In this document: positions 1-64,000 of the stretch, piece by piece
How the letters are laid out: the number at the start of each line of letters is the position of its first letter
Position numbering within the stretch: position 1 is the stretch's first letter
Assembly (NCBI GenBank): GCA_025201805.1
Contig: MU619237.1
Location: 378,784 to 442,783 of the forward strand
Direction: 5' to 3'
Origin: Parasitella parasitica
Taxonomy: Eukaryota > Mucoromycota > Mucoromycetes > Mucorales > Mucoraceae
DNA: 64,000 nucleotides
Notes under the pieces: model-generated
What the model saw: only the letters and a program-made list of their open reading frames with translations
The model's database searches: none
What the model was told of the DNA's origin: nothing
Position numbers and translations under genes: made by a program

Positions 1-142
1 ACCTTCGCGGCAATGAACATGCCATGATGTATCGCATTTGATGCAAATTCCATATTCACATTATTTTTAATAACCGCATTGCGTGCTCTCTCTCTGTGTC
101 TCTCTCTTTTTTTTTTTCCACATAATAAAACATCCAACCATT

Positions 143-3034
143 ATGCCACCCATACGGCAATTAGACGACGCATTCCTCTCGAGTCTCTTGGAAAAACAAG
201 TCTACCCAGAACTCAAGTCAAACATAGACTCGGAATCATTGGTAAGCATCCTCAAAAAACTTAACTCTGCCTCGGACGCGCTGCAGCAAGAGCTCTTTGA
301 GCAAGTCCACAGCAATTTTGACGACTTTTCTGCTGGGTACAACTCTAGCCAAGAGCTGCATTCCAGGGTGCTGGATCTGGTCAGGCAGACATCTCACACG
401 CAGCAGCAACTGACAACCACGCAAACGCATGTCGAGCAGACCGTCGAGAGATACCAGCATGTTTTGGAAGAGTCGCACAGGAACAAGAGCAAGATTGACG
501 TACTGGAGCACATTGAGCAAGTGCTGCAGATTATGGAATCCATAGACGCAGAGCTAGGCCAGTATAACTATGTGGATGCAGCTCAGCATGTACTGCAGCT
601 AGCTGCTACTTTGAACGAGTGGAGAAACGCCGATGCTAGAGTGATCCAAATGATCAATGAACGGATACAGCAATTGAAGCAATCGCTCGTGCTCGGTCTT
701 CAGGATGGAATTCATACAGCGATAAAGTACAATCCCGGATCGATTCGTATTCTGGAAACATACCAGCCATCCACAGCGTCGAACAAACAGGTACACACTC
801 GAGACGTCTTACAAAGTCTGTATCAGCTGGGGTTGCTGCCTGAAGAATTGATGGCTGTGCAGCGCTCCATTTTCAACAACATCTTTGGCTTTTATTTCCA
901 ACGTACCAGCTGCACGCTTCAGATCGACTCGGTACAAGTGGAGAATGAAGGGAGCGGAGGAGTTTTGCAGGTCATTCCTGCCGCAGACAGTGACAACGAA
1001 GGCCATGTCGATCCGGTTCTAATGCTGCAGCACATGGAAGCCATATTTGGATTCATCTACAGGTACGCATTTGGAAGCACAGACGCTGCACCCAACGACA
1101 GAGAAATGAAGCTCCTGTTTGGAAACCTGTTCCTGCCAGATTTGAGCGACCTGATGATAGCACAGAGTATTGCGCCTGCCGTTCCCTCTTCGAAATACAA
1201 CCTGGCAGAATTCGACCGTGTCGCACAGGCCGTAAACCAATTCGAGAGCCACTGCAGAGACATTTACGGATTCCAGGTACAAGATGCAGCATTAGGCTTG
1301 TATGTCAAGAACATCGACCTGCACTATGCCAAGAAACGACGCAACCGCATCCTGCTGGAAGGCAGAAAAGTGATGATGCGACGACTGTACGATACAGACA
1401 TGGTCAGCGTAAAGGAAGACGACGGACACACCTACCACTATCAGATCACACAAACGCCACAGCTCTTGTCTGTGCTTGTATCCGATACGCTGTCTGAAGG
1501 CTCTGATATGTTAAAGTCGCACCCTATATCAGCATCAACACTAACAGACGGCATTCAGGATTTACTGGACATGTACCGCTCGATAATGCCAAGCTTTCAC
1601 CGCAGCCAGTACTTGGCCAGCGCATGCAATTCGCTTGTATTCAGAAACGACTGTCTGTGGCTAGCTAATCAATTGGCGACTACGACTGCATTGAAACCGG
1701 AAGCATCTCTGTTTCCACAGCTGAAAGCAGGGCTTGGAGAGACTGCTAAGCGCTTACGGCAGCTTGGTAAGACTTGGCATGAATTAACCATGATGCAAAG
1801 AGCACAACAAATCCAATCTGTGCTGGACGCTTTGGACGGGTTCTCTGGGATGGCTGAAAATTTAAAGTTCCAGCAAGACTGCGACAGAGCTATTGCTCGA
1901 GTGCTCGAGTTGGTGGGGTCCTTTGCTGCAGAGACAAGACCTGTGATCGACGAGACTCTATTTTTGGATATGCTTGGCCGTATTGCAGACAGTGTTCTAG
2001 CAAGGCTGATCAGTGACATTGAAGAGTTGGTGGACATTGGAGCGGAAGAGTCGCATATCATCGCACGCGCGTTAAACAGCCTTGCTCAGCTTGTCAATGC
2101 CTTTGATTTACCGGGAAGAGATGCAACGGAGGGGTTTGTAGCTGATCTGGTCCCTAGCTGGCAAAAGTTTTGGCTAGTCAAGGACATCTTGGAAATGAAC
2201 ATGCGTGAAATCATGGAGTCTTTCCGCTGCGGTGATTTGCACATGTTTGAGAAATCAGAGTTGGTTGGACTTCTATGCTCGCTTTTTGCAGACACGGAAC
2301 TACGAGAATCAAACATTCAGGAGATTAAAACTGGTATATCACCATCACAACCTTACCCAAATGCAGGACAACGAGCACGAGAAGCAGTAGCTGCAGCACC
2401 AGTGCAACCGCAGCACTCGCCATCACCTACTGCAGCTCGCACCCACGCTACATTGTCCACACCTCATAGTACGCTGGAATATACGCCAGGTGATGATGAA
2501 ACGATTGAAGAATCAGGCTGGGGCGACGATGACGATATCGATTTCTTTGCAGATGACGGTTTGGGTAAAGACAATCCTGTGTCACAGACCTCTTTGGAAC
2601 CATCGCCAAATTTAGACTATGATGTGGACATTATGGTAGATGATACAGTAACAATTGAAGCAGAAGGAGGAGGAGGCTGGGGAGATGCAGATGAGGACAT
2701 ATTTGATAATGACGCACTTTTAGTCAAAAAGGATGTCGCCGGGGACGAATGCATTGCTGACCCTGCTGCCAAGAAGGACAACAACCAAGAAACAGCTTGT
2801 CGGGCATCTCGGACGAGCCTTCCTATATCCGGTATCAGTAGCCCAACTTTGTCCAACATCAGCGCCACTACTAGTATGGGTAATACTACCACTGCCATAG
2901 GTACTACCGACACTGCTACAGGTGCTACTAACGCTGCCACTCTTTTATCCGCACCTGCGTTGAATCTAGACGCAGAAGACGGTGAAGGATGGGGCTGGAA
3001 TGACCAAGACGACGATGATTTGTTCAAGGCCTAG
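143..3034 (+). CDS. ZW10/Dsl1-like vesicle-tethering subunit
   Basis: Single exon, 963 residues from the ATG at 143; the frame is open further upstream, but this is its first ATG and it follows a pyrimidine-rich leader. The N-terminal half (helical, Leu/Gln/Glu-rich, residues about 1-180) and overall layout match the ZW10 family. In fungi that family acts in the Dsl1/NRZ complex that tethers Golgi-derived COPI vesicles to the ER; in animals it also acts at kinetochores. The last 200 residues are low-complexity Ser/Thr/Ala-rich and contain three acidic tryptophan patches (near residues 790, 843 and 950-962), each with GWG followed by Asp/Glu and Phe. That is similar in kind to the COPI-binding acidic Trp motifs known in yeast Dsl1. 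Family assignment is by sequence impression; the COPI-binding role of the tail is inference. Confidence 0.8.
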   Translation: MPPIRQLDDAFLSSLLEKQVYPELKSNIDSESLVSILKKLNSASDALQQELFEQVHSNFDDFSAGYNSSQELHSRVLDLVRQTSHTQQQLTTTQTHVEQTVERYQHVLEESHRNKSKIDVLEHIEQVLQIMESIDAELGQYNYVDAAQHVLQLAATLNEWRNADARVIQMINERIQQLKQSLVLGLQDGIHTAIKYNPGSIRILETYQPSTASNKQVHTRDVLQSLYQLGLLPEELMAVQRSIFNNIFGFYFQRTSCTLQIDSVQVENEGSGGVLQVIPAADSDNEGHVDPVLMLQHMEAIFGFIYRYAFGSTDAAPNDREMKLLFGNLFLPDLSDLMIAQSIAPAVPSSKYNLAEFDRVAQAVNQFESHCRDIYGFQVQDAALGLYVKNIDLHYAKKRRNRILLEGRKVMMRRLYDTDMVSVKEDDGHTYHYQITQTPQLLSVLVSDTLSEGSDMLKSHPISASTLTDGIQDLLDMYRSIMPSFHRSQYLASACNSLVFRNDCLWLANQLATTTALKPEASLFPQLKAGLGETAKRLRQLGKTWHELTMMQRAQQIQSVLDALDGFSGMAENLKFQQDCDRAIARVLELVGSFAAETRPVIDETLFLDMLGRIADSVLARLISDIEELVDIGAEESHIIARALNSLAQLVNAFDLPGRDATEGFVADLVPSWQKFWLVKDILEMNMREIMESFRCGDLHMFEKSELVGLLCSLFADTELRESNIQEIKTGISPSQPYPNAGQRAREAVAAAPVQPQHSPSPTAARTHATLSTPHSTLEYTPGDDETIEESGWGDDDDIDFFADDGLGKDNPVSQTSLEPSPNLDYDVDIMVDDTVTIEAEGGGGWGDADEDIFDNDALLVKKDVAGDECIADPAAKKDNNQETACRASRTSLPISGISSPTLSNISATTSMGNTTTAIGTTDTATGATNAATLLSAPALNLDAEDGEGWGWNDQDDDDLFKA

Positions 3035-3372
3035 TAATAAAATACTGTTTTATAACGGGTTTTATTTGTTTGTATCATATATTGTTGAATTTGTTGTAGT
3101 ATAAATGTTGTAGCTATTTCAAGCGTACAATGCATAATTTACTGGTAGGATAATTTACAATTTAAACTTTGTCATGTGTGTGGGGCAGGAAGAGGATAAA
3201 ATGTACGAATATAGTATATATAGGAGTTAGGTGCGCTAAATTCTATAATAGTCAGACATTCGAATTGTCAGGATTAGAGTTAGGGTTAGGATTCAGGATA
3301 GTGTTTATATTTTTATATACATGCATAAGGTGATGTTCTTTTTTTTTTTTTTCTTTTTTTTGTTGTTGTTTG
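3035..3372. other. intergenic, convergent 3' ends
   Basis: No gene seen. It holds the 3' flanks of the ZW10-like gene (AATAAA at 3036) and of the opposing zinc-finger gene, a short TTAGGGTTAGG string near 3280, and T-rich tracts around 3340-3370. Confidence 0.6.
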
Positions 3373-4148
3373 TTATAAAGATCTGGTATGAATCTTTTCA
3401 TGGCGTTTCATGTCATATTTCCGAGCGAAAGGGCGCGCGCAATGGCTGCATAAGAATGATTTTGGTCTATGGGGGTTGTGTGTAAGCATATGTTCTACAA
3501 GATTGTGCTTGCGTTTTGATCTATATTGAACAAACATCGTCTGATTAGTAAGAAAAAAAAAATAGTGGCAATGTATTTGTTTGCTACATACCTATGGCTA
3601 CACACAGGGCAGATGTGTCTTTTGTCGGTCAAGGTGGTAGTCTTTCTCTTCTTTTTGCTGCAATCGAGTCCATTGGGGACTGCAGGGAACAGCGAGTCGA
3701 CGAAGACTGGGTCTGGCTGATGACAATACATGTAGCTGTTGCTGCTGGTGCTACTGAAGCACTCTGATAGCTGAGGAGACAAGTTTGATGAATAGTACAT
3801 GGCAGAGCTGCTGCCAATGTCAGCATTCATTGAGAAGGTAGGGGAGGCATTGGCCACAGTAAAGTCAGGTACGTTATAAGACGCAATTGAGAAATTATCG
3901 TCTTGCAAGACATTGCTATAGTCGTTGGATGGGAGCGTTGGCTTTAAATCTTGCTTGATGTCGGCATCAATCTGCTTGTATTGGCATTGGTATTGGTATT
4001 GGTATTGATATTGGTATTGGTATTGGCATTGCAAATATTGATATGCGCTTGCATTAGCGTCAAAGAAGCAACTAGACATCAATGGGCCATTGCTGTCGTT
4101 ATTGGCAGCAAGCAACTGATTGTAATATAGCATATAGGAGTTATCCAT
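3373..4148 (-). CDS. C2H2 zinc-finger transcription factor (two fingers)
   Basis: Exons 4148-3592 and 3520-3373 with a 71-nt GTATGT...AG intron give 234 residues. The intron splits the first finger. Joined, the C-terminus has two perfect C-x2-C-x12-H-x3-H fingers (starting CPVC and CSHC), followed by only a few residues. The rest is Asn/Ser/Tyr-rich and probably disordered, with a Gln-Tyr dipeptide run (about residues 39-57) encoded by a TATTGG-type hexanucleotide repeat, and a basic KKKRK stretch before the fingers. A tandem pair of C-terminal fingers is typical of Msn2- or Krueppel-like sequence-specific regulators. The target is unknown. The promoter contains a 94-bp tandem duplication. 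Confidence 0.8.
3979..4032. repeat. hexanucleotide microsatellite inside CDS
   Basis: About nine copies of TATTGG and close variants (TATTGA, CATTGG). On the minus strand it encodes alternating Gln-Tyr in the C2H2 factor. Any change by whole units keeps the frame, so length polymorphism is likely. Confidence 0.85.
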
Positions 4149-4171
4149 TTTTTATTTGTTTTATTATTCAG

Positions 4172-4357
4172 AAAAAAAAAAAAAAAAGAGGCGCAAAAAA
4201 GAAAAGTTAGAGATTGGAAAGGAAGAGAGTGGTGTCTGCGATAGTATTTATACTATTTCCTGAAAAAAAAAAAAAAAAAAAGAGGCGCAAAAAAGAAAAG
4301 TTAGAGATTGGAAAGGAAGAGAGTGGTGTCTGCGATAGTATTTATACTATTTCCTGA
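4172..4357. repeat. 94-bp tandem duplication in promoter region
   Basis: Two direct copies offset by 94 bp. The 76 bp at 4188-4263 are identical to 4282-4357. Each copy is preceded by a poly-A tract (16 and 19 A) and ends with the inverted repeat ATAGTA-TTTA-TACTAT. It lies just upstream of the start of the C2H2 gene at 4148, and the lack of divergence points to a recent event. Confidence 0.95.
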
Positions 4358-4802
4358 TTCAATGTGTACAAACAGACAGACAAGCAGACAAGCAGACAAG
4401 CTGATAGACAGACCAAACTCACACAACCTACTATTAAACCCCGTTTTCAGGTAAAATCGACCGAAAAAGTATGCAGGATTATGCGTTCACTACTGTTTAA
4501 AAAAGCATGGCATGTCACTAAGAGACCAAGGAGGCTTTTATTTCATTATCTGTAATGTATTAGTAATAGGGTTTCGAGAATTTTATTTTTATAAAAAAAA
4601 AGTCTATTTTTACATTAGTATCCCCTTTCTGAATTCTACTGCTTGCTGCTGCTGTATTGTTGATTTGCTGCTAATGCTGCTTGTTGCTGTGCACCTGAGA
4701 GGGTGGATGTAGGTAGAAAAACTTTATTTAGATTTGAGTCATACTAAAAATAAAGTTTTCCCTTCTCCTCTTCTCCTTCTGCGTGCTTCCACACACGACA
4801 GA
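4358..4802. other. intergenic between divergent genes
   Basis: No gene seen. It contains a degenerate CAGACAAG-type repeat (about 4369-4413) and CTGCTG-rich sequence near 4640-4690, and separates the C2H2 gene from the rhodanese gene. Confidence 0.5.
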
Positions 4803-6068
4803 ATGCTCAAATGCTCATTGGCAAACGTCACCCTTATTTCCTCATTTAGAGGATCAGGACATGAGCTACTAATAGCAAGACGCTTCTTGTCGTATAAACC
4901 TGTTGCATTCTACTCTCTCAAGCGCTTCAGTCTGCCGAGGGTGAACGAGCTGAAATCAAAGCTTCTGCTCGATCTCAAGAAATTTGATGTCAAGGGCAGG
5001 ATATACCTTGCTCCAGAAAGTGGGATTGGTGGCATCAACTGTCAGATGGAGGCGCCCATCTCACAAATTGAAATGGTGAAATCATACTTTGCGAGCTCAA
5101 CTGACTTTGGGCCAGTTCAATTCAACGACGGCATGCAAGACACGTCTCGACCCAATTTCAGTAAATTACGTGTACTGGTCAAGAAAAATGTAAATTATTA
5201 AATATATACATATATAAACGGACAAACATATAACCATTTTCTAGCTGGTTGCAGTTAGGAAGAATGATTGTATGACAGCACAAGACCTGGATTTGCAGCC
5301 CAATCATCTGACTCCTGAGGATTGGCATAAAGAGCTCTCGGCAAGGAAGCAGGACATTGTGTTATTGGACATGCGCAACCGATACGAGTAGTAAGTGTAA
5401 ACAAATTTGCTGCGGGCTTGGCTTGTTTACATGGCTAAGCCAACTTTTTTTTTTTTTTTTTTTTTTTTTTGCGACATAGTGATGTCGGTCATTTCGACCA
5501 TGCCATCAAGATGAACGTGGATACGTTCAGACAAGGCCTGGATCTGCTAGATGAACTGTCCGCCGATAAACCAAAGGACCACGAGATCTACATGTACTGC
5601 ACCGGCGGCATTCGATGTTCTGTGGCCGGCGCTTATCTGAGAAACAAAGGATACCAACATGTCAAAATGGTAACCGCAGCTGCATGTGCTTAGTAATCGA
5701 GCCAATGTCCCTTTTTGACTCATTTTTGTATTTATCGGTTGTAGTTACAAGGTGGCGTCACTGCATATGGCCATTATGTGAGAAACAATGTCCCCTCCTT
5801 GTTCAAAGGAAAGAACTTTACCTTTGATGGCAGAAGAGGAGAGCCGATTACTGACCATGTGCTTACGCAATGCTATCACTGTGGAAATCAATGCGACCAT
5901 ATTACCAACTGTGCCAATACTAAATGCCATTTGCTGCTTGTTCAGTGCGAACAATGTCGATCCAAAATGCACCATACATGTAGCTCGCATTGTCAAAGCG
6001 TATTGCACGGCAAAGAAGAATACAAGTTTGATTACGACTACCACAGACAAGTATCAGAAGCATGGTAA
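4803..6068 (+). CDS. TrhO/TSTD2-like rhodanese-domain protein
   Basis: Exons 4803-5189, 5245-5390, 5480-5669 and 5745-6068 join in frame to 348 residues. Layout matches the UPF0176/TrhO (YceA) family and its eukaryotic TSTD2 relatives: an N-terminal domain ending near residue 135, then a rhodanese domain with active-site loop CTGGIRC (Cys near residue 218). A C-terminal Cys-rich segment (about residues 275-325, several CxxC pairs) probably binds zinc. Bacterial TrhO hydroxylates U34 of tRNA; the substrate here is inference. The first 30 residues are Arg/Ser-rich without acids for a stretch and could be a mitochondrial presequence. Intron 2 carries a 26-nt T run (5445-5470). Confidence 0.85.
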
Positions 6069-6182
6069 CACAACGCATTAAATTGAACAATGGTATGATT
6101 GGATGAAAATAAACAAAGTAACCTGTGTAAATTCTTTTTGCTCTTTTTCATTCTTCTTGTACATTACTACTTGCTGTCCACC

Positions 6183-8160
6183 ATGTCCATCTTGAGAGAC
6201 TCTCGCTCTCCACAAGTACCGTCCCGTTCACCGTTCCGCATCAGAGACTCGCAATCAAAGAAACAGCCCGACCATGGTATGTATCTTTTTCAAAATGCCA
6301 AGGCGATCCAGTATTAAGTATCCATAGTAGATCGCTGGAGTTTTACTGTGGAATTAGTGAATATGTGGAACATAAAACCTGACCATGGCCTATACAGCAT
6401 GGACAGCGCTAAAAAACAGCACCAGCCGCATCAGCAACGGCAGCAACAGCAACAGCAACAGCACCCGGACACCATGCTCTCCTCGAGCCATTTGCTAACA
6501 CAATTATTGATCTCACAAGCGATACTTGATTCGAACGATTACGAAATTCTAACATTCGACACACTCGACAAATTAACAAAGGTGATACAAATATATTACG
6601 TAAATCCTAGTACTGTTTTAACCTAATATATTTTATGGTACGTAGGAGCTTTCGCAAATCCAGGATCAATCAGCAAACATAGCCAAGAATATACAGCTCG
6701 AAAATAGGATCGCTTCCATCTCCAAGTCGCTAGAGAACGTAAGCTTGAAAAACAGCCGAAATTCAGTCATCTATCTTCAGCATCAACGGCAGCACAACAA
6801 AGACAAAATCAAGTCCATGTCGAAGCAACTCGAAAACCTGAAAAATAGGCAAATCGAGATCAGGAAAACGATACTACAGCACACAGCCGCTACGCTGAAC
6901 AAAGGGATCCACAGCATCGAAAACCAAACACTGCTCCGACAAAGCAACCACAGCTCGGCATTGAATCAAGTGACCAACAGGGTCAATCAACTCTATTCAG
7001 CATATATCTCACTACCCTCAACATCAGCAGCAGCAGCAGCGTCACCAGATACCCTACACAAACTCTCCCAATTGGACATGCTGCTGTCTGGAAGACCATC
7101 AGAAGAAGACGGCTTTGTAGCTGATCAGAACAAATTGCAGCTGCTGGCCATCCGAATACAAACAGACCAGCTTGTGGCAAAGATGATTGACATGGAACTC
7201 TTCACCACAAAACTGCTATCTCGTATATCCTCATTCCCTCAGCGCCAGATGGCTTTGAAAATGGAATTAATGCAGTATCAATCCGAATCGCTCGAAATCC
7301 GCATTTGGGAGAAAAAGCAGCAAAGAGACGTGGACGCAGACAGCCTATCACAGGCCATGGCCCGCCAGCAAAGCGGTCGTGGCAGCCACGAGCTGTCCGT
7401 CGGCGAAATCAAGCAGCGCTATCAAAAGCAGCTGGATGAGCAGGCACGATTTTACGAGGCAGATTTATCCAAGCAAAATGCACTGCTGCAGCGTAGCACC
7501 CAAACGCAGCGACAGTTGGAATCATCTTGCAACCAGCTGAGTTCTGAAAAATCAGAGCTGGATAGACTAGTGCAAGAAAAATCTCGGCAGATTGACCAGC
7601 AAGACAATGAAATGAGCAGGCTGAATCACGAGCTACGGAATCTGCACCATCCTCCTCCTCAATTAAAATCCAAGATACCAAGCCATGACGACAATGCTGA
7701 CGGCCTGCACATTGAGGCAGAGAAAATACGGCTAAAAAAACACTTTGAAAACAGAGAATCTCGCTGGACGTCCCACACTACCATGATGGAAGACGGCTTC
7801 GACCAACTGCTGGACAATTTCGACAAACTGACAAACTCGGCGATAGAATTCGACTCGCATCGCATGCGATATGACAGGAGAATTGACGATCTACATAAAA
7901 GTATCAGCAATTTGGAGCTGCAGCTATACGATGAGAAAATCAAGAAAATTGGATACGAGGCAGGACATGAGCAGGCACCAACGACTGTCTCGCTTCGCAA
8001 AGAATTCAGAATCTTGGTTGCAGATATCAAAAGGACACACCAGCTGAGGATGGAGAGAGAAGCCGAGGAGATTAGACGTCTGCAGCTGCAGCTGCAAGAA
8101 CTGCAAAATACAAATACCAAATCATATAAATATCAACATAGCATGGCAACTCAAACCTAA
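6183..8160 (+). CDS. Uds1-type coiled-coil protein
   Basis: Exons 6183-6276, 6328-6581 and 6646-8160 give 620 residues. A Gln-rich stretch (about residues 63-78) precedes a segment (about 85-165: LLISQAILDS, DYEILTFDTLDKL, then paired heptads) that resembles the domain named after fission-yeast Uds1, up-regulated during septation. The rest is long coiled coil (about 230-400 and 430-600) ending in a short polar tail. No enzyme motif. Likely a cytoskeletal or septation-linked scaffold by analogy. The second acceptor is TAGTAG, so exon 2 could start at 6328 or 6331 and both keep the frame. The start is the only ATG in the first exon frame, 114 bp downstream of the rhodanese gene. Confidence 0.72.
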
Positions 8161-9628
8161 TAATATACTAAATGCATCTACCACCGGCCGCTCGATGCGA
8201 ATCTCTATCATATTAAACATTCTTGATATACAAATGTTTGTAATGCACTATCTTCTCGTGTTATGTTATACTTTTACCAATGGAACGATTGAAATATTTC
8301 ATTTTTGTGAGGCATTGCTATTCATATAAAGATGAAAAAAAAAAAAAAAAAGCAGCCTCTGGTTTATCCCCTTTTTTTTTTTGCTTTTTTTCTAGGTTGG
8401 ATTTGATTAAAGTACATTTATTAAATATTCAATTTTACATCTATTGATATACTTTGCAAACAAGTAATGTGTCTATATTTTGGCATCAGCATTATCTAGA
8501 TTGGTGATCGCACAATGTCTCGCCGTTAAGACCATGGTTACCAATTACTCACCTGAAGGCATTTTGTAATCTCCATGTATCGTATCAGGCCAAAGAAAAG
8601 AACAAAACGATTATTTAAACTCAGCACTTTCTTGGTTGATTTTCCGTGTTTTTTTTTGACAAAAATAAATTTTTCAAGTTCGATAGCTACTTGAATATTA
8701 CCGATAAACTTATTTTACTAACTGGATGAGATTTTCGTGCTTCTTACCTGTATAATGGTGGTATTTATGCATCTGTAGCCTGCTTGTATATTGCACGCTC
8801 CGATTTTGAAGTTTTGTTTTCCGGAAAAGCTTAAAAAAAAAAGTTGTCGTTCACCATATATCAGGTTTAAAAAGTATACAAGTGTCAAGCTGCCCTTGCA
8901 AAAGCTGTATCAAAAGGTTTCTTAAAGCCCAATGTATCTTTTGATGCCATTTTTCTCCTGTTTGAATTTGGTTTAATATGTCTATTCTGCATTATTCTTT
9001 TGTTTTCCCTTGTTTTCACGCTTGAAACGCACTTTTAATTTAGGCCCATTTTGCGAAAATGCTCGTAAAAAAAAATTTAATTAGATTGTTGCACCTATAA
9101 AAATTGTGAAGAATAGCTGGCCAAGTTTGCTTAATACCGAGAGGCAAAATGATTTGATGTACTAAAATTGATAAATTCGATTCAATTTACATTTATAACC
9201 CATTACTAAACGGTATAAATACCAATTAGCAACAATAAGAGCATGTATTTAACATATAAAACTAAAACAGATATCTCTTCCTTTCTTTTTCAAACTGCTG
9301 TGCTATACAAGTCTTTGAGTGTGTGCTCTGATTATAAACAATTTCAACATTGTTTCAAGTTACTGAGGCAAATCTATACCATAAATCTGCTAGCAAGTAA
9401 ACACGTCATTAGTACATATGTCAATGCATAGCTTTGAACTAGAGTTTCAAAAAGGAAATTAATAAAGCAGCCAACAGGCGGTGACTGACACCAATGTCAT
9501 TTTACCTGTACCGTACGGTATTATTGATGGACTGTTTGTTTGGGAGGGGGACCCTCTTCTGTAGGGGTGCAAAAACGTTTCCTTTTTTTCTCTTCTTGTA
9601 CCCAAACACTATTACACTTTCTTTTGAC
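8161..9628. other. intergenic, AT-rich
   Basis: No supportable gene. Contains A/T homopolymers and short ORFs without recognisable content; the last few hundred bases are the TIM13 promoter. Confidence 0.55.
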
Positions 9629-10114
9629 ATGAACGACTATTCTTCAAACTACAGCCTCGGTGGTGATGCCGTAAGTGTTTATTGAGATATGGAAGCAGAA
9701 GCTAGAGGAGAAAGGGGGATTTTTCTGCCGTGATATAGGCTTCTCAAATGTGACAAGGGGATACCACTTTATTGACATGGTGGTTTTGACATTTTTAGGG
9801 TAACAAGAAGCAAGAAGTTATGGACCAAGTTCGTTCTGAACTCGCTTTAGCCAACGCTCAAGAGCTTATCAACGTGAGTATTTATATACAGGCTATCTGC
9901 ATTCAGCTTGACTAATTAGCTGTATGACATACATATATAGAAAATCAACGAAAAGTGTTATTTAAAGTGTGTCCCCAAGCCTGGCGCCCGTCTTGAATCT
10001 GGCGAACAAGCTTGTCTCTCCAAGTGTATGGATCGTTATATGGAAGCCTGGAACGTTGTTTCTCGTGCTTATGTTGCTAGACTCCAGCGTGAATCGCAAG
10101 GTGGTAACCTCTAA
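9629..10114 (+). CDS. TIM13: mitochondrial small TIM chaperone Tim13
   Basis: Exons 9629-9670, 9799-9873 and 9941-10114 give 96 residues. The third exon carries the twin CX3C signature, CYLKC and CLSKC, separated by 14 residues, followed by the MDRYMEAWN-type helix typical of Tim13. The family works as a Tim8-Tim13 hexamer in the intermembrane space, escorting hydrophobic precursors to the TIM22 and SAM machineries. No cleavable presequence, as expected for a Mia40 substrate. Length is normal. Confidence 0.95.
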
Positions 10115-11258
10115 TTTCATCTTTTCCCCACCACCACCACCACCACCCCTTTTTTTTTCTTTTCAAACTAGAAACAAAAAATAGTGCCGCATATATGTTA
10201 TTTTTTTCTGTGTATTTTACTTCAAAATTGTATAAAAAAGATTTTCCTCTGTGGTGAGATCCTGAAATATTTGGTCTTTATAACTTGGAAAGAACTTCTC
10301 CAGCACGACATCGAGAGCATTTAGCAAGCCACTTGGCATTCGAAAGATACTGTAGTGACAACCATTTATTTGTCGTGGAAATGGGCACCAGAGATAACGT
10401 CCTTCTTACACGATGCATTTGGTTAGTTTTACAAAGAAAAAAACCTTTGACTAATACATGCGTTTTGTATTTTCACCACTATTATAGAAACTTTCCGAGC
10501 AGAAAATCAAGTACCCGAAAGACATTAGTTGATGCTCATTTTTAGAGGATGTAAGCAAACAAAAAGTCAATGATGCGAGCATAATTCAAGTTGTAATTTT
10601 CGAAAAAAAAAAAAAAGTTTATTCAAAAAAAATATATTACGGAAGACAGATGCTATTCTTTCGAACTTACAGAAATCTAAAATATCAAGATTATATTAGT
10701 ATATGTGAAATATATCATAATCGAGGAGATAAAAATGGAAAAATGATAACATTTCAGAGATTGTTCACCTTGGTAAAACCCACATCTCTAAAATAAGATT
10801 GCGAACTCGGAATATGCTTCGATTCGGGACCAAAAAAAGTTTTCCATCATGTCATGTTATCATTTTACCATCATCATCCTCACTGATGATTCGAGTTACG
10901 TACCTTTTCAACTAATTGTAGAAGAAAGAAAAAAAATTTTCACTTTAGACACATTTTTCAAAGCCTTTTTATCTTTAATTGCATCGTGACTAGAACATAT
11001 TAATGTCACAACTAAAAATTTTGCTGGTATTATGTAAGGAACATCTGTCAAAAATCGAAGGAAACCCGTCATCCCATGAAGCTCCAAGATCCTGCTGCCA
11101 TGTACTGTATGATACGCTACATGATAAATTTACCCGTCATTTCATGTTATTGCAAAAGGCGGGAGAGGGGGGGGGGGGGAGGAAGCAGGTTATAGTTAGT
11201 TAGTTTTTTTATTTTAAGTGAGTTTTTGATTGTGCGTGTATATAATTATGTCTCTTTT
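10115..11258. other. intergenic
   Basis: Convergent 3' flanks of TIM13 and the trehalose gene. An ORF at 10285-10545 has no recognisable domain and I do not call it. A short G run lies at about 11168-11180. Confidence 0.5.
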
Positions 11259-13778
11259 TCAAAGATGCCCAAGAGTATCGACGAGGCTATTGACCTGATC
11301 AACATTAGGAATATAAAAGTGTGCTTCAGTTTGCTTCTTTCCGACAGTGGATGTGATAGCTTGCGGGATTTCATTCAGAAGCGAAAAAACAACCTCATCA
11401 GTCTTGCCATCGCCAATACACAAAATAAAGTCAATTGTGGGAAGATCCAGGTCCTTGAGAATGTTACGGACAGCAGTAGACTTGTCAATTGAAGAGGGAC
11501 GAAGCTCTAAAGTCTTGTTACCGAGAACAATGGAAAGAGCCATATGGCTCAGCAACTTTTCTAGATTGACCTGCAACTCTGTCGCTTGCCACGAGCCAAA
11601 TTCAGGATCGGCATTGCGATAGTGCCATGTCAAGTTGATCTCCTTTTCTTCGATGAACGAACCAGGCGTACGTTCGGTATAATGCTGGAAGAGCGGGCGG
11701 ATGGTTTCTTTCCAGCTAGGATCAACTTGCTCCACAAGGCAGTACCACTTGTTGTCCTCCTCCTTGATCAGCTTACCTTCGTTGGATGCTGCGACAGGAT
11801 TGATTTTGTCGCGAATGTTGGCAGGATGTTTGTAGAAACAGCCATGCTCGGCAGAAAGACCTACACCTGTTGATTCAAACCAGCTGTCCAAATGGTGACG
11901 GGAACGGCCAGACAAAATGTAAACGTATGTGTCAGGTTGCTCGGCCAATGTCTTTAAATGGCCCAACACAGTTTGGGAAGGCTTTGCAAACTCGGGCAAC
12001 TTATGAGTGGTAGTCAGCGTACCGTCATAATCGAGCAAAACCAGCTTCTTCTTGCCAGCAGCCCTGGCCTTGGCGATCACGGCCTTGGAGTCTAGTTGAG
12101 GAATAGACATACGTTGGCCAAACTCCTCGCTTACACGTCTAAGCTCATTGACAAAACTGACGCCCCAATAGGCAGCAGTATACTTGGTAACATAGCGATA
12201 CAGCTTTTGGTGGTTGGCCTTGCGAATGTCATCGGGCATGGTAACAGCCTCATGGATTGCATTAGCCAGCTCTTCCGTGTTCCAGGGGTTCACAATGATG
12301 GAGCCATTCAACGATTGGGCGGCACCGGCAAATTCAGAGAGGATCAAAACACCATGCTTCTCTTGCTGAGAAGAAATGTACTCGTAAGAGACCAGATTCA
12401 TGCCATCACGAGTGGAAGAAACGAGACAGACGTCAGCAGCAGCGTAAAGAGCAACCAGCTCATCAAAAGGAATGGAGCGATGCATAAAGTGGATAGGCAC
12501 AAATTCAACAGTGCCGTATTGACCATTGATACGTCCCACCAGCTCATTGATGGTGCTTCTCAGCTGCTGATACTCTTCGACATCTTCACGAGACGGAATA
12601 GCGAGTTGAACAAGCACGACCTTACCGACCCATTCAGGATGCTGGCTGAGGAAAACCTCCATAGCGTGCATCTTTTGGGGAACACCCTTGATGTAATCAA
12701 GACGATCTACACCTACAATCACCTTGCAATCACCGAATCTATTCTTTAGCTGCTGGATACGGTTTTGGATCTTGTCCTCCTTCAAGGCATCCGTGAACTT
12801 TTCGGGGTCTATGCCGATCGGGAAAGTGCCGACGTGGATATATCGTCCTTCGAATTCAACGCCGTTTGGCATCGTAGACAGGCCCAGGATGCGGGTGCAT
12901 GAAGACAGGAAATGACGAGCGTAGTCATAGGTGTGGAAGCCCAGTAGATCACTTTCCAGAACGCCCAATAAAATCTCTTTGCGCACAGGCAAAATTCTGT
13001 CTATTTGTTAGCACATCACTATTGACCAATTAACGACATAACTGCTGGTTTTTTTTCATATTTACCTGTAAATTTCACTGCTAGGGAAGGGAGTGTGCAG
13101 AAACCAGCCGATCTTGACGTTTTTCTTGGTCATCTTTCTAAGCAGAGAAGGCAGCAGCATTAAATGGTAATCCTGGATCCAAACAAGATCGCCATCTTGG
13201 ACAATCTTTGCAATCGCTTCGGCAAATAAACCATTGACCTTTTGATACGCTTCCCACCATTCCTCGTTGAAAGAAATTTCTCCCGGGTGGTAATGGAAAA
13301 GAGGCCAAAGAATACTAGGAAAAGACAGACATTAGATGTCTGGGGGGGACGCGTGTATAAATACGCTTATATACACAAAAAGAAAGAAGGAAAAAGCTTA
13401 CCTATTTGAGAAACCGTTGTAATGCAAATCAGCCAAATCGTTGTCGACAAAAACGGGCATGGTTGAGGTTTCATTCAGTAGTCTTTCTTCAAGACCCTTT
13501 TTGTCTTCAGCGGGGACATTCAAACCTTAAAAAATGCAGAGCATGTAAATTACAAGCAAACAGCTAGAATTTGAACTAAACGTACCAGGCCAGCCAATCC
13601 AGGTAAACGACATCATTTTCTTCAGTCCACTCAATCCAGTAACCAGCCCACCAGAAGACATTTTGAAGTCGTATTGGCCTGTCTTTTGATCCTTGTTCAC
13701 AGTGACAGGCAGTCTGTTGGAAACAACCAACAAACGAAGATTTTTGTCGTTTTTAGCTACTGTGTTATCTGCAGACAT
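11259..13778 (-). CDS. TPS2: fused trehalose-6-phosphate synthase/phosphatase
   Basis: Exons 13778-13586, 13525-13402, 13314-13066 and 12996-11259 give 767 residues. The N-terminal GT20 synthase domain (about 14-490) looks intact: RLP, GWPG, NSILWPLFHY, the QDYHL loop, the VDRLDYIKG pair Arg/Lys and DGMNLVSYE are all present. The C-terminal HAD phosphatase domain (about 505-760) has DYDGTL (near 513), a SGR loop and AEHG. Its last motif reads GDGKTDE, where trehalose phosphatases normally have GDDxTDE. The fusion makes trehalose-6-phosphate from UDP-glucose and glucose-6-phosphate and would dephosphorylate it to trehalose, a stress and spore sugar. Whether the phosphatase half is active is open. 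Symbol chosen by architecture. Confidence 0.92.
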
Positions 13779-14335
13779 GTCTGAAAAAAAAATCGGTTGA
13801 GTTGTGTGTATGGGAAGGGCCGTGTTGTTGTGACCAGAAAACTCACCTATTGTTTTGGTTTTTTTTCAATTGTATGTACAAGAGAAGAAGAGAAAAGAAA
13901 AAAGCAATGCACTTTTTTTTTGAGTTTTTAATCCTAAAAGATAGGATCATTTGATAAAAAAGCAGGTATTCAGAATGATTATTTCATTGGATGGCCGTTT
14001 CAAATAATGACATATTGAGAGACGAAATTTCTATATTGAAGCGTGGTGTAGGGGTCTTCATAATCGGCTATTTAAAATACGTTTTGTTGCATTGACGATA
14101 CAATTACGTATTGATCAAGGTCGTTGTATCCATTATAAAGACGAGTTTTTGCACTATGGCAAAAGCGAGGAACTACAACTTGAGAAAGTAATCTGATGAC
14201 CGAAAAGAGCCCGTGTCGAGTCATTTTATTATTCCATTGATAAACCCAAAAGCTGTCTGCGTAAACGTCGACATGTATTACACAACCAATTTTTATTTTA
14301 TTTTTTTCGGTTTCGGAACTACTTTTTTTTTTTTT
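13779..14335. other. upstream region of trehalose gene
   Basis: No gene. Contains the 5' flank and probable promoter of the trehalose gene, T-rich, ending in a T run that abuts the assembly gap. Confidence 0.5.
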
Positions 14336-14375
14336 NNNNNNNNNNNNNNNNNNNNNNNNNNNNNNNNNNNNNNNN
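14336..14375. other. assembly gap (40 N)
   Basis: Forty consecutive N directly after a poly-T tract. The true length and content are unknown, and sequence on the two sides may not be as close as drawn. Confidence 0.99.
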
Positions 14376-14651
14376 GAATCCCTCTAGAATAAAGTACTTC
14401 CCAGAACGTTTTGACATGGCAAAATGGCCAAGTGCCTGAACAACGAAAATAAAGAGGGAAAGATCCAACACCGAGGAATAAAGCGTGGTGAACAAAAATT
14501 CCTCGACAGTGAAACTATTCACGGCAAAGTCTGTGCTATTATGGCTCTTCAGCAGGGCAGCCAAAGTGTTTCTCAATGGCGTCGCCGGAATTTTTAGCCT
14601 TAACAGGAGTACAGTTATATATTCATCGTGTGATTCCAGCTTTTCGGGCAA
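14376..14651 (-). other. uncertain ORF running into the gap
   Basis: About 92 residues are open on the minus strand up to the gap, with a hydrophobic stretch but no motif I recognise and no ATG at the upstream end of the open frame. It could be an internal exon of a gene cut by the gap, or chance. Nothing on the other strand is better supported. The flank to 15126 has no gene apart from the TAN1 5' leader. Confidence 0.2.
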
Positions 14652-15126
14652 TCGTGTCTGGTGCTTTTGAAAGCGTTGTCAAAGTAAATGAGGAGCAATG
14701 CTTTTTCTTTGACACTCAAATTTATTGGTGTGCAATGTCAGCAGAGCCAGAGACATATATGGCGCAAAAGATAAAAAAAGAAACGTGCACAGCTTGATTT
14801 AAATAGGATTACCTACTGATATCGTCATCTATCTGTTTAGCTAATCAATAAATGTATATCATTATAGATCAAGCCATCTTGTGGAACATCAAACAAAAAA
14901 AAGCAATTCCCGTTCCTAAGCATGTCTACATACGTAACCAGCCTGAGGATTCAAGGTGCATCTCTCGAATAAAAGATGATGGTGCCAATCCAGCACGGCA
15001 GCTTGCCCTTGTATTACAGGAAATGGAGTTCCAACTGCTTCATTGTTGCATTCTTCGAGGGTTAAGCCACTATAATTATGTAACTTTTTTTTTTCTTTTT
15101 TTTTTTTTATAGTAGATGGTACAGAT

Positions 15127-16203
15127 ATGTCTGAACAACCTGCTGAAAAACGACCAGGACCTGATACCGAGCATAGTAAGCCGGTAAAAAAGCAAAAGAA
15201 AGACAGTGATACCATCCCAATTCTTCGCGGTCGCTTCAAACAAAGATGGTTGACAAAGCACTCCCACTTGCTAAAGCGCTCAAATGATGCTAGTGGTATT
15301 TTGGTATCTTGCAATGTTAATGCGGAAACTCGGGCTCTGGGCCAAGTTTCTACCTGTTTGGAGCATTACATTACAAAGCTATTTCCTGATCATTCAAGCA
15401 CTTGGGTTAGATTTGAGGGCAAGCTTGATATTGATCAGATCGATTTTGAAAAGCAAGAAGAGGAGGATGAAGAACAAAAAGAAATCGAAAAATCAGTTGA
15501 AAAAGAGCGCAAGGAAAAGAAATTTCAAGCCGTCGATGCTGCTTGTGGTGGGATTGTGTTTTATAGATTTAGAATCAATGTCAAACCTACAGATTTCGTG
15601 CTCACGTTGATGGGCAAGTTTGAATACTTTAGACGTTTCCTGCATAGACTATTAACACCTATCCGCACATATTATAGAGTACATTAAGCAATTGCCTGAC
15701 AAAGAAAAGGCACAAGAATTGGGAAAGCTTCGCCATTGTTCTGTAATGTGAATTCGATAATTTTGAGCAATTTCAGCATGTATTGACACGGTTTACATTT
15801 ATGCAGAGATGGATTCCCTTGGACTATATTTGTCCTGCTACCACAGAACGAATTAGCTCCTGCTTTGAACGAGTCAAGGCAGATTTTTTTGATACGAAGG
15901 GGGAGACAACAGATGAGACAGTAGCAATTATGACTGAAATCCGTAACAACATCATGATCAGCAAGGAGGAAATCATCCAAACAGTTGCTCCACTCATACC
16001 ACCAAAATACAAGTAAATCGTTTGACCAATGAACAAAGAGTCATAATCCCACTAACACGTTTATTTGGTTGTTTAGAGTCAATCTCAAACAACCTACCTA
16101 TGTGATCTTGGTCACTGTTTTCAAGAGTGCGTGTGGAATTGCAGTGTTGAAAGATTATTACGAGAAAAAGAAATACAATCTAGTGGCCTACTGCCAACAA
16201 TAG
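15127..16203 (+). CDS. TAN1: THUMP-domain tRNA acetyltransferase cofactor Tan1/THUMPD1
   Basis: Exons 15127-15613, 15678-15742, 15777-16012 and 16077-16203 give 304 residues. Matches THUMPD1/Tan1 in order: basic N-terminus, GILVSCNVNAETRAL segment, a Glu/Lys-rich insertion (about 108-131), then the THUMP part with LTRFTFMQRWIPLDY and a C-terminal ACGIAVLKDYYEKKKYNL block. In yeast this protein delivers tRNA to Kre33/NAT10 for ac4C12 formation in serine and leucine tRNAs. Intron 1 only keeps the frame as a GC-AG intron (G|GCAAGT). Intron 2 is just 34 nt, unusually short. The last codons overlap the end of the convergent gene at 16180. Confidence 0.88.
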
Positions 16204-17111
16204 CTGCACTCGATAAGCTTTTCTGACAGAGTTGAAACAGACCATAGAGTATCCATTCTATTAATCGTCATTAGAACACGCCGTATATATATATATATAT
16301 GCATATATAAAAGAAACCTCTTGTGCCTCAATCAACTCTTGAATAGTAATCACGTCTTCTATCAGTTCTTCATTTTGCAAAAGAAACGAGCGAAATACGC
16401 CGGGCAAAACCCCACATTCGATCTTGGGTGTCTTCCAAATATATCTACCATCGACTACGAACCGAACAGCAATGTTCGTGATGCTTGTTTCCGTAACATT
16501 CCCCTCCTTATTCCATAACACGACATCAAAAGGCTCGTGTGCAGGTGCATGCCAATCGCAGTGCGTTCTTTCCCTCGAAAGATTATACATATCACGTCGG
16601 GTTGTCTTGTGCACAACAAATGGATCATTTGTTGCTAAATCGAAAGGTTTAGTGTCCAAAACAATGCTGACGTTAGTGGTTGAAGCAGCAGCCTCCTCTA
16701 GGGATTCATAGGAGGATACGGGCGTTGGCAATTGTGTGTGCTCTACTGTTATATTTGAGTCTGTGTCCACTAGCAATCTCACCTAGTGGTGTGCGTGTCA
16801 GCAAGATAATTTGGAAATGGTAATCAATTTGTATGTATTACACGTTGGTAGGCTCCATTCTTTGGCACGTTACTGTTCAAGTGATCAATAATGGCTTGAG
16901 TTGACAAGTTTTTCTGAAACAAAGTTGAATCCAGCTTCTGAAAGTCTTCGATAGCATTTTGAAGCCTGCGTAAATGTTGTTCTAAGAGATAAAATCCTAC
17001 CCCAGCAAATATTAACCATTTTCGTTCCTTTGTGTGTGTGTGTGTAGTATTCATACCATTGTCAGGTTCGTATAAAATCGTCTCTAACAATTCAAAGCTA
17101 CTGTTGCTCAT
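16180..17111 (-). CDS. class IV aminotransferase, aminodeoxychorismate-lyase-like
   Basis: Exons 17111-17057, 16996-16842, 16782-16318 and 16257-16180 give 250 residues. Signs of the PLP fold-type IV family: N-terminal FELLETILYEPDNG then LLEQHLRRLQN, the HKTTRRDMYN segment holding the presumed Schiff-base lysine, and NVTETSITNIAV, the usual TExxxxN cofactor loop. The final exon (NGYSMVCFNSVRKAYRV) supplies the expected closing Asn-Ser-Val-Arg motif. Such proteins release 4-aminobenzoate from aminodeoxychorismate in folate synthesis, though D-amino or branched-chain transaminase activity cannot be excluded by eye. The last intron contains an AT dinucleotide run. The stop codon lies inside the TAN1 coding sequence on the other strand. 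Confidence 0.8.
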
Positions 17112-18225
17112 TTGTGAAAAAAAGAATGTCTGCAAAATTCAAAATCGCCTATTTAATAGGAATTGTTTGCCAAATAGACCATAAAAACACTTGAAATAAC
17201 ACTAAAACGTATAATTTTTTGCAGTTAAACTTATTTTATAACTGCATTTGACTTTTCTGGATCTCTTTCTTGCATTTAATAGGCATTGTTGCACTGTTTG
17301 GAACCCGTTTAGAATATAGAACCTTGATTCTACACTTACCGCGGTATTTGAAATCCTACGTTTCATGATTCCATGAAAAACTGGCAAAATATGAAGACTT
17401 GTCAAGTACTCTGTAAAACATATAGTAAGTATCCTATGTCTACTAATAAAAGTTGGCACCAAATTTGATGCTCTTTCTGGTAAGGTAGTTTTTGTAGCTT
17501 TTTTTGTGCAAAAAAGTGCTCTATCAAAGAATTTTCAAAATTAGGTTTTTCGCAAATAAGTTTAGTTTTTATATTATGAAATTTTTGTTTTATATTTTGG
17601 AATGATAGCCGGCTTCAACAGCTATGTTTTCTGTGGTTTTGCGGATTCGTAGCTATGTTTTTCGTCGAACAACAACAACTTTTTCCTAAAAACGAATTTC
17701 GGGTCGACCAATGGTAAGGCCTGAAGCGTCTTTTTTTGATGAAAAATCAACCATTTTTTTTGTCTGTAAAAACTACCTAGATATATTAAACTAGTAAAAA
17801 TAGCACGATTGCACTTAGAAACTAGTGTTTGGAAAGCCCTCTATCTCGAGATAATGGTTGATTTATGTGCCTGATCACAATGCTGAAACTCAATTCTCAA
17901 CAGCAGACATCTGCTGCAAAAGGTGCTTTTTTTTTTGTGGGAAAAAAATGCTGTTATAAAACACAATTGATTATTGTATTCTGCTGATCCTTTTAATTTT
18001 TAAGGAGCATTTTACTTTGCGCAAGACTATACATTTGATAAAATTATGCATTTTTACTGCCATGCTGTTTGAATAACCGATTGTTCGGATTGTTTGGTGA
18101 CTTTTTAGGCAGCCAAAGGAGAGGAAAAAAAAAAGGGGGGTGGGGGTGAAGGCGCAAGGAATACAGTGAATCCAAGCAAGCGTAGTCGATGAATCCTCCT
18201 CTTTTTCGTACATCCGATCATTAAT
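17112..18225. other. intergenic, divergent promoters
   Basis: No supportable gene. A minus-strand ORF at 17202-17462 (86 aa) has no recognisable content. The last few hundred bases, with G-rich (18130) and pyrimidine-rich stretches, should contain the eL8 promoter. Confidence 0.5.
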
Positions 18226-19252
18226 ATGGTATGTAATGTCATGGCAAATCTACAAAATCAACTGTAATATGATGTATGGGTTCGATGGATAGATGGATGT
18301 GTGGATGTATGGATGTGTGGATGTGGGAAGGGAGGGCCTATACGGACAGACAGACCAGGCAGATAGATAGGACTGCTCGCACCATACATCATAACAGTGT
18401 ACAGATTGAAGCACTATGGATAATTTCGTATTAAATACATGTTGCATGCTATAGGCTCCCACCAAGAAGACCACTGGTAAGAAGGTTGCTCCTTCTCCTT
18501 ATGCTGTCAAGGGAAAGCAAACTGGCAAGACTGCTGCCAACCCTTTGATTGAAAAGACCCCCAAGAACTTTGGTGTCGGTCAAGATGTCCAACCCAAGCG
18601 CGATGTCTCTCGCTTTGTCAAGTGGCCCCACTATGTTAAGCTTCAACGCCAAAAGAAGATCATCTACCAACGTCTCAAGGTCCCTCCTGCTCTTAACCAA
18701 TTCACTCAAGTTTTGGACAAGAACACTGCTACCCAAGTCTTCAAGTTGATGCACAAGTACAGACCTGAATCCAAGAACGAGAAGCGCAATCGTCTCCGCG
18801 CTGCTGCCCTTGCCAAGTCTGAGAAGAAGGAAGTTGCCAAGACTGACAAGCCCGTTGTCATCAAGTATGGTATCAACCACATCACTGCTTTGGTTGAAGC
18901 CAAGAAGGCTCAATTGGTCGTCATTGCTGACGATGTTGACCCTATTGAGTTGGTTCTCTGGCTCCCCGCTCTCTGCCGTAAGATGGGCGTCCCTTACTGT
19001 ATCATCAAGGGTAAAGCCCGTCTCGGTACTCTCGTCCACAAGAAGACTGCCACTGCTCTTGCTTTGACCGAAGTCTCCGAAGCTGATAAGGCCGAGTTAG
19101 CTACTATTGTCTCTGCTGTCAACACCAACTTTACTGAGAAGTGGGAGGATGTCCGTCGTCACTGGGGTGGTGGCATCATGGGTCCCAAGTCCAACGCCAA
19201 GATGGCCAAGCGTGCTGCCATTGCTGCCAAGGAAATCGCTGCTCGTCAATAA
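18226..19252 (+). CDS. RPL8: 60S ribosomal protein eL8 (L7a/L8)
   Basis: The first coding exon is only the ATG (18226-18228), followed by a 226-nt intron (GTATGT...ATAG) and exon 18455-19252. Product 266 residues beginning [11 protein letters not shown]. The body is clear eL8: [25 protein letters not shown], the L7Ae RNA-binding core with [17 protein letters not shown] and [15 protein letters not shown], and a C-terminal [12 protein letters not shown] component of the large ribosomal subunit that binds 28S rRNA domain I. Codons look strongly optimised (AAG, GCC, GTC, CTC), as expected for high expression. The intron contains a GGATGT microsatellite. Confidence 0.97.
18287..18328. repeat. GGATGTGT/GGATAGAT microsatellite in eL8 intron
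   Basis: Imperfect tandem GGAT(G/A)x units within the first intron of the ribosomal protein gene. Confidence 0.8.
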
Positions 19253-19660
19253 ATTCTTTCGCTGTTTCTTTGAATTCAGTCATGTTATGATTTAGTAGCC
19301 TATCTATTAATTATCATTGCAATAAAATCTATACTCTATATATGATGTTGATTGCTGTATCATGCAAATAAACCCGGAATTTAGCCGGAATTTTGACGTG
19401 CCAGAATCAAAGTAATTGAAAACAACATATGGCATATATATGTATAATTCTGAAACGAGGTAAAAAGTGGATCAAGCTCCCATTTATCCTTTTTTCTTTT
19501 CACTGTTCTCCTTTTTTTCTTGTTTTTTTTCCCTCTTGGGTATGCGTCTCCTCTTCGTCTGCTCTCCTTTTTCACAAAATAATAGTAACAATAATAAGTC
19601 GCCATTCTACAAAAAAAAAAAAAAAACCCTTATCCCTTCTTCCCCTTTTGTACAATTTAT
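19253..19660. other. intergenic
   Basis: eL8 3' flank (AATAAA at 19320), then a T/C-rich leader and a poly-A tract before the RasGAP start. No gene. Confidence 0.5.
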
Positions 19661-20118
19661 ATGATTCAAGATAAAAACCAATCTGAAAGAAATAGTGGGG
19701 CATCGTATTCAGCTGTTGGCATTTCAAGTGGTGGCATTGTCAGCCGAGCTGTAACTGCAGCAACAGCCAATAGTCTGGAACGAAGGTCAACCCAATCATC
19801 TTTAGGAAGACGAGCTTCAAAGCAATATTCTGTATCGGTATTTTATTCAATCGCCACTGAACAAGATGTTGAAATCGAAGATGAACTCGCAAACGGTACA
19901 GTACATTACCCATATAATGTCATGAATACAAACATGTCGTTGATATTCGTGTAGTACAAAAAACCTTACGTGAATTAAAAAACAACATTTCAACGCAATC
20001 GAAAAATAACTTTTTGTTGGAAAGAGATGTGCGATTTCTGGATTCCCGAATAGCATTGCTGATTCAAAACCGAATGGCACTAGACGAGGTATATATACAT
20101 GGAGACAGAGACAGAGAC

Positions 20119-20157
<39 letters not shown>

Positions 20158-22657
20158 TCTGCGTAGGGTTAAAGTCTTAATAAGAGAGACGCTGATAACT
20201 ACTGTATATAGACAAAACATCAGAGCGAGTGCACAAACCAATTGGAAGACCACGCCGACATTTCTTCAGATCAATTTTCTGGTAATCACAAATTTCAGCA
20301 TTATGGCAATCTCTTCTTTTTGCTACAAAGCGAGCCTCGCTACATCGCCTCACTCTGTCGGCTGGTGAACCTATCAGAAATTGATACGCTACTACAAACT
20401 GTCATGTTTACACTATATGGCAATCAATACGAAAGCAGAGAAGAGAATCTGCTGTTGACTATGTTTCAGGTACGCAATTTGCTTTACGAGCTGCTGCAAG
20501 ACAAGTCCTCACTGCGCATTGTTATAATGTACTTATTTAGAATGTACTGGCCGCTCAGTTCGAGGGAGCAACTGAATTTGGCTCGTTACTTCGAGCAAAC
20601 ACGCCTGTATCTCGCATGCTGACAACATACACCAGAAGAGGCCCGGGTCAGACTTATTTGAAAGCTGTGCTATCGAAAAAAATCAACGAACTGATCGACC
20701 AAAACGATCTGAATCTACAGATAAACCCTCTAAAAGTGTATGACGAGGTAATTGAAGAAAAGTGTAGACTGGGCACTTTACCGCCTGGATTTATGAAGAG
20801 TGTTACTCCTGAATATGCGGCTGAAAACAGCGATGTGCAAGCAATTATTCGACCAAGACTAGAGAAGCTAATTGAAATTGCAAATGGCTTTCTGTCAACC
20901 ATTATTGAGTCGCTGGAGAGTATCCCATACGGCATCCGCTGGATCTGCAAACAGATTAGATCGCTCACCAAAAGAAAGTATCCACATGCCACAGACAGCG
21001 CCATATCTTCTCTGATAGGCGGTTTCTTCTTTCTTCGCTTCATCAACCCTGCCATCGTCACCCCACAAGCATACATGTTGATCGACTCTAATCCTGGCCC
21101 AAATCCAAGAACCACACTAACGCTGATTGCCAAAATGCTACAGAATATAGCCAACAAGCCTACGTACGCCAAAGAATCCTACATGGTACCAACAAATCCC
21201 TTTGTCGAAACAAATAAACAGCGGCTGCAGCTTTTTCTAGATGATATTTGCAAAGTTAGTGATTTTTACGAATCATTGGAGATGGATCAATACATGGCAC
21301 TTTCACGCAAAGACATTTCCATCAACATTACACTCAATGAAATGTTTAGCATGCATCTGCTACTAGATCAGCATGTTCAGAAGCTTGCGCCTGAGCCTAC
21401 ACATAGACTACGCATTCTGCTGCAAGATCTGGGGCCTGTGCCAAAGCAAGTGCCTCGCAATTTAAATCGACTCATCCAACTGCCGCTGTACAGTCGTTGG
21501 GAGACAACGCCAATGATGGATGGACTGCTGCAACGACAACCACAGCAACAGAAGACAAAGGAGGAGGAAGAGGCTGAAGAGCAGCAGCAAGATACAAGCA
21601 TTGCTTTTACCTCACCCGAGAACAGCATTACGCAGAACGACATTGTATATATGGAGACCAAATCAATATTTGTGCAAATCTTAAGGTCATTACCACACAC
21701 ACAAAAACTGCGTACATCCAACGGCGTTTTGTTTGATTTATTGCGCATTTCAGAAGCAGCAGGCTCTGCAAAGGATCCTCAATTGGCAATCAAAGGCAGC
21801 AAGGTACGAACCATGTTAAAAGAACTGGAAGAATCTGGTATTGTGAGTCGGCGTAATGACTACGCATTCTTGGTGCAGGAAATCAAGCAAGAGTTGATTC
21901 ATTTGGGCGATCTCAAAGACCGTGTGATTCTAGAGATAAAGTCTTTGGAGCAGGTATTCAAGACAATCCAGGACCACAACGACTATCTCCAGAGCCAGCT
22001 GGGGACTTACAAGGCCTATTTGCAGAACGTAAGAATGCAAAGTGCTGGTGGACCAAATGACCAGAGAGTACTTGACAGCAATAATACCTCCAATACACCA
22101 GCTTTAATTCGCCAAAACCAGCAACATCCATTCAGCGATACTACAAACACAGCAATAAAAAGAAACGCTGCAGCTTCAACACCAGTAAAAAGTAGTAACA
22201 ATAAAAAAAAGCCAACTGGGCCTTTCAAATTCACACATCAACAGCTAGAAAAGGATGGCGTTATTGTCGAGTCTGAGGTACCAGAATCCCGGAAAGCTAA
22301 TATATTCTTAATGATACAATCGCCTATCACCGGCACCTTTATTATATCTTTGCATTACAAAGGAAGAGAGAAACCTATACTAGAAATTGACTTGAAACTG
22401 GATGATCTTCTGGAAAAGGTAGTAGCGGATGTGAGACTTGGCAAATGTTGATTAATCACTAACCGAATGCGCATTATTAACAGCAAAAAGAAAAGATAAA
22501 ATATCTTGATCTTGAGTATGTGAAACTAAGCATAAGCAAGATTTTACAACTATTGAATAAATCGTTCAAAGGAAGAAGCAGCAGGTATTTTTACATACAT
22601 CAATTACAAGAAAAATATGTTCTGATAGATTTTTACTCTAGACTTGGCTTTTTTTAA
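19661..22657 (+). CDS. IQGAP-type Ras GTPase-activating-like protein
   Basis: Exons 19661-19895, 19955-20088, 20212-20469, 20541-22418 and 22484-22657 give 892 residues. GRD-type GAP domain spans about residues 150-480 with the structural [12 protein letters not shown] motif near 370 and the [12 protein letters not shown] helix. A RasGAP C-terminal domain follows (about 575-880) with the DLGPVP...LPLYSRWE linker and RSLPHTQKL, broken by polyglutamine/glutamate (540-556) and Asn/Ser/Lys-rich inserts. There are no calponin-homology or IQ repeats, so the layout resembles fission-yeast Gap1/Sar1 and Dictyostelium GAPA rather than full IQGAP. Likely role: small-GTPase control of actin, cytokinesis or Ras signalling. 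Intron 2 holds a GA microsatellite. Confidence 0.85.
20101..20156. repeat. GAGACA/GA microsatellite in intron
   Basis: Runs of GAGACA followed by about 14 GA units inside intron 2 of the RasGAP-like gene. Confidence 0.9.
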
Positions 22658-23034
22658 TTAAAACTAATTTTAATATACCTCTTTTTTATTTTCGACCATG
22701 TAACTACTTGTCTTTATATATAATATACCATTTCGTTACGGCTTTTGAAGATCTCCAACGTATTGTGTCATTTGCGCTCATAATCACATCATGTTTAAAA
22801 ATTCAGGAACGGAGTATCCCTGAAGGATTCTTGGTTGCCATACATAATGGCTCAAAGAAATCTACTGAAATATTTAGGTTATCCACATTTTTTTACTTGC
22901 ATTAGACGTTCTTATTTGTGGAGTAATTCATGCAAGCATTTCCTTGCATCAAGTGAGAATTCCCGCTATTTAAAAGCAAGAAGCGGTGACAACCAGCTTC
23001 TTTTTTCTTTCCCCTTTCTTATTTCTTGAGCAGA
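22658..23034. other. intergenic
   Basis: Between two genes in the same orientation. AT-rich, no gene; the last part with a TC-rich run should be the cystinosin leader. Confidence 0.5.
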
Positions 23035-24164
23035 ATGGATACCACTCAATATGCTGAAATATGGTCAATAGTGTCAAATATTTTAGGTTGGGTAAGTAGA
23101 GTCTTTCTTACTATATTAGTTAATATGCTAATGAACGTAATCATCTTTAACGCAAATCAGAGCTACTTTTTGGCTTGGTCTTTTAGTTTTTACCCTCAGG
23201 TCATTTTGAACTGGCAAAGAAAAAGGTTCTTGGTTTGCACAAATTACAGAATATCAACTAATATTTTACCAATGTATGATAGTGTGCAAGGATTGTCGAT
23301 TGATTTTTTGAGCTATAATGTCCTTGGATTTTTTTGTTATTGGGTAAGTTGGCAATGTAAGCGAGCATAAGCCTGATTTTAACAGGTGGTCACTAGGTTT
23401 TTAATATGTCGTTTTTCTTCAGTAAAGAGATACAAGATGAATGTAATGACAAAATCAACAAACCATCGCATTGATTTACAATTTTTTTTTATTTTTTATT
23501 TTTTCATTAGACAAGCAGAGGAATCAGTCAAAAGACAACCTTGTGCGTTTCAATGATGTCATGTTTGCCAGCCATGCTCTCTTGATATCGTTGTTCACAT
23601 TATTCCAGACATTCTATTACAAAGTAAGTGTTGCATGCGTTAAAAAATATTCATCCATATGAATTTTAACGCCCTGTTCCGTTGCAGAAAGACAGCACTC
23701 AAATATTATCTAGAATTGCCAAATATTTCATCATTTCATCCTTAATAGGCGCAATTGGAGCAGTCTTTACAGTCCTTTGGAATTATGCAATGTGGATCGA
23801 CTTGATGTATTATTTAAGTTACATCAAATTGATAATTAGCTTGATCAAGTATATGCCTCAAGTCTGGATAAACTTCAAGCGTAAATCAACAATTGGATGG
23901 AGCATCCACAATATACTACTAGTTGGTTTTACAAAATTGGCAGGCCAGGTCATTCTTGTTATTGATCGCTTGAAATAGGACTGCACAGGTGGCGTACTAT
24001 CCATTACTCAACTACTGCTAGACGCTTACTTGAGTGGCGACTGGAGTGGCGTTGTTGGAGTAAGTGGCCCATTGCCAATGCATCTAAATGTCAGATTACT
24101 AACTGTAAAATTGACGTCTAGAATCCTGTTAAATTGTATGTTGAGACTTCATTTGTACATGATT

Positions 24165-24251
<87 letters not shown>

Positions 24252-24462
24252 AAGATTGTCGTCTGAAAAAAAATATAGGGGTTTAGGTTTGCAATCAATT
24301 GCATTTGACGTTGTCTTTATTGTGCAGCATTATATACTCTACAGGGCTCGTCCAGATACAAAATTGCACACTGTTGATGAAGAACGAAGACGCCTGATCA
24401 TCGAAGGTGGTGTGCCTCATATTGACGGAGACGAAGACGAAGAATTTCCGGGAATAAATTAA
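23035..24462 (+). CDS. ERS1: cystinosin-family lysosomal/vacuolar cystine transporter
   Basis: Nine exons: 23035-23091, 23161-23225, 23283-23343, 23397-23442, 23511-23623, 23688-23921, 23979-24059, 24122-24135, 24279-24462. They join in frame to 284 residues. Both PQ-loop motifs are visible: [14 protein letters not shown] (near 20-33) and [14 protein letters not shown] (near 168). Other family marks are [33 protein letters not shown] and the closing [14 protein letters not shown]. Seven-TM proton/cystine symporters export cystine from acidic compartments. Exon 8 is only 14 nt and is followed by an intron with an 82-nt T run; without that exon the conserved NPVKLGLG join is lost. Ends 71 bp before the next gene. 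Confidence 0.92.
24167..24248. repeat. 82-nt poly-T tract in intron
   Basis: Uninterrupted T run within the last intron of the cystinosin gene, just after the 14-nt exon. Confidence 0.97.
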
Positions 24463-24533
24463 GGCTTGTTTTTTCTTTGAATAAAACACCCCTTTTTCGT
24501 CACGCTCTTTATTCCCCACATATTTCAGGAAAC

Positions 24534-25661
24534 ATGTCCTTTTTCCAAGACTTCAAATGCTGGATTACAGTATGGGTACTTACATTTGCATTCTCTTTTC
24601 CAAAAGCTGAATACCCTCGCCTTGCTATTCATTATCTACAAATGTTCTTCTATCGATCCCGTTCAGACTGGAAACATAAAGAAGAGCGCGGTTATTGGAT
24701 AGCAGAAGACTTGAAGCGAAATGCAAAGAGAGAAGCTATGAATGATAGGATATCAGAAGCGAACGTCATAATCTTATGGATTCCCGGTAAAAAAAAAAAA
24801 ATTGGACATGTGCTCCCCCCCCCCCTCCCCTCAGTAAGCTGCACAGAACTTATATACCGTGTTTCCAGGTGGTGGATTCCGTTTTGATTTAGGAAAACTG
24901 TATACACCCACTTTTGCAACATGGATCCGCGCACTGGAAGCAGACAAGGGGATCAAAAGCATGATATTTGTTGCAGAGTACGGTAGGCGGCGACAGTAGA
25001 GTTGTATAACGGACTATTCATCTGTTGCGTAGATCACGGCCCTGAACATTTGTTTCCTACCGCTGTCAATCAAATAGCTGAAACCTATAGCTGGTTGACC
25101 AACACATTAAATATTGATCCCAAGAAAATCATCATTGGGGCAGATGATGCTGGTGCTGCGATTGCGCTAGATACCTTATTTGTCAAAATACCTGCACAGC
25201 AAAGACCAGCAGGCATGATTTGTGCATCGCCGTATATAGGATTAGAAGCTGGTGGCGAATCGTGGCGTGCAAATTTAGGCCAAGATATTATCAATGAAAA
25301 CTCGGTTATTCGCATGGAGCTTGCCTACATGAGCCCAGAAAAGGATGACGATGATAATGAATCAGACAATGGAAAAACTGAGATTGGGCCTTTTACGTAT
25401 TTGAGTCACAATGCCCAAATGGGATCGTTTTTGCCAGCACGCATGCTCTTCTTCCTGGGCGGTAAAGAAGTCTTGTTAGATGACGGTGGATTTTTGGCTT
25501 CTAAAGCAAGAAGTTCAGGTGTCCAGGCTGTTGTTGTTCAGGAGCCTTCGGGTGTTCATCTCTGGTCCATGCTGCCTGATATATTTATCAAAGATCAATC
25601 AGTAAAGCAGTTCATGCTTGACAGATTTGTTGAGTTTATCGCAAACACAATCAAAGGTTGA
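24534..25661 (+). CDS. alpha/beta hydrolase-fold protein (HSL type, nucleophile lost)
   Basis: Exons 24534-24786, 24869-24982 and 25033-25661 give 331 residues. A hydrophobic N-terminal helix (ITVWVLTFAFSF) may anchor it in a membrane. The oxyanion segment reads WIPGGGFRFDLG (family norm HGGG), and the strand-turn-helix that should hold the nucleophile reads IIIGADDAGAA where the family has GDSAGG. The usual serine is therefore aspartate. A His in PSGVHLWS sits where the catalytic His is expected. It is clearly from the hydrolase-3/hormone-sensitive-lipase group, but probably not a standard esterase. An acidic insert (KDDDDNESDNG) lies near residue 223. Function unknown. Confidence 0.8.
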
Positions 25662-25799
25662 GTAAAAATCGTCACATTGTGTGCAAATGTATGAAGCAAA
25701 TACTAATAAAAATGATATGTTCTCTAAACCCTTTGATCCCTTTTCGACTTTGGCACTTGTAAATAAGTAATCTTTCTTGGGTTGTCTCGATTATCAACC

Positions 25800-27175
25800 A
25801 TGTTTCAATCAAAACTTGCAAGATTTTCGGGCTTTATGGCTCTTCAGCCAAGAGTGTCTCAAATTTCTCATTTACCCAGGGTCATCCATGTTTGTTCAGC
25901 AGTATCACTTAGGCAGGCATCCACTAACAGGTATACTAAGGGTCGAGTGGAGCTTGACCGAACAACCGAATTGAATCCAGCTCAAACTAAAGGTCGTCGA
26001 TATGTTGAAGTGGACTCGTCATTCGCTAAAGCCAACAGATATACATATGCTATGCCAAATGACATCTATGTTGCTTCCGAAAAGGTCACCAAAATTTTGG
26101 AAATTGGTACAGTCGACGATGCTGCAGATTATATCAGAGCGCTCCCGATTTATTTACAATCGCCCGTTGTATGGAACCAACTTATCGGCCACTGTGCAAA
26201 GTATGGCAGAGCTAATTATGCAGAGCATTTCTTTTCACAGGTAAAAAAAACTTGGGGATCCATTTTTTTTTTATTACAAGTAATTAATATTTCTTTTAGA
26301 TGAGGAAGCGTGGCCTTAAACCAAACGAACACACATTTAGCCATATGCTGGTAGCATATTTTAAAAGCACATCACCTCGATCCATTCAATTCGCTGAGGC
26401 ATGGCTCAGAAAGATGAAAGACTTTAATTTTGATCCAGCGCCGATCCACATTAACAATTTGATGCGAGTTTATAATCAATCAGGACGTCCTGAAAAGACC
26501 ATAGACCTTTTGAAGCAAATATCCACCAGTGGTAAAATACTTCCTGACGCTGTTACTTACAGCATTGCACTTCAAGCATGCCCACAATTACCATCTTATG
26601 TCAACAGTGAAGAAGTGCGACACATCTGGCACGATATACTAAGCCGTATTGACAAAAAACAGCCCCGTCAATCAACTACATTATTGTCTCAAAAAGCAGC
26701 CGATATTATCTGGAAAGAAGACGCGATTCGTCACGACAAGACAAAAGATAGTGAACTGGAAATAGATGACTCTCTGGTGGTAGCTCTTTTGAGATCCGTA
26801 ACACAGACTGCAGCTACTGAAAGAGATGTATTAACTGGGATTGAGGCTATTGAGAAGCTTTATTCATTGTGCCCTCCACGAGCTGGTGAACTTATGAAGA
26901 AAAATGGCATATCAAATCAAAATAGACAGCCTGGATTTGGATTTCAGCCATCAGTCAAAGTATTAGATGCAATCTTACGGTTTTCAGGTGGTTTGAGAGA
27001 ATTCAAATTGGGTAAAGAATACTTTGATTTGGCGTTACAGCAGTTTCCTCGATTAAAACCCGACAAGTATGTGAAAGATGCCTATGCTTGGATCGAAACC
27101 CAAATACAAAAAGGACACCAGTTAGGGAAGAGACGCTACAGCAAAAAACCACAACAGCTGCATAGAAAAGGTTAA
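25800..27175 (+). CDS. pentatricopeptide-repeat protein, probably mitochondrial
   Basis: Exons 25800-26240 and 26300-27175 give 438 residues. The first 50 residues are Arg/Ser-rich and poor in acids (MFQSKLARFSGFMALQPRV...), fitting a mitochondrial presequence. Helical-repeat segments follow with PPR character, for example VWNQLIGHCAKYGRANYAE, KRGLKPNEHTFSHMLVAY, INNLMRVYNQSGRPEKTIDL and ILPDAVTYSIALQAC. Probably binds organellar RNA; no close named family recognised. The C-terminus is basic (KRRYSKKPQQ). Nearest gene on the left flank of the sex region. Confidence 0.8.
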
Positions 27176-29786
27176 GTTTGTAGATATCACCGTTTTTGTA
27201 TATGTATATATTTCGTAAAAATAAATTACACCATATGAATGCTCAATTCATGTTAAAATGGCACTTTAAAATATATAAAGTAAACTTTGGACAAAAAGAA
27301 GTTAGTTTCAGACAATGAAGAAATTCAAGTGCATGACTTAACTGATCATTGTTCCCTCAGATAGAAGCCTGGCTATCATCGGGAGGCGGTTAGAGTGGTG
27401 TTTTTTTCTTCTTGAGGGGACAGCAGTATGCTTAGAAGACTGGTTCAAGGTCTGGAAATGGCAGACTGCTTATCCATACAGCTGTTCATGACAACACTCA
27501 AATTCAACAACGCTGTCCTTAATTATGGGAGGGCTCCAAAGGTTTTTAGTCAAGACAAGTTGTTAAAAGTCCACGGCATTTGACTATGTGATACTTGGCT
27601 CGTCAACATGGTCAAGAATTTTGGATCTTCAGAAAAGTTCCCCTGCTCTCCAAATTTACAATGAGGATACATCGATGATGTCCAGTGCTTATCAGTTTGA
27701 TAAACAGGAAAGCTCTGCTTCATAAGCATCCTTTATATACCATTCCCCGGTATAGGCTCATGAAACCCTACATTGCCCGTCGAGCAGTACACATAGACAG
27801 CCTGGTGTCCAATTACTTTCTATTGATAGTCGATGGGGAGTTTCAGCTTCCAAAAAGAAGGGCCTATTAGCCTTGTTCAAGTCCCTTCACGGCGATAATC
27901 TTTTCATTGTGCAGAAAATACACAAAAGTAGGACCTTGGTAGAGCATGTCGCGCTGCCAAATATTTATTCTCTTGCAACAGAACCAAAATCAACTGCTAT
28001 TGATGCGTTGAAAAGATTAAAATTAATCAGATAAAGAGTATTATTTAAAAATGGGTCAATTAAGAAGGCTCATATACTATTCAATCTGGGGCAATTTATG
28101 TGAGAATAAGGTGTTAGATGAAGAGATCAGAGTAAATAGGATAATGGATTGTGGTATCTATCGAGAGCGACATGCCATGGTCTGGTCTGGAACGGATAAA
28201 GCCTTAATTTGACATTTGACTTTTGCTGTTTAGAAATGATGCATCAGATATTATAGTCCATATACAATTGGCTACGTACGGTGATTTATCAGAAAAAGAA
28301 ATCACCCAAATAAAATGGTTGTGAAATAATCAGGTAAGGTCTCGTTTATTACATGGAAAATATGATTGTATATTTATTGTCCTCGAACGTGTCATGATAA
28401 ATTAACAATATTATGGAGCATGATAGACTGAAATATGTTCTTGGATTGTGTTCAGTGTTGAATTTACTTGAGTTTGGCTCCGGTTGGAAAATTGACACAT
28501 CAGTCTCTATTTATACCGTAATAGAATAACTGGTGAAATTTAACCTTATCAGATCTGATCAGGAACGGTTGCCATGGCAACAGGGCTGAAAATATTAATA
28601 ACCACTGGATTTCATGGTATTCAGGATTCTATTTAGCAACAAGATCATGAACATATATCCAAGCGACCATGTACCTATTAATTTGATAAGCTAATGTGGA
28701 CACTTGTAAAACGTACAAAAGCTACAATTAATCCCATTTATGATACTGAGGACGAAGTTCATTGACAATGCGCCCTAATTGTTCCTGTAGTAACTTTAGA
28801 GTGAGATCACTCTACGATGTATGTGGTTACTTTGGATAAGAAAGATCAAAGGCTTTTGAATAATCTGCTTCAAACTAAACTGGACACATACAACACAAGT
28901 GCATTGCGAGATAAAACATTTAATGTATGAGGAAGGATAGAATAAACCAGTTGTGCAAGCACTCGCATGCATTATAATACTATGATTTTTGGTTGTTCAA
29001 TGTAGAATGTAGACAGCTGTATGCAAATCGCACACAAGGTCATAGATCTTACAAGTCGGAAAGACTTGCCTGTGTTCGTCTTTACTGTAAAACTCTATCG
29101 TTTCTATAGTTGCTCCGAATCAACCAAATTGGCTTGTGAGACCTAATTATCAAATATCGTATATATCCGTTAGTGACATGTAACCGATAACTAAAAACCT
29201 TTCTAATTGTATCATGCAAAGTGTTATGTTGCGCTCAAGTTTTTTTTTATAACCAGCATATACATCTACAAAATATTTATCATGAACTTGTGGATGAACG
29301 AGAAAACTGCGGTTATGGCTTCAGCTTGGATGGCAATGCAATGATGGCTCAAAACCAGTCATTTAGTTTTTCTTTATCAATATGTTACTTTATGCCAACA
29401 AAACACATTTAACGACCAATTGCCAAGAGGTCTCTAATTCAATGACTAAGATCGGGCACTCTGTTACAGGTGCATTCAAAATTTGATTCAAATCCATATA
29501 AATTATACAGTTATTTTCAAATTTGGGTTGATTACTAATTTTGATACGTAATGGGGCTTTTCTCAAGTGATCTCAAGCACAATAAACGCCATCCATCAAG
29601 ATGACAAATCAATTGGATTGGCAAAGAATTATTTAATCAACCGCCATTTTGCGAATAATCAAGGGGTCAAATACAACATCTACTTTCTCTCATTTGCAAC
29701 ACTAAAATCAACTGCAAAACTCAAATCATCGAGTTCTACTTATTTATATAGCCAAAAAAAACAAAAGAACTGATATAACGAATAGA
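27176..29786. other. 2.6-kb decayed stretch, no intact gene
   Basis: AT-rich, only short ORFs (for example 27685-27870 and 29221-29412) in broken frames. Parts such as 27400-27900 and 28300-28450 read as if they descend from coding sequence with stops and frameshifts, but I could not name the source. No terminal repeats found by eye. Confidence 0.45.
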
Positions 29787-31370
29787 ATGCTTTCTGTAAA
29801 ACCAATTTATGATTACCTTGTTATTGGAGGTGGCTCTGGCGGCCTTGCTTCTGCTCGCCGTGCTAGTGGTATCCACGGTGCCAAAGTAGCGCTTATCGAA
29901 GCTCAACACCGTCTCGGTGGCACTTGTGTCAACGTAGGCTGTGTTCCTAAAAAAGTTATGTGGAATGCTGCATCCATTGCTGAATCTCTTCGTGATGCCA
30001 AGTCTTATGGGTTTGGTGATCATGAACCTGTCAAGTTCGATTGGCAATTCTTCAAAGAAAAGCGTGATGCTTATGTCAAGCGTCTCAATGGCATCTATGA
30101 ACGAAATCTGGGCAATGATAAAGTTGAACATATTCAAGGCCATGCTAGTTTTGTTAATAACAACACTGTCCGGGTCCAAACATCAGAAACTGAGTCAATT
30201 GAAGTTCAAGCAAAAAAGATTTTGATTGCTACAGGTAAGTTTTTTTTTAGCCAAGAAAACAGAGAGGGCATATCTAACATTGTGTCAAGGTGGTCATCCT
30301 TTGATCCCTGATATCCCAGGAGCTGAGCATGGCATTGACTCTGATGGCTTTTTTGAACTCGAACACCAACCCAAGAGAGTTGCTGTCATCGGTACCGGCT
30401 ACATTGGCATTGAATTGGCAGGCATTTTCAACACTTTAGGAACAAAGACAACTGTTTTCTCTCGTACAAAAAAGATTCTTCGTAGCTTCGACAGCATCAT
30501 CCGCGACAACTTGTTGAAAGAGATGCAGGCTGTAGGCGTTGATTTTGCTTTTGATTCCAGTGTTCAGGCGTTAGTACGAGAGGGAAAAACTGGACCTATT
30601 ACCGTTCAATATAAATCTGATGGTAACTCTGCTTCTTTGGAGGTGGATACTGTTGTTTGGGCTATTGGCCGTTTGCCCAACCTCAAGAAGCTCAATTTGG
30701 AGGCAGCTCATGTAACTTTAAATGACAAGGGCTATATCGAAGTTGATGATTATCAGAATACAAAGTCTGATGGTGTATACGCTTTGGGCGATGTCTGCGG
30801 TAAAGCCGAATTAACTCCTGGTAAGTGTGCCCATTGACGAGATCTTTTAAGCACTACTAAATTTGATGTATTGCAATAGTTGCTATTGCTGCTGGTCGCA
30901 AGTTGTCTGATCGTCTCTTTGGCGGTGAGCAATTTAAGGATTCCAAGCTTGATTACGATAATATCCCTACTGTTGTTTTCTCTCATCCTACTGCCGGCAC
31001 TATTGGTTATACTGAAGATGAAGCTCGTGAAAAGTTTGGTAATGAAAATGTCAAGACTTATACCAGTAAATTTACCAACATGTATTTTGCTATGCTTGAA
31101 CACAAGGAGCCTACTGCTTATAAGCTTGTCTGTGCCGGTGCTGATGAAAAAGTCGTCGGTGTTCACATTTTGGGCAGAGGAAGTGATGAGATCCTTCAAG
31201 GTTTTGGCGTTGCCGTTCGTATGGGTGCTACCAAGGCTAACTTTGATGCCTGCGTTGCTATTCACCCCTCTGCTGCTGAAGAATTGGTAAGTTTTTAATA
31301 CAACTCATTTATTTCAACCATTTCAAAAAAAAAAAAATCTAATGCAATCCTGTAGGTTACCATGCGTTAA
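29787..31370 (+). CDS. GLR1: glutathione reductase (sex-locus flank gene glrA-like)
   Basis: Exons 29787-30234, 30290-30820, 30880-31286 and 31356-31370 give 466 residues. Hallmarks: FAD loop VIGGGSGG near residue 14, redox pair in [16 protein letters not shown] (Cys about 47 and 52), NADPH loop [18 protein letters not shown] second FAD motif, and the C-terminal [12 protein letters not shown] with the catalytic His. Reduces glutathione disulfide with NADPH. The last coding exon is 15 nt (VTMR and stop). No long presequence, so cytosolic as modelled. A glutathione oxidoreductase (glrA) beside the helicase is part of known Mucorales sex regions; here 2.0 kb separates it from the helicase. Confidence 0.95.
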
Positions 31371-33410
31371 AGAAATGTTCATGTAGAATAGTAGAAATAA
31401 ACAATGTATTCTATAGATGTTGAGAGTGGTTCATCAGGCAACAATAGCCTAACAACATGATTACATAAGATAATATCATGGCATCAAGTTATTATCTATA
31501 ACAAAAAGCGTGTTGTTCATTTCTCTTGAACTGAAATATACCTAGATTTTGGTTTTTTTTTGTGATAGTGGTTTGCAAAAATGATGATGGAATACATAGC
31601 ACAGAAGAGGGAATTGGTTTTATGTTGGAAATAGAGTGAACTATGAATCGTGTTATCATTGAAACGAGCTTTTGGTATTGAAAATGAGCATAAGCAATAA
31701 ATTTTGATCAATAGAGCTAAATTTAAAATATCTTTTCTCTTATAATCAGAAGATTCTGGACATTATAAGCTGAAAAAACCTATAATAGCTTGTCAAACAA
31801 ATTTGGTGTTGAAAGTAAGATTGACTTGGTCTAGAAGTATACTATACGCTTGTATTTAGTGATTCTTACTGTATTCGTCGTGTTAATTTTGACTCAATCG
31901 TATATACCATCTCGACCATTGACATTTTGCAATGTATGTCTTGTATATCTAGTTAGTTGAAAACGTTCATACGAAAATGACTGAGTGTTCCAACAAATGT
32001 CTTTGCTTGCCTAAAAGATATCCAAGAGTACGAAAGCACCATCCTGGTATAACACAAATTCATAGCTACGCGAGCTATCAGTCCTTATTAGCACGAAAAA
32101 TGTTGGTGGAAGAGACTAAAAACCGCAAATCATGGAAAAAATAAGAGATCAAATGTTTAGAAAATTGTATCCTTTGTGTAAACGAAAGGCCTCATTAGCA
32201 GCACATGAAATGAAACCTTGAGCGGTTTTATTCGTTCATCGATAGGTTCCTCGTTGTGCTTTGATATTCTCATTACTATAACAATGTGTAAAGATCGACT
32301 CGAGACTTGTTGAATCATACTGTTAAATGTAAATAATAACACTGATTGAACTAGATGGAAAGAGGTAATATTATTGATATCTTAGAGATAAAATAAAATG
32401 GGAAATTTACATGGGATAAATTGGACAACTCAAAAAGCATAACCCGTACTTTTATGTAAAATTGAAGATCATTTTGTTTATCATAAGAGGGTTCGCTTTT
32501 TCAAGACAGTGGTATCATCACCGCCCACAATACTTTTAGGCCACATTTACCAAGCTATAAATTTTGCTCTTGCAAGAGTATGTAAAGTAAATGTCAGGAT
32601 CAGATACTCCATAAAAAACACTTGAAATATTGCTAAATTGGCTTGATTCAATAGTTTGACAATATTGCTTTTCATACAAAAAAAAAAAAAATAGTTTGAC
32701 AATATTGACGAAAAGAAATTATTTCCATGGGATTTTGCATGTTGATGTCAACCCTAATTTTTGTCTCAAGATATTTGGTTTGAATACCTCGATATGATAA
32801 AATTCAACTTATCGATCCAGGTGTAACACTTTTTACCAAGGCATATTTCAGGACATGCCATTTAATTGGTGTTAAGTTTACATTTGCTTTTTGAGAAGCG
32901 TTTTTCTTTGATATTCTAAAAACCAACATCATCACTATCGCTAAGCGATTTGAATAAAAAAAAACTAAAGCTAAAAATCAATATGATAAAGCGAATAAAT
33001 TAAAAATATTTTGTCTTAGCACTGTAGAACTTTATTCATGCAGCTACACTTGTAAAAGCTCGAAATGTTGATCTGATGCAAATTGAGTCGATTTCAGACC
33101 CAACACAATGCTTCTTTTTGAAGGCTGTACCACTGGGTAGTTTAAGAATGCATGAACCACATTTGTGGACAAAGCAATCAGGGTAACCGAGGGTTCCTTG
33201 ATGACTGCACCTCCTCCCTATGTTCTTTTTTTCTGAATCCAGGGCCACTCTTCTTTTTCCATAAAAGTCTATAAACCGAAACTTGATTTTTATCCATATA
33301 TGGGTAAAGACCGGAACTCGTTTGTTTTTCTTTACCCCTGAAACTCGGACCAACTTAACTAAACAACGTAACTTTTATTTCTTCAAATCATGGCATACAC
33401 AGAAGGTGTA
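31371..33410. other. 2.0-kb decayed stretch between glrA and rnhA
   Basis: No supportable gene; both flanking genes point into it. A 105-residue minus-strand ORF (33036-33353) with several cysteines has no recognised domain and no clear start, and may be relic coding sequence. A 17-bp direct repeat lies at 32651/32691. Confidence 0.45.
32651..32707. repeat. 17-bp direct repeat around a poly-A tract
   Basis: ATAGTTTGACAATATTG occurs at 32651-32667 and again at 32691-32707, with a run of A just before the second copy. Confidence 0.9.
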
Positions 33411-36400
33411 TTACTTCAAGGGAGCTTGGCAGACAGGACATTTTTTCCCTTCAGGACGCAAGACAAGACGTCTGATAATTCCACATTCTGAATCCAAGGT
33501 ATGTCCACATGGTAACTTACAGCTCAAAGGTTTGATACAAGAGCCGCATGGTTCACAACAACGGCGCATACACTGATGATTGCACTCGAGGAACTTCTCG
33601 CACTGCTGCTTGCAGCGGTATTCATTATGATCATAAGGATGGCATTTCAAAGTACACTGAAAAATAAACAATTAGAGATGATTGTCATCAGCTTAATTTA
33701 CCCTTACTCTGTGTCCACAAGGTAACAGTTCATTACACTGCTGTTGGCAGCCACCTTCTTCCACAGTTGTGAAATCAACGGGCCATTGAACCTGCGTAGG
33801 TTGGCCATGTTTTTGGCACTTGAGAACCAGTTTAGTGCCAACCATATTTTCATTCTGATCTTCAAGGTTGCCAATTATTTCATTCCACAAGTCGCTTCTT
33901 TCACACAGAAGTCTTGCATTGCCAAGAATGTAGAAGCCCTACATGTATAGCGATATTGAGCAATCTATCGTTATATGGACACACGCATCATACTTACATG
34001 TTTTGCTCTGGATAAAGAAACACAAACACGATTGACAACCTTCAAGAAACCAATTTGGCCAGCTGCATTGCTTCTTACCAGGGAAAGAATGATGATTTTG
34101 TTTTCTTCACCTTGGTAGCCATCCACACTACTGACTTGGATCAGCTCTGGATCCATATCTGGTCTTCTTTCATCTCGAAGGGCTCGCTTGATCATGGTCT
34201 TTTGGCCTGAATACATTGTAATGATTGTGATTTCCTGTGGTTGATATCCTTGCAAAAGCAGATACACTGCTAATTTGGCTGCCATTTTGGCTTCATGTTC
34301 ATTGACCTTGGATGCAGACTCGCTCATATTGGTTTCGTCTTCATTATGAGCCAAAAAGAATAGCGATTGATCCATTCCACGAATGGGAGGATATGTCAGC
34401 ACATCAGGATGGTCCATAAGAGGAGGGTCCTTGTAAATTGGGTTGATGAGAGAACGAATTTCAGGACGCATTCGTCTTTGATGAGACAAGCGCGTGAACG
34501 GAAAGTCGTTCATGACTAGACGCTCAAACAGCGAGACACCTAGTGCATGGTTTTCGGCCAATTCATGAACTGCTGTTGATGGTCTTAATTGCTGGTGATC
34601 ACTAGTAGATATCATGTATTAGTGCCTACATCTCGTATCAATCCCAAGCTACTCACCCGATCAATATAAGGTGCTCCAAGGAATTGGTCAGTGCAGATAT
34701 AATGTGAGATTCCAACATTTCAGCTGCTTCTTCCACAACCATGACTCTAGGACGCATTTCCTCTAGCAAATCGTGGTATTTGGCCTGCATTGGTTTAGAC
34801 AACGTTATGTGTGATCAAATGGGGTACTTACTGCAGCTGTACTTGTCATGCCAACAACTCTGTTCTGCCTGCAAATCCTTGCTTCAAAATCGGCTATAAC
34901 TCTTCGAATACTTTGCGATTTCTCGTAGTACTGCCTCATGAGAGCGTTCAGCTTGGCTTCCAATGCGGCATTTCTCTGATCTATCCACATTTTGTGTGCC
35001 TTAAGGCGTACAGGCAGGGGCCACATCGACAAGTCGTCATCCTTCATCCAGCGCTCCAACGAGTGATTGTGGCTATCCTGCTCCAGCACAGCTTCGTCAA
35101 TATTGTCGTCGAAAAAGTTGAATTTGGTTGATTCAAAGGTGTTTGTGGTTTTCATTTTACTATAATTGACAATCTTTCTTTCAGGGCGCTCACCAGGAGC
35201 GACTTCGGTTTGTCTTTTGTAGTTTTTACCGATCTGAATAAACGGATATTTGGTTTCTGGCTGATCATCGCCTTGAAAGCCTATGATGACTTCTTGAAGC
35301 TCTTCTTCTTCGATCATATCTCGCTCGTCAGTTGTATCGTCAAACACCAAGCCCTTTTCTTGTTCAAGAATACTTTGCTTCAAATCATCAGCTAGCGATG
35401 ACATTTCTCCAGCATCATCAACATAATCAATCGCATCCTTCAGCCATCCTTCAACAGGGTTGATGGTCTTTTCCTTTACGGAGCTCACTGTATTAGGATT
35501 TCCACCAGCCCAATCATTATTTGCGCCTTTGTTGCTGGTTCTACCTTTACTGGGATGTGGCTTCTGTCTGTTGTTATTTCTGTTATTTCTACTGTTGACA
35601 GGCGCTTTGGGCTTGACTGGCTCTGAGCTGACAACCCATTCGTCATCAGAGTCGTCAGCGACATGATAGTCATTGAGACTAGTCGCTGCTGCAACAGGTT
35701 TGCTCTTTTCCCGTTCGCCTGCTCTTTTTAATGAATCGATCTGCTTGGGTCTCAGTCCTTTGATGCTCTCTATGTATTCAATTGTGACGCATGGCTCCTC
35801 ATATAATTCGATGATTGTTTCCCTGATTGCCTTTACAAGGCCATCGCGGTCTCGATACAAGCGGGCTATTCCACGGGGCCGGTCATGCTCCTTCTTCAAT
35901 TCATACAAAGTGTGTTCTTTCAGCAGTTCAGATTTTGACCTTCCACCTACACGGACGATTTTAGTGGTGTAATCCAGAATGTGTTCTAAAAATTGATCGA
36001 GAGCTTTTGCAATCGAATTTGAGTTAATCGGTTGGATATCGCAAGTTTGGCACTAGCAGATCTTACCATGATTTGTCTGGCAAATACAAACAATGGGGCC
36101 CATAGAATTATCGAAATTGTTCAAGAGTACTCGCATGGCATAAGTGCCAACAAAAGTCTTACCAGTACCCGGAGGTCCTTGCACGATCGACAAATTATGT
36201 GATAGAATGGTTCTCAAAGCATCCATCTGGGTGCGATCCATGCCAGTGTTGTAGCTGGGCCATTCTTCCAGGATATTCACTGGCCAGCGATCGCGACGTA
36301 TGTTTCTTGACTGGACGTTAATGTCGTAGACATTTTTCTGTGCGGCGTAGTGAGGCACAAGAACTTCGTTTGACAGCTTTACCAAATAATCAGAAAAGGG

Positions 36401-37585
36401 CAACTGATCCGCTTTGACGTTTTTAAAGACGTTGAGCACATGACGGTATGCTTCAAAATAGCCGTCTGTGGCTTCAATCATGACATAGGTGTCATTCTCG
36501 GTTAAGGATGGATCTCCAAAACCCAACGGCTGTTCGTCGTCATCCCTTTCAAGATAAATGTCCACTAAATACTCGAAGCGATTTGGTCCACGCATTGGCT
36601 CGTCTCCTCTGTTGACGATAGTAGCAACCTTAAGATCCTTTTCAAAATGATCCTTGGAGAGCAGCACTAACGTACCAGGCATCAATCTCTTGGACTGCTG
36701 CCAGTTCACACGAACATAGTAAGGTAACCGAAAGCTGACTCTGTATAAGGGCTGGCGCGTACCAAATACAATTGCGTTCAAATGAACCTATACGCATGTA
36801 AGAAAGCGAAGGTTTTGCTACAAGTTGGCTGCTACTTACATGCTCGTACAAGCGGTATGGTCTTTGTTGAGATACTTGCTCCATCGAAATGCCAGCATCA
36901 TCATTGATGTTGGTATCATTGAAGACTTCCTTGTATCCTTTCACGGCTTTCTGCAGAGGTATCAAGAAGTCTTGGCGCATCAATTCAAAATGGGTATACA
37001 AATACTGGTCAGTGCTGTCGTATGGTTGTTTGACACGGTTTACAGGGACGTCCGGAAACGGGTCTCTGTAATTGCGTTGATCCCACTCATTGGGATCTCG
37101 AAGCTCTTCAGCTATCACAATTTGTTCAAAGTTTGGAATAATGTCCTGTCCACGGAAGGCCGTATAGTCTGTCACTTTTGAGAATATTGGTGCGTCCTCA
37201 ATATCCATATTCAGTCGGAAAGTCGTCGTAGCCTCTGGTTCTCGCGTGCTAAACTTGTCTTGTACGTAACCATGGTCTTCTTGTCCTTGCTCATTCCAGA
37301 CGGCTTGCGTCTCGGGAGAACCTCCCCAACCTCGTTGCGAGTCAACTGCCCAGCTCTGAGATGGAGCAACGTTTCCAAAATCAAACTTTGAGCGTGCAGG
37401 TGGCGGTCTCCTGCTAGGAGTTATCTCAAATTCATTTGTAAGGTTATTAAAATTGGCGGTAACGACATTTGGTCCACTTGTGCTATGTGTTTACATTGGT
37501 CAGAATCACGCCTTCATTATCAATAGCTCTTTTATTACAATTGTGAATCCCAGTCGCTTTTGGTGCTGTTGTTATAGCGAGACAT
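33411..37585 (-). CDS. rnhA: NFX1-type zinc-finger RNA helicase (sex-locus rnhA-like)
   Basis: Eight exons: 37585-37539, 37482-36840, 36787-36067, 36003-34832, 34784-34657, 34601-33998, 33938-33708, 33656-33411. They give 1263 residues. Superfamily 1 (Upf1-like) helicase: Walker A GPPGTGKT near 435, motif II VVEEAAEMLES near 877 as in ZNFX1, GDHQQLRPS, HQRRMRPEI near 945, VDGYQGEE near 1064 and VSLSRAKH. A low-complexity Asn/Asp-rich insert of about 390 residues lies between motifs I and II. The C-terminus (about 1150-1263) has NFX1-type CGH and Cys pairs. Closest known types are ZNFX1 and fission-yeast Hrr1, which act in small-RNA silencing. Position 73 bp from an HMG gene identifies it as the sex-locus helicase. 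Confidence 0.9.
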
Positions 37586-37658
37586 TGTTTTGAAACACTA
37601 AAGAAAAGCTAAAATACAGAAACTAAAGTCTTGGATGAACTATGACCGGCATTTAATT

Positions 37659-38240
37659 TTATTTTTCAACGTTAATCCATAAATCTATTATGGTACGAAA
37701 ATCGATGTTAGCTCCATCAATTATTAAGTGTGCATCATCAACACTAGATGAAGGTAAAGTAGGATTTGATAATTCTTTTACTATATAATCAAATGGTTCA
37801 ACTGGAGATACCGGTTTGTTCATGCAATCTGTCATTTCAATCTGTGTGTGAGATGTAGAAATCTCGTCACTGGATGAGCTTGATGATTCAATTACTTGAA
37901 TGCTTGTTTTTTTAGTTTTTGATCGTGGAAGTCGCTTTTTCTTCGTAATAGGATTGAATTTGTAAAGCGGATGTAATTTTTTGTGCTGTATGCTCTTTTC
38001 TTCGGCAACTCGGCTCCACTGTCTTTTTTCATATTCTGACATTAGTTTCCAAGCATCCCTTGCCATACGTGATATATCACACTGCTTTTCTTGCTGGTTC
38101 ATGACATCGCGAAATTTAGAATTAAAGTAGGTCCGGAAACAAAGGAATGAGTTTGATGGACGTTTAATTTTCTCTTTAGTGGGTCCAGTCTTCTGGGATT
38201 CTGAAAGAATGTCTTCAGCAGTAGTGATAACTATCTTCAT
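37659..38240 (-). CDS. sexM/sexP: HMG-box protein, candidate sex determinant SexM/SexP
   Basis: One exon, 193 residues from the ATG at 38240; the open frame continues upstream but without an earlier ATG. The HMG box spans about residues 25-97, starting IKRPSNSFLCFR and continuing with DISRMARDAWKLM, YEKRQWSRVAEEK and HKKLHPLYKFNP. This is the mating-type class of HMG box (compare the Mat-Mc/MATA pattern with ISR and HxxxxPxYK). A basic run, KKKRLPRSKTKK, is a likely nuclear signal; the tail is Ser/Asp-rich. In Mucorales a single such gene, sexM or sexP, beside an RNA helicase determines mating type. Which allele this is cannot be told from the sequence alone. It is transcribed toward rnhA, 73 bp away. 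Confidence 0.85.
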   Translation of the reverse strand: MKIVITTAEDILSESQKTGPTKEKIKRPSNSFLCFRTYFNSKFRDVMNQQEKQCDISRMARDAWKLMSEYEKRQWSRVAEEKSIQHKKLHPLYKFNPITKKKRLPRSKTKKTSIQVIESSSSSSDEISTSHTQIEMTDCMNKPVSPVEPFDYIVKELSNPTLPSSSVDDAHLIIDGANIDFRTIIDLWINVEK

Positions 38241-40047
38241 TTTTCTCAAGGATATAATTGTAGGAGGAAAGAAAAATGCCCTAATTTGACTCAGGCACGG
38301 ATGATTTATATTTTCCAAAACAATGAAAACGGAAAGTGCAGCCAGGAGTTACACGGAGGGGTGGCATCATATCAATGCTTCGGCATGATCTACTATACTA
38401 CTCAAATTTTAAAAAAAATCGTGTTACCTCCTCTAATGAAAAAGAGGATTGCAGAGTTTAAACCCATTTTGGATAGTATAGAATCTTTTCAAACAAAAAA
38501 TGTGCAATCTTCATTGTTGAGCTCCTGAAAAATTTAAAGAATCTATAGGTAATCACTTCACTTAAGATATTGAGATTAAGAGTTGTTGAAAGTAATTTCA
38601 GGGACTGTTCGTAGTAAGGGCTTAGTAATAATCCCATTATTTTGCTAATAATAAATCTTGTTATTAGATCATTACTACTATATATCAGCCAGCTATTAGA
38701 CACATACCTTTACAATACATATCATTTCTAAAGTTCTGTCCTTACATGAGATTGTATCGCCTTTCATTTAGGGAAAACGAGTCTATAACATTTGCTCAAG
38801 GAATAAATAAATATCCAAGCAATACTTCTTATCAACCCAGTTTTCAAAAAATAACGAAGACTATTACAGAATAGCACTTTTCTCACCTTGGCATAAGTGA
38901 TGTGCCGAGCCTTCGAAATCAACCACAGGAAGATGCTGCAATAGTTCCACAATCAACATTGGCCTGGTACAACAAGAATCAACCCGTTGTACCTATCAGA
39001 GCCACGAGCCTACAGCAAAGATAAAAAAAAAAAGGCCACCTTCATCTAACAAATATAAAAAATCCAGAAATACAGAAAGAATTATCGATATATCATGCTA
39101 CCGATTTGAAATGCAGTTTGGAATTAGGTACTTGGAGGCCAACATTTTGTGCCATCTCGATAATCTTATTTTCAATTGCTGCATGCGGTATATATTAAAC
39201 TGCTTTACAAACAACATTGATAAATACATTGCTAACGCCTTTTGATTCAAAGTAAATCTTACAATGGTATTATCTAGCCTGGCTGCTTTTGGTGCTATAT
39301 TATTGCAGTAGTCAAATCGAGTACTGTTTTCTGGACTCAGCATAATGCCTGGAGATTCGGGTCTAGTACTTCGATATTTAATTCGTAGTATAGTATTAAT
39401 GTATATAGGCTTTTGCGCCATTGTTCGTTATTACAATATTCTACAACCTTACGTTCAAAACCTGTTCATACAGAGAGTGTCCATGTCTGCATTATTACTT
39501 ATGCTGGATGTCGTCCTCGCCTACTCTTTTATTTTTTCGTATGATATTGTTGGGTTACCCTATTGATCTTCCAACAGCCGTCAAATAGAGATGGTCAAAA
39601 AGACTACACCAAGACTTGCTTCCATACAGTTGTATGAACTTGTATCAAAACTAACTTGGAGTAACCAATGAATCTTGGTCTCACGCCTTCTATTTTGTGG
39701 CTATTAAAAAGTTATAGATTCAAATATTGGCTTCTAAATCCAGATCAGACAAAAATGAGACTGAAATCAAAAGCCATGCAATGGGGAGCAAACTTGATGG
39801 CGGTTGCGATGTAGAAAAATATTACCAAGACGTGAGATACGAGGCTGACGATATATAATCTTGCGTTCAATAATCTAACCTGGCCATTGGTGCTGTACAT
39901 TGTGCTCTTTGACAGATATCCCAAAATTGTTTCAAGGTTAAACCTGAAGGTTTCAAACGTCATATTTAATAAGTCTCAGTGTGTCAGCCTTTGTTATCAA
40001 TTTTTTTCTTCCCACTTTTTCGATTAAAATTAAATTAGAATAGAACA
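38241..40047. other. 1.8-kb decayed stretch between sex gene and algA
   Basis: No intact gene. Short ORFs on both strands (38286-38528 +, 39098-39421 -, 39345-39566 +, 39745-39963 -), two of them hydrophobic, have no recognised family. In Mucor- and Phycomyces-type loci a triose-phosphate transporter lies here; I see no intact one. Confidence 0.5.
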
Positions 40048-41446
40048 ATGGGACCGAGGAAGCCAGAAGTTGAATACATTTCGTTATCGAAATTACAAGC
40101 CCAAAAACGAGCAGAACCAACCGAAAAGACAAGGGAGGCTTACAAGTGCTTGGAAAAGTTAGCAAACAATGCATTGAAAAGTGGGCCATACAGCATCACT
40201 TTCGACAAGAAGCAGGCCCATACTGCACCAACAGGCGATATGCGAGATTTCCTTAGTTACGCTCCGTAAGTTACTCCAAAATGCTCTCAAACGATCGATC
40301 TCTAACCTCTTGCTTTATATCTTAGATATTGGTGGCCTGTAAGCTGAGATGATGTTTTCTTTGTGATTTTGAAAACTGAATAGCGTATTAAAACTTAGGA
40401 ACATCCCAACGATCGCAACACAAAATACATCCGTAAAGACGGTAAAAAAAATCCAGGTATTACATTGCAATGCATGTGTCTGACAAGGGGTAGAGCCACT
40501 GATAGATGAATTTTTTTTATTATAGACGTAGCGGAAGCAAGAGATCAATGCCAGTTAGAATCCGTCGCAGAGAGCATACAGTTTTTATGCTTGGGATACT
40601 TTTTTTTCAATAACGAAAACTATGCTATTCATGCGGTCTCATTACTGGACTCTTTCTTTGTCAATGAAAAGACGCGAATGAATCCCAATCTCAATTATGC
40701 TCAATTCGTAAGAGGCTCTCAGAATCACTCGCATCGAGGCCGCGGCGAAGGCGTCATTAGCTCCAGAGCGTAAGAAGCAGGTTATTTGTTTTTTTAGACA
40801 CATAAAAAAAGCTAAATTAATATTCTCTTTTAGCTTATCCCGCATCGCGAATCTTTTACCGCTTTTAGATGCATTCCATGGCTACTATGCATTAAAGCAA
40901 TATATACACTCTTGGTTCGGCTCATATCTTGAATGGCTCCAGTCGAGTCGTGTCGCGTTAGAGGCTGCAAAAGCTACAAATAATATCCATACGTGGTATA
41001 CTGTGCAGGTAGCTGCAATAGAGCAATTCTTGCACCCTGTATCCCCTCAAGTATCCAACGTACTGTACACATTCTTCAAGGAATCCCTGCCAAAGCAAAT
41101 GGACGCCAAGACAGGCAACCAGCCGCACGAATCAAAGCGAACAAGGCCGCTTCATTATCTCACCTTCAACCTGCAAGCCATCGTATTTCTCGCAGAGGTA
41201 TCCAAGGACGTCGGACTAGATGTTTGTCGTTCCAATGATCTGGTTAAACTAGCGACGTACATCACGAAATATGCATCTGACGATAATCAGGACATTACAG
41301 AGGCCGTTCGCTGCGTCGAGATCATTGCCAACGGAACTGGCAATCAAGACGAAACCTTTCGATTTTTCCTTGACAAGGCTTATCATTGCAAATTTGCAGA
41401 GAAAATGGGTGGCCCCAAAAACGCGATCCATGTGCTGTGGTCTTGA
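40048..41446 (+). CDS. algA: alginate-lyase-family protein (algA-like)
   Basis: Exons 40048-40265, 40326-40338, 40399-40456, 40526-40769 and 40834-41446 give 381 residues. Family signs are the substrate-cleft SYAPYWWP, YIRKDGKKNP, a HSHRGRGEG segment and TWYTVQVAAIEQF. Exon 2 is only 13 nt and encodes most of the YWWP tetrad. The segment that in active lyases carries the catalytic Asn-His pair (NNHGTWY type) reads NNIHTWY here, so the catalytic His appears displaced or lost. No signal peptide: the N-terminus is charged, which suggests an intracellular protein. An alginate lyase gene next to the HMG gene is, as I recall, described for some Mucorales sex loci where the transporter is absent. 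Confidence 0.82.
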
Positions 41447-41647
41447 AACTACTGTGAATATCGTCAACTGTCAATATTTTGATGCAACTTTTAATAAAAC
41501 CATGCATCAAGGTACGCAAACATTGGAATTATACTTTATTTAGATATATCGTTTTTTTTTTCTTTCTTTGCTTTCAAATATTATCATACCGTCAACCGAC
41601 ACAATGGTGCCCTTTTTCTCTCATTTTCCTTTACTCAATTTGCTTGG

Positions 41648-44600
41648 ATGAGAGTTGCTATTGACCGCGGGCTGCCGTGGCTACTCATATTTATATCGTT
41701 CATTTCAGTAGGGTAAGTTTTTTTTTGCAGCAAAGGCTCAGAGTAATGTATGTGGTACGACACTGACATATGCTGACAGAACCAAGGCAGCAGATGGTAA
41801 TACGCCCCTTCCATCATCCTCTTTGTCTTTGCGCAATGGGATTGACCAACTGGATTTACCAGTGCTCAATGCTGACCAAAATGCGGGAAAGGAGGCTCTC
41901 GATGATATATTTGCAATAAATGCCGTTACTGTAACAGCTACAGCAACAGCCAAGGTGTCTTCTACTGTCACAAGCACCATCAAGTCAACCGTTCCCGCCT
42001 CCAGTTCAACCACTGGCACAGTTTCTCCCAAAAGCACTTTGACTGTTGTTGTTTCTACCACTGTGTCACAGTCTTCTACATCAAAAACTAGTTCTGCGGC
42101 ATCTAGTACTTCCAGTAGGAGCACTTTGACAACAGCAACTACAACGACAGCCAAAACGACTTCCAGCTCTACGTCTTCACCAAGGTCGACGTCAACACCT
42201 ACGCCAACGCCAACGCCAACGCCTACACCTGAGCCAGTTCCAGATCCAGTTGTTTATCCAACGGAAATCGATACTGATTTACTAATCTTTTGCTTAAACA
42301 ACATTGATCAGACCAGTTGTGCAGATCTCTTCCGCCTAATTCACTTCTTTTTCACTGCAAGGCTCAATTCAGATCCGGTTCTCGTGGAGTATCTTTTGGA
42401 GATTGGCGTCGATGTGCCTGAAACAGATGTAGTCACTGCGACCTCTACGTCAACATCTAGTGTAAGTTTCCTCTTGTTTACCTGACGAGCTTGGTATATT
42501 CAAACTTTATAATGTGTAGCTCTTCTTTACTGAATACACAACGACTACTGTCAGTACAAACTCAATCGAAGTTGTCAGATCAACATCCACAGTATACGTA
42601 GATTTCGTAAGTACTGGGGAGTGCAAGGAAAAGATACAAGTCTACTAATAGCTGTTGATAGAGCGATGATGGCGGCAGTACAGCTGTCGAAACTAATGGA
42701 CAGATCTCCTGCTCTCCTGCACCTCCCCCCGAAACTGTCACGGCCATTTCGACTCAAGTTTCCACCAGCACTGCCACTGTTCTGCACGTTTCAACTGCCA
42801 CTGTAGTGAATCTGGTTACGGTAACACCTGATCCAGCACTAGGCACACTGACCGCCGGTGGGCCTGTTGAATGTGGTTTGGTTTTGGCTAATACTGCAGT
42901 ATTCAGCTGTCTGGCTATGATAGCGCAAGTCACTCCACCACCGTTTCCATCTGAATGCAGTGAATTGCCCGACTACTTGGGTCCCATTGATCCACTGGCA
43001 GCATCTTGTTATGCTAGCGAACCTGTAGTAACTGATACTTGTTCTGCCTTACAGATAACTCCTACTACTGCCACCTACACAGTAACAGATCCTTCATTCA
43101 CAAGTACGGTAACCGCTCCTGCTTCAACTGTAACAGCTCCTCCCACCACAATCACCGAGCCTGCTTCCACTATCACAGCTACAGAGGTAATTGTTGTTGC
43201 TGATCCGCTAGGCCATGATACCTGTGGGTTAATTTTGGGCGGTAACGGCGAGGGTATGTTGGATGGTGATGTGGCGTCCTCTTGCTTGTCCAGTTTGTAC
43301 AGCAGAGTATCGTATCTACCTTATACAACTACACTTGTTCCTTTGACCGAAACAATATTTGCAACTACGACCCAAACCGACACATTTACGGCTACCGAAA
43401 CATCGCTAGATATTCGATTAATTACTGCGTCCATAAGCCATACTGTTACAGAAACAGCCACGGATTTCGAGACAGAGTATGAGCTGACTACCGCTACCGT
43501 CACAGAGCATGATACATCTACAACTACAGCTACTGTAACAACTACAGATACAGCTTATAGGACAGAGCATGAACTGACTGTGGCTACCGTAACAAGCACA
43601 GAAACTCAGACCAAGACAGACGTGGATATCAGAATAGTTACAGCCACTATCGAATCTACCTTGACTACAACTGTGCACGATACTGTCACTAATTTCGCAA
43701 CGCTGACCAGTACAGACATCAAGACAACTACAGACACAATTACAGCAACAGCAACTACCACAAGTACAGATCGTTTAACAGATATAGACATCCGACTTGT
43801 CACTGCGACGGTGACAACCACATCCATACTGACAGACTATAAGACTATCACTGACTATGCAACTCTTACTGCGACAAGTTTCAACACGATAACAGAAACA
43901 GCAACAGCCACTGCCACAACTACAGCAACCAATTTTGTAACTAAGGTAGACGTTAGCCTCGTTACTGCAACCATCAGCGCTACAGCAACAGTGACAGAGA
44001 AGGACGTTGTTACCAGTTTAGCAACCATCACAGCAACAGACCTGAGAACTACCACAGACACCATCACAGCAACATCTACAGTTACTGAAAGAGTCACTGA
44101 GACTGAGGTTAGCCTCATCACTGAGACTCTGAGCAGCGTTGCCACTATTGTTGAGTATAATACTGTAACTGACGTATCCACAGTTACCAGCAGTGTATTT
44201 AGCACCATTACAGACGTCATTACTGATACTTTGACCACCACTCAAGTCAAGACTGAAGTAGACGTTCGCCTGGTTACCGCCACATTGACCACCACTGCTA
44301 CCGTTGTCGAGCGTGACACAGTAACTAGTTTGGCGACCATTACAAGCATAAGCACAAGCACAAGCACAAGCATTGGTACAGTAACAAACACACTCACCGA
44401 AACAGCAACGTCTACACAGACTCAAACAAGAGTAGACGTAAGCCTAGTTACTGCCACTATTACAGCAACGTCTACAGTTTCAAGTATCGATACTCTCACC
44501 GATTATGCAACAGTGACAAGCACAAAATACAGCACATTGACAGATACAATCACATCCACATCCACATCAACGTCTACACTCATTAAACATGTCACAGACG

Positions 44601-47152
44601 TCGATGTTCGTCTGATCACAGCTACTATAAGCACAACAGCCACTATTACTGAGCATGCTGTATCTACTGAATACGTCCCAGTAACTCAAAGCGGCACTGC
44701 AGGCACCATTGCTACTGTAACTATATCAGAGCTGGTCACAACAACGCAGCGTGTAACTGATGTTGATGTCAGGCTCATTACGGCTACAATGACTACTACA
44801 GCCACAGTAACTGATCGTGATATCATTACGCAATTCAATACAATCACCAACACAGCAACAAGCACTATCACCTCTACTGCCACTGCTACGACAACTGCTA
44901 CCGAGCGGGTGACAGATGTAGATGTCCGTCTGGTTACAGCCACGCTGACAACGACAGCCACTTTAACTCAGCATGAGACTCTCACTGAATTGGCCACGAT
45001 AACAAGCACTGCAACTACGACTAGTCCTGTCACTATAACCAGCACTGCTACAACCACAACAACTACTCATGTCACGGATATAGATGTCAGGCTTGTCACC
45101 ATAACAAACACCCAAACATCGACTCAGCACGAGACATCCACTGCTTATGCAACGATTACAAACACAGAGACATCGACTGCAACCAACATTATTACTGATT
45201 TCAGCACCATCACATCGACAGCTACTCAGCGTGTGACAGATGTGGACATCCGTTTAGTAACTGCAACAATCAGCACTACTTCTACAGTGACAGAGCGTAG
45301 CACAGTAACAGACGTCGCTACCGTCACTCGAGATGTAATAGAAACCGCCACCATTACATCGACAATCACTGACGTAACTACAGCCATTACCACATCAACA
45401 GCTCACATTACAGATGTTTCTGTGAGCTTGGTTACAGCCACCATCCATGATACATTGACAGCTACTGTGCATGACACTATTACGTTGCATGATACAATAA
45501 CAGATACTACAACCAACACAGTTACCGCGACAACCACTGCTGTCAAGACTTCTACTCAGTATGTCACCGAAGTGGATATACGATTGGTCACGGCCACCAT
45601 CACGACGACAGCTACTGTCACTGACCACAACGTGTCCACCTCTTTAGCCACAGTGACACAGAGCGTCTTTGAAACAGACTTTGTTACAGAAACTTGGACT
45701 ACAACAGCAACTACCACATCAACAGATTTACGCACTAGTGTGGATGTCCGTCTTGTTACTGCTATTATCAACAACACAATTGTACAAACATCGCTCCAAA
45801 CGTTTACGTCTTACCTGCCACTTACAATCAACGTGACAGACACTCAAGTATTGACAACAACCACAACAGCTACTAGCACAGACACTGTGCATGTTACTGA
45901 TGTAGACGTTCGTCTCGTAACAGCCACAGTTGACAAGACGGATACTGCTACTACAACGACTACGGAAACCTCCTTGGGTACATCCACGACAACTGAGTAT
46001 GTCACTAAAACGGACGAGGTCCATCTGCATATTGGAACAAGCGACCATATTGTGCATCAAAGCGATTTGACTATAACGTGTATCGGTGAAGACGGCAACG
46101 TGGAGATGCATGGCTACGTAACGAATGATTTTGGAGCTACAACCGTCTATTATGGAGACTATGATGAGGATGGGCATAACCATCACTATCACGGCCATGG
46201 AGACTACTACGGAGGAGGTTATTACAACGGGCACCGTTATGGCAAGTACTACGGAAGCAGTGAGGTCTGCAGCACATTCACTACTATCGATGAAAACGGT
46301 AGCCAAGTTACCGTCACTTCGACCGAGATGATTGCTCATACCGATATGCTTGATTATACTTTGGTAACAGCAGAAAGCACTACATATGGGGTCGGACAGC
46401 AGCTAGTTGTTAGTACAAATATTGACATGTAATAAGGAACAACTTCCATTAACTTGATTTTCTTTAAATGCTAGTATAAAACCGTTTGCTCAACGTCAAC
46501 CAAGAGCCCAACTGCAGAACCCACAGCTGATTTCAGGGATCCATCAATATCAAGCATGGATGTCAATAATTTGATCATCAACTGCGAAACTTTGACTGAA
46601 ACAAAGTCAGAAACGTTTGGCCATTGCTCTGTAAGTTTTTATTATACGTGTATCTAAAGACGAAACGACTCATAGCAACTGCTGCGATAGGATGTATTTA
46701 TGACTTATACATCGTCATTGTGCGAAATCTGCAGTGCTCCTGTTCATGTCACGTCTACTCAAGTACTGACGATCCCAGTCATTATGGAAAGCCATGAGGC
46801 CAACCACTCCACGAAGCAAGACGATACAGAGGTTGTTTACGTCACGGAAACAGTTGGGGAGCCTGAAGCAACAGCATATATCGCTTCTAATAGCATCAGT
46901 GACACTGAAAATGGCGAGGATACAGAAGTAGTGCATGTCACTGTAACTGCGCAAGGCGAGCCGCTTGATATTTCCACAGGACCAGCTACAAGCGGCGGTG
47001 ACGAGCAAGAACATGCTGCTGCTTCAAAACCAGAAGATTCAGAGGGCCATGTTGTTTTCGCAACTCCAACTATTCAATACAACCAAGGCTACTCGGAAGA
47101 AGACCCACATCTTTTGTCTGCCACAAAAACTGTCAATGGAGGAGCTGTTTAA
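41648..47152 (+). CDS. giant Ser/Thr-rich repeat protein, probably secreted or wall-bound
   Basis: Exons 41648-41712, 41780-42461, 42520-42606, 42662-46408, 46475-46630 and 46691-47152 give 1732 residues. The N-terminus is a likely signal peptide (hydrophobic core LPWLLIFISFIS). A Thr/Ser/Pro region with TPTPTP follows, then two Cys-containing globular-looking segments (about residues 165-215 and 300-450). About 16 repeats of roughly 55 residues come next, each centred on V(T)DVDVRLVTAT and followed by Thr/Ser-Val/Ile alternation. A Gly/His/Tyr-rich patch (GDYYGGGYYNGHRYG) and an acidic C-terminus close it. No GPI-type hydrophobic end. Mucin-like, likely heavily O-glycosylated; adhesin or wall role is inference. 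The donor at 46409 (GTTAGT) is the least certain join. Confidence 0.75.
43400..45930 (+). repeat. 16-copy protein-coding tandem repeat
   Basis: About 16 degenerate units spaced about 165 nt, marked by the core (T/V)DVDVRLVTAT. Divergence between units at DNA level is substantial, so the array is old or under codon drift rather than freshly expanded. Confidence 0.85.
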
Positions 47153-47792
47153 ATAACTGCTTTTTATGAGCCCTTGAAAATTTCCAGTTTCTTAGTATTT
47201 ATACGCAAAATTACCACATCATAACATAATCGCATTACACATTATTTAGAGCAACAGCTTTTTTAAATTGACCCATTTTAAAGTGAAAAATTTCGGTGTT
47301 TGGATACCTGAGCATTAAGGCTTGGAAAATCGAGAGAGAGAGAAGAAGAGAAAGAGAGAGAGAGAAAGAGAGAGACAGTATCTAAACTACTGCTGCGTAA
47401 ACGTCAGTACACAAAATTAAGTTACTTTGTGGTTTAATACACTCAATTTGGCACTAAATTCTTCATAACTAATCTGAATCAAATCTAACCACCAACTTGG
47501 TGCTGTTTCCCTGTGTAAGGATCAAGTCTCTGAGTTGTTGATTAAATGTAGGCATCTGTTTTCACATGTTTAATTTGATAGGAGGCCAATACATCTCAAC
47601 ACTCACAAGCAGATTGCCATTTGGATGAAATAGATAAGCTATTCTTGGTTTGAATTTGCTGTAACTTTGTAAAGCACCTGTTTGTCTTCCATAAATTTGA
47701 TGACACTTTAGACTAATTGATGGAATAATGATTTTTACTGATATAATATAATATAAAAAAAAAACGAATAATCTATAGGTTGCCTAATCGCA
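47153..47792. other. convergent intergenic region with GA repeat
   Basis: 3' flanks of the giant repeat protein and the ABC transporter. Contains a purine GA/GAA repeat at 47332-47377. No gene seen. Confidence 0.55.
47332..47377. repeat. GA/GAA purine microsatellite
   Basis: Imperfect GAGA and GAAG units on the plus strand between two convergent genes. Confidence 0.9.
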
Positions 47793-50700
47793 TCATTTGG
47801 ATTGGTCTTTTTTTGCCTTGGCAATAGCTAACAGCTCATTGTATTCACCTGAGCGAATACACATTTGTTGGAATATGCTTCCCTCTTTCGTCATCAAGTC
47901 GTACGGAGCATCGAATTCTTTGACTTGGCCTTGATCCAAAACCAAGATGCGGTCGTAGTCAGCAACGGTACGGATACGATGCGCAATGCAGAGCAAAGCG
48001 GAATCTACAAACTCTGTGCGAATGGTTTGCTGGATCTTGTAATCAGTGTCAAAGTCGACAGAAGAAGTAGCCTCGTCTAAGATAATGAGGGCTGACTTCT
48101 TGACAAGAGCACGGGCCAAAGCAATCAATTGTCGTTGACCTTGGGACCAGTTACTGCCATTTTCAGTGACCACAGAATCCAGTGAGATTTGATCGCCTGC
48201 ATCTTGCTGCTCGTTGTTGGCTTCATCGATTAAATGAGACCGTTTCAATGCTGCCCAAAGTTCAATATCGTTATGTTGGTCAAACGGATCCAAATTACTG
48301 CGAAGAGTGCCCGAAAAGAGAACGGGGTCTTGAGGGATAATTGTTAAACGAGACCGGAGTACATCGAGCCCTATTGTATGGATATCAACGCCATCAATCT
48401 TGATACTACCGCTAGTGGGATCCATGAAACGGAAGATGGAAAGTGCTAGTGTTGATTTACCAGAGCCTGTGCGACCCACAATGCCAATCTTTTCACGAGG
48501 GTTCACCTTGAAGGAAACATTGCGAAGAACAGGAGGGTTTTCGGGGGCATATTGCATCACTAAATCTTTGACTTCAATAGAACCGTGCTCTGGCCAGTTG
48601 GCGTTGGGCTCAGTTTCAGCGATATAGGTTGGGGGTTCTTCTTCCACATCCAAATATTCATGCACTCGTTCAATGGCATTCATGTTCATTTCGTTCAAGG
48701 CATATTGGCGGACAACCCACAGTACATGGTGAGTAAACATTAAAGAATAACTGAGAGACAAACCGGCAAGCCCAGGATCAACCCAACCGCGAGCTAGAAC
48801 CAAGACAAATCCAGTACAGAAGCCAACAAAGGCACCCAGGACATCAGCACGGCAATGCAGCCAACGGTTAGTGGCCCACATCCACAAGAAAGGGCGGTTG
48901 TTGCTGTCAATCTTGTTGTGGTTCTCATAGATAAACCTGTATTGTGATCCAAACGCACGGATCGTTGCAACACCATTGACGCTTTCATTGAATTGAACGT
49001 AGATAGGACTGCGGCTGACAGAGTTCAGGCGCTTGAGATCGCGAGAAGTTCGAAGATAATACGAGCCAATAGCAAAGAAAACAATGGCAATAACAACACC
49101 AGGAATCAGAAAGGCAGGCGTAATCGCAGACACCAGCATGATAACGCACAGCGTAGCAACAATGGAATAGAGTAAGAATGAAAGCGCAGGAGACGTTTCT
49201 TGATCAATGGTAGCCAAATCAGAAGAAAATCTGTTGACAATTCTGCCCAAAGGCGTAATATCATAGAAACGAACCTTGGCGCGCAAGATACGATTCAGTA
49301 GCTCGCTATGAATGCGACGAGATGCCTTTAAAGAGCCGGTAAAGAGGATAAACGTACGAAGCGAGGTCATAATCAGTGCAACAATGCCAATCAGAAAGTA
49401 GACAGTGAGGTAGTACTTTACATCTACAGGCGCTCTGGTGACATCCAATGCAGTAAAAGCATGGTAGATGGGTGCAGTGTACGCATTCATCAAGTTGGTT
49501 TGACCCAAGATTGAGAAGGCAGAGTTGTGAGCAGAAAAGACACCGATATTAGAGGTGCCGTTGCTGTGATGATCCTCTTGTCCATACGCAGCAGACCACA
49601 CCTTGATCCAATAATCTTGAGCCAAAACACAGGCTTGAGCAACACCAAAGAGAACGAGAACAACAAGAAAGAACTTGAAACCTCCTGAAGCGTCGATGTA
49701 GGCTTTATAGACGCTCCAGGATACACCACCCTCAGCACGCTCTTCATCCTGTGTTAACTTTCCACCAGCGGCAGTTTTTTTGCTGAAGTTTTTGGGGACA
49801 GCAGGAATAGGACCTTCAACAGCAGCTTCTTCAGCAGTAACCGTCTCTGCTTCCTCAGACCGAGAAAGTTCGTCACCAAGGACACCCGATTTCAGCAATT
49901 CTTTGGGAGAACCCGCATCAACGACCTCGCCATCCTTCAATGCAACAATGTAATCGGCACTAGGGAGACACAAGCCAACATGGTGAGTAACCAAGACAAT
50001 CGTGCGATGCTTCATCAATTCGCCAATCAAGCAGTTTTCATACAAGTGTTTAGCCGTGTGGGCGTCGACAGCACTGAGACAATCATCCAAAATGACGGTA
50101 TTGGCTTGCGAATAAACGGCACGAGCAATAGCAACTCTCTGCTTCTGTCCACCACTCAATGTGATACCTTTTTCGCCAACTTCTGTAGCATCTCCAAATT
50201 CCAAGATATCTAAATCGCGGGTTAATGCGGTCATGTACAGAACAGCTTCATAACGATCCTGGTCAAACGGCAGACCAAACAAGATATTGTCGCGGATGCT
50301 ACAGTTTTGTAGCCAAGCAGTTTGAGCGACATACGCGACGCCGGACACAGCGCCACCCATAGGGCTCGTCTTGTTGGGGATTGTACGAGGCAGAATAGCA
50401 TGGCCAGAGATGCAGAAGGTTTCGCCCAACAAACTAGCCAGCAGCGTAGTTTTACCAGATCCAGTGGGGCCGCATACAATAGAAAGCTTGCCAACGGGGA
50501 AGCTCAAGTTGAGGTTTTTGATAGACGGCTTGTTGTAGCTATCCCTTTTGCTATCCCAACTGAAGGTTGCATTCTCTACAAAGCCAAGAGCGACACCATG
50601 ACGAGCAGCTTCCAGATTGATTTGAGCAGGAAGCTCAACCTCATCTTCATCCAAAAACTTTTCCACACGCTTTATAGATACATTGGCCTGGATGAGGAAC

Positions 50701-52777
50701 GACATCAAAAGCGGAAATTCGTCAATGGCTCCGCGGAAAGTATTGAATAAAGCTAGAGCAGTAAAGGCGACTGACGCCGTCAGAGCATGTTCTTGCGTGT
50801 AAACGTAAAATGTGGTAACCATGATCAAAATGGGGATGAAAAACCATGCATTCACCATCCACATAAACATCATCAAACGAGACTTGATTGCGCCCAATTC
50901 GTCATCTCTTGCTTTGATGATGCGCTTCTTGAACTCACTCTCCCAAGCAAAGAACTTGACAATGCGGATAGCAGACAAAAGCTCGTTCATCAACTTGAGA
51001 CGCTTGTCAGTGGCTGACATGACAGATTCATGCAGCTTTTCAAACTGCGTGCCGACATAGTATGTGATGGGCTGGCAGCAGATCATGACAAGAACACCCC
51101 AAAGCGCGGCATTGCCCAACAGTTTGTACAAGCTCCAGATACTAAGCACAATTTGAAGAGGGTAACTGTACACGTAAAAAATGTAGGCTGCGATTTCAGC
51201 TACCTTTTGAGCGTCGACAGACAGTAAATTGTTAACATTGCTCTTGCTATCTTTGCTCTTTTTCTCGCCGAGGTCCTCTTGCTTGGAAGCGTCAGATGAA
51301 CCACTTTCATCACGGCGACGGAGAGACTTGGAAAACACTTCGCCAATGATGATCGATTGAATGCGAATGCCAATAGTGCGACCAATGTAGAGGCCTTGCT
51401 GAAGTAACAGAGACTGTGCGCAATTAGTGAGAAACAGGCCCAAAACATACAAGAAAGCAGTAGCGACTGGCTCTCCCTTGGGATCTTCGATATACTTGAC
51501 AATCAAATTTAAAAAGAAGGGAGGGCCAAAGATAAGGACAGACCAAGCAAGACAATACAACGTTTGAAAGAACAAAGGCCAGCGGAAAGTTTTGATGATG
51601 GTGGCAGAGATATTCCTCGAAGACTTGTGCTTACTGTAGTCATTGAGTGTGTATTTAGCTCTATTGTCAGGCGGCAATTCGAGCAAATCTTTATCATCTA
51701 ATGTGCGCCTGTAACCCTCCTTCATCATTACATTCACCCAGCTAAACGTGAACTGAGAATACAAAGAAGCCCACTTTTCTCCAGACATGACTCGTCCCTG
51801 AATGAAACTGTAATCAGACAACCATGCCAACACCTATATATGCTCACATAACACAACATACCTCTTCAGTAATGACTGGCTGTGCAGGAGTCAGACGGGC
51901 CTCGTTGATAACAATGCAGATCAGCAAAAGATCGACAGCACCTGTCCAGAAACATATTGAATACCCCATGCCCACGCCTAGGCCCAAGTTATAATAAGAT
52001 CTGAAATCAATGATAGCGACGAATAAATAAATCAAATACAGCAAGTTGAGCTGATCGCAAGTTTTTTTGGCTAATCTGCTAGCAGTCGCTGACAAGAAAA
52101 TGGTTGCGATTGACAACATCAAACAGTACGTCTAAACACAATCAACTGTCAAATACACTGAAAGAACCCTGTCAAACATACGCTTACTTACCCAGAAAAC
52201 AATGCGTACACCATAAGCGTGTAAAACATCAGATTCACTTGCTTCATTGGGAGAGTACTGGTACTCGTGATCCATGATTTTTTGCACTGCACAGGCGAAC
52301 AAACCCAATTGAACAACAGAAAGTATCAACCTAGACAGATTATACACTGTCCAACGAGATGATTTGATTTCAATATCCATGATGATTGCGCTATCAGATG
52401 CATCATCACTCGTTGATACCGTTCCTGCTGTCGTTGAGCCATAATGTTGATTTGCGGTAGTTTTTAAAAGGGATGTGTAGCCAGGAGATTGGGATTTGTA
52501 ATGCTTGACACAAGCCTTGATAGTGATAATCAGTGACCAAATCAAGACGGCCAAAAGAAGCAGACCATCAATGATACTTTGTGCGTTATTTTGCAGTTAA
52601 TATGGCTCGTCTTTTCTTTTTTTTTCTCATCAGCTTTTGACACTTACTTTACTCTGAAGCATGGAGTGAAATCATTATCTATCCACGGTTGCTATAACAA
52701 CGGAGTTAAATCCAAACTTTTCAATCCAGTGTTTGTCCATTCAAACTTACAGATAGATTGCAATGACTCTCGACCAT
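47793..52777 (-). CDS. ABCC/MRP-type full ABC transporter
   Basis: Exons 52777-52751, 52691-52648, 52576-52192, 52131-51862 and 51797-47793 give 1576 residues. An N-terminal TMD0 with several hydrophobic helices (about residues 20-220, beginning QPWIDNDFTPCFRV) is followed by two TMD-NBD halves. NBD1: CGPTGSGKTT, signature LSGGQKQR and Walker B VILDD. NBD2: GRTGSGKST, signature WSQGQRQL and LIILDEATSSVD. The linker carries acidic/Ala-rich sequence. The TMD0 plus asymmetrical signatures place it in ABCC (Ycf1/MRP-like), which export glutathione conjugates, often into the vacuole. Substrate unknown. The 64-nt intron ending at 51798 was chosen over a 28-nt alternative. Confidence 0.92.
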
Positions 52778-54186
52778 TTTCTAAAGGAAGGAAAAATAAT
52801 AAAGATGGATAAAAAGGGGAATAAAAAAAAAAAAGAAAAAAAAAATAGATCTTTATACATGAGCGAATTGAACTAAAGACGACAGAACAATTTTTTAGGC
52901 CAGATTTGATCTTTTTTTCCCTTTCAGGATGCTGGTGCCTCGGTCAAATTTAGTCAAGGCAGTTTTGTTTGTATCATCCCGGTTCTTGAGATACAAACAG
53001 CTAATGCATTGGCTTTTTCTTTTTTACTGTTCAATTCACATCTGATGACTTTTTACGCAGTTGTTACTGCGCCATGCGTATTTCGCAGCGAGAAAATACT
53101 CAGAAAAGGAGTGTTTCTAACGTCAATTGGTTGTAAATGTAGATGTTGCATCCTGATCATTTAATGATACTACCAATATAATAAATCATCACTGATTACA
53201 AAATGGTATATATCCTGTGTTAATTTGATTGAATACATAATACCGAAATTTGTTTGGCGTGGAATCATGTAATACGGTTATTATATGTATGATAATTCCG
53301 ATATTGAGGGAGCACAAACTTTAAATATATTCTGCTCACTAGTACAATTTAGAGTTTGTACACAGATTAGATTTACAAACTGTTACCGGTTACATAGATT
53401 CAGATTATAATTACAGTATATAATTTGAGCAACTGTTGATTTCAATTTTTTTAAAATTAAAGATGTATGATATATAAAAGTTTCTACCACCATCCTAAAC
53501 ATAACTAACCTACAGAGCTGAAATGATTCATTGGCATGATAGCCTGGATTCAGTGGGACCATAAAATACTACAAAGCATCGCTCCATTTGTCGGCATTGA
53601 GCGAGCATAGTCTGTTTGAACGCACTTTTTTATAAATTTTTTAGAGTTTCTACTGCTGCTATGTTATTCGAAGCGAGGTATAGCCTCAACTCGAATTTTA
53701 AATGTCTAAATCACTCTACTTTCAAACATTGCGTAGAAATATAGGCACATCATCCATCAGCTTCATTTTTTAGTATTTATGAAATATTATCTTATACGCC
53801 GACCTCTATCTGGTCCTAATATTCAATAAGATGAGTTTATTCTAGCGACATATAAGCAACATAAATCTATAGATGCAATAAGCTCACTAAATTGTATAAT
53901 ACCAAACATGATATACAATGGTTATGTGTCAATCAAACAAGCTTGTAAAGCTTCATTTCTCAAAGCGTTCAAGCCCTTTCAATCAAAAATGTTGTATCAT
54001 TCGTATTTAGATGACATGACGAGTGTAGTTTATGTGTCTTCCTTGCATGGACTTAGAAGGCCTTAGGGCTCAAACATCGTGCTCCTGGGTCAACATGGTC
54101 ACGACAAAAGGTCACATTTTGTCGAGAAAAATATTTGCAAATTGACATTTTGGAATCATCAGCACTTTATAAACGTATCTACAACA
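52778..54186. other. 1.4-kb intergenic, AT-rich
   Basis: No gene seen on either strand. Upstream region of the divergent transporter and IPI1 genes; AT-rich with A/T runs and only short meaningless ORFs. Confidence 0.55.
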
Positions 54187-56732
54187 ATGCCCAACGCAAG
54201 AAAGAAGAAAGCCGCCAAGATGGAAGACTTCAAAGTATTTGAAATTAAGCGCTGCAGCGGAAACGATGTTAATGTCTATTTCTCATTTTTCAGAAAAAGA
54301 AGCTCAAAGTTGGCAAGCAAAAAACTGTTCCAGACAATTTCACTGATACATCCTTCAAATCGAAAAGTAAAGAACTTGAGACAAAAATACCGTTATCTAT
54401 GATTTACTAGGAAAATTATGATAGGTATTTCACTTCCAAATCAAAGTATCAGCGAGGACAAATCACATGAAATCACTACTAGCAGAAATTTGACTTTGAC
54501 CGATCTTGTTGTTCAATTAAAGCATTACAATGCTGGAGTGAAGAAAGGTTTGATCTGTGGATAAGATGATTTGTATAACAAGATAATTGATCACTATTAC
54601 TATGGGATTTTAGAGGCATTATCAGGATTGACAGACATTTGCACCACTCATCCTGCACTTTTGGTATCTTCGTTGGGCCTTGTTGTCAATGGCATTCTTA
54701 AATTATTTGTTGACGAGGATAGAGATGTTAGAAAGGCTACATTAAACTATCTCAAAAGCACATTTGTCAACCTTGACCGAGTCGAACTACAACCATTCAT
54801 GTCGCTTTTGGTCATCTATACCTGCTCAGCCATGACACATATTTTTGAAGATGTGCGACTAGATGCTATCAAGCTCATGGATCTGTGGATTCAAATAGCA
54901 CCAGACATCATTGTATCCAAGTTTTGGAACCGAGTAACTGGCAATTACATGAGTCTGTTGACTGTAGATTCCAACAGCATCAACAGCAATTCAAACACCG
55001 CGAGTTCAGTTGCCATAACAACCGCCAGTGTCAAGGCAGCAGTTACTAAATCACATCTACACATCCACAAGAATAAACTGGGCTTGTTCATCAGCTTATC
55101 AAAATTTTTAGAGGCAGGCCTTTCAGAACATGACAGAGACAATTATTGGTTTCTGCTAAACTACTTGTATAATAAGCGTGCGAGGGATGCTTTCAAGATT
55201 AGAATGTCGCAATACCAGACCGTCGATATGTCCAAAGTAGCTGTATGGGACAGCAAACACAAGAATCAGTTCACACCTGCGCATGCTATGGTGACATCCG
55301 TCGCTCCGTACCTGTCAAAAGGCGCAGCTTTAGCTACATACTCTCAATTACAGTTATTTGAATCTTCAGGGCCCAAAAATCATAGTGGTGGCAATGGCGG
55401 GGGTACATTTGCGGCTGCCAATGGCCAAACAGCTACTTTTGACATTAATAACAACGAATTCAGCGCAGAAGAGAGACTGGGGAATATCAAGGTAATTAGC
55501 ATACTAGCTTTGTTTGTTGTTGTTGATGTTCACTGGGTTGTGTATGTAGCAATTGATCGAGACATTTCAACCAATTTTGTTGGCTTCTTGGTTAGAAGCA
55601 GCACCTTCCGTGTTCATTTCCACCAGCACAATCTGCATGACGCCTGCTCTGGAGCTACTATATGAAATCCTCAAGTTATCACTAGTTTTATGGCGCGCTA
55701 TGGTAGTCTCGGAGACCATTAGCACACTTCCCAGAGACTGGCTAAATGCGCAATTGCATTCGTTGTTGAAGCACTTTACTGTTTACTTTCCCTACGGAGC
55801 TGATTCCTTTGGCAATCGTGGATCTAAAGTAGACGACACTTTGCAAGAAATGAACATCATGCTATGCGAATTAACTTCTCTGTATTTGCTTGCAAGAACC
55901 ATGCAGTCTCACAATGCCTCTCAAGTCAAGGAATCAGAGCGCCAATCGAAGAAGCGTAGAAAGTTAGCCACAGAAGAAGAAAAAATCGATCAGCTGCCAG
56001 AATGGGCAGAGACTGTGGTGGGCCATGTATTGGGTGTGTTGGGCTTGGATGCTGCTGGTAATTCTGTCAGCACAAACTCAAGCTTTAAGGCTGAAAACCT
56101 AGTTTCGCTATTACCTGCGATTTGGGGTTTCTTAAATTGCTTGAATTACGAAGACAGTATCATCATGTTTAAGGCTGCATTAGGTTATTACCATGTCTGT
56201 CAACCAAACTCTACATCAAAACGAGTGATGCTTGATTTCATTACTCGTGTTTATATGGCAAGTATTTACATGAGATACTCCATTTTTCTCAAGATGGCTG
56301 ATTTTTTTTTTTTTTTTTTAGGTACAATCCGCTCCTAGCTACAATGGACAATTTACAATATCAAAACACTCTGAATTAGCAAACCTGCTGAAAGAATGGT
56401 TTCTGAGCTTGCCCAAGGTTCTCTGGCAGCTGCGAACGAATCATGTTGAAACTAGCAGAACTATCTTGAACATCATGTGCGATGTTGCAAAACGAAGTGA
56501 CAAGGATGTGTTTGACATGTCAACACTGCTAGAAGCTGAAACAAAGCTTGTGCCGTTCTTCTTTGTAAATCTTGTAAAGGGGCCTCTTTTTGGCCCTTTT
56601 AACGAATTGCCAGCCGATGTGCAACAACGTGCATTGGACTATGTACAATATCTAGATAGCAAATCTGAAAAGATGGCTAATGCTATTCAACAATGTAGAG
56701 AAACGCAAGGCAGTATTGGATTGTATAAATAG
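54187..56732 (+). CDS. IPI1: Ipi1/TEX10-like ribosome biogenesis factor
   Basis: Exons 54187-54234, 54294-54366, 54425-54547, 54614-55491, 55550-56257 and 56322-56732 give 746 residues. N-terminus is Lys-rich, then KVGKQKTVPDNFTDTSFKSKSI, the conserved Ipi1 lead-in. HEAT-like helical repeats follow (HYNAGVKKEALSGLTDI, LFVDEDRDVRKATLNYL). Ipi1 works with Rix1, Ipi3 and Rea1 in the Rix1 complex that removes ITS2 and matures pre-60S particles. Longer than yeast Ipi1 and closer to animal TEX10 in size. The intron at 56258 is best read as GC-AG (ATG|GCAAGT). A GTTTAT donor six bases earlier would also keep the frame. Confidence 0.85.
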
Positions 56733-56755
56733 AATCAACATTTTTATTATTCTTA

Positions 56756-57321
56756 TTATAGCTCTGCTTGTATCTTTGTTTTAAGTGTCAAGGCATGTAA
56801 TCCTTGGTTTTTAAGTTCATCATCTACTAAACCGTAAACCAAACGGTGTCGCTGCATCAGAGTCTATTAAAAAGTTGCATGTTAATACCATGTTGAATGT
56901 AGACTCGATCTGTTGTAGTACCTTTCCCTTGAACTCTTCAGATACAATAGTAAGCCTGGAATATAATTAAATGAGGATCAAGACACAATTTATTATAATG
57001 GCATCTTACCTAAAATGAGTTTCTTTGTTGGTGTTTCCTTTCATAGCAGCATGATGAGCATGTAAATGAGACTCGTTTACTGCTTCGAAAATTGTAGGTT
57101 GTAAAGCCTCGTTAATCTATTAGGAAAAATGCACTCAATCATACTGTAAATCAACATCTTGCGCGAATTCTTACTTTATTTTCAATTGAAAGCTGAATAG
57201 GCCCCTTTTCTTTTGAATCCATAAAGTCGTTTAAAAATTGAGTTGATTTAGTGGAGTGGGAGCGGACAAGGGTACGAGAAAAAGCTGGTTGCAAAGTATA
57301 AATTTTGGACAGCAAGGACAT
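56756..57321 (-). CDS. BolA-family protein, probably mitochondrial
   Basis: Exons 57321-57175, 57116-57010, 56955-56922 and 56863-56756 give 131 residues. The first 35 residues are Arg/Ser/Thr-rich without acids (SKIYTLQPAFSRTLVRS), a likely presequence. The BolA core follows: FEAVNESHLHAHHAA, THFRLTIVSEEFKGK and LMQRHRLVYGLVDDEL, with the invariant His of RHR. BolA proteins bind [2Fe-2S] clusters together with monothiol glutaredoxins and assist lipoate and cluster delivery. Closest to BOLA1/Bol1 by pattern. Its stop lies 23 bp from the stop of IPI1, tail to tail. Confidence 0.9.
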
Positions 57322-57613
57322 AATGTAAGGTTGCGATAAAAACAAATAGAAAATGAAACAGATGACCCGGCTCCAATTTTATAGATGAGATTCAAAACAA
57401 AGAATGGTAGCTAGTTCTTATGGTGCCATCGTCCAAGCATCAAGATCATCCAGTTTTCTCAAAAACGAAAAATAGGATAATAGATTAGACATCTCTGGCA
57501 ATACTCTCCATGTTAAGCACGTTTTTAATCACAAGTAGTAGTCAATAAATATTTCTATAAAGTTTGGTATGTTGAAGGAAAAAAAAAAACAGCAACTTTA
57601 TTTTTTGTGTTTC

Positions 57614-58487
57614 TTACACTTCTTCATCGCTGTTGTATTCATTCACATAATCAGTTTTAGCATCATACACAGGTAAACTAATTGAATTGGCAGTTTTGAT
57701 TTGAAATGACTTGATATTGTCTTCTCCTCCAGGGATCACTGCGATAATCTTATCATATGCCGACATAAAATTCTCGAAAGCAATGGTGGCATCTTGAGCA
57801 GTTGTTGCGATTCGAATTGCATGGCAATTGCCAGTATGAAAATTCATATAGGTTGATTTAGCTGTACGTAATATCTCTTTTTGTAAATCTGATTTGGACA
57901 ATTCGATTGGAATTGGTTCTCTGCAACAAGATTGTTGATTTTAATTTTAATACAATCGAAACAGCGTTGTAAATTTACCTTCTCTTTTTGTAAACATCTT
58001 TGCCCAAGACTTTATACAAGTCTGTGATAATTGATTTTTCTGCCATAAGCATGTCAAATTCTTGCAATAATTGCTGCTTTGATTCTGGTGTAGAGTAGCT
58101 TTTTTTAAGATGCTTTATATCAAGCACCTTGTGGACGCCTCGAATCTTTTTGTCCTTGATCAAATCTTTGAATTTTTGTTGGTCCTTGTTGGTGATCAAG
58201 CATCGATGAACACCGGGTATTTGACATCCATGTTTCAGTACACTATTTCAATATTAATTTCTTGAAGTCAGCTCGTATCTATACTTACATTCTCGTAGGT
58301 CTGCCTTTTGTCAATGTCATTTTGTTAAAGGTATTAACCATCAGCCATACAACTTCCTCTTTATCAGCATTGTTTGCTTCATGTTTGTATAAAGCTCTAA
58401 AAGCTTTCTTTGCCTGATTGAATGGTTAGCATAGTTATCCTGGAGGAATTGATGTATTACCTTGGTTTGATCTATCTGTACGGGCAT
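57614..58487 (-). CDS. UTP30: Ribosomal L1-domain protein, Utp30/RSL1D1-like
   Basis: Exons 58487-58461, 58413-58289, 58242-57979 and 57920-57614 give 240 residues. Core motifs: KAFRALYKHE, LVLDIKHLKK-like strand, FDMLMAEKSIITDLYKVLGK and the following KKRREPIPIEL that opens the second half of L1-type nucleolar proteins. GNCHAIRIA matches the conserved NH-x-RIG region. Utp30 and Cic1 are L1-fold factors on pre-ribosomes; this one lacks the long C-terminal tail of RSL1D1 and ends in an acidic EYNSDEEV. Divergently arranged 178 bp from RPB8, so the two may share regulatory DNA. Confidence 0.82.
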
Positions 58488-58665
58488 AATGTAGTGACAG
58501 AAAGAAGAAAAAACCGAATAATCTAAGCCTCTAGTGGAAGATGAGCCGATTCATTCAGGTTTGTTGACAAGAGCACTGTGACGTTTTAGTCAGTTAGATG
58601 AAAGAGGTGTTGCAATGAAGAAAGGTTTTTTCTACACTCTTTTTTATTCTTTTCATTAATACAAC
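58488..58665. promoter_or_regulatory. shared 178-bp divergent promoter region
   Basis: Lies between the start codons of the Utp30-like gene (-) and RPB8 (+). With no other DNA available upstream of either start, both core promoters must lie here or overlap the neighbour. No specific factor site assigned. Confidence 0.6.
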
Positions 58666-59260
58666 ATGGCCACCGACAACATTTTATTTCAGGATATTTT
58701 TGATATCAAGGATCTCGATCCTCAAGGAAAGAAATTCGACAGAGGTACAAAAAAAAAAAAAAAGAAGACAGTAAGAGCATTGAATTTTTACAGAGATGTC
58801 TAAATTTTGAATGTCTAGTGTCTCGTCTCGTCGGCCGTTCAGAGAATTATGAGATGGATTTAACTTTGGACTTCAATGCAGAAATTTACCCATGTTCAGT
58901 TGGGGACAAGTTCTCGCTTGTTTTGGCCTCCTCTCTGTCACTTGAGGCCAGCACAAGCACTAGTGGCGTCGAGAAGAAGGAAAGCTGGCGTGAGCGTGCT
59001 CCAGGAGAGCGTGATTTGAGCGATGAATACGAATATGTCATGTTTGGTAAAGTTTATAAATATGAGGATTCCAATAAGGGTACTGCGGGTCAGCAAGTGT
59101 AAGTTTCTTTGTTACATGTGGATATATGCAGAGGCTGATTTGACATGATAGATCTGTTTATATCTCTTACGGTGGTCTTTTAATGTGTTTGGAAGGTGAT
59201 TATAGACATCTTCAAAACTTAACTGTTGGTGAAAACATCTATTTGTTGCTGAGAAAGTAG
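58666..59260 (+). CDS. RPB8: RNA polymerase I/II/III shared subunit Rpb8 (RPABC3)
   Basis: Exons 58666-58744, 58819-59098 and 59152-59260 give 155 residues. Typical Rpb8: FQDIFDIKDLDPQGKKFDR near the start, then VSRLVGRSE, LTLDFNAEIYP, DEYEYVMFGKVYK and C-terminal SYGGLLMCLEGD and LYLLLRK-type end. A variable Ser/Thr loop (about 68-95) is expected for the family. OB-like subunit common to all three nuclear polymerases. Length is standard. Confidence 0.96.
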
Positions 59261-59418
59261 AGAGGATATTGGAGAATCTGATTTTAATAATAAAAGTGTC
59301 GATGGTGTGCATAGTTGCATTGTTATTGAATGGCTGCAGTCACTTTGCATCTATCCTCTTTGTTCTATTCCATTTTTCCATTGCTTCCTCTATTTGATCA
59401 ACTTTAGTAGAGAGCGTT

Positions 59419-60300
59419 ATGGTATTTTGAACGAGATTTACAGAAAATATCAAATGTCTAAGCATATCTTTGGTTTTAGGAGTTTCTTTTCGGTAAAAAA
59501 AAGACACCAGCAGAAATATGTCGCCAACATCAGCGAAGTCTTCAAAAAGCCCAACGAGAACTAGAGAGAGAACGACAGCGCCTGGAAAGACAGGAAAAAA
59601 AGCTCATTTTGGATATCAAAAAGTCTGCAAAAGATGGCCAGTTGGTAAGCTTGATGAGTTGAATTGCCAGAAATACAAGGTTGACTCTTTCAATCATATC
59701 AGAGTGCTTGTAAAATCATGGCAAAAGATCTAGTTCGAACCAGAAGACATGTTGAAAAGTTTACTTCTATGAAAACTCAATTACAAGCTGTCGGTTTGCG
59801 CATTCAAGTATGGTCGAATTTTTGCTTTTTTTTAGTGTGATTGTTGCCTAAATTATTCATATAGACCATGAGCTCAAGTCATCAAATGGCCACGGCAATG
59901 CATGGAGCAACTAAAGCCATGGGATCAATGAATAGACAGATGAATTTGCCTCAAATTCAGAAAATCATGATGGATTTTGAAAAGGAAAGCGAATTAATGG
60001 ATATGAAAGACGAAATGATGAGTGATGCTATAGATGATGCTATGGAAGAAGAGGATGACGAAGAGGAAACAGAGGACATTGTGAACAAGGTTCTTGATGA
60101 AATTGGCATTAATCTCAGTCAAGAGGTAATTTCAATGTATTGTGCAATATACACTAGTGATTAACCACCAAATGCAGCTGGACTCAGTACCAACAGGGTT
60201 CAGTCCACCCATTGCGTCGACAGCGACCGAGAAAATTGCAGAAGCCACTTCAGGAGATGCTGCCTTACAAGCACGATTGGATAACTTGAGAAGAGAATAG
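59419..60300 (+). CDS. VPS2: ESCRT-III subunit Vps2/CHMP2A
   Basis: Exons 59419-59421, 59480-59644, 59703-59807, 59865-60125 and 60178-60300 give 218 residues. The first coding exon is only ATG, joined to EFLFGKKKTPAE, which restores the conserved CHMP2 N-terminus that no longer ORF provides. Other marks: RELERERQRLERQEKKL, MAKDLVRTRRHVEKF, MHGATKAMGSMNRQMNLPQI, an acidic MEEEDDEEE linker, and the C-terminal MIM1 helix LQARLDNLRRE that recruits Vps4. Acts in multivesicular-body sorting and membrane scission. Its stop is 9 bp from that of the next gene on the other strand. Confidence 0.95.
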
Positions 60301-60309
60301 CTGATTTAT

Positions 60310-60833
60310 TCAATATCCATATTCAGTTGACCATAAGGATTCATCATAATCCTCGATTAAATCCTTCTCTTTACTATATTTATTATGCCACCCTTCAAAT
60401 CCAAATCTTAGGATTTTAACTTTTTGATCAGTCTCCTTTCCCAAGTTCTTTAATGTTTCAGTATAAATTCGAGCTGATTTGGGACCTACAGATACAGTTA
60501 ATCTTAAGCTTTGTTGTTTCTGTTTTTAGTATGATACCTCTAACTTGCGATAGTGCGCAATGAAAATATATGTTGGGTACTTGAGAGTATTCTTCTATAA
60601 GATAATTAGCTTTATCGTACATCTCATTAGCTGGGATGTTGATAGAACCAGGGATATGGCCACCCTAGATATAAAGTTTGTTAGTTTTCAAATTATTAGA
60701 TTCACTTTGTACTTGCTCTATAATCCTCACCACGGACATCAACGATAACATAATCCTTTCCAGATAGCTTTGTTGGGTCACGAACTAAATCCATGACCTC
60801 TTCGGCTTCTGCATAAACCGGTGTATTCACCAT
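60310..60833 (-). CDS. YCH1: Cdc25/Acr2-family rhodanese phosphatase, Ych1/Ibp1-like
   Basis: Exons 60833-60717, 60664-60538 and 60485-60310 give 139 residues. Small rhodanese fold with DYVIVDVRGEDYR, GGHIPGSINIPANE and the phosphatase loop HCALSQVRG (CX5R, Cys near residue 76), then KILRFGFEGWHN. Matches yeast Ych1, fission-yeast Ibp1 and arsenate reductase Acr2; which activity applies is not visible. The first intron must be GC-AG (AGA|GCAAGT) because no GT donor keeps both DVRGEDYR and GGHIPG in frame. Confidence 0.88.
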
Positions 60834-62421
60834 TTTCTGTTTGAACGAGTAATGAAAACAAAAATACGAAAGAAAATACTTTTTTCAATTTTTAGACATA
60901 TTACCCAGTCTAGTAGTACCTGTAGAACACCCGCTGGTTGTCCTGCCGTGTAATAAAACGATGATATGCATACAAAACATGATTTCCTGCCTTTTTTTTT
61001 TATAATTATTTTCATCAGTTCAAATGACACAAACAACAGAAAGATTTTGCCAAACAGTAGTCTGTTTTAGTGGGTGTTTAACAGCAAATGATATTATATA
61101 AAGTTGAAATGTGATTACAGATTTTTAAAACAAAGGACAGGATACTCTTTGCATCTGCTTTTACATAGATTGGTAGTATTGAAACCCTCTATTTTTCATT
61201 ATTAAATCACTAGCATTTAACATATTATTAAAAAGAACAGAGTGTACAGCTTAAAAAAATCATCATTTTTAGTTGGACCATATCCAATTTCGAGAGTTTC
61301 AAGCTTTCTCGCCCGACTTTCAACATTATTTACTCTGTTTAGTGAGCTTTTCTTTTTCAATATTATTATTTTCTGGACAAGCCTTACAATGATCCACTAA
61401 TAGTCTCTTCAACTAACTTTAGTTATGATTCGGTTTTATTTTGTAAAACGATGCATATTTTGATCCGCAATGATAATTACTAAATGTATTTAGGGACTAA
61501 CTAATAATTCAGTAATAAGGCATTTCCACATGTAACAAACTTCATTATAGATCCCTTACCAAAAAGAGGCGCTAAGACTAAGCAATTCAACCCTATAAAA
61601 GATGTATGGAGGAATAGAGGTAATATAGACGAGTACGACAGAATTGCAGTGAATATGTATTTGATTCAGACGAGTGGTTATTAAGGTAATAATTTGCTCA
61701 TTTCTAGCGTTGCAGTAATAATATTGTACACAATTACATCCACAATTGGATGTACAGTATCCAGTTGGGAACCAGGTAGACTTACGTTATTTAACTTCTT
61801 GAATTAACAAGACTATTGTTTATGAATTGGCCAACCGTGCCGAGCAGTTGCATGTATGAGTAGATTTAAAATTGTACGTAATACTAGAGTCTATTTAATG
61901 AGGCGTAAGAACGGGTGATGCTGAAACGCAATGAAAGATCTTGAATGACGTTTAAACTCGGCAACTGCTTGCATCTTGGCATATACAATTTATAATGAGT
62001 ATATGATACATTGTATTCATGCAATAGCAATAAACCACAACTGTGAATATGCGTCGTTCGCTGGTGATTGTACTGCGAATATCTTTTTCAGTGATCTCTG
62101 ACAAAATTGAATGGCAATTGTCTTTCTCTAACATCAAGGGCTCATGTCCATTATTGATGGCCTACACTTAGTTCTATTTTAATAGATAAAGTAAAGATTG
62201 GTATAATAGTATTTGAGTGATCAATTCGTTATATTCCATACCCTTACAATAGGCATGCAAATTCTTTCACTAGGGTCTTTTTTCCAGTAATTTTTGCAAC
62301 AGAGTAACTAAACTATCACTTGAGTTCTTATTGTATCGGACTCTATGGAAGTCCTTTTACTTTAAGTTGTACATAGTAAAGCAGGGTTTCAACTTATCAT
62401 TTCATACAGTCCCAATAAATT
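60834..62421. other. 1.6-kb gene-free stretch
   Basis: AT-rich, with only short ORFs (for example 60827-61036 - and 61952-62137 -) lacking recognisable content. Sits between Ych1 and the kinase pseudogene. Confidence 0.5.
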
Positions 62422-63270
<849 letters not shown>

Positions 63271-63622
63271 TCATATATAGAAGCGTTAGGATAAAAAGAG
63301 AAAGAAATGCTTGTGGAATGGGTAATCATTCAGTCTCGGTTTTACGACAAAAACTATAGCACTTTTACCCTCATGTAATTAAGACCAAATGTGTCAGAGG
63401 TTCTTGAACGAAAATCACTCCATTTTCAAGAACGATTCAAAGGGTGTTAAACAATTATCAACTAATTAACGAGCAAAAATAGAAGATTAAGCATATATAT
63501 ACAATTTTATTGTTTTAAAGGAAAGAAGAGGGAGGTTCGGTATACACAAAATGAAGAAAATGTCTATAATATGGATGCTAAGTCTATACAATGTATGGTG
63601 AAAGAAGAAAGAAAAAAAAAGA
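63271..63622. other. intergenic
   Basis: 3' flank of the edge gene and 5' flank of the kinase relic. No gene seen. Confidence 0.5.
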
Positions 63623-64000
63623 TCAAGGTAAAATTGAATGAAGAGAAGGGAGAGACTTGTTGCTAGAAGCATATTGGCCAATAACAATTGGAGGCAAAAT
63701 ACGAGCTTGAGGAGGGCGATCCAAGATGTCTAATAAACTTGCAGCAGAAGTGTCAACAGCGCCAGTATTCAAAGAAGCAACAGACCCAGCGAAGACGGGA
63801 CCAAATACATTGCATTCAAGAGGAGCCAATTTTTGCATGTTAGGAAACCCGTTTGACAAAATACGAGGAGAAATTTGAGGAGATGTTTCTGGAGTAAAGA
63901 GGAATTCTGCATCAGAATCCGAGTGATGTTGAATGTCATTGAAATTGGAGCTTGCAGTTGATAAAGTAGGAGAAGGAGGCATAGATATAGCAACTTTGGA
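63623..64000 (-). CDS. C-terminal part of unidentified Ser/Pro-rich protein (partial)
   Basis: Open frame from the window edge to a stop at 63623; at least 125 residues. Rich in Ser, Pro, Asn and Leu, with segments MPPSPTLSTASS, EFLFTPETSPQISPR and ARILPPIVIGQYASS. Several SP and TP sites suggest a disordered regulatory protein under phosphorylation. An ATG at 63982 could be the start, but the frame continues past the edge. No domain recognised. Confidence 0.5.
   Translation of the reverse strand, partial: SKVAISMPPSPTLSTASSNFNDIQHHSDSDAEFLFTPETSPQISPRILSNGFPNMQKLAPLECNVFGPVFAGSVASLNTGAVDTSAASLLDILDRPPQARILPPIVIGQYASSNKSLPSLHSILP

Follow-up and report, generated by a model that had tools for sequence, protein, structure and literature searches.

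Gene content of the locus

Four genes lie between positions 29787 and 41446 of the 64-kb window (the whole stretch of Parasitella parasitica DNA that was analysed), in the order glrA, rnhA, an HMG-box gene (sexM, see below) and algA, and the reading frames of all four gene models are open. The glrA gene (29787–31370, + strand) has four exons and encodes 466 aa; its product matched the glutathione-disulfide reductase model TIGR01421 at 658.2 bits, against a cut-off of 556.15. The rnhA gene (37585–33411, − strand) has eight exons, and its 1263-aa product carries Pfam ZNFX1 and AAA helicase domains. The HMG-box gene (37659–38240, − strand) is a single exon of 582 nt including the stop codon, encoding 193 aa. 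Beyond an interval of 1.8 kb lies algA (agl; 40048–41446, + strand), a five-exon gene of the alginate-lyase family whose 381-aa product matched PF05426 (E=1.1e-50); one of its exons is just 13 nt long (40326–40338) and keeps the frame through a "YWWP" motif. Exon borders were placed by eye, and the rnhA model alone was compared with a database protein, to which it was equal letter for letter (the 1263-aa "RNA helicase [Parasitella parasitica]", P0002). A first-pass annotation made from the letters of the window had placed the same four genes at the same positions, and the models and their domain matches (PF00505, ZNFX1/AAA, TIGR01421 and PF05426) agree with it.

The remainder of the window contains further open frames. 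These include frames for a ZW10/Dsl1-type protein (83–3034), a trehalose-phosphate synthase/phosphatase (11259–12992), a ribosomal L7Ae-family protein (18545–19252), a RasGAP (20616–22451) and a PPR protein (26300–27175). About 1.4 kb beyond algA there is an open frame of 1208 aa (42806–46432, + strand), rich in Thr, Val and Ser, and built of degenerate repeats around "VTDVDVRLVTAT", for which no Pfam match was obtained at E<=1e-5; a 1346-aa open frame (47793–51833, − strand) encodes a full-length ABC transporter, in which two ATPase domains accompany two membrane domains.

The HMG-box gene and the mating-type call

The HMG box occupies residues 25–94 of the encoded protein (PF00505, E=5.6e-8, 33.5 bits compared with a cut-off of 25.4). 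The whole protein matched the SexM protein of P. parasitica (P0001, UniProt A0A3G1J4X9) with 83% identity at 100% coverage, and at E=4.4e-100 a chance match is excluded. This SexM was the sole protein to pass E<=0.001 among 41 candidates in a single-sequence protein search, and the sole protein at E<=10 among 2001 candidates in a two-sequence profile search; the protein search requires shared five-residue words, and more distant SexM proteins can therefore escape it. Because SexM was the sole protein returned, we call the gene sexM and the strain minus, a call based on one database name. The first-pass annotation had assigned the gene to the mating-type class and had left the mating type undecided; the match with a named SexM bears out the class and adds the allele.

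Additional comparisons bear upon this call. SexM and SexP proteins share 6–14% identity among the formae of Mucor circinelloides (PMC3116813, table 4), so that a protein matching at 83% cannot be SexP, if the database record is correctly named. The gene is short and consists of one exon, which fits the sexM pattern; in M. irregularis sexM is 579 bp and sexP is 933 bp, both without introns (PMC5587739, section 7), and the call is supported because 582 bp resembles the former and not the latter. Naming by similarity can mislead, since the SexM of M. irregularis grouped with SexP proteins in the tree given in PMC5587739.

The function of the gene is predicted from relatives. By analogy with M. 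lusitanicus, SexM would be an HMG-box transcription factor induced by the pheromone trisporic acid, and a minus mycelium would require it for mating with a plus partner; in plus strains, the corresponding position would be expected to hold a sexP that is not related to sexM. In M. lusitanicus, sexM is expressed only under mating conditions (PMC5384783, PMC3116813), and its deletion leads to sterility (PMC3116813). Control of mating, allelism with sexP and pheromone induction are thus properties that we infer for P. parasitica from these relatives.

The two SexM sequences filed under the name P. parasitica are not the same. The protein encoded here and A0A3G1J4X9 are identical at 166 of 193 aligned residues (86%; 14% divergence), and the differences (27 substitutions, plus a 7-residue deletion in the protein encoded here) are mostly behind the HMG box: identity was 68/70 residues in the box, 19/24 before it and 79/99 after it. 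SexM varies little within M. irregularis (PMC5587739), and identities of 77% and 54–58% are given between formae of M. circinelloides (PMC3116813, table 5); the 86% found between the two P. parasitica sequences lies between the within-M. irregularis and between-formae values. This may mean that the name P. parasitica covers two species, or it could represent fast evolution of the protein or a misnamed strain.

The sexM–rnhA gap and the interval without tptA

The rnhA gene directly adjoins sexM and is the first gene on its 3' side, in agreement with PMC5384783, where rnhA heads the 3' flank; across Rhizopus, rnhA is described as a constant neighbour of the sex locus (PMC5982828). Its product is 83% identical to RnhA of M. 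circinelloides, 79% to that of M. bainieri and 79% to protein 143979 of M. lusitanicus, which is named RnhA in PMC5384783; identities to other genera were 69% (Thamnidium elegans), 53% (Phycomyces blakesleeanus), 54% (Lichtheimia hyalospora) and, over 82% of the query, 54% (Absidia cylindrospora). The suggestion in the first-pass annotation that the layout was of an Absidia/Lichtheimia type is unsupported, because these identities favour Mucor (79–83%) over Lichtheimia and Absidia (54%) and because P. parasitica belongs to the Mucoraceae. It described the gene as an NFX1-type helicase, and the ZNFX1 and AAA domains are present; the NF-X1 zinc-finger label comes from database relatives and from PMC5384783. 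At E<=0.001 the Pfam scan of the helicase returned the ZNFX1 domain, and models of the NF-X1 finger were not among its matches.

The gap that separates the stop codon of sexM from the ATG of rnhA at 37585 (37586–37658, − strand) measured 73 bp, the distance given by the first-pass annotation. A polyadenylation-like AATAAA at 37663–37658 (− strand) overlaps the sexM stop codon, for which reason the sexM transcript may end inside the gap, were this motif to act as a transcript-end signal. Since just 73 bp separate the sexM stop codon from the rnhA start codon, the putative rnhA promoter probably overlaps sexM or else sits in the gap itself. One form of M. circinelloides (Mcg) is reported to have its rnhA promoter within the sex locus (PMC3116813), and this is therefore a known condition that may hold in P. 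parasitica too. In M. lusitanicus, rnhA expression rises on mating (PMC5384783, PMC3116813). A promoter lying partly in sexM would be expected to differ between plus and minus strains of P. parasitica, because that DNA is expected to differ by mating type. In M. lusitanicus, rnhA is required for RNAi-based epimutation. A rate of epimutation that depends upon mating type, arising from different rnhA promoters placed partly in mating-type-variable DNA, is thus conceivable in P. parasitica, though we think it rather doubtful. The shortness of the gap nonetheless makes it easier to ask whether mating type alters the expression of this RNAi-pathway helicase.

The interval on the other side of sexM, between sexM and algA (38241–40047), is single-copy and corresponds to the place of tptA, the triose-phosphate transporter gene, in other Mucorales. 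The tptA gene is absent from this contig: a family search of the assembly gave 12 TPT-family matches, on contigs C5, C9, C10, C21, C22 and C40, and none of the 12 on the contig of the locus. No gene was recognised in the interval, where one of ten reading frames had a Pfam match and this was below the cut-off (VUPS, E=0.014). The interval is presumed to hold the sexM promoter. A transposable element was considered for this DNA and rejected, the sole match to the interval in the assembly being the interval itself. Weak short repeats in 37500–40060 came to two direct and two inverted pairs.

Remnants of tptA were looked for in 38241–40047 with tblastn, each of the 12 TPT-family loci supplying its longest reading frame as query. 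The best match, from query L024, was 28.6% identical over 77 gapped columns (E=0.006; 39312–39542, + strand) and consisted of a hydrophobic stretch in AT-rich DNA. Scores were compared with those from 500 dinucleotide shuffles, using four of the twelve queries (L017, L019, L021 and L024). The other eight were set aside: L016 and L025 because their longest frame is not the transporter, L018 because of a masked stretch, L020, L023 and L026 because of a lysine-run frame, and L022 and L027 because they repeat L017 and L021. The real best score was equalled in 4 of 500 shuffles. Taken by query, the real score was reached in 1/500 shuffles for L024, 29/500 for L017, 372/500 for L021 and 406/500 for L019; a true remnant should match L019 too, and this best transporter query stood at chance level, so that no tptA remnant is claimed.

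The usual order of these genes is agl/tptA/sex/rnhA, and M. saturninus is shown with agl/sexP/rnhA and no tptA, "like M. mucedo" (PMC7928374); R. microsporus has a sex locus without a flanking tptA (PMC5982828). The lack of this textbook neighbour is a point against the sex-locus reading; tptA was not taken as defining the locus, because published sex loci are without it as well. The earlier reading of algA as occupying the place of tptA stands insofar as tptA is absent here, but this is not a novel arrangement: two close relatives, M. saturninus and M. mucedo, have the layout of agl, sex gene and rnhA without tptA (PMC7928374).

Interpretation and comparison with known sex loci

The assembly searched comprised 30.7 Mb in 232 contigs. 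SexM gave seven matches at E<=1, of which one was strong (the gene described here) and the next had E=0.0015 with 37% identity; the nearest paralogues were 31–37% identical over part of the protein. Of 13 rnhA matches, six were the gene's own exons and seven lay elsewhere with 28–39% identity. All four matches to the algA protein were at this locus. A second gene of the alginate-lyase family occurs on contig C10 (38528–39388, − strand; PF05426, E=4.8e-16), unlinked to the sex locus. SexM, rnhA and algA each have their one strong match at this locus, and this pattern, seen with these three queries, would fit a heterothallic strain.

With a named-SexM match, rnhA adjacent to it, an alginate-lyase gene on the opposite flank and glrA on the far side of rnhA, the region 29787–41446 is, as judged from its sequence, a Mucorales sex (mating-type) locus, which was the identity proposed in the first-pass annotation. 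We consider it very probable (about 0.95) that it is the single sex locus of a P. parasitica strain that is heterothallic and of minus type, having the tptA-less agl–sex–rnhA layout with glrA beyond rnhA.

A homothallic strain, with a sexP elsewhere in its genome and this locus as one of two, would be a very unlikely alternative, although there are points in its favour. Two sex loci in one genome are described for R. microsporus var. azygosporus (PMC5982828) and Syzygites megalocarpus (PMC3834313); SexP is too unlike SexM for a search with SexM to detect it; and the assembly has 22 HMG-box matches, one of them at this locus, so that one other than sexM could be SexP. Neither rnhA nor algA, however, has another close copy in the assembly, and of the 17 other contigs with HMG-box matches, two (C22 and C40) bear TPT-family matches, which are not adjacent to the HMG-box matches and lie at least about 63 and 68 kb from them. 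P. parasitica is a heterothallic fungus, which also counts against a homothallic strain. That the HMG-box gene might instead be a regulator with no part in sex, adjoining rnhA by happenstance, has in its favour the fold of the protein, which is an ordinary SOX-like HMG box (SOX-9 being its best solved relative, E=5.6e-9, with SRY lower in the list at E=0.0005). Against this, the protein is identical at 83% over its full length to a named SexM, its nearest paralogues in the genome reach only 31–37% identity over part of the protein, and the gene adjoins rnhA, with glrA and algA to either side in the manner of published sex loci; we regard such a coincidence as improbable in the extreme.

The minus locus is thereby mapped exactly in a parasite of other moulds, and this map supplies a marker for strain typing and a start for finding the plus allele. 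It is a further case of the tptA-less layout within the Mucoraceae, and leaves knowledge of fungal sex determination unchanged. The sex locus of P. parasitica may already have been described (Schulz et al. 2016; Wetzel et al. 2012; Lee and Idnurm 2017; Idnurm 2008/2011); one paper that names P. parasitica together with sexM or mating type does so in a passage on another protein, TSP1.

Among the arrangements closest to the present one is that of M. mucedo and M. saturninus (PMC7928374), in which, as here, alginate lyase, sex gene and rnhA follow one another without tptA. M. saturninus bears sexP, whereas the P. parasitica strain bears sexM, and glrA, present here beyond rnhA, goes without mention in the portion of PMC7928374 consulted for the two Mucor species. 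In M. lusitanicus and M. circinelloides (PMC3116813, PMC5384783) sexM adjoins rnhA as in P. parasitica, and the RnhA proteins are 79–83% identical to the one encoded here; these species differ in having tptA between agl and sexM. The presence of glrA beside the sex locus is printed for R. microsporus and others (PMC5982828). R. microsporus and Syzygites megalocarpus resemble P. parasitica in having glrA near rnhA and in being without a flanking tptA (PMC5982828); an alginate-lyase gene such as the one found here goes unmentioned in the passages of that source on their loci, and Syzygites, unlike the strain as we read it, is homothallic.
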